Source: Ephemerocybe angulata (lineage: Eukaryota > Basidiomycota > Agaricomycetes > Agaricales > Psathyrellaceae). Taken from it: a stretch of DNA of 64,000 nt. The stretch spans positions 1 to 64,000 of the forward strand of contig JAACJK010000003.1 in assembly GCA_013368325.1 (NCBI GenBank), written 5' to 3'. The stretch's first letter is position 1. Every line of letters begins with the position of its first letter. A program made the translations under genes and the position numbers. Under the pieces are notes generated by a model. It ran no database searches, was not told where the DNA came from, and saw only the letters and a list, made by a program, of their open reading frames with translations. Positions 1-64,000 of the stretch are shown one piece after another.

Positions 1-699
1 TTTGGGGCAAGGGGCCTCCGGAATAAAAATCCCGGACCCGGGGTCTAGGTAGGTAGGGGGGTCTGGGGCAGGGCCCCAGATAATTTTGACCTTACCTAAA
101 AAGGAAATTTTCGCTGCAGAAATCGGTTTCTTTGGGCAGCTTGGACTGTAAAATAGTTGCCCTGAGCATATAATTGTGTTATCTAATGCCAAAATGATGA
201 TATTAGGTGCACACATAGTTGATTTGATTTGGTGCTTGGCTGGGAGATGCAAGTAGGCATAAGTTGATACAAAATCTTGTATCTACCGGCCTAGGTTATC
301 ATAGTAGTGAGTGTTTGGTACTTCAATAATAAGTATTAATCCTTTCACTGACCAGAGTGTACATTTTGGGTGGTCAAAGCAAACCTGATGATGTCATATA
401 ATTGCCATTTTCGGAGATATATTCCCGCGGGTAGGTAGGTAGGGGTACCCCTGGCACCCAAACCGAGAATTTCGACCTCTGGTCCAAAATTTCCATTCCG
501 ACAGCCCCTTGATTTGGGAGATATTCTCGGCCCTTTAGGTATAAACATGTAAACTTTTAAGTGGTCAGCCTCAAGGCAGGTCCTTGCGGCGGGAGCGTGG
601 AACGTTACGCTCGACTCCAGCCGTCCTGGAGGGGTTTTTATGGTACAAGGTATCGGAATTAGCTCAATTCCTACTACCTAAATGCCTCGACCTCAGGAG
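1..699. other. Unassigned left flank, no gene seen
   Basis: No reading frame with recognisable protein similarity is visible. Two short G-rich direct repeats containing GGTAGGTAGG occur near 44-66 and 427-452. The segment ends at the 5-bp target-site copy AGTGG (700-704) of the retrotransposon that follows, so it is the pre-insertion flank; its continuation is at 19825. Confidence 0.6.
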
Positions 700-704
700 A
701 GTGG

Positions 705-1097
705 TGTTGAAGTACAATGCACATGTCTCCATGGCTCGCCCATTGTTCTCTTCATCTTCACACAGGCGCTGCCTCTTTCAAACTTTTCTATTGTTCTAGT
801 GCTTCTTTGTTCTATATATCCACGATCACATTGTTCATTCATTCCATCGTTTCACATATATCACACAGCATTGTTCTCACTTCTATTGTTCCATATTCGT
901 ACGTACTTTATTGTTCTCCCGATATGGACCGTCTATTGTTCCACACAGTATATAGTCTACACTGCAAGTGGGTAGTTCCCTTATCGAACTATTGCAGGTG
1001 CGTCATGCTGTATTTCTCTTTATCTAACTTAACTAATATATCGAACTATCTCCCACTTGCAGTGGCTTCAACGACTTATAAACTTAGCAGTTTATCA
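705..1097 (+). repeat. 5' LTR of copia A
   Basis: 393-bp LTR that starts TGTTGAAG and ends TTTATCA. It matches 19417-19819 almost base for base. Most of the 10-bp length difference is an 8-bp gap in the CTCCCACTTGCAG motif near 990 and a 2-bp difference in a TA repeat. Confidence 0.95.
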
Positions 1098-1111
1098 AGT
1101 TATGAGCCCCG
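1098..1111 (+). promoter_or_regulatory. Primer-binding site of copia A (half-tRNA type)
   Basis: AGTTATGAGCCCCG directly follows the 5' LTR. Its reverse complement, CGGGGCTCATAACT, contains the CAT anticodon and anticodon stem of initiator tRNA-Met. Priming by an internally cleaved tRNA-iMet is known for Drosophila copia. The same 14 bases follow the 5' LTR of copia C. Confidence 0.8.
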
Positions 1112-1393
1112 GGCTCCTCTGATACATGACACCACACGTTATCAGACACCGCGTTCTATACGCTATCACTGCCCACTCGTCACTCTTCACTCGGTCACCT
1201 CGCTCCATCACAGCTTCGTGTCGTTCATCGACGCCTTGCTCCAGCTCCACATCACACACCCCAGCCGCGTGTTTGATCTCGCTTCCGCTATCTCGGAGTT
1301 ATACTCCTCTTAGCATTCCCTCACTACTGTGGTAATTTTGCCCAGAAGTTCCCTTCTTCCCTCTCCCTCACACATCGTCAATCGATCTCCACC

Positions 1394-2200
1394 ATGTCCT
1401 CGTCCAACGAAACCACCACTTCACCCGTTCACCTCAACGTCTACACCGTCCAGGAATGGAAGCGTGTATGCATCAACAAGGCGCTTGAGTACGATGCCTA
1501 TGACATCCTCATCCCTTGACGCCTCTCAGACTGAGACCCTCCTCTCCGATGTCGCCATCCTCGATCTCCCTGGCACCTGGACCACGCTCCTTGGCCAATA
1601 CGAGGCCAAGAACTCCAGCTCCCGCATCACCATCCTCCAAGAACTCATCTCCCTCCACATGAAGTCCTCTGGCTTTGAGGATGAGTCCTATCAAGACTTT
1701 GGCTCGCGGCTGTTGCCCTTGGTGCACGCCTCACTTCACTGCTTCCCCCTGCCATACATGACGAAGGGAAAGTCCAAGGAAGTGGAGATCAAAGTTGGTG
1801 ACGCACTGAGAAACGAACGGTGTACAGCGAGCTACCAGACTGGTATGCAGGCTACACTGCGGCACACCTCGCTCGCGACATCTCTGCAGCCATGATCGTC
1901 ATCGGGCTCGGAAAGGACGACGAACTCCTTCGCCACATGCTCAACCACATCTCCACCACCGACGGTGAAACCGACCCTCTGAGATCCTCGAGCACCTTCG
2001 CAAAGCCGACTCCCTTGCTCGCAACACCTCCCTCGCTGCTGGTACCTCCTCTGCCGCTCTTCAAGCTTCGTCCAAGCCCAAGAAGACCTACAAGTGCAAG
2101 TACCATCGCTCCAACTCGCACACCAACGAGGAGTGTCGCTTCCAGAACGGAAAGGCTCAGGTCGCTGAAGTCGCTCCCCAGTCTCCTGCCATGCCGCAGG
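1394..2200 (+). pseudogene. gag of copia A, frameshifted
   Basis: Reading starts at ATG 1394 (CACCATG context) and meets a stop at 1517. The Gag sequence continues in a second frame (about 1510-1790), a third (about 1820-1980) and then the frame of the downstream protease. The C-terminal part, near 2090-2135, has a zinc-knuckle-like CKYHRSNSHTNEEC. At least three indels separate the pieces, so no functional capsid protein can be made. Confidence 0.75.
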
Positions 2201-3376
2201 AGAGGGCCCTCATGGCACAGGTCGCTCACATCGCAAGTCCTCTCACCCGTCAGACTCCCTCTACACCCACTGACTCATCATGGAACACAGACTCAGGAGC
2301 TTCCTCACATATGACGCCCCATCGCGAGTGGATCCGTAACATGGTCAGGGTGAAGGTCCCCATCAAACTCGCTAATCACGAGATTGTATGGGCGATCGGG
2401 ATGGGTACTGTGTACTTTACACCGAGGATCAATGGGAGGACTGGGCAGACTGTCGTGTTCGAGAATGTACTATATGTCCCTGATTTGCAATCCAACCTCT
2501 TCTCTCTATACGTCGTTCGTCACTGCGGAGTCCGGATCGTCATCGAAGACTCCACACTAGAGTTCTTCAAGAAGGGTCAGCTAATCCTAACAGCTACCAT
2601 TCGCGGAACCACTGGCACTCTCGACGGAACCACGCTGATAAACACACAGTCAGCAGTGTTCTTCACGACGAAGGTAGACAAGGAGCTGCTCCATCAGCGA
2701 CTTGGCCACATAGGCAAGGATCGTCTAGACACACTCCTTCGACAGGAGCTAGGCACAGGGATACTCGTCAAGGACGGTACTACGATGAAGGACTTCTGCA
2801 ACGACTGCATCGCAGGGAAGCAGCACCGAGACCCTTCCCTTCTCTCTCTCAGCATCGCGCCAACGGACTCCTCGATCGAATCCACTCCGACGTCCACGGA
2901 CCTACCACGAACACCATCTGGTTTCAAGTACTGGGTCACCTTCATCGACGACTATTCCCGCTTCAAACGAGTATACGCTCTAAAGCGCAAGTCAGAGGTG
3001 TTCCAGAAGTTCCAGGAGTTTGTCGCTGAGTGCGAACGAGTACACGGGTTAAAGGTCAAGGAGCTTCGAGACGACAAAGGGGGTGAATATATTGGGAACG
3101 ACTTCGCAAAATGGTGCACAGATCGCGGCACTGTCACACGCCAACACACAGTCAAGGCGACACCCCAGCAGAATGGTGTGGCTGAACGCCTCAACAGCAC
3201 TCTCGCTGAAGGTGTCATTGCCATGCTTAACCAAGCAAAGCTCCCTGCATCCTTTTGGGCACAGGCTGTGTTGTATCTCACCGACGTTTTGAACGCCACA
3301 CCTCATCAGCACTCTCCAAAACCACATCCTACGAGGTCTGGCACAAGCAGAAACCTGACTTGTCCATCTATCGAGT
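2191..3376 (+). pseudogene. Protease-integrase part of copia A pol, truncated by gypsy B
   Basis: Contains the aspartic protease motif DSGASSH, the GAG-pre-integrase HHCC finger (HQRLGH ... CNDC) and the integrase core with DDKGGEY and QQNGVAERLN. The first catalytic aspartate (IHSDVHGP, near 2880) lies in another frame because of a pair of compensating indels at about 2860-2910. The reading frame is cut after SIYRVF at 3376; the next residues of the integrase resume at 16798 after the gypsy insertion and its CTTCG target duplication. Confidence 0.85.
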
Positions 3377-3381
3377 CTTCG

Positions 3382-3785
3382 TGTTACGACCTGGATGATC
3401 TATTTATTCTTTTTCCTTTTCTTTTCCTTTTCTTTTCTTTTTCCTTTATTTCTTGTCTTTCATTTCTCTACTTCTCTATTATTTACAAGACGCGTCTCGG
3501 TCACGTGACACAGCACATGCGATCACATGCACAGGTCACCTGCTACATCACGGACCGGCACAGCATCAGTCAGCACCTCAGTCAGCATAACATCATAATG
3601 CACAGCACTCGCACAGCTCTTCGACTCATACACGGTCATTCCTTACATAGCATTCCACAGCTTCTGCACAGTATGTACAGCCTCGTATAGCCATAGTCAT
3701 GTCACGGTCATGAAGCATAGCAGTATATACCTAGGTAGATCTCACTGTATTTCCCCAGTCTTTAGCTGGTCAATATCACGGCCTT
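3382..3785 (+). repeat. 5' LTR of gypsy B, first part
   Basis: Begins TGTTACGACC and matches the start of the 3' LTR at 16283. It stops at 3785, where element D was inserted; the remaining LTR is at 10493-10598. The two parts together are about 508 bp against 510 bp in the 3' LTR. Confidence 0.92.
3724..3767 (+). promoter_or_regulatory. LTR promoter of gypsy B: TATA box and predicted RNA 5' end
   Basis: TATATA at 3724-3729 is followed 28-34 bp downstream by AGTCTTTAGCT (3757-3767). That 11-mer is the exact reverse complement of the site just downstream of the 5' LTR (10601-10611). The distance from the TATA box fits a transcription start at 3757, so the RNA 5' end could pair with the primer-binding site. 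The same arrangement occurs in the 3' LTR. Confidence 0.65.
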
Positions 3786-3961
3786 TGTCGGAAATCTGAA
3801 AAGTGCCTTACAAGGCCAATAAGGGCCGAAAGGTGATGGCCGCCTTACGAGGCACCCTATAAGGGATAAGAATGTTATATAAGATGGGTGATTTGGCATT
3901 ATAAGGCAGGTGCGGTCTCAGTAGGGCCCGGCCCACGTCGGGATCCGCATAGAGATCCCGA

Positions 3962-4301
3962 TGTTGAACTTATCTTATCTTATCTCTGATTAGATTAGAT
4001 TAGTATCTAACAACTTTACTTTTCTATCCTCCATTCCTTCTCTCCATTCTTATTGATATGCTATGGACTGACATCATAGCTTACTCGTTGCTTACTCGTA
4101 CCTACACAGCATCGTCGTCACACCTCTATTGTTCTCTCTGTGACTCGTCACGCTCTCTACACATATATAATACCCTGTAGTTTCAATCTATCATCGACTT
4201 TACCAGTCATCTCAGTAGTCACTTAGTTAGCCTCTTAGCTAGTCTCTCTCGGTAAGTCTAGTTAGCCTTAGCCGCTGCGCTTAGTGTAGTGCTACTCTAT
4301 A
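3962..4301 (+). repeat. 5' LTR of copia C
   Basis: 340-bp LTR starting TGTTGAAC, with a run of TTATC repeats near the left end and TATATA near 4165. It differs from the 357-bp 3' LTR mainly by small indels, for example one TTATC unit and short losses near 4015 and 4060. Confidence 0.92.
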
Positions 4302-4315
4302 AGTTATGAGCCCCG
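4302..4315 (+). promoter_or_regulatory. Primer-binding site of copia C
   Basis: AGTTATGAGCCCCG, identical to the site of copia A, immediately follows the 5' LTR and is complementary to the anticodon arm of initiator tRNA-Met. Its position also fixes the LTR end at 4301. Confidence 0.8.
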
Positions 4316-4330
4316 AGAGGCCCTGGGTAT

Positions 4331-4561
4331 GCGCTGTAATGGCTGCTCCCAACTCTCGGTTTGCGCTGTAATGGCTGCATACCCAATGGCTCTGACTTAC
4401 CCTTGAGGCTATGCATCAGAATGTTCAGCGCTGTAATGGCTGCGTTCATTTTGACTGCCATCGATAATGATCTGCGCTGTAATGGCTGCGTTCATTATTG
4501 ATCTTGATCTGCGCTGTCAAGGCTGCGATCAATCTGGGGCAAGAAGCGCTGTCATGGCTGC
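4331..4561 (+). repeat. Six dispersed 16-bp repeats in the copia C leader
   Basis: GCGCTGTAATGGCTGC occurs at 4331, 4363, 4428 and 4474, with variants GCGCTGTCAAGGCTGC at 4511 and GCGCTGTCATGGCTGC at 4546. Spacing is irregular (32, 65, 46, 37 and 35 bp). They lie between the primer-binding site and the gag start, where packaging or translational signals would be expected. Copia A has no equivalent. Confidence 0.85.
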
Positions 4562-4611
4562 ATCTTTGATTGGAGATCAATTGCTCATTTGATTCATTTC
4601 AGATCTTCAAT

Positions 4612-5420
4612 ATGTCCAACACCCTCACCACTCTCGTCTCTGTCTTCGACAGCACCAACTACTCTACCTGGTCCGACCTGATGTGGGCGTACCTGGAGTT
4701 CCAAGGACTCTCGCTCCACGTCGACGGCACACTCCCACGTCCTACTGCCGCCGCATCGTCTCCAACATCCGAGGAGCTTGAAGCCCAAGCCAAATGGGAC
4801 ATGCAAGACAAGCAAGCTCGTGGCGCCATCATCCTGAGGTTAACCCCTTCTGTCCGAAGTGTGGTTATTCCCAAGAGACGTCGAAAGAAGTCTGGGACCT
4901 CCTCAAGGAAACATATGGTACTCCTGGAATCACCGTGATCTACGCGGATTTCAAGAAACTTGTGTCATTCAGATTCAGTGGCAACGATCCTCGCCCTGAA
5001 TTGGCCAAGTTCCAGGAGTTTCTGGATAAGCTGACCGCCAACAAAGTCAGCTTCGACCCCTTCATCCAGACCATGATGTTGATCAACGCTCTTCCTGCCA
5101 AATACGACCATCTCAACGCCCTCATCCTTCAAAGTCCTCGAGAAAAGCTCAACGTCAAGGACATCGGCGACATGGTCATCGCCGACTTCGAACGCACTCA
5201 GAACATCCACACTGCGAACAAAATGACGGCGATCAAACGGAAGAACAACGATCCTTCTTTCAATCAGCAACGCAACCAGCAGAAACAACAGAACATGCCC
5301 GCGAATAACTCCTCTGGGAACGCCTCTAACCAGGAACCCAAGAATAACTCGCGTGGCAACGCTGGTGGCAAGAAGAAGAAGGAGAAGAAGAAGAACCAAG
5401 CTCTGGCCAAGGTAATTCTC
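4612..5420 (+). pseudogene. gag of copia C (UBN2-type), frameshifted
   Basis: Begins MSNTLTTLVSVFDSTNYSTW at ATG 4612, a typical copia Gag opening. Gag_polypeptide (UBN2-like) sequence runs through ILRLTPSVRSVV, then shifts frame near 4870 and continues with ETSKEVWDLLKETYGT to a lysine-rich stretch near 5385. A second shift near 5410 leads into a histidine-rich segment (HQHHHTHEAHDL). Both shifts are explained by loss of one base from a C run and a G run. It may be functional if these are sequencing errors. Confidence 0.8.
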
Positions 5421-6451
5421 ATCAACATCACCATACCCACGAAGCCCACGATCTGTCCCACATGGCGTCCTCTGCTGTCCTTCTTGGCAACATGTCGTCA
5501 ATCTGGCTCCACACGTCCACAGCCCACTGCGGCCTCTGTCGTCACCATCGGATCTCAGGGATCTGTCGTCCGCAAGGCACCCGTCAATCTGCCTGCCAAG
5601 CTTTCACTCCTGCGACTGGCGACAAGATCACCTCCACCGTCACTCACTCTGTCTATCCAAGCGTCGCTCAGGCCCAAAAGATCTGCGAAGCACTCGATGT
5701 CTCTAAGACCGCTCGCAACTTGAAGGTTCTTGAGGAGATTCCCCTTGCTGATCGTCTCAGCTCTCCTCCACCGGCCAAGCGTGCTAGGAGTGAGTCTCCA
5801 CCTCCCACTCCCATCAAATCTACCATCGTCGACGACGACGACGCTGTCTCACTTGGCGATGAGGATCTTACCGATCAAGATGCGGAAGGATCTCTCTGGG
5901 GTGGAGATGAAGACGCTGCTATGCAGCTTGACGAGATCAACACGGGGTACAACAATGATGCGAATTTGTACGTCCCATCCTCACACCTGACCAAGCATAT
6001 CGCTAACATCTTAGCTGATCCACAGTCTCTTCGATTAAATATGTTGGACTGCAGCGACGATGTATATATGGATGCTTGTATCGCACTTAAATCTATTGCT
6101 TCTCGAATCGATTCTTTGAATCCAGCGATTAATTGTGCTCAGTGTGAGAATCCAGGACTTCAACTCTGGATATTGGACTCAGGTGCTTCGATACACACCA
6201 CTGCGACGATATCGGACTTCCACGATTACCGGATTCTAGACAATGGTCCAAAGATCCGTACCGCTGCTAAAGACAGCATACTCCAAATGAAAGGAGTTGG
6301 ATCGGTATTCGTTGAACACTTTGGGTATGACCCTATAACGGGAAAGCCCGCACCTGTACGATCGCGCATATCTCCAGTATTTCACATCCCCAATCTCGAT
6401 ACAAGACTTCTCTCTATGGGGAACTCTTACAAAGACCTGGATCATACGTGA
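5421..6451 (+). CDS. Aspartic protease segment of copia C
   Basis: Histidine-rich linker, then an acidic stretch with DDDDAVSLGDEDL, then the retroviral-type aspartic protease signature LWILDSGASIHTT (near 6170-6205). In this frame translation ends at a TGA at 6449-6451, but similarity passes into the frame of the downstream polyprotein at a GGGG run near 6420, where LLSMG should continue as ELLQRPGSYV. A one-base loss is the simplest explanation; nothing suggests a programmed shift. Confidence 0.7.
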
Positions 6452-9400
6452 AAGGCAACAAAGATGCGATAGGAATTTACACAGCCTCGCATCATCAACT
6501 GGTTATCTGCCGCCCGCATTCCGTTGACGATAACATCTACTGGTTTCGCACCAAAATCGTTCAACAACATAAACTTGCGGATACCGTGTCGACACTTTAC
6601 AGTGTTGATTATGAAACCATGCATAAACGCTTTGGGCATCCCTCCAAAGAAGTGCTCGAAAGGGCCAGGGGGAGCACAGAGAAGTTCCCAGAAATCTCGA
6701 TTCCTAAGAAAACTCCGATCTGTCGCGGATGCGCAGAAGGGAAGATGCCATCAAAGTCTTACCCTGTTTCGGAAACTCGTGCGGAACAGCCTTTTGAGAA
6801 GATTCATTCAGATCTTAAGAGCTTTCCAACTGAGTCGTACCATCGTTACATGTGGTATGTGTCATTCGTTGACGACTACTCAGGTCACGCCTGGATTACT
6901 CTTTTGAGGAAAAAGGATGACACCCTCCAAGCCGTTTGCAATTTCCTAGCAATGGTAGAAAACAATTATGGCTCCAGCGTCAAACAATGGATGTCAGATG
7001 GAGGGGGAGAATACAAGTCGCACGAATTCGACAATCTCCTCAAGGAGAAAGGAATCAAGATCCTCCAGAGCGTTCCACACGTGCCCCAACAGAATGGAAG
7101 GGCAGAACGCTTCAACAGGACAATTATGGATAAGGCTCAGGCCATGCGACTCGATGCCTGTCTACCTCAGTCCTGGTGGAAATTTGCTGTGCTACATGCG
7201 GTGCACCTCTATAACAGGACACCGATGAAGCGTCTCAAATGGAAAACTCCATATGAGTTAGTACATAAAAGGAAACCGGATGTATCCCACTTCCGTGTTT
7301 TTGGCTGTGGCGCCTACGTCTATCTTCCACCTGATGTACGAGTTAATAAACTGGCTCCGAAATCAGAGATGATGATCTTTTTAGGTTATCCGGAAGGAAT
7401 GAAGGGTTATCTCTTCATGCGCCAACCCAACAATGTCCTCTTCAAGTCGACAACAGCCACCTTTGATGAGACATACTTTCCCAAGTGTAAAGACATGGTA
7501 CCACGCGGTACAACCAGAGAAGGCGAACCTTCGGGATCGCAAGATCAGAATAACATTCCTCCCGAGGAAGATGGAGATAATGATGATATGCCTCATCCTC
7601 CATCACCCCCTATACCTAAAAGGGATAACGGCCCCAATCGTGACGACGATCAAGGCCCGCATCCGCCGCAACCTCTGCCTCCGGTGAACGAGGAACCTCA
7701 ACAACGTGGTAGACGGCGTGCTCCACGAGGTGATCCTCCGGCGCCTACTAGAGCGTCAAGCAGACTGCGGAAAGTTCCCACCAAGCCTGGCAACTCATAC
7801 GGGGAGCGGAACCCCGTTGAATCTGAGAAAATTGGTCAAACGGAGTGGAAAAAACTTGTCGGCGACACCGAGACTAGGCCATCCGGTAGTTCGCAACAGA
7901 AAGGAAAGGAAAAGGTTCCCGGACCAATTCCTGCTCCACCACCTCCTCCAGAAGTCGAAGCATCGTCTTCTGATGAAAGTGACTCTGATGAATCATCATC
8001 TGACCAAGCAGATGCCATGTGGAACGACTACGGTACCTATATTGCAAAATTGGTCCGTGAAGGGGGAGTAGAGTTTATGGAACATTTGCTGTCAAAGGCA
8101 ATTCCTGCAGACTTACCTCAAAAAGCACCACGCGAGTGGACATTCCGCGATATCATGCGCTTACCAAAGCCTGAAAGGGAAGAATGGCTTAAGGCCTGCA
8201 ATGAGGAGATCGAGGCTCTCTTCAAACGCGGTGTTCTTTCGCTAACTGATCTACCTGCTGGCCAAAAGGCTATAGCAAACAGATGGGTTTTCGACATCAA
8301 ATCAGATGGTCGGAAACGTGCCCGATTAGTTGCCAAAGGTTTCTCACAAGTTGAGGGCATAGACTTCAACGAGATCTTCTCACCCGTCGTACGATATGAA
8401 TCAGTTCGTCTCCTTTTGGCACTTGCTGCATTGGAGGGCTGGGATATTACCGCTGTCGACGTCAAAACTGCCTTTCTATATGGCAAGTTAGAAGAGGAGA
8501 TTTACATGCTCCAACCTGAAGGCTTCATTATCAAAGGGCAGGCGCGTAAAGTCTATCGACTACATCGTGCCATATACGGTCTAAAGCAAGCCTCCAACGC
8601 ATGGTACAAGGAGCTTGTAGGGTCAATGAAACTCTTAGGATTTCAGCGACTATCGACCGATACTGGGATTTTCATGTTCCAGGACTCTCACGGTGAATTC
8701 GTCATCGTGGTCGCTTATGTCGACGATCTTCTATTCATGGGACCAAAACCCAACCTCGTTGCGTCCAAGAAGAATCTCTTTATGGACAAATGGGAATGTA
8801 GGGACTTAGGCGAACCGTCCGAATTCCTCCGGATGCGTATCCAACGCAAGGATGGCAAGATCTTACTCGATCAAACCAACTATCTCAAAGCTGTCCTTGA
8901 GCGCTTCGGAATGATGGACTGCCGAGTTGCTCCCACACCCATGGTTGAAGGCTATCGCCCTCTACCCAACGAAGGTCCTGTTGACCCACAACTGCGACAC
9001 CGCTTCCAGTCTGTGATTGGATCACTGCTGTACCTCATGCTAGGCACACGCCCTGATATTGCATATGCTGTCACCAAGCTATCGCAATTTGCAGCAAATC
9101 TGACACAAGAGCATCTCAACCGAGCGCTCTACATCTGCAAATACCTCCGAGGCACCATGGACTATTCATTGGTTCTTGATGGACGTTCCGGCAAGGGACT
9201 TATTGCCTATTCGGATTCTGATCACGCTGCTGATCTGATCAAGCGTCGATCTGTGACTGGATATGTGGTGAAAATGGCTAACGCCGCTGTCAGTTGGACG
9301 TCACATGCTCAGAAGACTGTTGCTCTCTCATCTACAGAAGCAGAATACATGGCACTGTCAGATTGCAGTCGTCAAGTTATGTGGATGAAGCACATGTTCA

Positions 9401-9669
9401 AAGAGCTGAAGATGAACGTTGGCAAAGTTCCAATCTGTTCCGACAACAATGGAGCTATATTCATTGGCTCCAACCCCATTCAGGAAAGGCGCATCAAACA
9501 TATCGATGTTCGCTATCATTACATCCGTGAATGTGTGGAAGACGGCAACGTGGAAATTCTTCGAGTTGACACCTCTGAGAACACTGCCGATACTATGACA
9601 AAGCCACTTGGTCGCGTCAAGTTTGTCGAGTTCAGGGAACAACTAGGACTTGAGTTTTACTCGCCTTAG
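6448..9669 (+). CDS. Integrase-reverse transcriptase-RNase H polyprotein of copia C
   Basis: An unbroken 1073-codon frame. In order: the integrase HHCC finger (MHKRFGH ... CRGC), the DDE core (IHSDLKSF, SDGGGEY, NGRAERFNRT), a proline and acid-rich linker (about residues 375-540), copia reverse transcriptase (KARLVAKGFSQ class motif, IYGLKQASNAWY and the catalytic box YVDDLLFMG) and RNase H (YSDSDHAAD, SSTEAEYMAL, KHIDVRYHYIRE). All catalytic residues are present. The real polyprotein begins further upstream; the first Met here is at 6448. Confidence 0.9.
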   Translation: MKGNKDAIGIYTASHHQLVICRPHSVDDNIYWFRTKIVQQHKLADTVSTLYSVDYETMHKRFGHPSKEVLERARGSTEKFPEISIPKKTPICRGCAEGKMPSKSYPVSETRAEQPFEKIHSDLKSFPTESYHRYMWYVSFVDDYSGHAWITLLRKKDDTLQAVCNFLAMVENNYGSSVKQWMSDGGGEYKSHEFDNLLKEKGIKILQSVPHVPQQNGRAERFNRTIMDKAQAMRLDACLPQSWWKFAVLHAVHLYNRTPMKRLKWKTPYELVHKRKPDVSHFRVFGCGAYVYLPPDVRVNKLAPKSEMMIFLGYPEGMKGYLFMRQPNNVLFKSTTATFDETYFPKCKDMVPRGTTREGEPSGSQDQNNIPPEEDGDNDDMPHPPSPPIPKRDNGPNRDDDQGPHPPQPLPPVNEEPQQRGRRRAPRGDPPAPTRASSRLRKVPTKPGNSYGERNPVESEKIGQTEWKKLVGDTETRPSGSSQQKGKEKVPGPIPAPPPPPEVEASSSDESDSDESSSDQADAMWNDYGTYIAKLVREGGVEFMEHLLSKAIPADLPQKAPREWTFRDIMRLPKPEREEWLKACNEEIEALFKRGVLSLTDLPAGQKAIANRWVFDIKSDGRKRARLVAKGFSQVEGIDFNEIFSPVVRYESVRLLLALAALEGWDITAVDVKTAFLYGKLEEEIYMLQPEGFIIKGQARKVYRLHRAIYGLKQASNAWYKELVGSMKLLGFQRLSTDTGIFMFQDSHGEFVIVVAYVDDLLFMGPKPNLVASKKNLFMDKWECRDLGEPSEFLRMRIQRKDGKILLDQTNYLKAVLERFGMMDCRVAPTPMVEGYRPLPNEGPVDPQLRHRFQSVIGSLLYLMLGTRPDIAYAVTKLSQFAANLTQEHLNRALYICKYLRGTMDYSLVLDGRSGKGLIAYSDSDHAADLIKRRSVTGYVVKMANAAVSWTSHAQKTVALSSTEAEYMALSDCSRQVMWMKHMFKELKMNVGKVPICSDNNGAIFIGSNPIQERRIKHIDVRYHYIRECVEDGNVEILRVDTSENTADTMTKPLGRVKFVEFREQLGLEFYSP

Positions 9670-9711
9670 GTCCGCTTAGCGATCTCTGAGAGATGCACTT
9701 AGCGAGGGGAG

Positions 9712-10068
9712 TGTTGAACTTATCTTATCTTATCTTATCTCTGATTAGATTAGATTAGTATCTAGAACATTCTTTACTTTTCTATCACTCCATTCCTTCT
9801 CTCCATTCTTATTGATATGCTGTATGGACTGACATCATAGCTTACTCGTTGCTTACTCGTACCTACACAGCATTCCTCGTCACACCTCTATTGTTCTCTC
9901 TGTGACTCGTCACGCTCTCTACATGTATAAATACCCTGTAGTTAGACCTCAATCTATCATCGACTTTACCAGTCATCTCAGTAGTCACTTAGTTAGCCTC
10001 TTAGCTAGTCTCTCTCGGTAAGTCTAGTTAGCCTTAGCCGCTGCGCTTAGTGTAGTGCTACTTCTATA
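9712..10068 (+). repeat. 3' LTR of copia C
   Basis: 357-bp copy preceded by a purine-rich tract (GCGAGGGGAG, 9702-9711) that should serve as polypurine primer. It ends TTCTATA and is followed by the target duplicate CCCGA. Confidence 0.92.
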
Positions 10069-10492
10069 CCCGACAGATAGATCCCGACGCCGCCCGGGCG
10101 GCGGGGCCAGCGCCGGCGCGCTGTGCTGGCGTCCTCACCCTTGCCTGAGCATAAAGAGGCAAAGGCAACGGAGCCACCATGCTGCTTACTCTTGGGACCA
10201 CGGCACTGGTATAAGGATTTAGTTTGAGGCCACTTTATAAGGTCAGCGGGACTGCACGATTCAGGGGATGGTTTCTCAGGTGGGCGCGGAGGGTATATTG
10301 ATGGGGTTTTGATGGGGAAAATGGTGGGAACAGGCGCCGGGACACCGCAAAGCAACCTGACAAGGATAGCGCAACCTGATAAGGGTGTTGCAGCCTTATC
10401 GGGCCTGCCGCGGCCTTACATGATGCATTGTAAGCGGCCGGCATGCCTTATTAGGCTACGGGCCTTGTAAGGCTGTTTTCGGATTTCCGACA

Positions 10493-10598
10493 TTGTCTAC
10501 AAGTCTCTCGCCTTGATTCTCCTCGTCTTTTCTCTCTCTCTCTCGTCCTCTGTCCTAAGTTAGGGTTAGCAGCGCACCAGACCGGTCGTTCGCTGACA
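10493..10598 (+). repeat. 5' LTR of gypsy B, remaining part
   Basis: Resumes at the duplicated TT with GTCTACAAGTCTCTCGCC and ends GTTCGCTGACA, identical to the end of the 3' LTR at 16792. This proves that element D was inserted into the LTR. Confidence 0.92.
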
Positions 10599-10600
10599 AT

Positions 10601-10611
10601 AGCTAAAGACT
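10601..10611 (+). promoter_or_regulatory. Self-primer binding site of gypsy B
   Basis: AGCTAAAGACT starts two bases after the 5' LTR and is the exact reverse complement of the predicted RNA 5' end AGTCTTTAGCT (3757-3767). No TGG-type tRNA 3'-end complement is present here. An 11-nt self-primer of this kind is established for fission yeast Tf1 and related chromodomain elements. Confidence 0.7.
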
Positions 10612-11168
10612 TCTTCTTCGTCGCCGATCACCTCGATCCTCGACACCGTCACCACTCTCAACAAACCATCAAACCTTGCCCGTGCTTAGGCGTGTGTTCC
10701 CTTATCCCATTTTCACATTATTCTCTTTTATCCCAAGCAACGCCCCTCTGTAGGAGGCAGCACCTTGGAGAGCGCGAGACTTTAGGTCTTAAGCACGTAG
10801 CGTAGAAGCCCCACTGTGAGAGGCCTAGACTTCTGATCTTCCCCGTTCGTTGTGATCTTCGATAACGGGAAGCTAAGAACCTGGTAACCGGTACTCAGAG
10901 CGATCAAGAGCTACGGCTCGGGCTTAGTTTACAAATTCCCCTTTTTACCCCTTTTCTCCTGCCCAATTAGGCCCTTTGTAGTTTGTCAACGGTCACTCTA
11001 GTCTACGTAGACACATTCCGTAAGAGCCGCCCCCTCGGAGATAGCAACTCGATCTCCACGACCTCAAGCAAATCGCATTGCGTAGACTGTACGGTATATC
11101 CTGCAGCCTGACGCATAGGATCGGACCGAGTATCCACACAAGCAACCCCCTATCCCACATCACCTACC

Positions 11169-12320
11169 ATGGAAGCCCTCCAAGCCGCCTTAACCACCCT
11201 GGCAGGGACTATGACCAATCTTGGAAGTATTGTCGCCTCCTTCGCAACAACCTTCGAACGAAACTCTGCCGAACTCTCCACCGCTGCAAGCAACCTTGCT
11301 CTAGCCTCCGACGAACAGACCGGCCTCGCCAAAGAGCAGACCAAACTCGCTGCAGAACTTGCCAAGCACCGAGCCAATGCTGCGCTCAAGAAACTGAAAC
11401 CCGACCCTCCGAAAGAATTCAATGGAGCTCCTGAAAGAGCAGGAGGCTTCATCGCTGAACTAGAAATGTACTATGACATCATGGACGTCGACGACGCGAA
11501 GCAACGGATCATTTTCGCCCTTTCCAAGATCAAAGGAGGAACCAACGACATGGCCAGTCACTGGGCGGACAGCCAGAGAACTTTCATCAAGAACCACGAA
11601 CCGACAGCCGATGAACCAACCTACTTCAAGAACTGGAAGCAATTCGTCGTTACGTTCAACAGCCACTTCGTCATCCAGAACGTCTCAGAAGCCGCCATCG
11701 ACAAGATGCACACCCTGGTCCAAGGCAGCTCCACCTGCGAAGAGTACACTATCCTCTTCCAGGGGTACTCGACTCAGTCTGGATATAATGAACCGGCCAT
11801 GCTTGCCGAATACAAGCGAGGACTGAACAAGGCACTCAGGAACAAGATCTATGGATTGATCCCAATGCCTATGACACTGGACGATTGGGCCAAGAAGGCA
11901 TGCACCCTGGACAGACAGTTCCGCCTATCAAAAGGGGAACGAAACAATGAACAGACCACCCAAAGGAGATGGACTCCAAGGGAGAACAATCGACCCACGC
12001 ACTACGCCACAACCCCGGCTCGCGACCCCAACGCCATGGACATAGATCACAATTGCTCCCCTCTCATCTGCTACACTTGTGGGAAACCTGGTCACCGATC
12101 CGACTCCTGCAGGCAGGCTGTACCTGACGTCAGCTGCGCCTACTGCAAAGCCAAAGGACACAAGATCGCAGACTGCAAGTCTCCCAACAAGAAGCCCTTT
12201 GCTCCATTCACCAAAGACACTACTGCCCCTCCCCAGTACACCCGCGTCAACGACTTCGACCTTTCCGCTATGCCCGAATCCGAGATTGAGGCCCTCAAAG
12301 CCAAGTTGAAGGATTTTTAA
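11169..12320 (+). CDS. Gag of gypsy B
   Basis: An intact 383-residue frame starting at ATG 11169 (CACCATGG context). The N-terminus is helical and alanine-rich, the middle is a retrotransposon Gag domain (about residues 80-270) and the C-terminus has two CCHC zinc knuckles, CYTCGKPGHRSDSC and CAYCKAKGHKIADC, that would bind genomic RNA. Protease and pol follow after a 32-nt gap in another frame, so Gag-Pol synthesis would need reinitiation or a shift. Confidence 0.9.
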   Translation: MEALQAALTTLAGTMTNLGSIVASFATTFERNSAELSTAASNLALASDEQTGLAKEQTKLAAELAKHRANAALKKLKPDPPKEFNGAPERAGGFIAELEMYYDIMDVDDAKQRIIFALSKIKGGTNDMASHWADSQRTFIKNHEPTADEPTYFKNWKQFVVTFNSHFVIQNVSEAAIDKMHTLVQGSSTCEEYTILFQGYSTQSGYNEPAMLAEYKRGLNKALRNKIYGLIPMPMTLDDWAKKACTLDRQFRLSKGERNNEQTTQRRWTPRENNRPTHYATTPARDPNAMDIDHNCSPLICYTCGKPGHRSDSCRQAVPDVSCAYCKAKGHKIADCKSPNKKPFAPFTKDTTAPPQYTRVNDFDLSAMPESEIEALKAKLKDF

Positions 12321-12352
12321 AGGGACCACTCGAACGCCCAAGCGAGCTGGTC

Positions 12353-13309
12353 ATGGACTCTCAGATTCTGATACCCGACGTAATATGCCCCATCCCCAAT
12401 AAATTATATTTCGACGAAGAATCAGAGAACCAGGGCAGATTTAAAGGAAAGAAAGGAAAACCAGGAACGGCAGAATGGGTCGCACAGCGACTTGATGATA
12501 GCCCCGATCGAGCAGTAGGACTTCTTCTTGCATGGACACATCACAAGAAGGTCCGAGAAGTAGGAGATGAACTCATTGCCAAACTCCGAAAACTCACAGA
12601 CACCGAAGTAGTAGAAGCACTGAACGGTCTTGCAACTCCCAAACAATACATAAGGAGTTTAAGGACGGACAGACAGCTTACAGCCAACATTGTCGCAAGC
12701 ACGCGCGATGATAAGCGAAGCTTCTCTATCGAAGGTCTTATCGATTGTGGGTCTACCGGAAGTTGTATCGATGCTGCATTCGTCAAAGAAGAAGGGATCA
12801 ACACGCGGCAGCTACCCCTTCCTATACCAGTCTATAACGCTGATGGAAGTCCAAACAACAACGGACCCATTACCGAAGTAGTGGAACTCTTCATCAAAAT
12901 CAAGGACCACACGGAACGCATTGAGCTAGCTGTTTCGAACCTTGACAAGTCGAAGATCTTCCTAGGAATGGACTGGCTGGAGAAGCACAACCCCTCTATC
13001 GATTGGCAGAAGAAAGAGATCTTATTCAACCGATGCCCCCTTGAATGTACGCCGCTCATAACTGGTGACCCCGAATCAGACGAGATCAAATGGGAAGAGA
13101 TCGAGGTCGGAGATCGACTGCTAGCCATCGATATCCAAGGAGAAATCAAGATCAGGGCTTTCCAAACCACTGCCTCTAAAATTGCCGAAACCAAACACAA
13201 GGCAACCAAAGAGCGCACATTTGAAGAAGTAGTCCCAAAATGCTATCATGGCTTCAAGGACGTCTTCTCAAAGGAAGCCTTTGATGAACTCCCTCCAAGG
13301 CGAGCATGA
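12353..13309 (+). CDS. Protease domain of gypsy B Pol, ended by a premature TGA
   Basis: The retropepsin signature appears as LIDCGSTGSCIDAAF with the flap-side FLGMDWL about 70 residues later. The frame ends at TGA 13307-13309 in the conserved stretch before reverse transcriptase (ELPPRRA then DHAIEL), where related elements have Trp; the frame simply continues after it. One G-to-A change explains the stop. The start at ATG 12353 is the first Met after the gag stop. Confidence 0.85.
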   Translation: MDSQILIPDVICPIPNKLYFDEESENQGRFKGKKGKPGTAEWVAQRLDDSPDRAVGLLLAWTHHKKVREVGDELIAKLRKLTDTEVVEALNGLATPKQYIRSLRTDRQLTANIVASTRDDKRSFSIEGLIDCGSTGSCIDAAFVKEEGINTRQLPLPIPVYNADGSPNNNGPITEVVELFIKIKDHTERIELAVSNLDKSKIFLGMDWLEKHNPSIDWQKKEILFNRCPLECTPLITGDPESDEIKWEEIEVGDRLLAIDIQGEIKIRAFQTTASKIAETKHKATKERTFEEVVPKCYHGFKDVFSKEAFDELPPRRA

Positions 13310-14989
13310 GATCATGCGATCGAACTCATACCCGGAGCGGAAGTAATGGACAGTCGAATCTATCCCCTGAACCCAGAAGAGCAGAGGCAACTAGATGCCT
13401 TCCTGGAAGAAAACCTCAAATCAGGAAGGATCAGACCATCGAAGTCACCGATGGGGGCACCCCTCTTCTTCGTCAAAAAGAAAGACGGTACTCTACGACC
13501 TGTCCAAGACTACAGACGGCTGAATGAGATTACGATCACCAATCGATATCCCCTTCCACTCATCCAAGAACTCATCGACAAACTCCGAGGAGCGCGGTAC
13601 TATTCCAAGATCGACATCCGATGGGGTTTCAATAATGTCCGAATCAAAGAAGGAGATGAATGGAAAGCAGCCTTCCGCACTAACCGTGGGCTGTTTGAAC
13701 CCCTCGTCATGTTCTTCGGTCTCAAGAACTCACCCGCCACATTCCAGACCATGATGAACGCCCTCTTCAGAGATCTCATCAATGATGGACACGTTGTCAT
13801 CTACATGGACGACATCCTGATCTTCACAGACACTCTGGAGGAACATTGGAAACTAGTCACCAAAGTTCTGGAAAGGCTACGGCGATACAAGCTATTTGCC
13901 AAGCCTGACAAGTGCTCCTTTGAACAAACGGAAGTCGAATACCTTGGAGTCATCGTCTCCCACAACAAAGTTCGCATGGATCCAGAAAAGGTCAAAGCCG
14001 TCAGAGACTGGCCAGCTCCGACATCCGTCAAAGGAGTCCAGCAGTTCTTGGGATTCGCCAACTTCTACCGAAGATTCATCGAAGGGTTTGGAGGACTAGC
14101 GAGACCGCTCTCGGGACTCACGGGAAAGAAGGAATGGGAGTGGGGAAAGGAGCAAGAGGAAGCCTTCAAGGAGATAAAGCGGAGAATCACGACAGCACCT
14201 GTACTTACCATGCCCAACGACAAAGGGAAATTCCGAATCGAATGTGATGCATCAGACTTCGCCATCGGTGCCATCCTATCACAGCAACAGCTAGATGGGA
14301 AATGGAAACCAATTGCATTCTTGTCGCATGCCCTTAACCCAACGGAGCGGAACTACGAGATCTACGATAAGGAACTACTCGCCATCATGACTGCGCTATC
14401 CGAATGGAGACAATACCTACTTGGAGCTGAGGAGATCTTCGAATGTCACACGGACCACAAGAACCTTAGCTACTTTAGGAAGCCTCAGAAGCTCAACCGG
14501 AGACAAGCGAGATGGACCACTGAGATGCAGGACTACAACTTCACGCTCCATCACCGACCCGGGAGGACCATGGCCAAGGCGGATGCCCTGTCCAGACGAG
14601 ATGGCCATGACAGAGGAGAACAGGATAATGAAAACGTCACGGTCCTGAAATCCGAGTGGTTCCGAGCGCTTTCCATTGAAACAGACCAAGACATCATGCG
14701 ACGGATCTTGAAGGTGTGCAGGAATAGGGACAAGTCGGTAGAAAAAGCACTCTCACAGAAAGAAGATGGATGGGAAGAGACAGAAGATGGCATCATCACC
14801 TGGAAAGGACGGATTTACGTACCAGTTGACAAGAAGCTACGGGAAGAAATCATCAGACAACACCATGATGCCCCCACCGCTGGACACCCAGGACAGTACA
14901 AAACCCGAGAACTCATCACACGAAACTACTGGTGGCCAAAGATCCAGGACTCAGTTCGACGATATGTAGAAGGATGTGAAGCCTGTTAA
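13310..14989 (+). pseudogene. Reverse transcriptase-RNase H of gypsy B Pol
   Basis: Same frame as the protease. Contains RT motifs FFVKKKDGTLRPVQDYRRLN, YSKIDI, MFFGLKNSPATFQTMM and the catalytic YMDDILIF, then an RNase H-like domain (IECDASDFAIGAIL, DKELLAI, CHTDHKNL) and the start of the integrase HHCC finger (HPGQYKTRELI ... CEAC). It ends at TAA 14987-14989 after CEAC, where CAA (Gln) is expected; the frame is open again immediately after. The first in-frame Met after the upstream TGA is at 13346. Confidence 0.88.
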
Positions 14990-16300
14990 AGGACGAAACC
15001 CAAACGTACCTCCCCAGCAGCCCCATTGGTCCCTAACGAGATCCCATCCAGACCTTGGGAGATCATCTCTATCGATATGATCGGCCCATTACCCGAGTCC
15101 AATGGAAGCAACGCCATACTTGTGATTGTCGACAGATTCTCCAAAAAGATCGAAGCCATACCCACAACCACCGAGCTGATGTCTAAAGGAGTAGCCGAAC
15201 TATACAGGGACTATGTTTTCCGACACCACGGTCTTCCCCAAAAGGTCATCAGCGATCGAGGAACCCAGTTCGTCTCCAACTTCATGACAGATCTACTTCT
15301 TCTCCTGGGAATAAAGCACAACCGATCCACTGCGTTCCACCCACAAACCGATGGACAAACAGAGCGAATCAATCAAGAGCTTGAACAGTACCTCCGACTC
15401 TTCATCAGCGAACGACAGGATGATTGGGCAGAATGGCTCCCACTAGCAGTCTTCTCATACAATGACAAGGTCCACTCAGCGACAGGCTACTCCCCATTCT
15501 TCCTCAACTCCGGACAGCACCCTTGGAAAGGAAAAGAGGCCCAGACACGTGTAAAATCAGAACCTGCGCAACAATTCGCCGAGCGGATGAAACAAGTACA
15601 TGAGGATGCACGCTCCAGCCTCAAGGCAGCAGCTGAGAAGATGAAGGAGAACTATGACCGACATCGCCGGGATGCCATAAACTACAAACCCGGAGACAAG
15701 GTCTACCTCGAAGGAACCAACATCTCGATCACCCGTCCTTCTCGGAAACTTTTGGATAAACGCTATGGTCCATTCCCCATTGTCAAGAAGATTGGGCAAT
15801 CTGCTTACCAACTCCAACTCCCTCCGAAGTGGAAATCCATCCACCCTGTCTTTAACGAATCACTCCTAACTCCGTTCAAAAAACCCGAATTCCCCTCTCA
15901 ACAGAAACCACCGCCACCACCACCTGTTGACGAAACAGAGGAACGATACGAAGTTGAAGCCATCCACGACTCAAAGTTCATCAGAGGGAAGCTCATTACC
16001 TCGTGGAGTGGGCTGGATACCCTGAGGAAGAACGAACATGGGAACCGGAACGGAACGTTGATAATGCAGCGGATGCTATAGCTGACTTCCACCGAAAACA
16101 CCCGAGTGCACCAAGACAGATCCAACCACACCAACTCCGCTTTATCCCTTACGAGAACCTTACCGAGAACAAGAGAGCGATCTTTGACTGGACAGATGGG
16201 AAACTAAAGGAAATCCGACACTACCGAGCGAGGGGGAGAGAAGCTGAAATCGTCGAGGACGACGAAGCTAAAGGGGGGGTGATGTTACGACCTGGATGAT
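14990..16300 (+). pseudogene. Integrase and broken chromodomain of gypsy B Pol
   Basis: The DDE integrase core reads ISIDMIGPLP, ISDRGTQFVSNF and HPQTDGQTERINQELEQYL, followed by the GPY/F-type module (KRYGPFPIVKKIG) and a chromodomain that starts [17 protein letters not shown]. Near 15995 one base is missing, so [17 protein letters not shown] continues in the next frame to about 16300. The chromodomain would direct integration to modified chromatin. The final codons overlap the polypurine tract (AAAGGGGGGG) and the 3' LTR. Confidence 0.88.
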
Positions 16301-16792
16301 CTATTTATTCTTTTTCCTTTTCTTTTCCTTTTCTTTTCTTTTTCCTTTATTTCTTGTCTTTCATTTCTCTACTTCTCTATTATTTACAAGACGTGTCTCG
16401 GTCACGTGACACAGCACATGCGATCACATGCACAGGTCACCTGCTACATCACGGGACCGGCACAGCATCAGTCAGCACCTCAGTCAGCATGACATCATAA
16501 TGCACAGCACTCGCACAGCTCTTCGACTCATACATGGTCATTCCTTACATAGCATTCCACAGCTTCTGCACAGTATGTACAGCCTCGTATAGCCATAGTC
16601 ATGTCACGGTCATGAAGCATAGCAGTATATAACCTAGGTAGATCTCACTGTATTTCCCCAGTCTTTAGCTGGTCAATATCACGGCCTTGTCTACAAGTCT
16701 CTCGCCTTGATTCTCCTCGTCTTTTCTCTCTCTCTCTCGTCCTCTGTCCTAAGTTAGGGTTAGCAGCGCACCAGACCGGTCGTTCGCTGACA
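16283..16792 (+). repeat. 3' LTR of gypsy B
   Basis: 510-bp uninterrupted LTR, TGTTACGA to GCTGACA, preceded by a G-rich polypurine tract. It is the reference that shows where element D entered the 5' LTR. Confidence 0.95.
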
Positions 16793-16797
16793 CTTCG

Positions 16798-18708
16798 GCT
16801 GCCGAGCTTTCGTTAACATCGCTCGGAAGGATCGCAAGAACCTCCAATCTCATTGGCTTTGAAACAGGCTACAAAGGATGGAGGTGCTACAATCCTATCA
16901 CGAAGAAGGCACACATCTCACGCGACATCATCTTCACATTCCCTGGTCTCTCGACCACTACGCCGGCACCGGCACACACACCCATTGGCCTTGGGGATAT
17001 CTGGCCTGACCTCGAGGATGAGGACGACGACGCACCGCCTCCTGCACCTCCTGCACCTCCACGAGCACCTCCATCAGACGAGGACTCATCTGACGAGGAC
17101 GACGAGGACGACGAGGATGATGAGGATGATGAGGATGACGAGGATGATGAGGACGATGATGACGAGGACAACAGCGGTGCCCAACAGGCACCACCACATA
17201 CACCTTCCCAAACCATGGACCTGAAAGCTCTCGGCAAGCAAACAGCATCTCGACCACAGTTCCACCCGACTTCACCTACCTCGCCTACACCTAAAGCTGA
17301 GCCACAAAAGTCTACTCCTCCTACATCGCCTGAACGTCCTATCCCTGCTCCCACGTTTCCTGCTCCTCCTCCTTCTGCACCTGCTCCTGTCCCTCGGAAA
17401 CCCATTACCCAGCCAATGGTGGCACAAGGCTCGCGCCCTGTCCGCCAGAAAGTAGTCCCTGATTACTTCAAACTAACTGGGGGTACGAGGCGAACGACCA
17501 AACCAGTTGCACGATGTCAAGGGGGTGAACCGCCAGCGGATCAAGGGGGTGACAAGGATGATGAAAATCCGTTTAATCCGCCACCTCTCACAGCGCAGGA
17601 CTTCGAAGACGAAGACAACGGGGACAACGACAACGTCGACCTTGAAAGAGCTCTATTCGCCACTCCTATCATGCAAGCCCTCATGGACGTCTATGACATA
17701 GGAGAATACATCCCCGCTGATGAAGCTGTGGAAATGGTTCTCATGATGGCCACTGACAAGATGGAACATGCTTTCGGAGCTGCTACACGGCCAGAAGATT
17801 CCCCACGCAGCTGGAAAGAAGCCATGTCTCGACCAGACCATGAGTTCTGGGCTGCTGCATGTCAAACGGAGATGGACGCACTCATCGCCAACGGCACTTG
17901 GGAAATCGTCAGGCTACCAGATGATAGGAAGGCAATTGGCTCTCGATGGGTATTCCTTATCAAGCGCAAGTCCGATGGCACCATCGACCGCTACAAGGCA
18001 CGCCTCGTCGCTAAAGGCTACTCCCAACAACCTGGTGTCGACTATGACCAAATCTTCTCTCCTACTGCTCGTCTCACTGCCCTTCGTACCGCTCTTGCTA
18101 AAGCAGCCATGAACGGGGAATACATCGAGTCCATCGATGTCTCCAACGCATACCTCAACGGCGAGATCGAAGACAAGTACGAGGTCTACATGACTCAACC
18201 TGAGGGTTTTGAAATCAGAGGCCCCAACGGAGCGAAATGGGTCTGCCGCCTCAAGAAGGGTATCTATGGCCTGAAACAGAGCGGACGACTGTGGTATCAG
18301 AAGCTAGCAGCGGAACTCGAACGATTGGGATTCACCCAGATCAAAACAGATCCCAGCTTCTACGTATGGGAAGCCGATGGTATCCGAATCACTCTACCAG
18401 TATTCGTCGATGACATCACCATCATCTCCAAGAGTCAGGACAAGGTCAAATGGCTCAAGGAATCACTCGCCAAGGTCTTCACTCTCAAGGACCTTGGCCC
18501 AACCACCTACCTCCTCGGTATCAAGGTCGATTATGATCGCGAAAACCGCACAGCGGCACACTCCACCTCTCCCAACGCCAGTACATCCTCGATATCCTTA
18601 AACGATTCCGCATGGAAAACTGCACACCAGTCGCAACCCCTATGGATCCAGGCAGTGGCACTAGTCTTGCCAAGTACGATCTCTCCAAGCAGGAGCAACG
18701 TGAGATGA
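16798..18708 (+). pseudogene. Copia A pol, second part: integrase end and reverse transcriptase
   Basis: Resumes exactly where the integrase stopped at 3376 (CRAFVNIARKDRKNL), then shifts frame into LIGFETGYKGWRCYNP, a polyacidic and proline-rich linker (repeated aspartate codons at 17095-17170) and copia RT: KARLVAKGYSQQPGVDYDQ, IYGLKQSGRLWYQKL and the catalytic box FVDDITII. Near 18560 the frame is lost and the continuation (LSQRQYILDILKRF) is in the next frame. Confidence 0.85.
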
Positions 18709-19388
18709 AGACTGTCCCATACATAAACACAGTCGGAGCTCTCATGTACCTTGCCATCGGAACTCGCCCAGACATCGCCTACTCCGTCGCCAAGCTCGCC
18801 CAGTTCAACTCGAACCCTGGTCCAATCCATTGGAAGGCCGTCAAGCATCTGTTTCGCTATCTGAAGGAAACGATGGACTTACGACTCACCTATCGCAATG
18901 AAGGCGAGTCTCTGTCATCAGAACTCTTCCAGGCATATACCGATGCAGATCATGCTGGATGCCTTGACACTCGTCGATCCACCTCTGGATTCCTCATCAA
19001 GATGGGCACAGGCGCTGTTAGCTGGTCTGCCAAGAAGCAGGCAACCGTCGCGGACTCTTCGACAGAGGCCGAATATGTTGCTGCCTCCTCGGCAGGACGC
19101 GAAGTCATTTGGATGCGGTCATTCCTTCGGGAACTTGGGACTACAGTCACAGGTCCTTCACGACTGATGGTCGATAACCAATCTGCTCTCAAGGTGCTTC
19201 GAAACCCCGAACACCACAGCAGGATGAAGCACATCGACATCAAGATGCATTGGATACGAGAGGTTATTAAGCGCGGCGAAATTGAGGTCCATTTCCTTCC
19301 TACCAACGACATGATCGCCGACATCTTCACCAAACCACTCCCCAAACCCGCTGTACAGCGTCACCGTCTCGCTCTTGGTCTTGAGTAA
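18612..19388 (+). pseudogene. Copia A RNase H
   Basis: The continuation of the polyprotein in the shifted frame: GTRPDIAYSVAKLAQFN, then RNase H with YTDADHAGCLDTRRSTSGF, DSSTEAEYVAASSAGREVIW and MKHIDIKMHWIRE. It ends at TAA 19386-19388, 28 bp before the 3' LTR. Catalytic residues are kept but the domain is separated from RT by a frameshift. Confidence 0.85.
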
Positions 19389-19416
19389 TCTTCCGTGACA
19401 TTGCATTGAGGGGGTG

Positions 19417-19819
19417 TGTTGAAGTACAATGCACATGTCTCCATGGCTCGCCCATTGTTCTCTTCATCTTCACACGGGTGCTGCCTCTTTCAAACTTTTC
19501 TATTGTTCTAATGCTTCTTTGTTCTATATATATCCACGATCACATTGTTCATTCATTCCATCGTTTCACATATATCACACAGCATTGTTCTCACTTCTAT
19601 TGTTCCATATTCGTACGTACTTTATTGTTCTCCCGATATGGACCGTCTATTGTTCCACACAGTATATAGTCTACACTGCAAGTGGGTAGTTCCCTTATCG
19701 AACTATCTCCCACTTGCAGGTGCGTCATGCTGTATTTCTCTTTATCTAACTTAACTAATATATCGAACTATCTCCCACTTGCAGTGGCTTCAACGACTTA
19801 TAAACTTAGCAGTTTATCA
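19417..19819 (+). repeat. 3' LTR of copia A
   Basis: 403 bp, preceded by the polypurine tract GAGGGGGTG and followed by the target duplicate AGTGG (19820-19824). Confidence 0.95.
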
Positions 19820-19824
19820 AGTGG

Positions 19825-20343
19825 TTCGAGTCTAGTGATAGAATATGCTTCCCTGTACATACTCTTCCCAACTAGTATTAATAGTAATGTCTCTCAAGTG
19901 AATGGTATCTTCTTCCAAAGTGTGTACTGGATATATAAGTTCAGATGTTCGAAATATGTCTTGCACAGCACAATGTTTTCAAAGAGGCGGAACCGAGCGG
20001 TCAAGTTTGTTCACGAGAGTCCAGGCACGCTCCGGCAAGGCTTTGGAGGTCGTCCAAAGGTCGTCTATGGATATCATGACGCTGGGCCGAATCATAGACT
20101 AGCCCACGGTTTCCTGCTGCCAACCTTGGAGGTAGAGGTCTACTGGTGCCAGAGGGACATGAGGTTGCAGCATGAGTGTGATGATGAACGGGCGCTTAAC
20201 AAACCCCAGACAAGCGCGCGAGCGCCGAGCCTGTGAGCAAAGCATATCGCTGTCAGCATGTGTAACGTATACGGTAGACTGTCCAACCAATTGAGAAGCT
20301 CTTAAATGTGGAACCATTCAACCAAAAGACAGGATAGTAATTT
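19825..20343. other. Unassigned right flank of the transposon nest
   Basis: Continues the pre-insertion sequence (TTCGAGTCTAGTG) that was joined to position 699. Short frames exist on both strands but none shows recognisable similarity. Confidence 0.5.
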
Positions 20344-20604
20344 ATGATTGTGGAGGGAACAATTTGGAGAAGTGTCGTTGGTCTGACGACAGGTATTGCA
20401 CTGGTTGCATTGCTGGCTGTGAACTTTATCGTTGTAAGTGTTGTGGCCGTTTTCTTCATCTTGAACTTCATGCGTGCGCGGAGAGGGCCAAAATATTCTC
20501 TCGTTGGCGGGGGCGGGCCTTCTAGCAGCGCTTCTGGCTACGCTGCAAAGCTGGAGTTGGGAGGGGAGGAAGGAAACAAGCTGATATTTGATTCGAAGTT
20601 GTAA
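20344..20604 (+). CDS. Hypothetical small membrane protein or 3' exon
   Basis: An 86-codon frame with one or two hydrophobic segments (about residues 12-42: VGLTTGIALVALLAVN and VVSVVAVFFILNF) followed by a basic stop-transfer sequence MRARRGPK and a glycine-serine tail. It could be a tail-anchored or single-pass protein, or the last exon of a larger gene whose 5' part lies upstream. No family is recognised. Confidence 0.35.
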   Translation: MIVEGTIWRSVVGLTTGIALVALLAVNFIVVSVVAVFFILNFMRARRGPKYSLVGGGGPSSSASGYAAKLELGGEEGNKLIFDSKL

Positions 20605-21122
20605 TCTCGTGGAACAGTCTATTTACTCATTCATTACGGACTTCTCTGTATAATTCTCGATCCTGGTTTGACTCCACCAGGAAGCCTCCATCTATGTACC
20701 CTAAAGGTCATGCACATGTCGCCCAGACCTGTGGCGGGCGAACAGGCAATCGGGAAGATCTGTCGTGAGAAAGCGACTCTGATGCGGAAGCGAACAACTT
20801 TGTTCCTTGCTCCAGAACCGCCATAAGCCGTGCACAGTCTCCCAACCCAAAGATCGTTCCATAAGCAATGCCCCACAGCCATCATTCGCATTCCGGTCAG
20901 TTCTGCAAGCATGCTTCTGGTCGTTTGGAAGAGGTTGTTCTAATACGTCGAGGATGGGCAAGACGAAGGGGGTGGACTCGGAGGGTTGAATAACCGAGTG
21001 TGAAGTCACGCCTAGGTAAGAGTTTCGCATCTAGTTCAACATCTCAAGTGCTGTCTGTTGCGCAGGGAACGACGTAATATATTGAAGTAGGTAAGTCGCG
21101 AGCCCTTCGCATTCGGTTTGGG
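20605..21122. other. Intergenic, nothing recognised
   Basis: No supported gene. The segment ends at the motif that marks the 3' side of paralogue a. Confidence 0.4.
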
Positions 21123-21138
21123 TTTGGGCGCTTATTTT
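21123..21138 (+). repeat. Terminal motif on the 3' side of paralogue a
   Basis: TTTGGGCGCTTATTTT, identical to 26418-26433 and 34380-34395. The expected inverted partner on the 5' side of gene a was not found; only GCGCCAAAGGCGCC near 23884 is reminiscent. Confidence 0.6.
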
Positions 21139-21220
21139 CTCTCCGCGGTCAATATCCTAAAAGTCCGAACCATATGACAGAGGGAAAGGGTCCCACTACT
21201 AGTGGCTAAGTAAACATTTC

Positions 21221-23434
21221 CTAGTGAGATGAAGATGCAGATGTGCTCAGATCCCATATCCTAATGGTGTCATCGTCAGAACCAGAGGCAAAACGCCTTC
21301 CATCCGGTGAAATTGAAACCGACCACACAGCGTAGCTGTGCCCTTTTGAAACAGTCAACAGCTTGCCTGTCGATGCGTCCCATACCCGTAACGTGCCGTC
21401 GTACGACCCAGAGACAACCTTCTTACCATCCGGCGAGATAGCAATTGCCGTACTGTCACCCGCATGCTCTAGGATCCTAACCAAGTTGCCTGTCGACGCA
21501 TCCCAGACATTCACCGTCTTGTCTGATAGCCCAGACACGATCCACGTTCCATCCATCGAAACAGCAACGGGCGAATTCAGACTGGCATGCCCTTGCAGCA
21601 CATTCCGCAAGCTGGCTGTTGTCGATGATGCATCCCATATCTTTATGGTGTGATCCCACGCCCCAAGTGCAAGCCACTTTCCATCCCTCGAGAATGCAGC
21701 TGGACTGATTCCTCCTGGGTGTCCCGCCAGGACGTGCATAGCGCCCGCCATCGCGTCCCATACCCGCACCGTTTGATCGGCGGTGGACCAAGAGCAAATC
21801 CGGGTCCCATTCCAGGAGCAAGCAACTACTTCAACAACACCCCTGTGCCCCAGAAACGTCCGCTTCATTTTTCCTGTTGTTGCATTCCATGTCCTCACCG
21901 TTTTATCCTGGGACCCGGAGACGATCCAAGAGCCGTCACCCGAGATCGCAACGCAGTGGCAACGGTCGCTGTGCCCCCACAGGACTTTTTGCATCTGGCC
22001 TGTTGACGCATCCCACACCCGTAGTGTGGCATCATAGGATGCAGAGATGATTTTCGTTCCATCCGGAGAGAACACTACGGACATAACACCCTCCTCATGT
22101 CCATGCAGTGGAGGGGGCGGTGGGGGAAGATCTCGTGGAGCGACAGGGCCTGGCTCAACACCAGCCGGAGAGATGGGGTCTTCAGCCACATCGCATTCAG
22201 GTAACGGAATAAGTTGTGGAAGCGAGGACTTCTTGAAGCTCGGCGCACGCTGTCCAAAAATGTCTTCAACACCCTTCCTCCATTCACGCTGGGCCGATTC
22301 TTCCTGAAGCTCGAGTCGTTGGAGCATGGCCGAGTGAAACTTGGACATCTCTTTGGACAGAGCGAGCGAGACCTGTGATAGAAAGAACGACTCGATGATC
22401 GGAGCCCAGTCCTTTGAATTGGCGACCATCTCGGGGTGGATAGCGTAGCCACCGAGACTGCCAAGGAAGACTGGGTTATTCCCAAGCGTTCCTTCCCACC
22501 CATCGTCCAGACCATCCCGCATAGCGTCAAGGGACGTAGATATAGATGCGTGGAGAGTTCGGAAGTTCTCCAGCTCTTTCGTGAACCATTTGGACTCCGG
22601 GACCAGCCAATCGCTCAACTCTCGCTCTTTCCATTGTGCGTTGCGCCTCAACTTCTCTAGCTCCGTGGCCGCCAGTTCCACCTTCTCGCATGCCCTCTGG
22701 TAATCGCTTTCGGTCGTCGCCATCCAGCTTTCCGTTTCTTGAGATTGGCCTGGGTCTGCTGGAGTCTCACCGCGAGCCGTTGACTCCTCCCCACTACCGC
22801 ACTCTTGCAGAGTCTGGCTCCCCGACAACTGAGGCCCGTCTATCTCTGCGGCAAGGGACCGCTCCTGCTCCTCAAACGTGTCTCTCTCGTTCCGAAGGCT
22901 GGCATATTCCTCCACCACCACGTCCACGTTTTCCAGTTCCTCTGTAAATCGGGCTTCTGCATTCTTGAGTTCGGCGGAAGCAGCTTCGAATTCTTGGCGG
23001 GTAACTTCACACTCGTGTGCGACGTCCAACGCCTCCATATCAAGCTCAGCAATCATCGCATGTATATGAGCTAAGAAACCGTCGATCGTGTTCAAGAGTC
23101 GTTGTCGTCGAGTGCGTGGAGTCCGAGAGTCATCTTTTGGACCCAGGGTAGAATCGTCGCTTTTGCGTCGCTTCCATCGTTTGGATCCACTGTGGAATCA
23201 TTACTGCCGTCCTTTGGACCAGGGATAGCTTCGCCGAGGGTCGTCTGAGCGCCTTTCTCTTGAATGAGGAGTGCATATTTGGCCGCTAGGTCATCCCGTT
23301 CCTTCGTCACAGACGCCAACCTCTCCTCCAAAGAGGGTTCCGAAGCCAAACTTATTACTTCTGGTCAGTAAGGTACGAGTGAGGCTCATAAAAGACGCCT
23401 ACGGTATCACTTTCTCCTTGGAATATCTGGACAT
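21221..23434 (-). pseudogene. Coiled-coil-WD40 protein, paralogue a (no GTPase domain; frameshifts)
   Basis: Exon 1 (23434-23403) encodes MSRYSKEKVIP and is joined by a GT-AG intron to exon 2 at 23350 (LASEPSLEERLASVTKERDD). The coiled coil runs to about 22190, then a proline-rich linker ([10 protein letters not shown]) and seven WD40 repeats, one propeller, ending at TAA 21221. A one-base loss in an AAAA run near 23157 breaks the coiled coil; two more indels near 22805 and 22735 put about 30 residues out of frame. The GTPase domain of paralogues f and g is absent. The frame breaks could be decay or sequencing error. Confidence 0.8.
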
Positions 23435-23491
23435 CGATCTGGGTCGTCAGGGGAGAACCTAAGAGTCATTCTAACCTTGAAAGTGAATAGA

Positions 23492-23509
23492 CGCCTCGCG
23501 GATAGCCGG
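23492..23509 (-). promoter_or_regulatory. Family promoter motif upstream of paralogue a
   Basis: The complement of CGCCTCGCGGATAGCCGG, a diverged copy of the GCGGTTATCTGCGGGGCG motif. It lies 58-75 bp upstream of the ATG, like the copies before b, c, e, f and g. Further upstream is the paired CTCGTCACA-type motif also shared by the family. Confidence 0.5.
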
Positions 23510-23789
23510 ATTCTCTAATCGACCATCGTTATCGATCGGCAACAAGCGCAGCTGAGCATTGCTGAACGCCGAGAATACAGAATGAATCTGTGTGACGAGT
23601 TGTGACGGGGTTGAAACGAGGCGACCAGATTCAGACATTCGGCCAGATTGTAGCCCTTGCTCAAACGCTCAGAAGCGACTTGCTTGCAACATTCTGGCCA
23701 GTTCCACTAGTCCTAAGTACGGCGGCATCAGTCTATTGTCCTTTCACCTGAGGTCCGGTGTAGAATCGTGGAGTGTCGCAAGGCAAGTA

Positions 23790-23910
23790 CAGTCGTAAGG
23801 ATAATGCAGGCGTCGTCTTGGCTGTCTTTGTTGCAAGAGTGTTACGACGCACTTGGAAGCGGCCCCGAGGAGGCTGACTAAGCGCCAAAGGCGCCGACAA
23901 ATACACCCCC
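23790..23910. repeat. Shared intergenic module next to paralogue a
   Basis: GCAGGCGTCGTCTTGGCTGT and a GCGGCCCCGAGGAGGCTGAC segment recur in diverged form near 32575-32690, 37240-37390 and 48840-48960. It lies outside the coding units; its origin is unknown, possibly a MITE remnant. Confidence 0.5.
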
Positions 23911-23984
23911 ACACAGGCACCCCGAACCGCTACCTTCGTCATTCGACCCTTCCAACCTATCCAACCACCATGCCCTGGCCAACC

Positions 23985-24359
23985 GGATGACCTGAAGTGC
24001 ACGCACCGAAATCTGGCGGCTTCGGCCCCGGCCTCAGCCCCCTCGTCGACTTCTAGCTCCAGGGCGCCGCTACCCAGCTTTGACCCAGCGCGTCACCGGC
24101 CTCAAGCTTCAAGGGCCGCTTCTTCAACGCCGGTAGGGAGAGCGGAAAGCCCCTCGTTGCGTTGATCGTTACGCTGTTCGGGATTGGATACACCATGCAC
24201 TTGAGTGAGTCTTGTTTTCTCTCGTTTTCTGTATGTTTTGTTTGTGTTTGGGGTGTGTTGCTTTCGAAGGAAGGGAGGGATTGGAGTGTTCTGGGAGGTT
24301 GTTGAAGGGAACGTGAACTGATTGGCGTTGTAGAGCACCACAAGAACCACCAGCACTAG
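23985..24359 (+). pseudogene. atp17: ATP synthase subunit f pseudogene
   Basis: Pieces of the small mitochondrial F1Fo-ATP synthase subunit f can be read in order: APKSGGFGPGLSPLVDFY, then ALTQRVTGLK, GRFFNAGRESGKPLVALIVT and the membrane segment LFGIGYTMHL. A GT-AG intron (24205-24333) precedes the last exon, KHHKNHQH and a stop, the typical C-terminus of fungal subunit f. Frames differ: an in-frame stop follows VDF, and CTTCAAG looks duplicated near 24108. It therefore appears non-functional, presumably a duplicate. Confidence 0.6.
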
Positions 24360-25689
24360 AGAACGTCAGCTACCTAGGCACACCATCCAGATAGTCCAGT
24401 CGAGTTGAAGATGATTGCAATAGACTATACCACTCTTTAACCAGCCCAATCCCAAAATTCTTTCGTCAAGTTACTTCGAAAAAGTTGAAAACGTTAGCAT
24501 CTGGGGATCCCGGAGGAAGTGGTGGCTGCGTACACGGTCTCCTGGAGTGCCTGGGTGTCTGAATGATATGTACCCCGCTGGCTACGTCCTTTAAAGGGTG
24601 CGCTCGTAGTTTTCGTGGGTCGGGCGAGTCACCGAAGCTCACTTTTGTTTCTTACCTTACACTGGCCGGGCCCTCGTGCTGCGGGGCGCTGCCAGTTCAG
24701 TTGGGTGTTGTTCCTCTCGTTCGTGTCGTATCATGGTCTTTCTGGCTGGGTCAGCTAGCCGACTAGCGGTGCTTGCGATTGTCGAATCGCGCGCCCAGTT
24801 GCACAGTGACGTTTCTCTATTTTCCGTCCTTTCGTTCGTTTCAGGGACACTCGAAGCCCCGGCATATCACAGAGACAGATGTTATCTTCTCTATGAATCG
24901 CTTGGGTACGGATGGTTGTTCATTTCAGCCAAAGTTGCCCGGTTCGAATTCATGTTAAGGGAATCTGGCTCTGTTTTTTGTGCGGGTGTATGGTGGACTG
25001 TGGAGGAGGTGTGCTGCCTGACTGTCCTTTCACGATACCGCCTCGATAAGCTTCGCTTACACCCATCGTGCATGTGCATGGGACACCTACCTACCTGCAG
25101 CCGCTACGTCGTACGCGGCAAGCCGCCTCCACAGCCGGCGGGGCAGGCTATGGTGCGGTTTGCCCAGCTGGCCATGAATGCCCTTTGATTCGTGCGCTTG
25201 GAGGTGTCGCCTTGGCTCTATGAAGCTCGAAGGCCCCCTTTGATTTGAGCGAGTCAGCTTCTCTCTCAAGCTTCTCTCGATGTTATCGTTATCTTTCGAC
25301 CGTTACCCCGAGGTTTCAAGTTGGTTGGTTCTCCACGGACCCGCTTGGGCCTCTCTTGCTTTAGTCTGCAGGGCGGTGACAGATCGGTTGGTTCGGAATC
25401 CTCTCTTCCTTTCTTTCATTCCGTGCAGCTACCTTTTTATTCTGCGGGGGTTTCCAGGGCGTTTCCCTGCTTTCTTGCCGGGTTCCAGACCATGTCGGGC
25501 GCCGTGTTCGCGTTGGGCTTAGCCGGTAACCTCATGCTGCTCTGTGGGTGAGGTTGTTCTTTATCTTCAATGGTGCTTGGGATGTCGGCGAGTTGCGTGC
25601 CCAGTGGCGCGTACTGGTGATATCTGGTGCTGCTCATCCTGTCGTTGCATAAGCTGAGACAGGCAGCTGTCGGGTTGTCTCAGAATTGC
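24360..25689. other. Unassigned intergenic region
   Basis: Several medium-length frames occur on the plus strand, the longest at 24676-25188, but composition is irregular and no domain is recognised. I see no supported gene. Confidence 0.45.
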
Positions 25690-26287
25690 TTTTCATTTCT
25701 ACGGGGAAGGATGCATCATGCGCCGTTCTCTGTTCTTTTTGTGCAGAAATATGGCGTAGGATTCCGAGGTGGGGTGACCGTCCTCGCACTGTACCACATC
25801 GCGGGGTGTTCTCTTAGGGAGATGGTGTTCCTCACATTCTCTCCTTTGACTTTGTCCACACCCACCACCATGGGCCACCGACCTACAACCGCTGCGGCCG
25901 CACGTGCCAAGCCGCCTTCAGAGCTTCCAAAAGCACGTCCCTCCCTATGAATCCATGTATAATGGCGAAGAGAATGAATAACGGCGCATTACTTCCAACT
26001 GGTGTGTACAATTTAACGCTCTTCGGGTTTCTGCAGCCTAATTCTTCCTCCGCACAGGCTCGGTCTTCCCCGCCTTCTCCGCACACGCTTTCTGCCATAT
26101 GATCGTGGGCTTCCCTGAGAGATCCACACATGGCGTGCATACTCGATCGAGTCATCAGTCGTTTGGTATATAGGTGGGGACACTATGCTAACGGCTTCTC
26201 GTCCATTCCGATGATGATCAGGGGGCGTATACATCCACCCTCGGTGGACGGAGACGCTGATATTCAATCTTCTGGCCACCGCCTAAA
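25690..26287 (+). pseudogene. rce1: Decayed CAAX protease (Rce1-like) copy
   Basis: Residual similarity to the copy at 32877-34217: LALYHIAGCS followed by VFLTFSPLTL matches LAPYHLAGCS and VFLTPSPSGL, and LFLRTGS...SAHAFC-like and PRWTET-like sequence follows in other frames. The EExxxR catalytic motif is not readable. The 3' flank also matches the flank of the other copy up to the TTTGGGCGCTTATTTT motif, so this is the remains of a larger duplicated segment. Confidence 0.6.
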
Positions 26288-26567
26288 CGTGCGGTAGCTT
26301 CTTTGCTAGATTGTATTATATGTAAGTATCTGGATCTCACATGCCCTCGACTTTTAATCCAGGTCCATGGAATAAGACAGTGTTTGCCTGTCATAGGTCG
26401 CGAGACCTTCATGATCGTTTGGGCGCTTATTTTCATTTTACGGTCAGTATCCTGAAAATTGAACCGTGACCAGGAAGATGGGGATTATGAAGCGTACATT
26501 GGTGATTGAATGAGGAGTCGGGGTCGCCACTGGTACTACTAGTCGCTAAGGTAAAGTGTCGGTCGTA

Positions 26568-28747
26568 CTAGTAGTGGGCTGAAGACGCAGGTGCGCTCAG
26601 ATCCCATATCCGAATTGTCTTATCGACCGACCCAGATGCCACACGCTTTCCATCGGGTGAGAAGGCGACCGAACAGACAGCATCGCTGTGCCCCTCCAGG
26701 ACACTCTCAAGCTTGCCTGTCAATGCGTCCCACACCCGTGCCGTGTTGTCGTACGACCCAGAGACAACTTTTTTTCCGTCCGGCGAGATAGCAATCGACG
26801 TAACGATATCCATATCCCCCTCCAGGCACTTTAGCATGGTGCCTGTCGACACATCCCAGACCCTCGCCGTGCCATCGCATGACCCAGACACGATCCGTGT
26901 TCCATCCATTGAAAAAGCAACGGACCAAACCTCACTACTGTGCCCTTGCAACACCTTCTGTAGCTTGCATGTCGTCGAGGATGCATCCCATACACGTATC
27001 AGCGCATCCGACGCCCCAGATACAATCCGCTTTCCATCCCTCGAGAATGCCACTGATCTCACTGCCGCGAGGTGCCCCTCCAAGATGCTCTGCACCACGC
27101 CCGTCGACGCCTGCCATACCCTCACCGTCTTGTCCATTGACCCCGAGCAAATCCGTGACCCATCCCAAGAGAAAGCAACTGCCATGACATAGCCATCGTG
27201 GCCCGCGAGCACCCGGTGTGCCTTTCCTGCTATGGCGTCCCATGTCCTCACTGTTTTGTCCTCGGACCCAGAGACGATCCAAGATCCGTCACCCGAGATC
27301 GCAACGGACGAGCACCAGTCACTGTGCCCCTCCAAGATACTCCGCACATTGCCTGTTGATGCATCCCACACTCGCACCGTTTTATCGGCCGACCCAGAGA
27401 TAATCTTTGATCCATCTCCGGAGAATACGACGGACGTAACAGGCCAGGTATGCCCCCGTAATGGAGGAGGGGGTGGCGGGAGATCTGGTAGTGGAGCACC
27501 CCCACCGGGTTCTTCAGATGGCGAGACAGGGTCTTCATGCACATCGCCGTCCGGTCCTTCAGCCAACGGAATGAGTTGCGGCAACGAAGACTGCTTGAAA
27601 CTCGGTGCGCGCTGTCCAAAGATGGCTTCAACACCCTTCTTCCATTCACGCTGGGCTGATTCTTCCTGAAGCTTGAGTCGCTGGAGCACGGCCGAGTGGA
27701 GCTTGCTCATCTCTTTAGACAGAGCGAGCGAGGCCTGCGATAGATAGAACGATTCGATGACCGGAGCCCAGTCCCTAGTATGTGCGACCATCTCCGTGTC
27801 GGAATGGACGGCGTAGCCGGCAAGACCTTCGAGGAACACTGCGTTTTTGCTGAGCTTCCCTCCCCATTCGTCCTCCAGCCCATCCCGCATCACGTCAAGG
27901 GACGCAGATATGGAAGCTTGGAGAGCTCTGAAATTCTCCAGCTCTTTCGTGAACCATTCGGACTCGGGAACTAGCCAATCGCTCAACTCTCGCTCTTTTC
28001 CTTGCGCGTTGCGCCTCAACTTCTCTATCTCCGTCGCCGCCAGCTCCACCTTCTCGCATCCCCTCTGATAATCGCTTTCGGTCGTCTCCATCCAGCCTTC
28101 CGTTTCCTTGAGGTTCGCCTGCGCTTGCTTGAGTCTCACCGCGAGCCGTTGTCTCTTCCCCACTACCACGCTTTGGGCCCCCGACAACTTTGGCCCGTCT
28201 AACTCTGCGGTAAGAGATCGCTCCTGCTCCTCAAACGTGTCTCTCTCGTTCCGAAGTCTGTTGTATTCCTCCACCAGCGCGTTCACGTTCTCCAGTTCCT
28301 CTGCAAATCGGCTTTCGGCATCTTTGAGTTCAGTGGAAGCAGCTTCGAATTCCTGGCGTTTGGCTTTACACTCATGCGAGACGTCCAACGCCTCCCTTTC
28401 GAGCCCAGTGATCATCGCAAGTACCTGAGCTGAAAAACCATCGATCGTGTCCACGAGTCGTTGTCGTCGAGTGCGAGGGGTACGGAAGACGTCCTCGGAG
28501 TCCAAGGTCGAATCGTCCCGGGCGTCCTTTGGACCAAGAATAGCTTCGCTAAGGGTCTTCGGAGCTCCCTTCTCTTGAAGGAGGAGTGCGTACTTGGCAG
28601 CTAGGTCGTCCCGTTCCTTCGTCACAGCCGCCAGCTTCTCCTCCAAGGTGGGCTCCGAAGCCACACTTGTTGCACTTAATCAGTCAGGTATGCGTGGGTT
28701 ACACGAAAGCCCACCTACCCTAATTCCTCCTCGGAATCTCTGGACAT
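26568..28747 (-). CDS. Coiled-coil-WD40 protein, paralogue b (GTPase domain lost)
   Basis: Exon 1 (28747-28719) encodes MSRDSEEELG; a 53-bp intron (GTAGGT...AACAAG) joins it in frame to exon 2 (28665-26568), giving 708 residues without interruption. Residues about 10-390 form a long charged coiled coil (EEKLAAVTKERDDLAAKYAL at its start), then a PPPPPP linker and seven WD40 repeats with the pattern DGxxIVSGSxDxTVRVWDASTG. Exon 1 and the coiled coil match f and g, but the GTPase exons between them are missing. A propeller plus coiled coil suggests a scaffold or sensor; the function is inferred only from architecture. Confidence 0.85.
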
Positions 28748-28804
28748 TAGTTTGGGTAGTGAAGGGAGGGCTCAAGAGACGTTCTGAACGTTCAAGTCAA
28801 GAAG

Positions 28805-28822
28805 CGCCCCGCAGATAACCGC
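28805..28822 (-). promoter_or_regulatory. Family promoter motif upstream of paralogue b
   Basis: GCGGTTATCTGCGGGGCG on the minus strand, 58-75 bp before the ATG. CTCGTCACA and a CGATAACGATAAT stretch lie further upstream, as in paralogue g. Confidence 0.6.
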
Positions 28823-29105
28823 ATTCAACTCTAAACGATTATCGTTATCGATGACGATAAGCGCCGAGCGTGAACGCGCGAATTATTACATGTGACGAGA
28901 TGTCAGAATCAGTCAGCTCATTGCGCGTCCTGCTTGTAACGTTATAACCAGCTCTGGCGGTTGTAGACCTGGTCCTTCATATTCACTGGCATATATAGTC
29001 CCACCACCCTCACGCTTCGCTTGCCCCATGTCCGAAATTAGCGCCCAAAGAGCGCCGTGCATTGGCCATATGGTGGGCGACCCGCCGCCATTGGAAGGAG
29101 ATTGA

Positions 29106-29132
29106 ATATATATATATATATATATGTGTGTA
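29106..29132. repeat. TA microsatellite
   Basis: About ten TA units grading into TG units, just outside unit b. The rest of 29133-29342 shows nothing recognisable. Confidence 0.9.
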
Positions 29133-29342
29133 TTGATACTTCGCAGTAAGAACCCAAGGGTGCTGGAGGTCTTCATTGAGGATGTAGGGTACTAGATAAG
29201 TATGCCATATGCCGAACCTTCTGGCGATGCGTTAATTAGAATAAAGACGAAACAAGGACATGGTAGGGGTATATAGTTACTGTATTCACCGAAAGATGAA
29301 GTCGATGGCTCCTGCATAACCGAGCTAAGCTTAATGAGATGG

Positions 29343-31954
29343 TTATGTAGGTGCGCTCACGTCCCATATCCTAATGGTGTTATCGAAAGCACCAGAGGCA
29401 AGGCGTCTTCCATCTGGTGAGAATGCAACCGACCAAACAGTGCCGTTATGCCCCTCCAGGACACTCTGCTGCTTGCCTGTCGATACGTCCCACACCCGCA
29501 CCGTCTTGTCATACAACCCAAAGACAACAAGACTGCCATCCGGTGAGATGGCAGTTGACCCAACGATGCCGGCATACGCCTCCAGGATCCTCACCATGCT
29601 GCCTGTCGACGCATCCCAGACCCTCATTGTGTGGTCTGCTGACCCAGATACGATACGTGTTGCGTCCATTGAAAAAGCAACAGACATAATCCCGTTGGTA
29701 TGACCTCGCAGCACCTTCTGCAGGCCGCATATCGTCGATGATGAATCCCATACTATGATCCTCCCATCCCAGCATCCAGATACAATCCTCATTCTATCCC
29801 TTGAGAATGCAACCGATCTGATTCCTTTGGAATGCCCCTCCAGGACGCTCTGCACCACGCCGGTCGACGCGTCCCACACCCTCACCGTCTTGTCCTCCGA
29901 CCCCGAGCAAACCCGCGACCCATCCCAAGAGAAAGCAACTGCTGTGACACGGCCATCATGCCCCGCGAGCACCCGATGCGCTTTTCCTGCAACCGCATCC
30001 CATATCCTCACTGTTCTGTCCTCGGACCCAGAGACGATCCAAGACCCATCGCTCGAGATTGCAACGGACGTGCAAACACTACTGTGCCCCGTAAGGACAC
30101 TCTGCACTTTGCCTGTTGACGCATCCCACACTCGCACCGTGTTATCCAGCGACCCAGAGATGATCTTTGATCCATCCCAAGAAAATACGACAGACATAAC
30201 ACCACAGGAATGTCCCTTCAGGAGAAGAGGAGGAGGAGGGGAGAGATCTTGTGATACACCGGCACTGGGCTCTTTAGACAGCGTGAGGGGATCTTCCAGT
30301 ACATCAGTTGTGGGTTTTTCAGCCAACGGAATGAGTTGCGGGAGCTTGAAGGACTTCTGGAAACTAGGCGCGCGCTGTTCGAAGATGGCCTCCACACCCT
30401 TCCTCCATTCACGCTGAGCTGATTCTTCCTGAATCTTGAGTCGCTGGAGCACGGCTGAGTGGAACTTAGACATCTCCTTTGACAGACCGAGCGAGACCTG
30501 CGATAGAAAGAGTGACTCGATGACCGGAGCCCAGTCTTTTGAATGGGTGACCATCTCGGGGTGGACGGTGTAGCCTCCGAGACCTTCAAGGAACACTGCG
30601 TTGTCGCCGAGCTTCCCTTCCCACCCATCCTCCAGCCCGCCCCGCATCGCGTCAAGGGAAGCAAAAATGGAACTCTGAAGAGTTCGGAAGTTCTCCAGCT
30701 CCTTCGTAAACCATTCGCATTCGGGGGACAGCCATTCGCCCAACTCCCTCTCCTTCCGTTGCACGATGCTCTTCGGCTTCTCTATCTCCGCCGCTGCCCG
30801 GTCCACGTCTTCACATCCTTTCTGGTAGTCTTCCTCAATTATTGCCATCAAGCCCTCCGCGTCTTTGAGGTGCGCCTGTGCCTTTTTGAGTCTCCAGCCG
30901 AGTCGTCGCTTCTTCCTCGGCGAGTGGGGCGCGTCTAGCTCTGCGGTAAGAGACTCCTCCTCCTCCTCAAACGCGACCTTCTCCCGCCGAAGTCTGGTAT
31001 ATTCTTCCACCAGCTCGTTCACGTTCTCCAGCTCCTTTTCGAATCGGCCTTCAGCAGCCTTGAGTTCGGCGGAATCAGCTTCGAGCTCCAGGCGAGTCGC
31101 TTCACACTCGTGCGAGACGTCCAATGCCTCCCTGTCGAGCTCGGCAACTGTCGCAATTATTTGAGCCGAGAAACCGCTGATCGTGTCCAGGAGTCGTTGT
31201 CGTCGATTGCGCAGGGTACGGGTATCCTCGTTTGAGCCGATAGTGGAATCGCGACGGCCGTCCTCTAGAAGGGCAGCTTCGCCAACGGGGGTGACAGCTC
31301 CTTTCTCCTGGAGCAAGAGTTCGTACTTGGCAGCAAGTTCGTCTCGTTCCTTCGTCATCTGCTCTAACTTCCCCTCCAATGTCTCGAAAGTGTGTGGGGC
31401 CCGGTCTTTGAATTCGTCCGATCCAATCACTTTGTCGCTTGCTTCTTGGAAGAAGAGAACGTGGGTAACGGACATGGACCTGGCGATTCGCCACGTTCAA
31501 TAGCTATTGCCCACGCATAAAGACATTACTCACCCCTTTACAGCAAGGTGCTCCTCCAACATTTGAAGAATTTCCTCTGTCTCCTTTCCGCGGCGGCCTT
31601 CCGGCTGATAGCCATCGAGTCCGGGAGTGTCGAGGAACGTCAAGACCCGCCCATCCGCCAGAGGAACACTCAGGTACTCCACGATGCCCATCGTAGGGGT
31701 CCCTTCCGCTGCAGAAGGGATATGTGTCGCATTCCCAGCCACATCGCAAACAGTCCTGATAAACTGAATGATCTCGCCGTTATCAAGGCAGCCATCCTGC
31801 GAATACTACACTGCAAGGAATAACGCACAGACGTTTTGCCGGAATCAACTTTGCCTATAACGCTGTGTCCATTTCGTGTCAGTCAGCTTTTTGTCTTCCT
31901 GATGAACATAGAGGCCACCTACGCTATCACTTGCTGCTTCAAGTCTCTGAACAT
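29343..31954 (-). CDS. Partial GTPase-coiled-coil-WD40 protein, paralogue e
   Basis: Four exons: 31954-31923 (MFRDLKQQVIA), 31862-31829 (P-loop VIGKVDSGKTS), 31763-31534 and 31479-29343. All phases match and give 810 residues. The G3 motif LTFLDTPGLDGY is present, but shortly after VTHVLFF the sequence jumps in frame to the start of the coiled coil (TLEGKLEQMTKERDE), so the G4 region (TTHWD in f and g) and the rest of the GTPase fold are deleted. A coiled coil and seven WD40 repeats follow. GTP hydrolysis is unlikely; the frame has nevertheless stayed open. Confidence 0.85.
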
Positions 31955-32026
31955 CGCTCTGGATCGTCAGGGAAGTTGAGGTCAAGATCCATTCCAAGTC
32001 GATTCTAACCATGCGAGTGATTCAAT

Positions 32027-32043
32027 CACCCCGCAGATAACCG
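32027..32043 (-). promoter_or_regulatory. Family promoter motif upstream of paralogue e
   Basis: CGGTTATCTGCGGGGTG on the minus strand, 73-89 bp before the ATG, with tandem CTCGTCACA-like motifs near 32120-32150. Confidence 0.6.
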
Positions 32044-32310
32044 TAAGTTGTAATCGATTATCGCTATCGATTGACAACATGCGCTGAGAGAGAACGCCGA
32101 GGATGCAGAAAGAATCCGTGTGACGAGTTGTGACGAGGCTGAAACGAGGCTTCAATTTTCAATGAAAACCTTCTTCGCAGGTTCCGGCCCCCAAATACTA
32201 GTAGGTAAGTATGCCGCCACAAGTTCTAGCTATATTGGCCGTAAGCCCGTGCTTCGTATCCACTGGCCCATTCTCCCTTGCCCCAGTGTTCCTCTTACCC
32301 GATGTCCATG

Positions 32311-32322
32311 AAATTAGCGCCC
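32311..32322 (-). repeat. Terminal motif on the 5' side of paralogue e
   Basis: AAATTAGCGCCC, the inverted form of the unit-end motif. Its partner on the 3' side of gene e (near 29200-29340) was not found, so this unit is bracketed on one side only. Confidence 0.5.
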
Positions 32323-32876
32323 ACTCTAAGATGAAGGCTGGGCATTGGCCCTAGGCCAGAGGGCCGGGACCCAGACGGAGGAGAATAAAGGTGTATTCTT
32401 GCATTAGTTCTTCGACTTTCTTCGACGAGCACAAGGGTGCCAATGGTCTGCATCGAGGAGGGTCAGAACAAGGGCGGCATCGCCTGGGCGTTTAAGTTGT
32501 GTCGATTGCTTTCATTTTCCTAATACCTGAGACCCACTTGAAAGTGTTCCAAGGCTAATCTAGTCGCAAGACCGCCTGCTATAGGCCGTGTCTTGGCTGT
32601 CGTCGTTGTAGGATCATGGTGGGGTGGTGGTGGTGGTGGTGGTGGTGGTGGTGGTCAGTGGTCGACCGGAGCGCGGAAACTGCCCCGCGAACAACCGCGT
32701 CAAACACGTACACATGCAGTTTAACCGCATGACAGACCGTTTGCACTTTAAGCTTTAATCTACTACCTTACTACTACCTTACGTTCGCGCCATAAATCTG
32801 AGCTTCACGCGCACGGGCATTTCTAAGGTGGTAAGTGTCCTTTGTTGGGAATCGAGCGCACAAACTCGCACCAAGC
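32323..32876. repeat. Shared intergenic module with a GGT microsatellite
   Basis: CTGGGCATTGGCC, then GTCTTGGCTGTCGTCGTTG and GGTCGACCGG resemble the modules near 23790, 37230 and 48720. A pure (GGT)n run fills 32622-32655. No gene is seen. Confidence 0.55.
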
Positions 32877-34217
32877 ATGACCGTGACACCAGTGTCCTCA
32901 GGCATGCCCCTCCTCCCAGTATCCATCGCGCACGTCCTGGATCTCAGCTTAGCAGCAATGTACGCCGGCTCTCTAGGGTCTTTAATACGCCTCGAACCAT
33001 ACAAGACTCTCGTTTGCCATGGATGTAGATGTGAAGGGTGTTAGCGCAGGGTGCTGCAGGAACGAGAGCGCAGGGTGAACGAGCGGTGGAGGGACGACCC
33101 GAACGTTATCCGCGCCCGGCGCATAGCCGTTTCTATGGCTAGCCTCACTTGCTGCACTGCTGTCGAAGCCATAATCGCAACGTCCGCGAATGGGGTGCGT
33201 TATCCTCACTCGTATACAAGAGGACGAATGAATAGCGACTGATGACTTGATACAGGCGGTGCTCGAGGTTATGAACCACACACGAAAGTACCTCATGGCT
33301 TCACACTCGGATCCTCCCTCTTCCCCATCTCATCACACCCATCCTCTTCCTCGGCCCCCTCTACGCGACATACCTCCAACAAACCCTCCCATTCCAGAAA
33401 TTCTGGTTCCCCAAACAAAAGTTCCTAAACCTCATAGGCCTCCGTACCTACACCCTCGTACGTCCACCCGTCCCATCCCCACCCCACCCCATCCCCGCTT
33501 CTATCCACCTTCACAAGCTCATAAACTAAATTGAATTGAATTGGATGTAGGGCCCCCTCACCGAAGAAATCGTCTTCCGCGCATGCGTCCTCGCACCATA
33601 CCACCTGGCAGGCTGCTCCCCCACAAAGATGGTCTTCCTCACACCCTCTCCTTCGGGCTTGCGCACGCGCACCACGCATGGGACACTTACAACCGCTACG
33701 GCCGTACACGCCAAGCTGCGCTCAAAGCCGTTCTAGGCAGCAGTACGTCTTCCTATCTCCTCCCTCTAAATCTATTATTCTCTCCTCCCTATCAACATCC
33801 ACCCATGGCGCAGACTTGGAGTGACGTCTTACTGATAAAATACTGCGCGTATTAGCCTTTCAGTTAATCTACACAGCCCTCTTCGGCTTCCACGCAGCCT
33901 ACCTCTTCCTCCGCACCGGCTCGCTCCTCCCCGCCGTCTCCGCGCACGCCTTCTGCAACATCATGGGCTTCCCCGAGGTCGCGTACGAGATCCGGACGTG
34001 GCCGCATCGCAAATACCGTACGTCTCCCTTCATACCATTACTCTACCTTCTTTTGCTTGAGCAGCTTTTACTTGTCATGGGAAATGGATAACAGACGCTA
34101 ATTCGACGACTCTTCACAGTGATTATCCTGCTATACCTCCTCGGCATCGCAGGCTATGTGTATACCATCCCTCGGTGGACGGAAACGCCTGGGTCAATCT
34201 TCTGGCCTTCTGCCTAA
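32877..34217 (+). pseudogene. rce1: CAAX prenyl protease 2 (Rce1-like), frames broken
   Basis: Rce1 cleaves the last three residues of farnesylated CAAX proteins in the ER membrane. Readable parts in order: VSIAHVLDLSLAAMYAGSL (N-terminal membrane segment), DDPNVIRARRIAVSMASLT, ILFLGPLYATYLQQTLPFQK, then the catalytic motifs LTEEIVFR (EExxxR), FGLAHAHHAWD (FxxxH) and SAHAFCNIMGFP (HxxxN), and a last exon to TAA 34215. Plausible GT-AG introns are present. At least three frame breaks (about 33300, 33325 and 33645) are each explained by one missing base in a G or C run, so the gene may be intact in reality. Confidence 0.7.
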
Positions 34218-34638
34218 CCCAGCTGCACGTTATTGCTAGAATGTACTACTATATATGAGTATCTAGATGTTATATTCGGCCTGAGAATGATATGAACGAT
34301 ATTACGGGTATCCCAGGTCTCGATATATATAATGGACGACAGTAAAGACCTGAGATCCGAGTGAACCTGCGTTCGATAGTTTGGGCGCTTATTTTCCTTC
34401 CACAGTCCATTGGCAGCCCACGGTGTAGCCCTGTTGTGCCGTGCAACCTGTTGGTCCTCTCCAGCACGCTGACACTTTCTATGTGGGATCACAGGGAACA
34501 GGATGTGAGGAAGCAGAAATTGAGTTTGATAGTTTACTATTCCAAACTGGAAATGTGTTGAATAACGAATGGTAACCACGAAGATGAAATAGCGTACATC
34601 GGTGATAGAAGGAGTCAGTGTTCCTTCCACCAAGTAAG

Positions 34639-36871
34639 CTAAACTGAAGATAAAGATGCAGTTGCGCTCAGATCCCATACCCTAATGGTGTGATCGTGAC
34701 CACCAGAGGCAACACGTCTTCCATCTGGGGAGAATGCAACCGACCAGACAGCATCGCTGTGCCCCTCCAGGACACTCTCAAGCTTGCCTGTCAATGTGTC
34801 CCACACCCGCACCGTCCTGTCATATGCCCCAGTAACGACCTTTTTTCCGTCCGGCGAGATAGCGATTGACTTAACCATAGCTGTATGCCCCTCCAGGTTC
34901 ATAAGTACGCTGCCTGTCGACGCATCCCAGACCCTCGCCGTACCATCGGCTAACCCAGACACGATCCGCGTTCCATCCATTGAAAAAGCAACGGACCAAC
35001 TTGAAGTACCGGGCCAAACCGCATGGCCAGTGCTGTGCCCTTGCAACACACTCTGCAGGGTGCATGTAGTCGATGATGCAGCCCATACCCGTATCGTCGT
35101 ATCCAATGCCCCAGATACAATCCGCTTTCCATCCCTCGAGAATGCAACTGAAGTGATTTCTCTGGTATGCCCCTCCAGGATGCTCTGCACCAAGCCTGTC
35201 GCCGCATCCCATACTCTCACCGTCTTGTCGTTTGACCCCGAGCAAATCCGGGACCCATCCCACGAGAAAGCAACTGCCACGACATCATCATCATGCCCCA
35301 CGAGCACCCGGTGCGCTGTTCCTGTCATTGCATCCCATATCCTCACAGTTTGGTCCTCGGACCCAGAGACGATCCAAGACCCGTCGCTCGAGATTGCAAC
35401 GGACGTGCAAACACCACTATGCCCCGTAAGGACACTTTGCACTTTGCCTGTTGATGCATTCCACACTCGCACCGTTTTGTCGGCTGACCCAGAGATAATC
35501 TTTGATCCATCCCAAGAAAATACGACGGACATAACCCAATTGGAATGTCCCTCCAGGAGAAGAGGAGGAGGAGGGGAGAGACCTTGTGGTACACCGGCAC
35601 CGGGCTCTTCAGACAGCGCGAGGGCCTCTTCCGGTACATCAGTTCTGGGTTCCTCAGCCAACGGAATGAGTTGCGGTAGCGAAGACTTCTTGAAACTCGG
35701 TGCGTGCTGCCCGAAGAGGGCTTCAACACCCTTCTTCCATTCTCGCTGAGCGGATTCTTCCTGAATCTTGAGTCGCTGGAGCACGGCCGAGTGGAGCTTG
35801 CTCATCTCTTTAGACAGAGCGAGCGAGACCTGTGATAGATAGAACGATTCGAGAACCGGAGCCCAGTTCTTGGGTTGTGCAACTATCTCGGGGTGGATAG
35901 CGTAGCCACCGAGACCGCCCAGGAATACTGGGTTATCACCGAGCTTCCCTTCCCATCCATCCTCCAGACCATCCCGCATAGCGTCAAGGGAAGTGGAAAT
36001 AGAACTATGGAGAGCTCGGAAGTTCTCCAGTTCTTTCGTGAACCATTCGGTCTCGGGGACTAGCCAATCGTTCAACTCTCGCTGCTTCCCATGCACAATG
36101 CGCTTCAACTTCTCTATCTCCACCGCTGCCAGTTCCGCTTGCTGACATCCCTTTTGGTAATCTCCTTCCGTCGTCGCCATCCAGCTTTCCGTTTCCTTGA
36201 GGTTGGCCTGCGCTTGCTTGAGTCTCACTACGAGCCGTTGCCTCTTCCCCACTACAACGCTCTGGGTCCCCGACAACCTTGGCCCGTCTAACTCTGCGGC
36301 AAGGGACCGCTCCTGCTCCTCACAGGTGTGTCTCTCCTTCCGAAGACTGGCATATTCCTCCACTACCGCGTCCACGTTCTCCAGTTCCTCTGCAAATCGG
36401 CTTTCGGCATCCTTGAGTTCGCCGGAAGCAGCTTCAAGCTCCTGGCGGGTAACTTCGCACTCGTGTGCGACGTTCAACGCCTCCCTATCGAGCTCAGCAA
36501 TCATTGAGATTATCTGAGCTGAGAAACTGTCGATCGTATCCAAGAGTCGTTGTCGCCGAGTGCGCCGGGTACGGGAAGCCTCCTTTGGACCTAGGGTAGC
36601 ATCGTCCGAGCTTCCATCCTTTCGACCTGGGGCAGACGCCCCATCGCCGTCCTTTGGGCCCAGAATAGCTTCGCCATGGGTTGTGGGTCCGCCTTTCTCC
36701 TGAAGGAGGAGTGCGTACTTGGCAGCTAGGTCATCTCGTTCCTTCGTGATAGCTGCCAACTTCTCCTCCAAAGTGGGTTCCGGAACCACACTTGTTGCAT
36801 TTAGTCAGTCAGGTACGCAGGAGGTACATAAGCGCTTACGCTGTTACTTTCACCTTGGAGGGTCTGTACAT
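34639..36871 (-). CDS. Coiled-coil-WD40 protein, paralogue c (GTPase domain lost)
   Basis: Exon 1 (36871-36840, MYRPSKVKVTA) and exon 2 (36790-34639, starting VVPEPTLEEKLAAITKERDD) join in phase to give an uninterrupted 727-residue protein. A charged coiled coil spans about residues 15-410, followed by SPPPPLLLEGH and seven WD40 repeats. Blade 5-6 has a short extra insertion (GHAVWPGTSS) not seen in b or e. As in b, the GTPase exons are absent and the intron looks like intron 1 of f and g joined to the coiled-coil exon. Confidence 0.85.
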
Positions 36872-36942
36872 CGATTGGGGTACTGTGGGGAGAGCTTAAG
36901 AGCCATTCCTGGCAGCATCGATCAAATGAATAACTTCAAAAA

Positions 36943-36961
36943 GCGCCCCCGCAGATAGCCG
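36943..36961 (-). promoter_or_regulatory. Family promoter motif upstream of paralogue c
   Basis: CGGCTATCTGCGGGGGCGC on the minus strand, 72-90 bp before the ATG; CCCGTCACATCTCGTCACA lies further upstream near 37020-37045. Confidence 0.55.
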
Positions 36962-37218
36962 AGCTCTGTGCATAGCCATCGTTATCGATGGCGATAAGCG
37001 CTGAGCATGAACGCCAGAATGGATCTATGTGACGAGATGTGACGGGGCTGGAAGAGGACGTAGAATCAATCAGCTTATTGCGGACCTTACTACCAACCCA
37101 TAGCAGCTGCTTGTAATGTTCTGACCAGCTCTGCGGGCTGTAGGCCTGGTAGCTCAAATGCAGTGGCCTAGCCGCTCCACCCTCACACCTCTCTTGGCCG
37201 ATGTTTGAAATTAGCGCC

Positions 37219-37443
37219 TGAAAAGCGCCAGGCATTGAGGCCAATGCAAGCGTCGTTTAGGCTGATGTCGTTACACGAGATCGTGGTCAGTGGTCAACCA
37301 ACAGAGCCGGGAACGCGACGGGCGATGGCCCCAAGGGACCAGTGGCTGACCGAGTGCCGAAGTCGCCGATAACGGCAAGATAGCGGGCGCCTAATGAGGA
37401 TGGGGTTACTCCCTCTCTCCCTTTACTTCATTTATGGGGGCTT
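37219..37443. repeat. Shared intergenic module between paralogues c and d
   Basis: CAAGCGTCGTTTAGGCTGAT, GTGGTCAGTGGTCAACC and GGACCAGTGGCTGACC resemble the modules near 32575 and 48840. A degenerate GGGCGCCTAATG at about 37387 may be a decayed terminal motif. Confidence 0.45.
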
Positions 37444-38622
37444 GAGCGTCAATTGAACCGTAACCATGGAGCACATGTACATTGGTGATAAAAGGAGCCA
37501 GTGTCTCCTCTACTAGGTAAGCCAATCTTAATGAGATAAAGCTGCAGGTGCACCGACATCCCAAATCCTAATGGTGTTATAGTCTCCCCCAGATGCAACA
37601 CGTCTTCCATCCGGTGAGAATGCAACTGACCGAATAGTATCGTTGTGCCCCTCCAAAACTCTCTGCACCTCGCCTGTCGATGCGTCCCAAACTCGCACCG
37701 TCTTGTCGTACGACCCAGAGACAACCTTTCCACCATCCCGCGAGATAGCAATCGACGTAACAAGATATGTATGCCCCTCCATGTTCCTCATTACATCACC
37801 TGTCGAGAGATCCCAGATCCTCACCGTGTGGTCGTACGACCCAGAGACAATCCGTGTCCCATCTCCTGAAAAAGCAACGGACGAAACCGCATTGGGATGC
37901 CCTCGCAGCACCTTATGCAGGCTGCATGTTGTCAATGATGCATCCCATACCCTTAAGGTCGTATCCCACGCCCCAGATGCAATCCACTTTCCATCCTGCG
38001 AGAATGCGACTGAATGGACTCCTCCAGTGTGTCCTTTCAGGACACTCTGCACAACGCCTGTCGACCTCTCCCATACCCGGACCGTGTTATCGCTTGACCC
38101 AGAGCAAATCCTTGACCCATCCCAGGAGAGCGCAACTGTCTTGACAGGGCGACTGTGGCCCTCGAGCACCCGTTGCACTTTTCCTGTCCTTGCATCCCAT
38201 ATCCTCACTGTTTTGTCGTAGGACCCGGAGACGATCCAAGAACCGTCGCCCGAGATCGCAACGGATGTGCATTTGCGACTGTGCCCCTCCAAGACTTTCT
38301 GTACCTGACCTGTTGACGCATCCCAGACCCGTATCGTATTATCTTTGGACCCAGAGACAATCTTCGTTCCATCCCGAGAGAACACCACGGACATAACACC
38401 ACCGTCATGTCCATGCAGTGGAGGGGGCGGTGGGTGGAGATCTCGTGGGACACCAGACCCGGGTTCTTCATAAGGCGCGGCGGGGTCTCCAGCCGGCACA
38501 ACAGGGCCCTCAGCCACATCGACTCCAGGTCCTTCAGTCGACGGAATGAGTTGCGGAAGTGAGGACTTCTTGAAACTTGGCGCGGTCTGTCCGAAGATGG
38601 CTTCAACACCCTTCCTCCATTC

Positions 38623-38898
38623 TGTTGGAAGATTATGTAACCCGCTTTACAAATCAACCTTCGGTCATACAGACAAGCTACGCTACACTGCTTACACAGC
38701 GGGAGCTCACAGCAGTCTACGACTTAATTGGGTCTAACACCAATTAGCACTCTGGGTTTACAAGACCGGATAGCTCAGTGGTTAGAGCGTTCCCCTAGAT
38801 TGGACAGGTCCTTGGTTCAAACCCAAGTCTGGTCATTTCTTTTCCAAAGGTCACTCATCGTAACGAGTTGCACGATAATCATTGTGTAATTCTTATCA
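38623..38898 (+). repeat. TRIM LTR, left copy
   Basis: 276 bp, TGTTGGAAG to TTCTTATCA. It contains a small inverted repeat (AATTGG...CCAATT near 38732-38751) and the tRNA-like segment. Confidence 0.93.
38764..38834 (+). tRNA. tRNA-like sequence in the left LTR (pseudo-tRNA)
   Basis: 71 nt that fold as acceptor stem GACCGGA/TCTGGTC (one wobble), D-arm GCTC/GAGC and T-arm CTTGG-TTCAAAC-CCAAG. The A box TAGCTCAGTGG and B box GGTTCAAACCC are near consensus. TTTT follows at 38840-38843 as a possible Pol III stop. The anticodon stem pairs poorly (about 3 of 5), so it is probably not a working tRNA and no isotype is assigned. Confidence 0.65.
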
Positions 38899-38950
38899 TG
38901 GTAGCAGCAACTACGTTGTGGGAATTGATTTGTACCGGCTTAAGGGGGTA
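38899..38950 (+). promoter_or_regulatory. TRIM internal region: primer-binding site and polypurine tract
   Basis: TGGTAGCAGCAAC directly after the left LTR begins with the TGG expected for pairing with a tRNA CCA end; it resembles the initiator-Met complement TGGTAGCGCC but is not identical. TAAGGGGGTA ends at the right LTR and fits a polypurine tract. Only about 30 bp separate them. Confidence 0.75.
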
Positions 38951-39226
38951 TGTTGGAAGATTATGTAACCCGCTTTACAAATCAACCTTCGGTCATACAG
39001 ACAAGCTACGCTACACTGCTTACACAGCGGGAGCTCACAGCAGTCTACGACTTAATTGGGTCTAACACCAATTAGCACTCTGGGTTTACAAGACCGGATA
39101 GCTCAGTGGTTAGAGCGTTCCCCTAGATTGGACAGGTCCTTGGTTCAAACCCAAGTCTGGTCATTTCTTTTCCAAAGGTCACTCATCGTAACGAGTTGCA
39201 CGATAATCATTGTGTAATTCTTATCA
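38951..39226 (+). repeat. TRIM LTR, right copy
   Basis: 276 bp, identical to the left copy, followed by the target duplicate CATTC. Confidence 0.93.
39092..39162 (+). tRNA. tRNA-like sequence in the right LTR (pseudo-tRNA)
   Basis: Identical to 38764-38834, with the same A box, B box and T4 run. If Pol III used it, transcription would begin near the middle of the LTR and stop before its end. Confidence 0.65.
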
Positions 39227-40184
39227 CATTCGCGTTGGGCTGATTCTTCCTGAAGCTCAAGTCGTTGGAGCACGGCCGAGTGGAAGTTGGTCATCTCTTT
39301 GGACAGAGCGAGCGAGATCTGCGATAGATAGAACGAATCGATGACCGGAGCCCAGTCCTTGGAATGTACAACCATCCCGGGGTGGACGGGGTAGCCATCG
39401 AGACCTTCCAGGAACACTGCGTTATTGCCGAGCTTCCCTTCCCAGCTATCCTCCAGCCCGTCCCGCATGGCTCCAAGGGAAGTGTAAATGGAACTCTGGA
39501 GAGCTCGGAAGTTCTCTAGCTCTTTCGTAAACCATTCGGACTCCGGGGAGAGCCACTCGTCCAGCTCCCGCTCCATCCCTTGTACAGTGCGCTTCAACTT
39601 CTCTATCTCCGTCGCTGCCAGTTCCACTTGCTCGCATCCCTTTTGATAGTCTCCTTCGGTCGTCGCCATCCAACTCTCCGCGTCTGTGAGTTGGGCTTGC
39701 GCCTGCTTAAGCCTCACCGCGAGCCGTTGCTTCTTCCCTTCAACTGCTCTCGGGGTCCCCAACAACTGAAGCCCGTCTAACTCCGCGGTAAGAGACCGCT
39801 CCTGCTCCTCAAGCGTATTTTTCTCTTGTCGGAGTCTAGTGTACTCCTCCACCAACGCGTTCACGTTCTCCAGCTCCTCTGAAAATCGGCTTTCCGCATT
39901 CTTGAGTTCGGCGGAAGCAACTTCGACCTCCTGGCGGTTGGCATCACACTCCTGTGCAACGTCCAACGCCTCCTTTTCGAGATCAGTAATCATCGAGAGT
40001 ACATGAGCCGAGAAATTGTCGATCGTATCCAAGAGTCGTTGTCGCCGAGTGCGCCGGGTATGGGGAGCCTCCTTTGGGCCAATGGACGCTATCCGGCCAG
40101 CAGTCGGATAACGTCCACTCTTTGGGCCTATGGTCGCATCGTCGCTTCCATCCTTTGGACCCAGTACGCCCATGGAATCTGTTG

Positions 40185-40488
40185 TGGTGCTTGCCACAGG
40201 AATAATTGGAATCTCGAACCGAGACTATGCTTGCTTCTAAGAGCTTTATTAATCCTCCAGGCGTACAAGTGGCCCAACTGCTGTGTGGAGAATAAGTAGA
40301 GCCGATTGGGTTCACGATTTAAATTGTGTCCTGACTCACAGGAAAACTTCGAAGAACAGTCCCGGAAATGTTTAAGCACCCAGTGAGGATTCGCCAGAGT
40401 GTGCAAGCTCTTCCTACTCCTGACAAGGAGAAAGATCTGAGAAAGCAATATACGAAGTGAAGGAAGAAAGAGAGTTGAGATAAGTAAG
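40185..40488. repeat. LTR-like fragment truncating paralogue d
   Basis: TGTGGTGCTTGCCACAGGAAT followed by GAACCGAGACTATGC is shared in diverged form with 54191-54250. The left edge coincides with loss of paralogue d coding sequence. The far end is not defined because the hAT element starts at 40489. Confidence 0.45.
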
Positions 40489-43400
40489 TAGTGATGTTAC
40501 GGCCCTGGCTTGGCCCAAAAGCCGCGGCTTTGGCCTGGCCCACCATGGCCCCGGCTCACTCAAAACTTGAAGCCGGGCCAACGGAAATCTGAGGCCGGCG
40601 GCCTGGCTTGGCCTTGGCTTAAGCCGGGGCTTGTGTATATAAAAAACTTCGCAAAATCTGCTGATATTCCATACAAAAAACATAGCCTAAGTACTAAGGA
40701 CATCATCATCATCATCGCCCAAGCCCCCATCCCATACACCGGGCTCTATCTCCTCTTCCCACTCAGCATCACCATCATCATCTACAACCTCAAGTTCAGC
40801 CTCGGTGACACTACTCAAGCCTTCTCGGAAGATCACATCCTTCCGAAGATGGCACTTCATAAATTGAAGTGCCTCGACGAGATCGGGAAGGAGCCGGTTA
40901 CGGCGCTTGCTGATCGTGATTCCAGCGGCCGAGAATGCGCGCTCGCTCGACACTGACGATGCCATAATGGCAAGGTGGTCTCGGGCGAGGGAAGCCCATG
41001 TTGGCAGGCGTCCTGCATTGTCCTGGAAACGGATAGGTGAGATAGAATAACGTATACAGGAATTGAAAGAACATACCGCCCACCACGACAAAACTGATTG
41101 GCCGGAACCGAGAACATCGTTCCCATCCATGTACGCGTCGAACTCGTGTTGCCATGGCTTGTCGTGGGTGACGGGCGTGGGGACAGAGGGGGCCGTGTCT
41201 TCGTTGTCCGAGTCTACATCTTCCATCCGAGAGGGTGCCGTCGTCTGGGTAGGCTGGGAATAGACCGGGGATGATGTGCCGTAGAGTTCAATATAGCGCT
41301 CCTTAAACTAGGTAACTGAGGTTAAAGAGTACCAGGAGAGAGGAGAAGAGACTCACAACTTCCAACGTGTTCTTCCGCGCGTCTTGCTCCAACTCCTGTG
41401 ACCAGTTCTTCTGGAAATAAGTCGTCTTGACACTGGGATCAAGGACTGGGGTTCGGTTAGACATGACATGAGAAAAAGTTCTGGGTAACAGAGTAGTACG
41501 TACTCATGGAAACGTTGTACGCCGAGCTCGTCGATGTCCGAGTATAGTAAGCGGAGACCTTTGCAGCCCCGGCCTCAAGTGCGTCCCGGTAGTGGGCATT
41601 CTTCGGTTTGTTTGCGCGTGATGACCAGGCCTTGTAGAGCTTCTCGAGCGCGGGAAGGGCGTTGTGAAGAACAGGTTCGGTTTCTGACGAGAACGCTTGT
41701 TGGGATTCATCAGCGTGCTGCTGGTATCAACATCAGTCAGCAAACGACGACGGACATGATGAGCACAATGTATCACGTACCTTCAACAGGCTTGTAAACT
41801 CTTCCACCCTTTTCCACTCCTCATCCGTCAAACGAAGCCCGTCGATTTTAGCACGTTTCTCAAATGACGGCTCTTCACGCGCAATTTCGTAAATGAACTC
41901 GTCGGTATACTGCAGGAGTCAACATTAGAAAGGTCATCGGGGTTCAGAGGAGGAGAAACTGACCTCGCGCAGGTCGAGGCAGCGACGAAGCATGATGTAG
42001 GACGAAGCCCATCGCACCTTCATGTCGAGAAGGAGGGTGCGAGGGGTCTTGACACCTTTCCGGACTTGAAGATCCTTGAACAGCGCGGTTCACTTTGCAG
42101 ACGACCTGACCTGTGGTGTGATACAAGAGGTCAGGACATAAGTTTAGATGCCAGCATGCATCACGTACCTTGACTGTAGCCGAGCGAACGAGTCCTACCT
42201 CGTCTCGCTTTGCGCCTAACGCTCCTTCCGTCTCGAGTGCAGCGTCCAAGGCCCCGGTGTTGGCAGGATCATAGTGCTCCGTCTTGCTGTAGGTTGTGAG
42301 CACGGCTTGGGTGGCGAGATTTATGATGTGGGCAAGGCAGCGTATGTGCGATGCTTCGTAGTCCCAAGGCTTGAGGTTCGGGTGGTCACGAGCGCGGCGG
42401 CGGTTGAGGTGTATCGCGAATTGTTGAAGCATTGTCGTATTGTTGCTGGCGTTGTCGCAGGTGATCCAGCCGACCTGTAGGATATCAATTTTGGGCGCAG
42501 GTGGGAAAGAAGAGGAGACATTACCTTGTGTGCAACACCGAGTCGCTTGACGATGTTGTACAGAGCCTTCCCCAGCCGAACACCGTCGTGGGCGGTGTTC
42601 ATTACCGTAAAGCCCACCAATGCGCTCTCCAGCTTCCAGTCCGTCTTCCCCGTGCCCTTCACCTTCACGTCCTCAACCCAATGTGCCGTGACGGCAAAGT
42701 ATGCGTCTTGATTGCTCGCTTGCCACGCGTCGCAGGTGAGGCTGATTTTTCCACCCACAGCATCACTCTGTCATGAAACGAAGGTTAACGAATGAAAAGG
42801 GAATGAAGGTCTGTACTCACCAGCAGCCGTTTACGCAAGTCAGAGAGATTCTTCTTGAAGAGTGAGATGATGTACTTCCGGGTGCGATGGCGGTTGGGTA
42901 TCTTGACTCCTTTCGTGGCCCGGGCAGCGACGGCGATCATGTGTTGGAACCGCGGGTGTTCGAGCGCTTGGATCGGCTGGTATTCGTTCATGTCAGTTGA
43001 GACTCGAGAGTTGAGAGACGAACGTACCTGGTCCGTTGATATCAACCACTCGACGGCAGCCTCTTGAAACAAATCGTCGGTGAATGGAAGGAGCTGCGGG
43101 GTATCGCAGATGTGATCGTCGAGAGTCTTCTGCCTCATTCCGGTTTTTGAGGCCTTCTCGGCTGCGAGTTTCCTTGCGACGACGTGCTTCGGTAGCTTCG
43201 AGGTGAAGTTGTTCTTGCGGCACCAGGTGTTGTAGCTGGTCTAGAGAGGTAACGAATATAAGTATGTCAACGAGCGAGGGAAAGAATAATAAAACATACC
43301 TCATGCTTCGAACCGATGTGGCGACGCAATGTCGTGGCTTCGCTTACAATGAACATGGGCCTAGGTATAAGTTTGTGAGTACAGAGAGAGTCAATGGGGT

Positions 43401-44577
43401 ACAAAGACTCACTTCTTGGGGTCACCGTTGCACTTGAGACAACGACGATAGGGCTTTGTCTCCCCCTTGTCATCTGTGACATCCTCCTTGGGAGCGAAGA
43501 AACGGTCGATATTCCGAGTCGCGCTGAGCTTCACTACGGGGACCTCAATCTCGCTCGACGACGACTCGCCATCATCATCGACCTCAATAGGATCAGCTGG
43601 AGAGTTGGCGCTTGGTGTGGTGGCGCTTTTCGACTTCGATTTCCCCTTCTTCGTGCCCTTGGAGCCACCTTGATATCCCAATGAGCAAGCTTGATAGGTG
43701 CGAGGTAAGAGAGACGTACTTTTCTTTTTCGTTCGGTGGCCTTTCTTCTTTGGAGGCTCATCCTCACTCTCCTCGTCGCTGCTTTCAACCACACCTAGGG
43801 TACTTTATCAGTCCAATGCTCAAGAGGCAGAATGCAGGGTACGTACGCTTTTTTCCTTTGTGAAGGGTTTTATTCTTCTTAGGTGACGGCTCAGAATCTT
43901 CGTCGTCGCTGTCGAGCTCGATGGGCGTCTGTGATTGAAGAGAATTGGCCGCGAAAAGAGAAGTGGGAGGAGGGGATGCGCCGGCAGGTGGTGGGAGGGA
44001 AGAAGCAGGCTGTGCTGTTATGGCAGCGGCTGCGCGCTCTTTCGCCGCAGCAGCTTCCTTTGCGGCAGCGATCGCACGGGCATCTCGGTGGGAATCCGTT
44101 GCGGGAATGGTGTCGTTGGAAGGGTCAGCCACGCATGAGCTGGGAATAGCCACACGCTTCCGCTTTAGAGGATTCTCTGGATCTGACATTGCGAGTCGTC
44201 GGAGCTCGGGGATGGGGGATGGGAATTTGCAGACGCCGGAGAAAGACTGACCTGGTAAGGTTTGGGAGGCCACTATCCATGAACCTTATTTTGCCAGTTG
44301 CAGTGATACGGCTGATGGAGCACTCAGTAGGAAAGGTATAGTTTATTGAAGCGCGCCTTTGGATTTCGCTACAAATAAGAGCAGAGGACTTGACCGGGAA
44401 AAAAGTCGGAGTTTGAAAACGGCTTAAGCCGCGGCTCCGGCTCTTACAAATCTTGATGCCGGGCCAAAGCCCACTTCGGGCCAGCGCCTAAATGCACGAC
44501 GGCCTTGGCCTGGCCTGGCCTCATAAGGGCCTGGCTTTGGCCGGCCCTTGGCTTAAGCCCAAGCCATAACATCACTA
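40489..44577 (-). mobile_element. hAT-superfamily DNA transposon
   Basis: The terminal inverted repeat TAGTGATGTTACGGC (right end: TAGTGATGTTATGGC on the minus strand) matches the hAT YARNG rule, and the 8-bp duplication TAAGTAAG lies at 40481-40488 and 44578-44585. Subterminal sequence is rich in GGCCTGGC and CTTGGCC blocks, probably transposase binding sites. It encodes one multi-exon transposase on the minus strand and looks complete. Confidence 0.93.
40687..44189 (-). CDS. hAT transposase (BED finger, RNase H-like core, dimerisation domain)
   Basis: The start is the first ATG, 44189 (MSDPENPLKRKR). About ten short GT-AG introns are readable. In order: a low-complexity nuclear N-terminus, a BED zinc finger (CLKCNGDPKKP ... 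TLRRHIGSKH), the hAT core with ISLTCDAWQASNQDAYFAV (first Asp), WITCDNASNN (second Asp) and IRCLAHIINLA, and the C-terminal dimerisation domain WASLARDHLAIMASSVSSER followed by RNRLLPDLVEALQFMKC. An acidic tail ends at TAG 40687. No frame break is evident at the junctions checked, so it may be active. Confidence 0.82.
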
Positions 44578-44585
44578 TAAGTAAG

Positions 44586-44889
44586 TACCGCTTAGTGTGT
44601 GGCAGTGTGGGTTTGTTTGTCGGCGCCATCGCCGCTTGGTCAGCACTACTGTACACCTTCGGAGATCGGCACCGTCGGTCGGCCTTTGGTCGGCCTTGGC
44701 TCGGCCTGTGACCACCATGGTCTCTTGCGACAACAGCAGAGATGACACCCAAATGCATTGGCCTTGCAGCCTTCTCGACCTGGCCTCAGACGGTAGAGAA
44801 GGGAAATAACAATCGGTGCATGTTCATTCTTTCTCTTGACTCACTCTACCAGGGTCCGGTCCGGCCTATCGCCACAGCACCTCTTCAAG
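44586..44889. other. Intergenic between the hAT element and unit f
   Basis: Contains a GGCC-rich stretch (TCGGCCTTTGGTCGGCCTTGG, 44678-44698) and no recognisable gene. Confidence 0.4.
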
Positions 44890-45069
44890 TTTGGGCGCTT
44901 ATTTTTCATCGACGAGGACTGGGGATGGACTTGAAGTGCCGGACCTACAGCCACCAGCGCCGGTCAACGCTTCACAGTGAAAGACCTTTGAACATTCGAG
45001 TCAGAACTGCATTAGGCAGAGTGATTCTGACATCCACTTCCGGCCTCGTCACAGCATGGATCACGGAAC

Positions 45070-45087
45070 GCGGTCATCTGCGGGGCG
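45070..45087 (+). promoter_or_regulatory. Family promoter motif upstream of paralogue f
   Basis: GCGGTCATCTGCGGGGCG, 52-69 bp before the ATG at 45139, with GATTCTGACATCC and CCTCGTCACA further upstream. Confidence 0.6.
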
Positions 45088-45138
45088 TGCACGCTGGGAA
45101 TCGCTCTTCGGTTCGTTCTACCCTGACAACCCACATCG

Positions 45139-48100
45139 ATGTCCCAAGATTTGAAGGAGCAGGTGATAGCGTAGGTGACTTTTATGGCTCGCACAGCAGA
45201 CTGACTGAACATAATCAGCGTTATAGGCAAATTCGACTCGGGCAAGACTACTGTGCGTCATTCATTTCGTTCACATAATGCCTTTCTTGCTGACGACGAG
45301 ATTAAGTTTATCAAGGCCGTTCGCGATGCAACGTCGAACGCTACACACACCCGACCTTCAGCTGAAGAAGCACCGACACTGGGGGTGGTGGAGTACCGCG
45401 TCCCTCTTCCTGGTGGCCGGCTATTAACGTTCATCGACACTCCGGGGCTCGATGGTTATCAGGCGGGAGGAGAAAAAGCGAAAGAGACGGAAGAGATCCT
45501 TCGAATGTTGGAGGAGCACATTACTGCAAAAGGGTGGGTACCGCAGGAGTAACGGTTCCACATGCCCATGGTTGACAACTAGGGAAATTGCCAGGTTTAC
45601 GCCCGTCACTCACGTCCTCGTCTTCTTAAGCGCAAACGACATCAACTCGAGCGAATTCAAGGGTCGGGCGCGACGCACGTTCGAGAGGCTCTTTCCAAAC
45701 TCTCAAGTAGCTTGTATCACCACTCATTGGGATCAAATTGAAGGCGACGACGGCCTTCCGATCACAGTCGAAGAGGCGAAAAGTAAGGAGGAAAGTATAT
45801 ATGCCAGTGCGACGAGCGGAAGCCTCCTGGAGTACCTTCACGCCGGCAGGGAAGGCAACGTTCTTCGTTTCCGGTCAGGCCTGTCTATCGAAGGCTACTC
45901 ATTTCCCCAGGACATTATCCACAAACTCTTTGGCGGCCAGGTCGGTTATGACTGGGATAATGAAGCTGCGTCAAGCTAACTCATAAACCGTTTATTCTAG
46001 GCTTCGGATCCCACTTTGGAGGAACGATTAGTGGCTATGACCAAGGAGCGGGACGACCTCGCCGCCAAGTACGCACTCCTCCTTCAGGAGAAAGGTGGTC
46101 CAACGACGCTTGGCGAAGCTAGTCCCGGTCCAAAGGACCCCAGTGAAGATTCTACCCTGGACTCAAAGGACGTCACCCGGACTCCACGTACTCGACGACA
46201 ACGACTCTTGGACACGATCAACGGATTCTCTGCCCAGGTACGGGAGAGGTTACCGAGCTCGAAAGGGAGGCGTTAGACGTGGCGCACGAGTGTAAATCCA
46301 ATCGCCAGAAGTCCGAAACTGCGTTTGCCGAGCTCAAGAATACCGGAAGCCGATTTGCAGAAGGGCTGGGCAACTTGGACGCGGTGGTAGACGAATACAC
46401 CAGCCTCCGGCAAGGGAAGGACATATTCGAGGAGCAGGAGCGGTCTCTTACCGCAGAGTTAAACGCGCCTCAGTCGCCCGGGAGCCAGAGTTCTGTCAGA
46501 GCGATACCGGCGGGGACGAAGCAGCGGTTCGTGTTGAGACTGCAGGAGGCGCAGGCCAACCTCAAAGAAACAGAGAGATTGATGGCGTTGGTCGCGGGAG
46601 ACTATCGGCAAGGATGCGCAAAAGTGGAGCTCGAGGCGGCGCAGATAGCGAAGTTGAAGCGTATTGTGCAGGGGAAGGAGAGGGAGTTGGGTGAATGGTT
46701 GTTGCCGGAGTCCGAATGGTTTACCAAAGAGCTCGAGAACTTCCGTGCTCTCCAAACCTCCATTTCCACTTCTCTTGACGCTATGCGGAGTGGGCTGGAG
46801 GATGGGTGGGAAGGGAAGCTCGGCGACAACACAGTGTTCCTCGAAGGCCTCGGTGGCTACACCGTCCATTCCGAGATGGTCGCGCATCCAGAGGACTGGG
46901 CTCCGGCTATCGAATCATTCTACCTATCGCAGGTTTCGCTCGCACTGTCCCAGGAAATGGTCAAGTTCCACTCAGCCGTGCTCGAGCGACTCAAGATTCA
47001 GGAAAAATCTGCCCAGCGAGAATGGAAGAACGGGAGTGAGGCTATTTTTGGGCAACGTGTGCCGAGCTTCATGAAGTCCTCACTCCCGCAACTCATTCCG
47101 TTTACTGAAGAACCCGGAGTCGGTGTTACAGTGACTGTCGGCCCGTCTGGAGACCCAATCGTGCCGTCCGAAGACCCAATCGTGCCATCTCCAGACCCAA
47201 TCGTGCCATCTCCAGACCCAATTATGCCATCCGAGGACCCAATTGTGCTGGCTGATCAACCCGGTTCTGGTGTCCCACACGACCACCTCCCGCTGCCCTC
47301 TAGGCCACTGGTTGGAAACGGCGGTGTTATGTCCGTGGTATTCTCTCTGGATGGAACGAAGGTTGTCTCTGGGTCCACCGATAATACAATCCGGGTGTGG
47401 GATGCGTCGACTGGCCAAGTGCAGAAAGTCTTGACCGGACACACTGCCAACTGCACATCCGTTGCGATCTCGGGCGACGGTTCTTGGATCGTCTCCGGGT
47501 CCGACGACAGGACTGTGAGGACATGGGATGTAATGACAGGAAAGGAGAAACAGGTGTTGCTGGGGCACACGGGCGCTGTTAAAGCAGTTGCTGTCTCCTG
47601 GGATGGGACCCGGATTTGCTCTGGGGGAGATGATCATAGGGTGAGGGCATGGGACGCGGCGACAGGCGCTGTGCAGAGCATCATGGAGGGGCACACCGGA
47701 GGAGTCAACTCAGTCGCATTCTCGAGGGATGGAAAGTGGATCGCGTCTGGGGCGTGGGATCAGACGATAAGGGTATGGGGTGCACCATCGACGAAAAGGG
47801 TATGGGGTGCATCATCGACGAAAAGCAAACTGCAGAAGGTGCTGCAAGGGCATAACAACGGGGTTATGTCTGTTGCCTTTTCAATGGATGGGACACGGAT
47901 TGTGTCAGCGTCATCCGACTGCACGGGGAAGGTCTGGGATGCGTCAACAGGTAGCCTGTTAAGAACCCTGGTGGGGCATACGCGTATCGTTATGTCAATT
48001 GCGCTCTCGCCGGATGCCCGTAGGATTATCTCGGGGTCGTACGACCACACGCTGCGGGTGTGGGACGCATCGACAGGCGAGGTGCAGAATGTCTTGGCGG

Positions 48101-48222
48101 AGCACAGCGGCATTGTTTGGTCAGTTGCATTCTCATCGGATGGAAGACGAGTTGCTACTGGGTCGTTTGATACAACGATCAGGATATGGGATCTGAGCGA
48201 ACCCGCGTCTTTATCTCATTAA
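45139..48222 (+). pseudogene. GTPase-coiled-coil-WD40 protein, paralogue f (one frameshift)
   Basis: Exons 45139-45170, 45219-45252, 45307-45533, 45595-45940 and 46001-48222 join in phase. The GTPase domain has P-loop VIGKFDSGKTT (residues 12-22), G3 LTFIDTPGLDGY and the G4-like TTHWD. The coiled coil starts ASDPTLEERLVAMTKERDD. Near 46240 one base is missing relative to paralogue g, shifting the frame after FSAQV; from about 46279 the coiled coil resumes, followed by a DPIVPS repeat linker and seven WD40 blades ending at TAA 48222. Otherwise full length. Confidence 0.85.
47152..47256 (+). repeat. 21-bp coding minisatellite in the paralogue f linker
   Basis: Five copies of a 21-bp unit (GACCCAATCGTGCCATCTCC...) encode DPIVPS-type heptads between the coiled coil and the propeller. 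Paralogue g has about two degenerate units at the same place and the minus-strand paralogues none, so the linker length varies by repeat slippage. Confidence 0.9.
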
Positions 48223-48701
48223 GATTAGCTTCACAAGTAGAGGAGACACTGGCGGCCCATCGATGTATACTATGTCAGTTTCCTGATCACCGTTCACTAT
48301 TTGAAACGTTCCCATCCGCTTCTTTGGACTTGACATTTTGGAAATTACTACAGTACTTACTGTAAGCTGTCAACCTCATTTCATCTTTGAAATGAGTCGG
48401 GCTGCCTTCCATGGCGGCGGTTTACCCAGACATGCTGCACGCACCACAGAATGCGGCTCTCTTGCCCATGTGTACACGATTGCATAGACACTTGTCAGTG
48501 TCTCGGCCTCGCCAGATTCCTGGACACTGAAAGTGGGAAGGCGGGATGTGACGAGATTGAGAGAATCTGTTTCCCTATTGCATTCTTTACTCGAACGTCC
48601 CGCCCCTCATAAGGGTTTTGCTGCGACGCTCTGTACACCTCTGGCGGGTTGAATACGGTGCCTCAAGCCCGCACCCACTGGCCTAGTCCCTATTAACGAA
48701 G
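48223..48701. other. 3' flank of paralogue f, no gene seen
   Basis: The first 100 bp resemble the 3' flanks of the other paralogues (GTATACTATGTCAGTTTCC). The rest is unassigned. Confidence 0.45.
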
Positions 48702-49116
48702 AATAAGCGCCCAAACACAAGAGTGCTGGGCACTGGCCTTAGGCCGGCGACAGCAGAGATAGAATGGAAACGCACCGATTTTTATTTCGATCCTCTAACA
48801 CATGAGACCTTGTCGAGGTAGCTACAAGGCCAGCGCAGGCGTCGTCTCGCCTGTTGTCGTTGCAAGGTCATGGTGGTCGGTGGTTGACCGGCAAAGCCGG
48901 GAGTGGAACGGGCGGCCCCGAAGCGGCTGACCAAGCGCCGATGTTGCCGCCGACATGGAGATCGGACGAACTCCCTTTCAACTCCCTTTAGGTTTCTCCC
49001 CTCCCTTCGTGTATCGCTTTTTCAGATCTCTCTCAAGTAGAAAAGGCTTGCGTGCATTCCGCTCTACCGTGCCGACCTGCTGCCAGCGCCCAGCACTAGT
49101 CTCGGCGCTTATATTT
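48702..49116. repeat. Shared intergenic module between f and g, MITE-like
   Basis: Bounded by AATAAGCGCCCAAA (48702-48715) and GGCGCTTATATTT (49104-49116), which are inverted. Inside are CTGGGCACTGGCC, GCAGGCGTCGTC, ACCGGCAAAGCCGGG and GCGGCTGACCAAGCGCC, which recur near paralogues a, c and e. Read alone it could be a 415-bp MITE; read with its neighbours the two motifs are the ends of units f and g. Confidence 0.5.
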
Positions 49117-49377
49117 CGTCAACAAGGACTGTTATAGGCCACTGGGGAAGGACACGAAGAACTGGACCTACGAAGTACAAACCAGAGCTGGCTAGAGCGT
49201 CGCAGCGAAAATCCATCTAAGGGGCGAAACTTCGAGTATCGACTGCAATAGGCAGACTGATTTTGACATCCTTCCCTAACCTCGTCACAGCTCGTCACCG
49301 TGATGTGGATTCATTCTGGCATTCACGCTCAGCGCTTGCCGCCCATCGATAACGATTATAATAGGCAAATACAGAAT

Positions 49378-49395
49378 GCGGTTATCTGCGGGGCG
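49378..49395 (+). promoter_or_regulatory. Family promoter motif upstream of paralogue g
   Basis: GCGGTTATCTGCGGGGCG, identical to the copy before paralogue b, 58-75 bp before the ATG at 49453. CTCGTCACAGCTCGTCACCG lies near 49281-49300. Confidence 0.65.
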
Positions 49396-49452
49396 TCTAA
49401 TCGCCTGCACGCTGGGAATGGCCCTTAGCTCCTACCCCGACGACCCATATCG

Positions 49453-52431
49453 ATGTCTAAAGATTTGGAGGAGCAAGTGATAGCGTAGGTAGCCTTTACG
49501 TACCTCAAGAAAGCCACTTAGCTGACTGACGGAATGCACTCAGCGTCATTGGCAAATTCGACTCCGGAAAGACTACTGTGTGTTTTTCTTTCCATTCCCT
49601 GGTGATAGAGTGACTTTCTTATGACGACGACATTCAGTTCATCAAGACTGTCTGCGATGCAGCGGCTGGAGAGACTTCAACGCTGGAAATCGTGGAGTAC
49701 AGCGCGGCCCTTCCTGGCGGACGGGTATTGAAATTCCTTGACACTCCCGGACTGGATGGATATCAGGCGGGGGATGGCCACGCAAAAGACACAGAGGAGA
49801 TTTTTCAAATGTTGGAGGAGTATATCAATGCAAAGAAGTGAGTGCCTATTCTAGCTACGGGGGATAACGATTGACTGTGGGTGGTCACTAGATTCACGTC
49901 CATCACTCATGTCCTCGTCTTTCTAAGCGCAAACGACATAACGATGACCGATTTCAAGGGGCGGGCGCGACGCACCTTCGAGCGGCTCTTTGCAAATTCT
50001 GAGGTCGTTTGCATCACCACTCATTGGGATCAAAGGGAAGGTGACGACGGCCTTCCGATCACCGCTGAAGAGGCGGAGAGGACAGAGGAAAGTCTCTATG
50101 TCAATGGAACGACGAGCGGGAGCCTTCTGGAGTACCTGCACGCCGTCAGAGAGGGCAACGTCCTCCATTTCCGACTCGGAACCGGTCTTTCTCTCGAATC
50201 CTACTCATTTCCTCAAGACATCATTCGCAAACTCTTTGACGGACGGGTAAGTCGTGCCTCGGGTACCTAAGCTGCGAGCAGCGAGAAGCTCATTTATGAA
50301 TCGACTTTCCCCCTAGGATTCGGAGTCCACTCTAGAGGAGAGATTAGCGACACTGACCAAGGAGCGGGATGACCTCGCTACCAAGTACGCACACCTCCTT
50401 CAGGAGAAAGACGGTCCCACAACCCATGGCGAAGCAACCCCTGGTCCCAAGGACGCCAGTAAGGATTCTACCCCGGGCTCAAAGGACCTCACCCAGACTC
50501 CACGTACTCGACGACAACGACTCTTGAACACGATCAACGGTTTCTCTGCCCAGGTACTGGAGATGGTTACCGATCTCGAAAGGGAGGCGTTAGACGTCGC
50601 GCACGAGTGTAAATCCAATCGCCAAGAGTGCGAGACTGCTTCCGCCGAGCTCAAGGATGCGGAAAGCCGATATGCAGAAGGGCTGGAAAACTTGAACGCG
50701 GTGGTGGAGGAATATACCCGACTCCGGCAAGATAAAGACACATTTGAGGAGCAGGAGAGGTCTCTTACTGCAGAGTTAGGCGCGTCTCAGTCGCCGGGAA
50801 GCCAAAGTCCTGCCAGAGCGATACCAGCGGGGAAGAGACAACGGCTCGCATTGAGACTCCAGCAGGCCCAGGCTAACCTCAAAGAAACGGAGCGCTTGAT
50901 GGCGATGGCCGCGGGAGACTATCAGCAAGGATGTGAAGAAGTGGAGCTGGCAGCTGCGGAGATCGAGAAGCTGAAACGCGCTGTGCAAGGGAAGGAGAGA
51001 GAGTTGAGTGAGTGGCTGTCTCCGGAGTCGGAATGGTTTACGAAAGAGCTGGAGAACTTCCGAGCTCTCCATAGTTCTATCTCCACTTCCCTTGACGCGA
51101 TGCGTGGTGGGATGGATGATGGCTGGGAGGGGAAGCTTGGCGAAAACGCAGTGTTCCTGGAAGGTCTCGGCGGTTACACCGTGCACCCCGAGATGGTCGC
51201 GCATCCAAGGGACTGGGCTCCAGCCATCGAATCGTTCTACCTGTCACAGGTGTCGCTTGCCCTATCCAAAGAAATGGCCAATTTCTACTCAGCCGTGCTC
51301 GAACGAGTCAAATTTCAGGAAGCCTCCGCCCAGCGAGAATGGAAGAAGGGCACTGAAGCCATCCTCGGGCAGCCCGTGCCTAGCTTCAAGAAGTCCTCCC
51401 TGCCGCAACTCATTCCATTGACTGAAGGACCTGGAGTCGATGTTGCTGAAGACCCTGTTGTGCCGTCTGAAGATCCAGTCTTGCCGTCTGATCAGCCCGG
51501 TTCTGGTGTCCCCCAAGATCGCCTCCCGCTGCCCCCAGGGCCCCTGGTTGTAGACTGTGCTGTTATGTCTGTGGCATTCTCCCGGGACGGAACGAAGGTT
51601 GTCTCTGGGTCCCACGATAACGCGGCCAGGGTGTGGGATGCGTCAACTGGACAAGTGCAGAAAGTCTTGACAGGACACAGTGCCAATTGCACGTCTGTGG
51701 CGATCTCGGGGGATGGCTCTTGGATCGTCTCCGGGTCCGACGACAGGACTGTGAGGACGTGGGATATAACGACAGGAAAGCAGCAACAGGTGTTGCTCGG
51801 GCACACTGGCGCCGTTAAGTCAGTTGCGCTTTCCTGGGATAGCTCCCGGATTTGTTCTGGGTCAGACGACATGACGCTGAGGGTCTGGGACGCGTCGACA
51901 GGCATAGTGCAGAGCATCATGGAGGGGCACACCAGAGCAATCAACTCAGTCGCATTCTCGAGGGATGGAAAGTGGATTGCGTCTGGGGCGTGGGATAAGA
52001 CGATAAGGGTATGGAATGCATCATCAACGAACGGCAGCCTACAGAAGGTGCTGCAAGGACATGACAACGGGGTCTTGTCTATTGGCTTCTCAGTGGATAG
52101 GACACGCATTGTGTCTGCGTCAGCGGACTCCACGGTGAAGGTCTGGGATGCGTCGACAGGTAGCCTGTTAAGAACGCTGGAGGGACATACGGGTATTGTT
52201 ATGGCAGTTGCTCTCTCGCCGGATGGCCGTAGGATTGTATCTGGGTCGTACGACGCCACAGTGCGAGTGTGGGACGCATCGACAGGCGAGTTGCAGGTTG
52301 TTTTAAGGGAGCACAGCGGCATTGTCTGGTCGGTTGCATTCTCATCGGATGGACGACGGTTTGCCTCCGGGTCGTTTGACTCGACGATCAGGATATGGGA
52401 GCTGAGCGCACTTCTATCTGTAGCTCATTAA
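49453..52431 (+). CDS. GTPase-coiled-coil-WD40 protein, paralogue g (intact, full length)
   Basis: Five exons (49453-49484, 49544-49577, 49638-49837, 49892-50246, 50317-52431) join without a break into 911 residues. Residues 1-207 form a small P-loop GTPase: GKFDSGKTT (14-22), LDTPGLDGY (56-64, the DxxG motif) and TTHWD (131-135) in the place of the usual NKxD. Residues 208 to about 590 are a charged coiled coil, then a proline-rich linker and seven WD40 repeats (about 616-911), one full propeller. Architecture parallels fungal NLR-like proteins but with a TRAFAC-type GTPase instead of NACHT; a nonself-recognition or signalling role is inferred, not shown. Confidence 0.87.
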
Positions 52432-52682
52432 GATTAGCTTAACGAGGAGACTTGGAGGAGACACTGGTTCCTCCTTCCGTTACCGATGTATGATCTGCAG
52501 CCTGTGCTGTTCGACGCCTGCCATTCTGATGTTTCCAGTCTATTTACTGTAATGACTTGGTAGAAGTTCCTCGCCAAAATTAGTTCAGATTGATTCCGTA
52601 TGGGCGTTTTGAGAGGCCGAAAGAACCCAGCTGGTGAACACATTCGTCATGGGAGGTTGGGGTCCTAGGACGGCTCTGAAGA
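52432..52682. other. 3' flank of paralogue g
   Basis: GATTAGCTTAACGAGGAGAC and GATGTATGATCTGC match the 3' flank of paralogue f for about 100 bp. The terminal motif expected here is missing; CAAAATTAG near 52575 may be its remnant. Confidence 0.45.
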
Positions 52683-52932
52683 CAAGAAGGAAAGGCAAAC
52701 ATTACAATTGGTTGACGTCCAAGTGGCCCCAACAGCAGTAGAGCACAGGCGCACCTAGGGGAAGGTCTGTGCGATGGGCCGTGGCGTCGTCGTCTTCGTC
52801 GTTGTAGGGGGCGGGATGCTGGCACTCTTGTATCTTCATAAGCTACGGAGGTGGGCTGCGTAAGAAGTAAGGCCAAGATAGATGTCTGAGAAGTGCTGCT
52901 GGGAAGCAGTCAACGCGCGCTTCTTAGTAGCC

Positions 52933-52944
52933 GGCGCTTATTTT
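52933..52944 (+). repeat. Unit-end motif inside the duplicated arm
   Basis: GGCGCTTATTTT, the same core as the ends of the WD40 units; its mate in the other arm is 59909-59920. It shows that the motif is not restricted to WD40 genes. Confidence 0.5.
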
Positions 52945-53037
52945 GAAACGAAAGGGACTGGAAGTTTCATACCCTAAGAACAGAGAGAAAGTACAATTGA
53001 TTTGACCCCAGCTTATTAGAGACGTGGCACTGTCGCA

Positions 53038-53419
53038 TTACAACGGTGCTGGTGTGGTTGTGACCGCTGTTATCGTCGTCGCAGCTGCGGTTGGCGCACA
53101 CTGTGCATACCCTAGGGAGTGGAAGGAAAATATTCAATGAAACGGGCAGACACAGTCAAGTTGGATTACAGCTCACAGGAGTTTATGGTAGAGAAGTACA
53201 GATCCGTGCTGAATAGACCAAGAAGATCGGGAGTTGGCAATGATCTGCTTGGCGGATATCCGACGCTCACCTTACGCACCGAGTCCCCCCAATCAAGCCC
53301 TGACCTCCACCTACGCACAATTATAAGCATCACCCACTTTTACTCAAAGATCAAAAACTTACACTGCCCAAAGGTCTTTACTGGCTCTACAGAACTGGGG
53401 ATGGGGCTGGTGGTTCCAC
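53038..53419 (-). pseudogene. 5'-truncated copy of the CBM1 secreted-protein gene
   Basis: The last part of exon 1 and exons 2-4 of the gene at 59133 can be read on the minus strand with the same splice sites and an open frame: GQCGGQGLIGGTRCVS, TDLYFSTINSWYAQC and a threonine-rich tail to TAA. The signal peptide and the cysteine-rich N-terminal half are missing, cut at the duplication edge. The third CBM1 cysteine position is Phe. Confidence 0.75.
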
Positions 53420-54873
53420 CCCGCCGCGCCCGGTTTCTTGCTCTCACTCGGCGCGTTTCCAATGCACCAGTGTAAAGTCGAAGCTCAAATAAAACTCGGG
53501 TAATATTTTAGATTCAAAAACCTGCTTTTCATAAGTAGTATATTGGGCGGTCAAGCCGCGCCCATGGAGGCGGTCAGGTCGTCGCAACTCAGTGGTCAGT
53601 GCGCATGGGGCCGTCGGAGTCAGAATTAATTCGGCATGTTCCGAGAAGTGACCGTGACGTCACGCGTTTAAATCCCGCCGCGTCTGGAATCTGGATCGCG
53701 TCAACTCTTGCGACTCTTTCTTCCTTTCCCCCACCACGCCCGCTTCCTCTACGATGATCCTGTGACTCTCCCCCCGCACATTAAATCTATCTCAGACTGT
53801 TTCCGACGTCTACCAGGCCCCATGTGCCGTGTTGTGGGCATATCGCCTTACCCACCCAGGAGCTGGACCACAGATGTGGCGGTACTGTAAGTACCAGCAG
53901 AGCTTACAGGCTCAAATGTGACTCTAGTCCCTATTTCGGACCTTGAGGAAGGATAGAGGCTAATTCGGCCTTTGGCGGGTACATTCTCTCCGCGCTACAA
54001 GTCGGGCCCGAGAGTTCAGGTGCGTCACCGTCGATTCTCAGTATCTCACACGTCTGATGCTCCTTTTTTGTCGGTTTACCTCACGAGAATGCTCGCCTCG
54101 ATCGCGCCTCGAAGTCGGTAAGCTTCATCTCAGACCTCACTGTTCGCGGAGTTCAGCGAATCTTCGGAGTTAAGCGCCCAAGCTATAACTGATGTGGTGC
54201 TTGCCGCAGGAATGGTTAGGACCTAGAACCGAGATTATGCATACTTCTACAACCTCAATGATCTCTTAAGCATTTATGAGAGCGGTACCAGAGTGTCCGG
54301 TCCGTTCCAATACCGTTACAAGAGATCGAGCCCATTGAATACAAGCGCCCATAGATACTTGTCGCCCGGCGGCGCGGTTGATCTCGACGTCGGCCTTGTT
54401 ACGAAAAGGGCCATGCCATGCCGCCTCCACCCAAATACAATTTGCAGAACTAATAATGCTTAATCTAGGACTAGGGATATTCGACGAAGGCCTTTCGACT
54501 GAGCTCGAGTGAAAAAGTCCTGCCCTCCAATACAGTCACAGACTCACAGTTTTGGCACCTCCGACTGGGACCCTGATACGACGGTTACCTCACACCAAGT
54601 AAATCCAGTTGAACGCTTTCCGAGTCAGGTTTAGGACCGTTTAGCCGGTTGCACATTGAACTTGAAAACTTCCCTTCATCCGACGCTCTTGCCGACGCAT
54701 CGAGGCTCCAAAAGATGACATAATATTGCTTCCCGATATGGGTTGCCTTGCGGACAGGCACATCACTGCATCGCTGCGCGAACAGCCTTCATCCAGCTTC
54801 ATCCTCAGTTGCGAGCGGGCTCAAAAACCTTCTGCACAGGTTCAGGCCAAGGCATTCCCTTCTCCCAACCACC
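53420..54873. other. Upstream region of the chitin synthase gene
   Basis: No gene is supported. A palindromic TGACGTCA (CRE/ATF-type site) occurs near 53654-53661, about 1.2 kb upstream of the chitin synthase ATG. At 54191-54250 a diverged copy of the LTR-like sequence of 40185 (TGTGGTGCTTGCCGCAGGAAT, GAACCGAGATTATGC) is present, and TTAAGCGCCC at 54174 resembles the unit-end motif. Confidence 0.5.
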
Positions 54874-57800
54874 ATGTCTGGGTATCCTGAGGTACGTGGA
54901 TCGAACAAAACGAGGCTCTAATCTCAATTTAAACCCACAGGCAGACGAAAGTCAACGGCGTAACTATCACGATGGATACGGCCCTGGAGCCCCTGCGTAT
55001 CCTCCAACATCGACACCGAATCCCTATGATCCCTACGAGACCCATACAAACCCATACGATACGCCAACAAATCCCTACGATACCCAATATACCCCTCTGA
55101 ACGACCCATTCAACCCACCCCAGCAGCAACACTATGCAGCGCCGCCCCCACCCCCGATGCTCCCCAACACCTACCAAAACCAGAGCCCCTTCGCCGCAGT
55201 TGGAAGCCCACCGCCTCTGCACCCCGGATCCCCACCCATAATCACCCATACCCCGCCGCCCCCCTCGGGCTTTGGACAGGCGCACCTCCAGTTTGGGGCG
55301 CCACAGAGCGGGGGGTACGCGAGGCAGTCGGGCTACGAGCTGCGCGATGACGGGTACAACGACGACGACGACACGGGCGACATTCCCCTGCTGCGGCGCG
55401 ACCCTCAGTCGTCGAACAGCTTGCAGGTGGGAGGAGGGCTCGAGGACGGTGGGAGTCGTCCTGGATCTGTCGCGCCCGACGATAGATCGGAGGTCAATAT
55501 CCGGTATGGGAGGATTCCGCAGCGCGTGCCGAGGCGATACAAGACCGTGAAGAAGGTCGAGCTGTTCCATGGCAACTTTGTGCTGGATAACGCCGTGCCG
55601 CCGAAGCTGCTGGAGATGTGCCCGCGGCGCGACGAGCGCGAGTTTACGCATATGCGGTATAGCGCGGCAACGTGCGACCCGAATGACTTCAAGAACTCGG
55701 GCTTCACGCTGCGCCAGGTGCACTACGACCCCCCGCGCAAGACGGAGCTGTTCATCGTCATGACCATGTACAATGAGGACGAGGAGCTGTTCTGCCGCAC
55801 CATGCACGGGGTGATGAAGAACATTGTGCATCTCACGAAGCGCGACCGGAGCAAGACGTGGGGCAAGGAGGGGTGGAAGAAGGTCGTTGTGTGCATCGTG
55901 AGCGACGGGCGCGCGAAGATCAACTCGAGGACGCTGAGCGTTATCGCGGCGATGGGCGCGTACCAGGAGGGCGTCGCCAAGACCAAGGTCGGCACGAAAC
56001 CAGTCACGGCGCATATCTACGAGTACACGACGCAGATCTCCGTTACGCCGTCGCTCAAGATCGAGGGTGGAGAGAAGGGATTCGTGCCGGTTCAGATCAT
56101 TTTCTGCTTGAAGGAGAATAACCAGAAGAAGATCAACTCGCATCGGTGGTTCTTCAACGCCTTCGGCCCCATCCTCGATCCCAACGTCTGCATCCTCCTC
56201 GATGTCGGTACCATGCCTGGACCCACCTCCATCTACCATCTGTGGAAAGCGTTCGATATCAACTCAAATGTTGGTGGTGCTTGTGGCGAGATCGTCGCGC
56301 TCAAGGGCAAGTATGGGCAGAATCTTATCAACCCCCTCGTTGCGGCTCAGAACTTTGAGTACAAGATGTCGAATATCCTCGATAAACCGCTCGAGTCGGT
56401 GTTTGGGTATATCACTGTGCTTCCGGGTGCCTTCAGCGCCTACCGGTACATCGCATTGCAGAACGATCCCAAGACGGGCGAGGGGCCACTCCAGAAGTAC
56501 TTTTTGGGCGAGACGATGGTGCGTATCCAGTTCTCTCTCGAAGGGTGTGCGTACTAACCTGTCCTAGCACGGCGCAGGCGCAGACATCTTCACCGCCAAC
56601 ATGTATCTTGCTGAGGATCGTATCCTCTGTTGGGAGCTCGTATCGAAGCGGGGCGGTTCGTGGACACTGCACTACGTCAAGTCCGCCTATGCGGTCACGG
56701 ATGTGCCTGACCAGGTCCCCGAACTGATCTCCCAGCGCCGTCGGTGGCTCAACGGCTCGTTCTTCGCCGCTGTGCACTCGGTGGTGCACTTCCACTACCT
56801 TTACCGCTCGTCGCATTCGTTCATGCGCAAGTTCTGGATCCACGTCGAGATGTTTTATCAGGTGTTTAACTTGATTTTTGCGTGGTTCTCTTTGGTGCGT
56901 ACTGTGGTTTTGGGTCGAGTGCGAGTGCTGATGTGTGTTGTAGGCCAACTATTATATTGCGTTTGCGATCCTTTCCCAAGCGATGGAGGATAAGGAGTTT
57001 GGGCTTAAAGGCATCAATTACTTTAACATCGTCATCAACTACATCTACGTCGGCCTGCTCGTTATGTGCTTCATCCTGTCGCTGGGTAATCGGCCGCAGG
57101 GTGCCAAGTGGTTCTACACGGGGGCGATGATTGGGTTTGCGCTTATTACGGTGTACATGACAGTACGTCTTCCTCCCCGTTTCATTCTCCTCGACTTTTT
57201 GTGCAGAAGCTGACTTTCGCTTTTATGATGGTAGTTCTCGGCGTTCTTCTTGGCTGTGAAGGGTATACAGAATATCGCGAAGGCGGAGAAGTTGACGTTT
57301 GCGAGTATATTTACGAATAGTATTTTCCGGAATATCGTACTGTCGCTTCTCGCCACGCTGGGGTTGTATATCTTGGCTTCCATTATCTTCGTACGTCTCT
57401 CTCCTCCTCCTCCTCCTCCTCTTCATCCTTTTGTGGATGGTGCTGACGATGACGCAGTTCGAGCCCTGGCATATGATCACATCTTTCCTCCAATACATCC
57501 TCATGGCCCCGTCGTACATCGCTGTCCTCAACGTCTACGCCGTACGTGTCTCTCATTCCTTCTTTTGTTCACCAACTCATATATAGGACTTATAGTTCTC
57601 AAACGTGCACGATGTCTCGTGGGGAACGAAGGGTGACAACAAGCCCGCTGCGACTTTGGGTACCGTCTCGACGAGCAAAAACAAGAACGAAGTCGAGGTG
57701 GAGGTGCCGACAAGCGAGAAGGATATCAATGCCTTGTATGACGATGCTATCCATGTATTGAACACGAAGCCGCCGAAGGTGGAGCAGAAGGTGGATGCGA

Positions 57801-58181
57801 GTACGCAGCAGGAGGATTATTACCGGAATTTCAGGACCAAGTATGCTTTCTTTTCTTTATTTTGGGTATCGTTTGTGAAATTGAATGCTGACGGGTGTAC
57901 TTTTTAGTGTGTTGTTGTCGTGGACGTTGACGAATGGGTTGCTTGCTGCTGCGATTGTGTCGACCCTGTCGAAGGGAGATGGGGAGTCGCCGAATGCGCA
58001 GAAGGTGGTTGGGGGCTACATGGCTTTCTTGTTGTTCTCGGTTGCGGGTCTTGCGTGTACGTCTCCCTCTTCTTTCGCGTTCTTGGTTGTGCTTCAGGAT
58101 ACTGACATGGGTTCTTTTCCAGTTGTGCGCTTCGTTGGATCGACGACGTATATGATTATCCGACTGTTCGCGGGCGAGTAG
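54874..58181 (+). CDS. Chitin synthase, division 1 (class I-III type)
   Basis: Polymerises UDP-GlcNAc into chitin at the plasma membrane. Nine exons (54874-54891, 54941-56518, 56568-56894, 56944-57162, 57235-57390, 57458-57541, 57596-57840, 57908-58056, 58123-58181) join in phase to 944 residues. The first exon codes only MSGYPE. A disordered proline- and tyrosine-rich N-terminus with NPYD repeats comes first, then the chitin synthase N-terminal and catalytic domains ([14 protein letters not shown] at 548-552, and the signature QRRRW at 588-592). The C-terminal half has several membrane spans, a cytosolic loop with [11 protein letters not shown] and a final hydrophobic hairpin. No defect is seen. 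Confidence 0.95.
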
Positions 58182-58514
58182 ATGGTTTATCTTATTCCAG
58201 GCTCGATTATGATACACGAACCCTTTACGATTTCTTGGTCATGCTGCTTTCCTCTCCCTCTCTCCCTCCTTTCGTTCTTTTTGTTTTTCATCGTTTTGGA
58301 CTGTTGCGGATCCGAATAGACTTTGAATCTCCTACCGTGTATTGTATCTTCTACCCGATCTGTCGAGAACTAACCCGAACCGCTGTATTGCCTTGCAATG
58401 TATCGTCTCTTTTTCCACTCTTTACCACTGCTTTGCCTTTGCATTACGTTGCTTCGGCAACCCCGCCTCGCCGCCTTGCACGCTACGGGCCGACGATCAA
58501 AGCAAAGAATATCG

Positions 58515-58552
58515 GTCCGCCTAGCTCAATCGGATAGAGCGTCAGACTCTTA
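58515..58552 (+). tRNA. 5' half of a tRNA-Lys(CTT)-like gene (partial)
   Basis: GTCCGCC, D-arm GCTC/GAGC and the anticodon arm start TCAGA-CTCTTA read like tRNA-Lys with anticodon CTT. No matching 3' half (GGCGGAC, TTC-arm) is found in the next 150 bp, so it is either a fragment or split by an unusual intron. Confidence 0.45.
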
Positions 58553-58703
58553 CCATACGGCCCCACCAGGATGTGTCGTCGGATATCTTCCACTCATCCC
58601 CCGACATCGGGCCCAGGCGCCCACCTCTTCCCTTCTTTTGTTCCCCGGGTTTCTGACAGTGCAGAGCGGAATGGAGACGCGCGAGGGGTGGCGATTGATG
58701 TGA

Positions 58704-58781
58704 GCCGTTGTGGCGTAGTGGTAGCGCGTCCCACTTGTATCAGCAATGGGAAGGTCATTCGTTCAATCCGGGTCTGCGGCA
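58704..58781 (+). tRNA. tRNA-Thr(TGT), with a very short intron
   Basis: Acceptor GCCGTTG/CTGCGGC (one mismatch), D-arm GCGT/GCGC, anticodon stem TCCCA/TGGGA and T-arm with GTTCAATCC. The anticodon loop reads CTTGTA followed by six extra bases (TCAGCA) before A, which suggests a 6-nt intron after position 37. A T6 run follows directly. Confidence 0.75.
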
Positions 58782-58784
58782 TAG

Positions 58785-58790
58785 TTTTTT
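58785..58790 (+). terminator. RNA polymerase III terminator of tRNA-Thr
   Basis: TTTTTT four bases after the tRNA 3' end, followed by GTTTTG. Confidence 0.8.
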
Positions 58791-59132
58791 GTTTTGTTCC
58801 GGGCAATACCAAATCATAAGTCCTGATCTTCTAAGTCCTGAATCTTCTTCTTGGAATTCTATCCCTTTTTCCTCTTCCTTCCATGATGCCCTGCGCAGTG
58901 AGGGGCCCCAGCTTCCCGGCATGCGAATATCATGCATTACATTCCGACCATTTGCCGCCCATTGTCTTCTTCCTTCAAGGCCTTATTCTTGATTGGGCCA
59001 GGTCCTCAATTCCGTCTATAACCCTACGTGCCTTTGAAATTCGGAAAAATAGATATTGCGGCGAAGGATATATAGAAGGTTAATGGAATCACATCAGTCA
59101 AGGCTACGAGCAACCAAACTCCTCCGCACAGT

Positions 59133-59791
59133 ATGAGTCCAATCGCAAGACTCTTCACTATCTCTGGCTACATTTTGGTCCTTACCCAGGCCAGCAGTGT
59201 GTCCGCCGAGGACACCATCACACCGCCCCCCGCTACGACCACACCGACGACGCCGTCTTTTCCCACCACATTGACATGCACCCAAGGCGGGCCTGTGCCG
59301 CACTGCTGCTCGGGCACATCGACGGCGTGGACGTCGACGCGGTATAACGTCTGCCCCTCCTTCTTTTGCGTCAAGGACGGTGTTATCGCCTCGCAATGTG
59401 GAACCACCAGCCCCGGGCCCATCCCCAACCCTGTAGAGCCGGTCAAGACTCTTGGGCAATGTATGTTTCTGATCTTTCAAGAAAGTGGATGAGGCTCATG
59501 ATTGTGCATAGGTGGAGGTCAGGGCTGGATTGGGGGCACTCAGTGCGTAAGGTAAGCGCCTCATCTCATGGATCTGCTGAGTAGAACATTGCCAACTCCC
59601 GATCTTCTTGGTATATTTAGCACGGATCTGTACCGCTCTGCCATGAACTCCTGTGAGCTGTAATCCAACTTGACTGGGTCTACCCGTTTCATTGAATATT
59701 TTCCTTCCACTCTCTAGGGTATGCACAGTGTGTGCCAACCGCAGCTGCGACGACGATACCAGCGGTCACAATCACACCAGTGCCGTTGTAG
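59133..59791 (+). CDS. Small secreted cysteine-rich protein with C-terminal CBM1
   Basis: Four exons (59133-59460, 59512-59551, 59621-59652, 59718-59791) give 157 residues. A signal peptide (ISGYILVLTQASSVSA end region) is followed by a threonine-proline linker, a six-cysteine module (CTQGGPVPHCC ... NVCPSFFCVKD ... QCG), a second linker and a fungal cellulose-binding module: QCGGQGWIGGTQCVS ... NSWYAQC. The usual third CBM1 cysteine is Arg here. It is probably extracellular and attached to cellulose; no catalytic domain is present. Confidence 0.82.
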
Positions 59792-60181
59792 TGCGACAGT
59801 ACCACGATACCGCAAGACTTCTTTAATATGCTGGGGCCAAATCAATTGTAATTTCTCTCTGTTGTTAGGGTATGAACTTCCAGTCCCTTTCACAAAGACA
59901 GGTGTTTCAAAATAAGCGCCGGCTACTAAGAAGCGCGCGTTGACTGCTTCCCAGGAGCGCCTTCCACGCATGCTACCCCTTCACACAAGGTCCACTCACC
60001 TTGAGGTCAAGGCTGGAGCTCTTCACTTCGGAATAATACATCTATCTTGGGCTACTTCTTGCGCAGCCCACCTCCGTAGCTTGTGAAGTCTCGGACAGAC
60101 CTTCCCCTAGTGCGCCTGTGCCCTACTGCTTTTGGGGCCACTTGGATGTCAACGAATTGTAATGTTTGCCTTTCCTTCTTG
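59398..60181 (+). repeat. Inverted duplication, right arm
   Basis: Matches 52683-53419 in reverse complement, from exon 1 of the CBM1 gene through its 3' flank, which includes CAAAATAAGCGCCGGCTAC and the segment GCAGCCCACCTCCGTAGCTT. This arm belongs to the complete gene, so it is likely the source copy. About 6 kb with the chitin synthase gene lies between the arms. Confidence 0.88.
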
Positions 60182-61391
60182 CTGCGACGACTACCTCGGA
60201 GATACTGGTCACTCCAGCGTCTTAAATGTAAGTTGTAACGTACAAACTGTTTCCAGAGTCCATAGAAACTACCCCTTGTTCTAGATCCCGAAGGCCAAGA
60301 AAGAAGAAACCGTCCTTATCGTTGATTCGCTCTGCAAAGGAGCCTATCCTGACACGTGTAAGCAAGCTGAACGGTGCAAACTATTGGAGAGGTTCGCACT
60401 TAAGCGCCCAACTCGACTCGGACGTTGCCACCCGGCCGAAAGTGCCGTTCTGGCAGGGCCGCAACCATCGGGATCCGGATTGACGGCGGAACTTGGGCGG
60501 AACAGTCGAGACGCTCAGGCTGTCAAGCTGGTTCCGGCCGTCTCGTTCAAGCTTTCTCGCTCCGTTTCTCTCCCTTCTTGACTTGCCACCCTCCATTCCC
60601 TTTTGCTGCGCTACTAAACCGACACTCATTTCTTCTTTCTACAGAAGTCATACCAGTTTCACGGCTTAGCCCGGCTTCTCCATCCACAAGGTTCCAGCGA
60701 CACTGTCAAACTGAAAATTCTGAGCCCTCACTAATATGCCCCACTAGATATCACGGTAGAAGATCCAAGAAGGACTACATAGTCCTTGGCCATTGTTCTT
60801 GGTTCATAATCTGCTTAGTCCAACCCCAGGTAGTCCGGAAGTACCTGGGTTATCGCGCCTCGTGCCAGCAATCATATTGCTTGTGCCGAATGCTTGACTA
60901 CCACGACTCGCAGCTTTAGAAACGGACAACATCTAGTGGGCATAGAAGAGCCTACACTCCGTATACCCCACACTACCCAGCGTAACATGAGGATACCCTG
61001 CAGAACATTTCAAAGACTTGGCTTTGCTTTGCCGCAGTCGCATGGCCGGAATCTCCGCTCAATCTCATCCGGCGCCCATAGAAGCAAAACAAGCGCCTTG
61101 GTTTGTCAGAGACATTCAGCTGAGCTAGGTCAGCAGGCCGTGCGTCATCGAGCCCCCACCATTTCCGGACACCACGAGTCTGATCGAGACTACCATAATC
61201 GAGACTATCACCAATACTCCTTCCGTTCCACCCACAACTCTGCTCCTGCTTCTTGGCTCTCATTATCGATAAAAAGGCCAACACTCTCAGCAGCATCTAG
61301 CCTAGAATATACGCAGGCGATACAGCCAACTCTTCCTCGACATCGACGTCATCACTCCTCCCCACAATATTGGGGCCGCCGAGCTTACAGC
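60182..61391. other. Intergenic region upstream of the GH15 gene
   Basis: Short open frames are present but show no recognisable similarity. CTTAAGCGCCCAACTCG near 60399-60415 resembles the unit-end motif. Confidence 0.45.
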
Positions 61392-64000
61392 ATGGCCGAA
61401 CGCTCAGACCCTCCTAGAACCGACTCTCAAGCACGACAGTATCGTGGATACAAACGAACGCTGAACCTAACAGATCCCAGCGACGAGCGAGACTACATCC
61501 CTCTCGGTGACCATGGGCTCATTGGAAACCTGCGCACCGCAGCGCTCGTCAGTTTAGATGGATCCAGTAAGTAACGGGTTTGTTATTCTGGTATCTGTGT
61601 TCTCATTCGAGGCTTTTTACCAGTCGAGTCGTACTGTGTTCCCCACTTCGACTCGCCATCTGTCTTTGCTCGAATCCTGGACAAAGATAAGGGCGGACAC
61701 TTCAGCATCACCCCTATGATACCCTTTACGACGAAACAGAACTATCTTCCCAGTTCCAACGTCCTCCAGACCAAATTCATGAACGACGAAGGCGTCGTAA
61801 GCGTGACCGGTGCGTCCAGCACGATCCCTGGTGTATGTTGAGCCAAAGTCTGACGAATCTCCTTAAGACTTCCTTCCACGTCCTCCTATGTCGGGGTCCA
61901 GCCCCAGCAAGCCCCTCCTGCAATGGCTCATTCGCCGCGTCGAATGCGTCCGCGGTGGCCTTCCCATGCAAATGCAATGTGTCCCGGCCTTCAACTACGC
62001 CCGCGACGCGCACGTCACTACCCTCATCGACGACGACACGATCCCCACGGACATCGACGCCTCCGAGCTTACGAAGCAGAAGATGCGCAAGCGCGCGTAC
62101 TCCAAAGTCCTGGAGCGCGAGTTCGGCCAGCACCTGCGGCGCGGGTCCGCAGACTCGACCTCCACAGACGGAGGCGCTGTGTTTGAGGACGAAGGCAGCA
62201 CCGGTTTGCACGCACTATCCGCCCCTCGCGAAGAACCCGGAGAAATCTGCACCAATTTACCGCACGTTAAGGCGCTGTTCGAATCCCCTTCTATCAGCAT
62301 GGACCTGCGCTACGTCACGTACACGGAGAGCGCGGGCGACGGCGATGAAGACGGCCCTCCGAGCGTCGTGCTCAACCTGCTCGATCTGAGCAAGAAAGGG
62401 CATAAGGGAATGGGCGTGGCCAGCGAGTTTGAGCTGAAGGAGGGTCAGGGAGTGACTTTCATCTTCCGGATAGTACCTGGCTCCCCAGACACTTCTGGGT
62501 TTTGGCTTGAACAAACGCCTGCGAATACTGTGCCACCTACTCCTGACGTAGAAGTCAAGCAGCCAACATTTGGGTTTGCCGCGCCGTCGAAGGATAGCCA
62601 AGGCCTCAAAGTGGACACGAATGTTGTTGTGCCTCACGAAGATGACAAGGGGTTCGCAGCTGGCGTCGCCTTTGGAAAGAAGCTATCTCGCCGCGCTGCC
62701 AGGGCGGGGAAGAGGCCCACGGACGACCCATGGCTGACGAAGGAACTTCTCTGCAAACTTCTCTCGGTATGCTTCTGCTCCTTCAGTTGTGAAACAGGGG
62801 CTAACGCTTGCCTAGACGACGAACAGGTACTGGTACGACTGGATTCGCAAGTCGACTTATACGGGGTCCTGGAAGGAGAGTGTACTGCGCTCCGCGCTCG
62901 CTCTCAAGCTTCTCATCTTTGAGCCAACTGGAGCTGTGGTTGCTTCCCCAACTTTCAGCCTCCCGGAGTACATCGGGGTGCGTTGCAGTGATCCACTTCC
63001 TACCCAGTCGGCTTACCTTATCCTTCTGAATTCGATGATAGGGCGTAAGGAACTGGGATTACAGGTTTAGCTGGATTCGAGATTCGAGCTTTACTCTCTA
63101 TGCGTTGATCAGGCTCGGGTTTGTTGATGAAGCGAACGGTATGTCTGATATTTTCGTGGTTCTCTTAAATGAAACTGAGGTTGACATTCACCTGTAGCCT
63201 ATCTCGAGTTCATCTTCGATCGGATCCGAGACAAGAACCCCGACGGCTCGATCCAGATCATGTACACCATTCATGGAGAAAAGGATATGGAAGAGATCGA
63301 GCTTGACCATTTGGATGGGCACAAGGGAAGCAAGCCGGTCCGAATTGGGAACGGCGCTTCGGACCACGTTCAGCTGGATATCTACGGAGAGCTTATGGAT
63401 TGTATCTATCTCGGTCAGAAGTTTGGAAAGCCATTGGTATGTCGTTTAGTTCAGGCCCCCAACTAGCCACTCACGAACTTTTGCTAGGCGTATGACGATT
63501 GGGTCCTCGTCCGTGAAATGTAAGCAGACTTTTCTTCGTCATGCGCCCATCCACTAAGCATCCCTCCCTGGCTTCTAGTGTTGACTACGTCGTGGAACAC
63601 TACAACGATTCCGACTTGTCCATTTGGGAAGTCCGGGACATGAAGCGCAACTTTACATACTCCAAGGTGATGCTTTGGGTTGCGATCGACCGCGGCCTGC
63701 GCCTCGCAGACAAGCGATCTCTTCCCTGCCCGAACCGGTACAAGTGGCTTGACGCAAGGGATACATTGTACGAGGACATCATGAACAAGGCGTGGAACAA
63801 GGAGGAGAAGTTCTTTGGGCAAAGCTATGAGGAGACGGATGTCTTGGATGCTGCGGTTTTGATTATGCCGTTGGTTTTCTTCATGCAGGCGTCGGACCCT
63901 CGGTTTTTGAGTACTCTCAAGCGGATCATGAAGTCCCCGGAGAAGGGAGGGCTTATGGCGAATGTGAGTTCTTTTGCGGCTCCAGTTTTCTATGGAAGTG
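61392..64000 (+). CDS. Glycoside hydrolase family 15 (glucoamylase/trehalase-like), 5' part
   Basis: Exons 61392-61566, 61624-61809, 61868-62766, 62816-62977, 63042-63138, 63198-63436, 63488-63519 and 63579-63963 join in phase to 725 residues, and the gene continues beyond the window. The N-terminal trehalase-like domain opens with [20 protein letters not shown] and [18 protein letters not shown]; the (alpha/alpha)6 core has the GH15 signature [16 protein letters not shown] (about 476-491), [20 protein letters not shown] and [20 protein letters not shown]. It hydrolyses an alpha-glucosidic bond; the substrate is not decided from sequence. No signal peptide is seen, so it may be intracellular. 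Confidence 0.9.

Follow-up and report, generated by a model that had tools for sequence, protein, structure and literature searches.

The window, a 64,000-nucleotide stretch of Ephemerocybe angulata contig JAACJK010000003.1, carries seven or more coiled-coil/WD40-type genes between positions 21221 and 52450, arranged as a tandem array and distributed over both strands. One of these genes (37528–40197, minus strand) is interrupted by a small LTR retroelement at 38623–39226, which lies antisense to it. Upstream of the array is a retroelement nest (705–19819), in which a Copia element, Copia A, with the target site duplication (TSD) AGTGG contains a Gypsy-type element (LTR pieces at 3382–3789 and 16283–16792, gag and RT ORFs at 11169–14989) and a further Copia element, Copia C (3962–10068, TSD CCCGA). 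Downstream, a chitin synthase ORF, in keeping with a fungal source of the DNA, is flanked by inverted repeat copies (52683–53405 and 59418–60181) with 84–93% identity.

The small element has a total size of 604 bp (276 + 52 + 276). Its plus-strand LTRs (38623–38898 and 38951–39226; TGTTGG...TTATCA) are 100% identical over 276 bp, and the interior delimited by sequence and LTR alignment (38899–38950) is non-coding. Both priming signals are present, at the ends of this interior: a 14-nt primer-binding site (PBS, 38899–38912), which complements the 3′ end of the host initiator tRNA-Met including CCA, and the polypurine tract (PPT) AAGGGGG (38942–38948), read directly from the sequence. The duplicated target CATTC flanks the element on the left (38618–38622) and on the right (39227–39231), as indicated by the sequence itself, paralogue comparison and a check of the duplications at all copies. 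With only 52 bp between the LTRs, there is no room for genes of the enzymes needed for transposition; the element is non-autonomous and has to borrow its machinery.

Each LTR contains a tRNA-like unit of 72 nt (38764–38835 in the 5′ LTR, 39092–39163 in the 3′ LTR, both plus strand), on which the tRNA calls of ARAGORN and Rfam agree (Rfam score 49.6 bits, gathering threshold 29). A motif scan located an A box, TAGCTCAGTGG, at 38771–38781 and a B box, GGTTCAAACCC, at 38814–38824 of the 5′ LTR. A run of four T residues (T4), a putative weak Pol III terminator, follows at 38840–38843; its counterpart in the 3′ LTR (39168–39171) is the proposed 3′ end of the genomic RNA. An earlier reading of the letters alone, the first-pass annotation, had given the identical LTRs, the 52-bp interior and the CATTC duplication with exact coordinates. 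It had also correctly reported an A box, a B box and a T4 stop, found here in the LTR unit and just after it, while the tRNA-shaped segment that it described as a 71-mer is present but one nucleotide longer.

Rejoining the flanks at the empty site restored a single stop-to-stop open frame of 695 codons, whereas the insertion leaves the gene split into two such frames, 359 and 372 codons long, that include LTR letters. The paralogous ORFs (n = 6) encode 624–716 aa, and a Pfam WD40 match was found in both paralogues scanned. The tandem array supplies natural empty sites for the insertion: all six paralogous stretches spanning it have a single CATTC and no element.

Searching the genome (58.7 Mb in 232 contigs, with all copy counts being lower bounds) with the 276-bp LTR demonstrated that the sequence is not unique to the window, as the first-pass annotation had expected. 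This family, family 1, comprises at least seven LTRs at no fewer than five genomic sites, namely two full elements (the window copy and C134:407232-407835) and three solo LTRs (on C117, C77 and C67). A perfect 5-bp duplication accompanies each of these five insertions, so the expectation of target duplications elsewhere also held. At LTR positions 14 and 224, the window copy has variants that its two LTRs share and that none of the five other family-1 LTRs carries, which fits the copying of both LTRs from one RNA.

Three extra LTR matches, with alignments confined to the tRNA-like part and its borders, revealed family 2, represented by solo LTRs of 254–262 bp on C143, C147 and C67 and by a degraded copy at C134:459193-459345. 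Family 3 was found through a tRNA call in the flank of the C147 copy. It includes a solo LTR of 215 bp (C147:349879-350093), fragments on C140 and a full element of 522 bp (C218:436159-436680) with two identical 218-bp LTRs, an 86-bp interior and the TSD CAACG. The LTRs of the three families align only around the tRNA-like unit. Perfect 5-bp duplications were observed in all 10 insertions examined (5, 3 and 2 in families 1, 2 and 3), a set comprising every listed insertion except the degraded family-2 copy and, in family 3, the fragments on C140. A pattern built on the 3′ half of the unit (up to 3 mismatches) matched 11 places, corresponding to seven family-1 and four family-2 LTRs, with no match for the control; it missed family 3, so more diverged families may exist. 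No sign of targeting near tRNA genes was seen, as ARAGORN (no introns) reported none besides the LTR units in the ~1.5 kb flanks of family-1 and family-2 copies.

Paired LTRs, PBS, PPT, 5-bp duplications, dispersed copies, solo LTRs and empty paralogous sites are established. The repeated copies with their duplications and the empty paralogous sites place the element well outside chance expectation; it is real. The anatomy, the dispersed copies and the 5-bp duplications likewise support the textbook TRIM with PBS and PPT proposed by the first-pass annotation.

An Rfam search of positions 38400–39450 (E up to 5) listed tRNA and no 5S rRNA. With one representative per family (n = 3), the A- and B-box columns were identical at 19 of 22 positions versus 24 of 52 elsewhere in the unit (Fisher’s test, P = 0.0017). 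Over seven units, 94.6% of cells in the acceptor, D and T stems were paired, compared to 14.5–50% in slid controls, and 6 pairs were altered on both sides. The 7 differences within family 3 include double-sided changes in two T-stem pairs (P = 0.007). Between families, stem covariation could predate capture, if different tRNA genes were taken, and the relatedness of the units together with possibly different donors weakens the stem-pairing evidence. Of the six units examined, five retained 3 of 5 anticodon-stem pairs and one retained 2 of 5. Single-sequence fold stability was not unusual for one family-1 and three family-2 units (z = −1.19, −1.00, −0.29 and +0.44).

The isotype of the unit varied between calls. 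ARAGORN assigned the family-1 unit to Ser(AGA), yet it has no long variable arm; the three family-2 units gave Ser(GGA), undetermined and no call, and family 3 gave Ser(TGA). Host tRNAs were sampled for comparison (63 of 2171 candidates scored and 30 retained, plus the initiator genes), and within this sample the closest to the family-1 unit was Thr(CGT), with 72% identity. The family-2 unit reached 65% with Thr(CGT), no better than with a Lys(TTT) tRNA on contig C3 from the same sample. Fungal Helenus units, discussed below, were aligned with tRNA-Thr(CGT) in the published description (PMC10886601). Judged by its sequence, the unit appears to be a decayed tRNA gene, in which the A and B boxes and the acceptor and T stems have been kept and the anticodon stem is decaying. 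With its anticodon stem reduced to two or three pairs out of five and a Ser call lacking the long variable arm, it does not appear to be a functional tRNA. LTRs of this kind are listed as tRNA-Ser genes by a tRNA predictor, here ARAGORN.

TRIMs with tRNA-like LTRs were described in 2024 under the name Helenus from rust fungi, Agaricomycetes, animals and one plant (Kojima 2024, PMC10886601), and the description is repeated in a meeting report (PMC12859917). Among the matches listed, from literature consisting mostly of papers outside subscription, no further descriptions of tRNA-bearing TRIMs were found. The first-pass annotation gave no known tRNA version in a basidiomycete, a view that is not supported (PMC10886601): the kind is already described, and the present families add to it. 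The elements studied here share with Helenus the LTR pair with a tRNA-like A/B-box unit, the PBS, the PPT and the 5-bp duplications known from fungal members, as well as the occurrence of several families per genome, solo LTRs and initiator-Met primers. Helenus elements consist of two LTRs around a short non-coding interior and measure under about 1 kb; the window copy measures 604 bp and the family-3 element 522 bp. In most Helenus families, too, the unit is not a functional tRNA. Two differences are apparent. At least five insertions were counted here, against between 11 and 426 tRNA predictions for each of the rust families tabulated (PMC10886601, Table 2), and the family-1 PBS lies at the primer 3′ end, a mode reported for only several fungal families (PMC10886601). 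The window element is almost certainly a Helenus-type TRIM, i.e., a non-autonomous LTR retrotransposon. This membership, of which we are highly confident, was assigned from described features.

The parallel with the plant TRIM Cassandra drawn by the first-pass annotation is apt, as Cassandra is an analogous TRIM with a Pol III unit in its LTRs, including small-RNA-gene sequence, promoter and terminator (PMC7215508). In contrast, Cassandra occurs in plants and contains 5S rRNA instead of tRNA sequence, and no 5S rRNA was found here. The Ajax TRIM of nemerteans also combines a small-RNA-gene promoter in the LTRs with 5-bp duplications, but it is an animal element with a partial 5S rRNA. The present data add one more fungal genome for Helenus, with three coexisting families; new here are two primer modes in one genome, the preservation of stems versus anticodon decay, and the T4 at +5.

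Taken as a whole, the locus is best explained as a Helenus-type TRIM with a tRNA-derived Pol III promoter and a helper acting in trans, a reading to which we assign a probability of about 0.9. Under the proposed mechanism, TFIIIC and Pol III would bind the A and B boxes of the 5′ LTR, and transcription would start near the first base of the unit. The T4 located 5 nt past the unit would act as a weak terminator, where some polymerases would stop and release a short tRNA-like RNA. The remaining polymerases would continue for ~328 nt until halted by the T4 of the 3′ LTR. In the resulting full-length RNA, the tRNA-like unit would be present at both ends and would act as R during strand transfer. 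Minus-strand synthesis would be primed at 38899–38912 by the 3′ end of the initiator tRNA-Met and plus-strand synthesis by the PPT, with an autonomous, probably Copia, element supplying RT and integrase in trans. Such an RNA would differ from that of Cassandra, which has an 18-bp terminal repeat (PMC10886601), in that the whole unit is the proposed repeat.

The T4 starts 5 nt past the unit in all six LTRs examined (one from family 1, three from family 2 and two from family 3). The probability of a T4 arising by chance within 13 nt 3′ of the family-1 unit is ~0.046; families 1 and 2 have a common flank after the unit, so their T4s are not independent. In family 2, a further T4 lies right at the LTR terminus. 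Other T4 runs between the units were not significantly rare in family 1 (1 observed versus 1.47 expected, P = 0.55) or family 3 (1 versus 0.99, P = 0.75), and their scarcity was not counted in favour of Pol III. The main text of the Helenus description uses the word “terminator” once, for Cassandra, and “TTTT” nowhere (PMC10886601).

In vitro, a T4 terminator of budding yeast has essentially no function by itself but reaches moderate efficiency when an RNA structure adjoins it (PMC9278858), and Pol III passes many tRNA terminators, typically by 50–200 nt (PMC4937561). Weak T4 runs strengthened by RNA structure, together with the known read-through, underlie the proposal of a leaky first T4 and a stop at the second. 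The required read-through of ~328 nt exceeds the typical yeast range, which counts against the model. Judging from motifs and conservation, Pol III transcription of the TRIM from the unit is quite probable, while the leaky-T4 step with the unit as R may apply with slightly less than even odds. If each T4 stops a fraction p of polymerases, the calculated yield of full-length RNA is p(1−p), with a maximum at p = 0.5. Such an optimum would explain the recurrence, across the three families, of a T4 rather than a longer run at +5, along with the retention of the acceptor/T helix beside a decayed anticodon arm. The unit could accordingly be viewed as a tuned promoter and terminator defining R, with the acceptor stem and the T4 giving intermediate strength, although we regard this extension as rather speculative. 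How a TRIM can make a genome-length Pol III RNA despite a terminator in its own LTR thereby becomes a concrete, testable model.

The main competing explanation is that the TRIM RNA is made by Pol II from a U3 promoter, the tRNA-like part being a passenger or a packaging or structural element. The T4 right after the unit of the 5′ LTR could impede a full-length Pol III RNA, and in the Helenus description canonical TRIMs are termed “TRIMp2” and Pol III use in Helenus is presented as unproven (PMC10886601). Against Pol II, the A and B boxes rank with the best conserved parts of three families that align only around the unit. No TATAWA or AATAAA was found on the plus strand of the six LTRs scanned, which is weak evidence because fungal promoters often lack signals of this type. 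Transcription by Pol II is considered unlikely.

The 3′ end of the host initiator tRNA-Met was identical at all five places found with the initiator pattern (control, 0), and the match length of the family-1 PBS was reached by none of 2000 shuffled interiors. Introns of 16–20 nt follow the anticodon in the three initiator tRNA-Met genes examined for them (of L069–L073). Run with its defaults, ARAGORN gave no Met call at any of the five places (one Arg, one Tyr and three without a call); allowing introns produced Met(CAT) at three, and Met(CAT) was also listed for the other two. An elongator-type T-loop pattern, tried as a primer guess, was rejected, as it matched one place without a tRNA call and its control also matched one. 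The family-3 PBS is a 15-nt complement of positions 25–39 of the mature initiator tRNA-Met, in the anticodon region and across the splice point. Together with the 3′-end PBS of family 1, this places both initiator-Met primer modes, at the 3′ end and at the anticodon region of the same tRNA, in one genome. Both modes, along with 5-bp duplications, are known from fungal Helenus (PMC10886601).

The helper providing RT and integrase is likely a Copia element. The Copia elements at 705–19819 and 3962–10068 have 14 nt of the family-3 PBS in common with it, and family 1 has the same start (TGTTG) and end (TTATCA) as Copia A, with a GGGGG tract in both. An autonomous partner of family 1 would be recognized by the PBS TGGTAGCAGC adjoining an LTR ending in TTATCA. 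RVT_2 (Copia) matches numbered 123. In the genome search, the 14-mer was limited to the two full copies. The 12-mer CATGGTAGCAGC occurred at 9 places, 2 of them in family-1 copies, and all seven others were unlike LTR junctions (by eye, no shared repeats); with 18 places for a reversed-pattern control, this pattern is at background. A Gypsy helper would be compatible with the lack of a family-1 helper among the PBS matches and with the Gypsy-type element present in the window. However, the PBS sequence shared by family 3 with both window Copia elements, the ends and tract shared by family 1 with Copia A, and the resemblance of fungal Helenus PBSs to those of Copia (PMC10886601) make Gypsy an improbable source.

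The first-pass annotation had also considered a captured gene, and a functional tRNA gene spread by the element would account for the ARAGORN and Rfam calls with a score above the gathering threshold. This is very unlikely and was rejected: the anticodon stem has lost two or three of its five pairs in the six units examined, the Ser call for family 1 comes without a long variable arm and with Thr(CGT) as the closest sampled host tRNA (72%), and the isotype or anticodon reading differs across units and families. Nor was the unit found as an ordinary tRNA gene outside the repeat, since all 11 matches to its 3′ half lie inside family-1 or family-2 LTRs. A SINE or a tandem duplication is excluded with near certainty by the element anatomy; tRNA-derived SINEs (SINE2) are likewise short and non-autonomous with a tRNA-derived A/B-box promoter, but they are lone units without LTRs, PBS or PPT, mobilised by non-LTR elements through target-primed reverse transcription, whereas here two families have full LTR–PBS–LTR copies, the duplications are constantly 5 bp, solo LTRs have the same ends and the paralogues lack the element.

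At the fungal rate of 1.05 × 10−9 per site per year (used in PMC5689174), 0 differences over 276 bp correspond to a Poisson 95% upper bound of ~5.2 My for the window copy. The two LTR differences of the full C134 copy give ~3.5 My, with an upper bound of ~10.9 My. The “very recent movement” that the first-pass annotation read from the identical LTRs is thus weakly supported; the identity stands, and it bounds the age at about 5 My. On C147, two solo LTRs from different tRNA-bearing families are separated by ~0.9 kb (L017:233-447 and 1348-1601).
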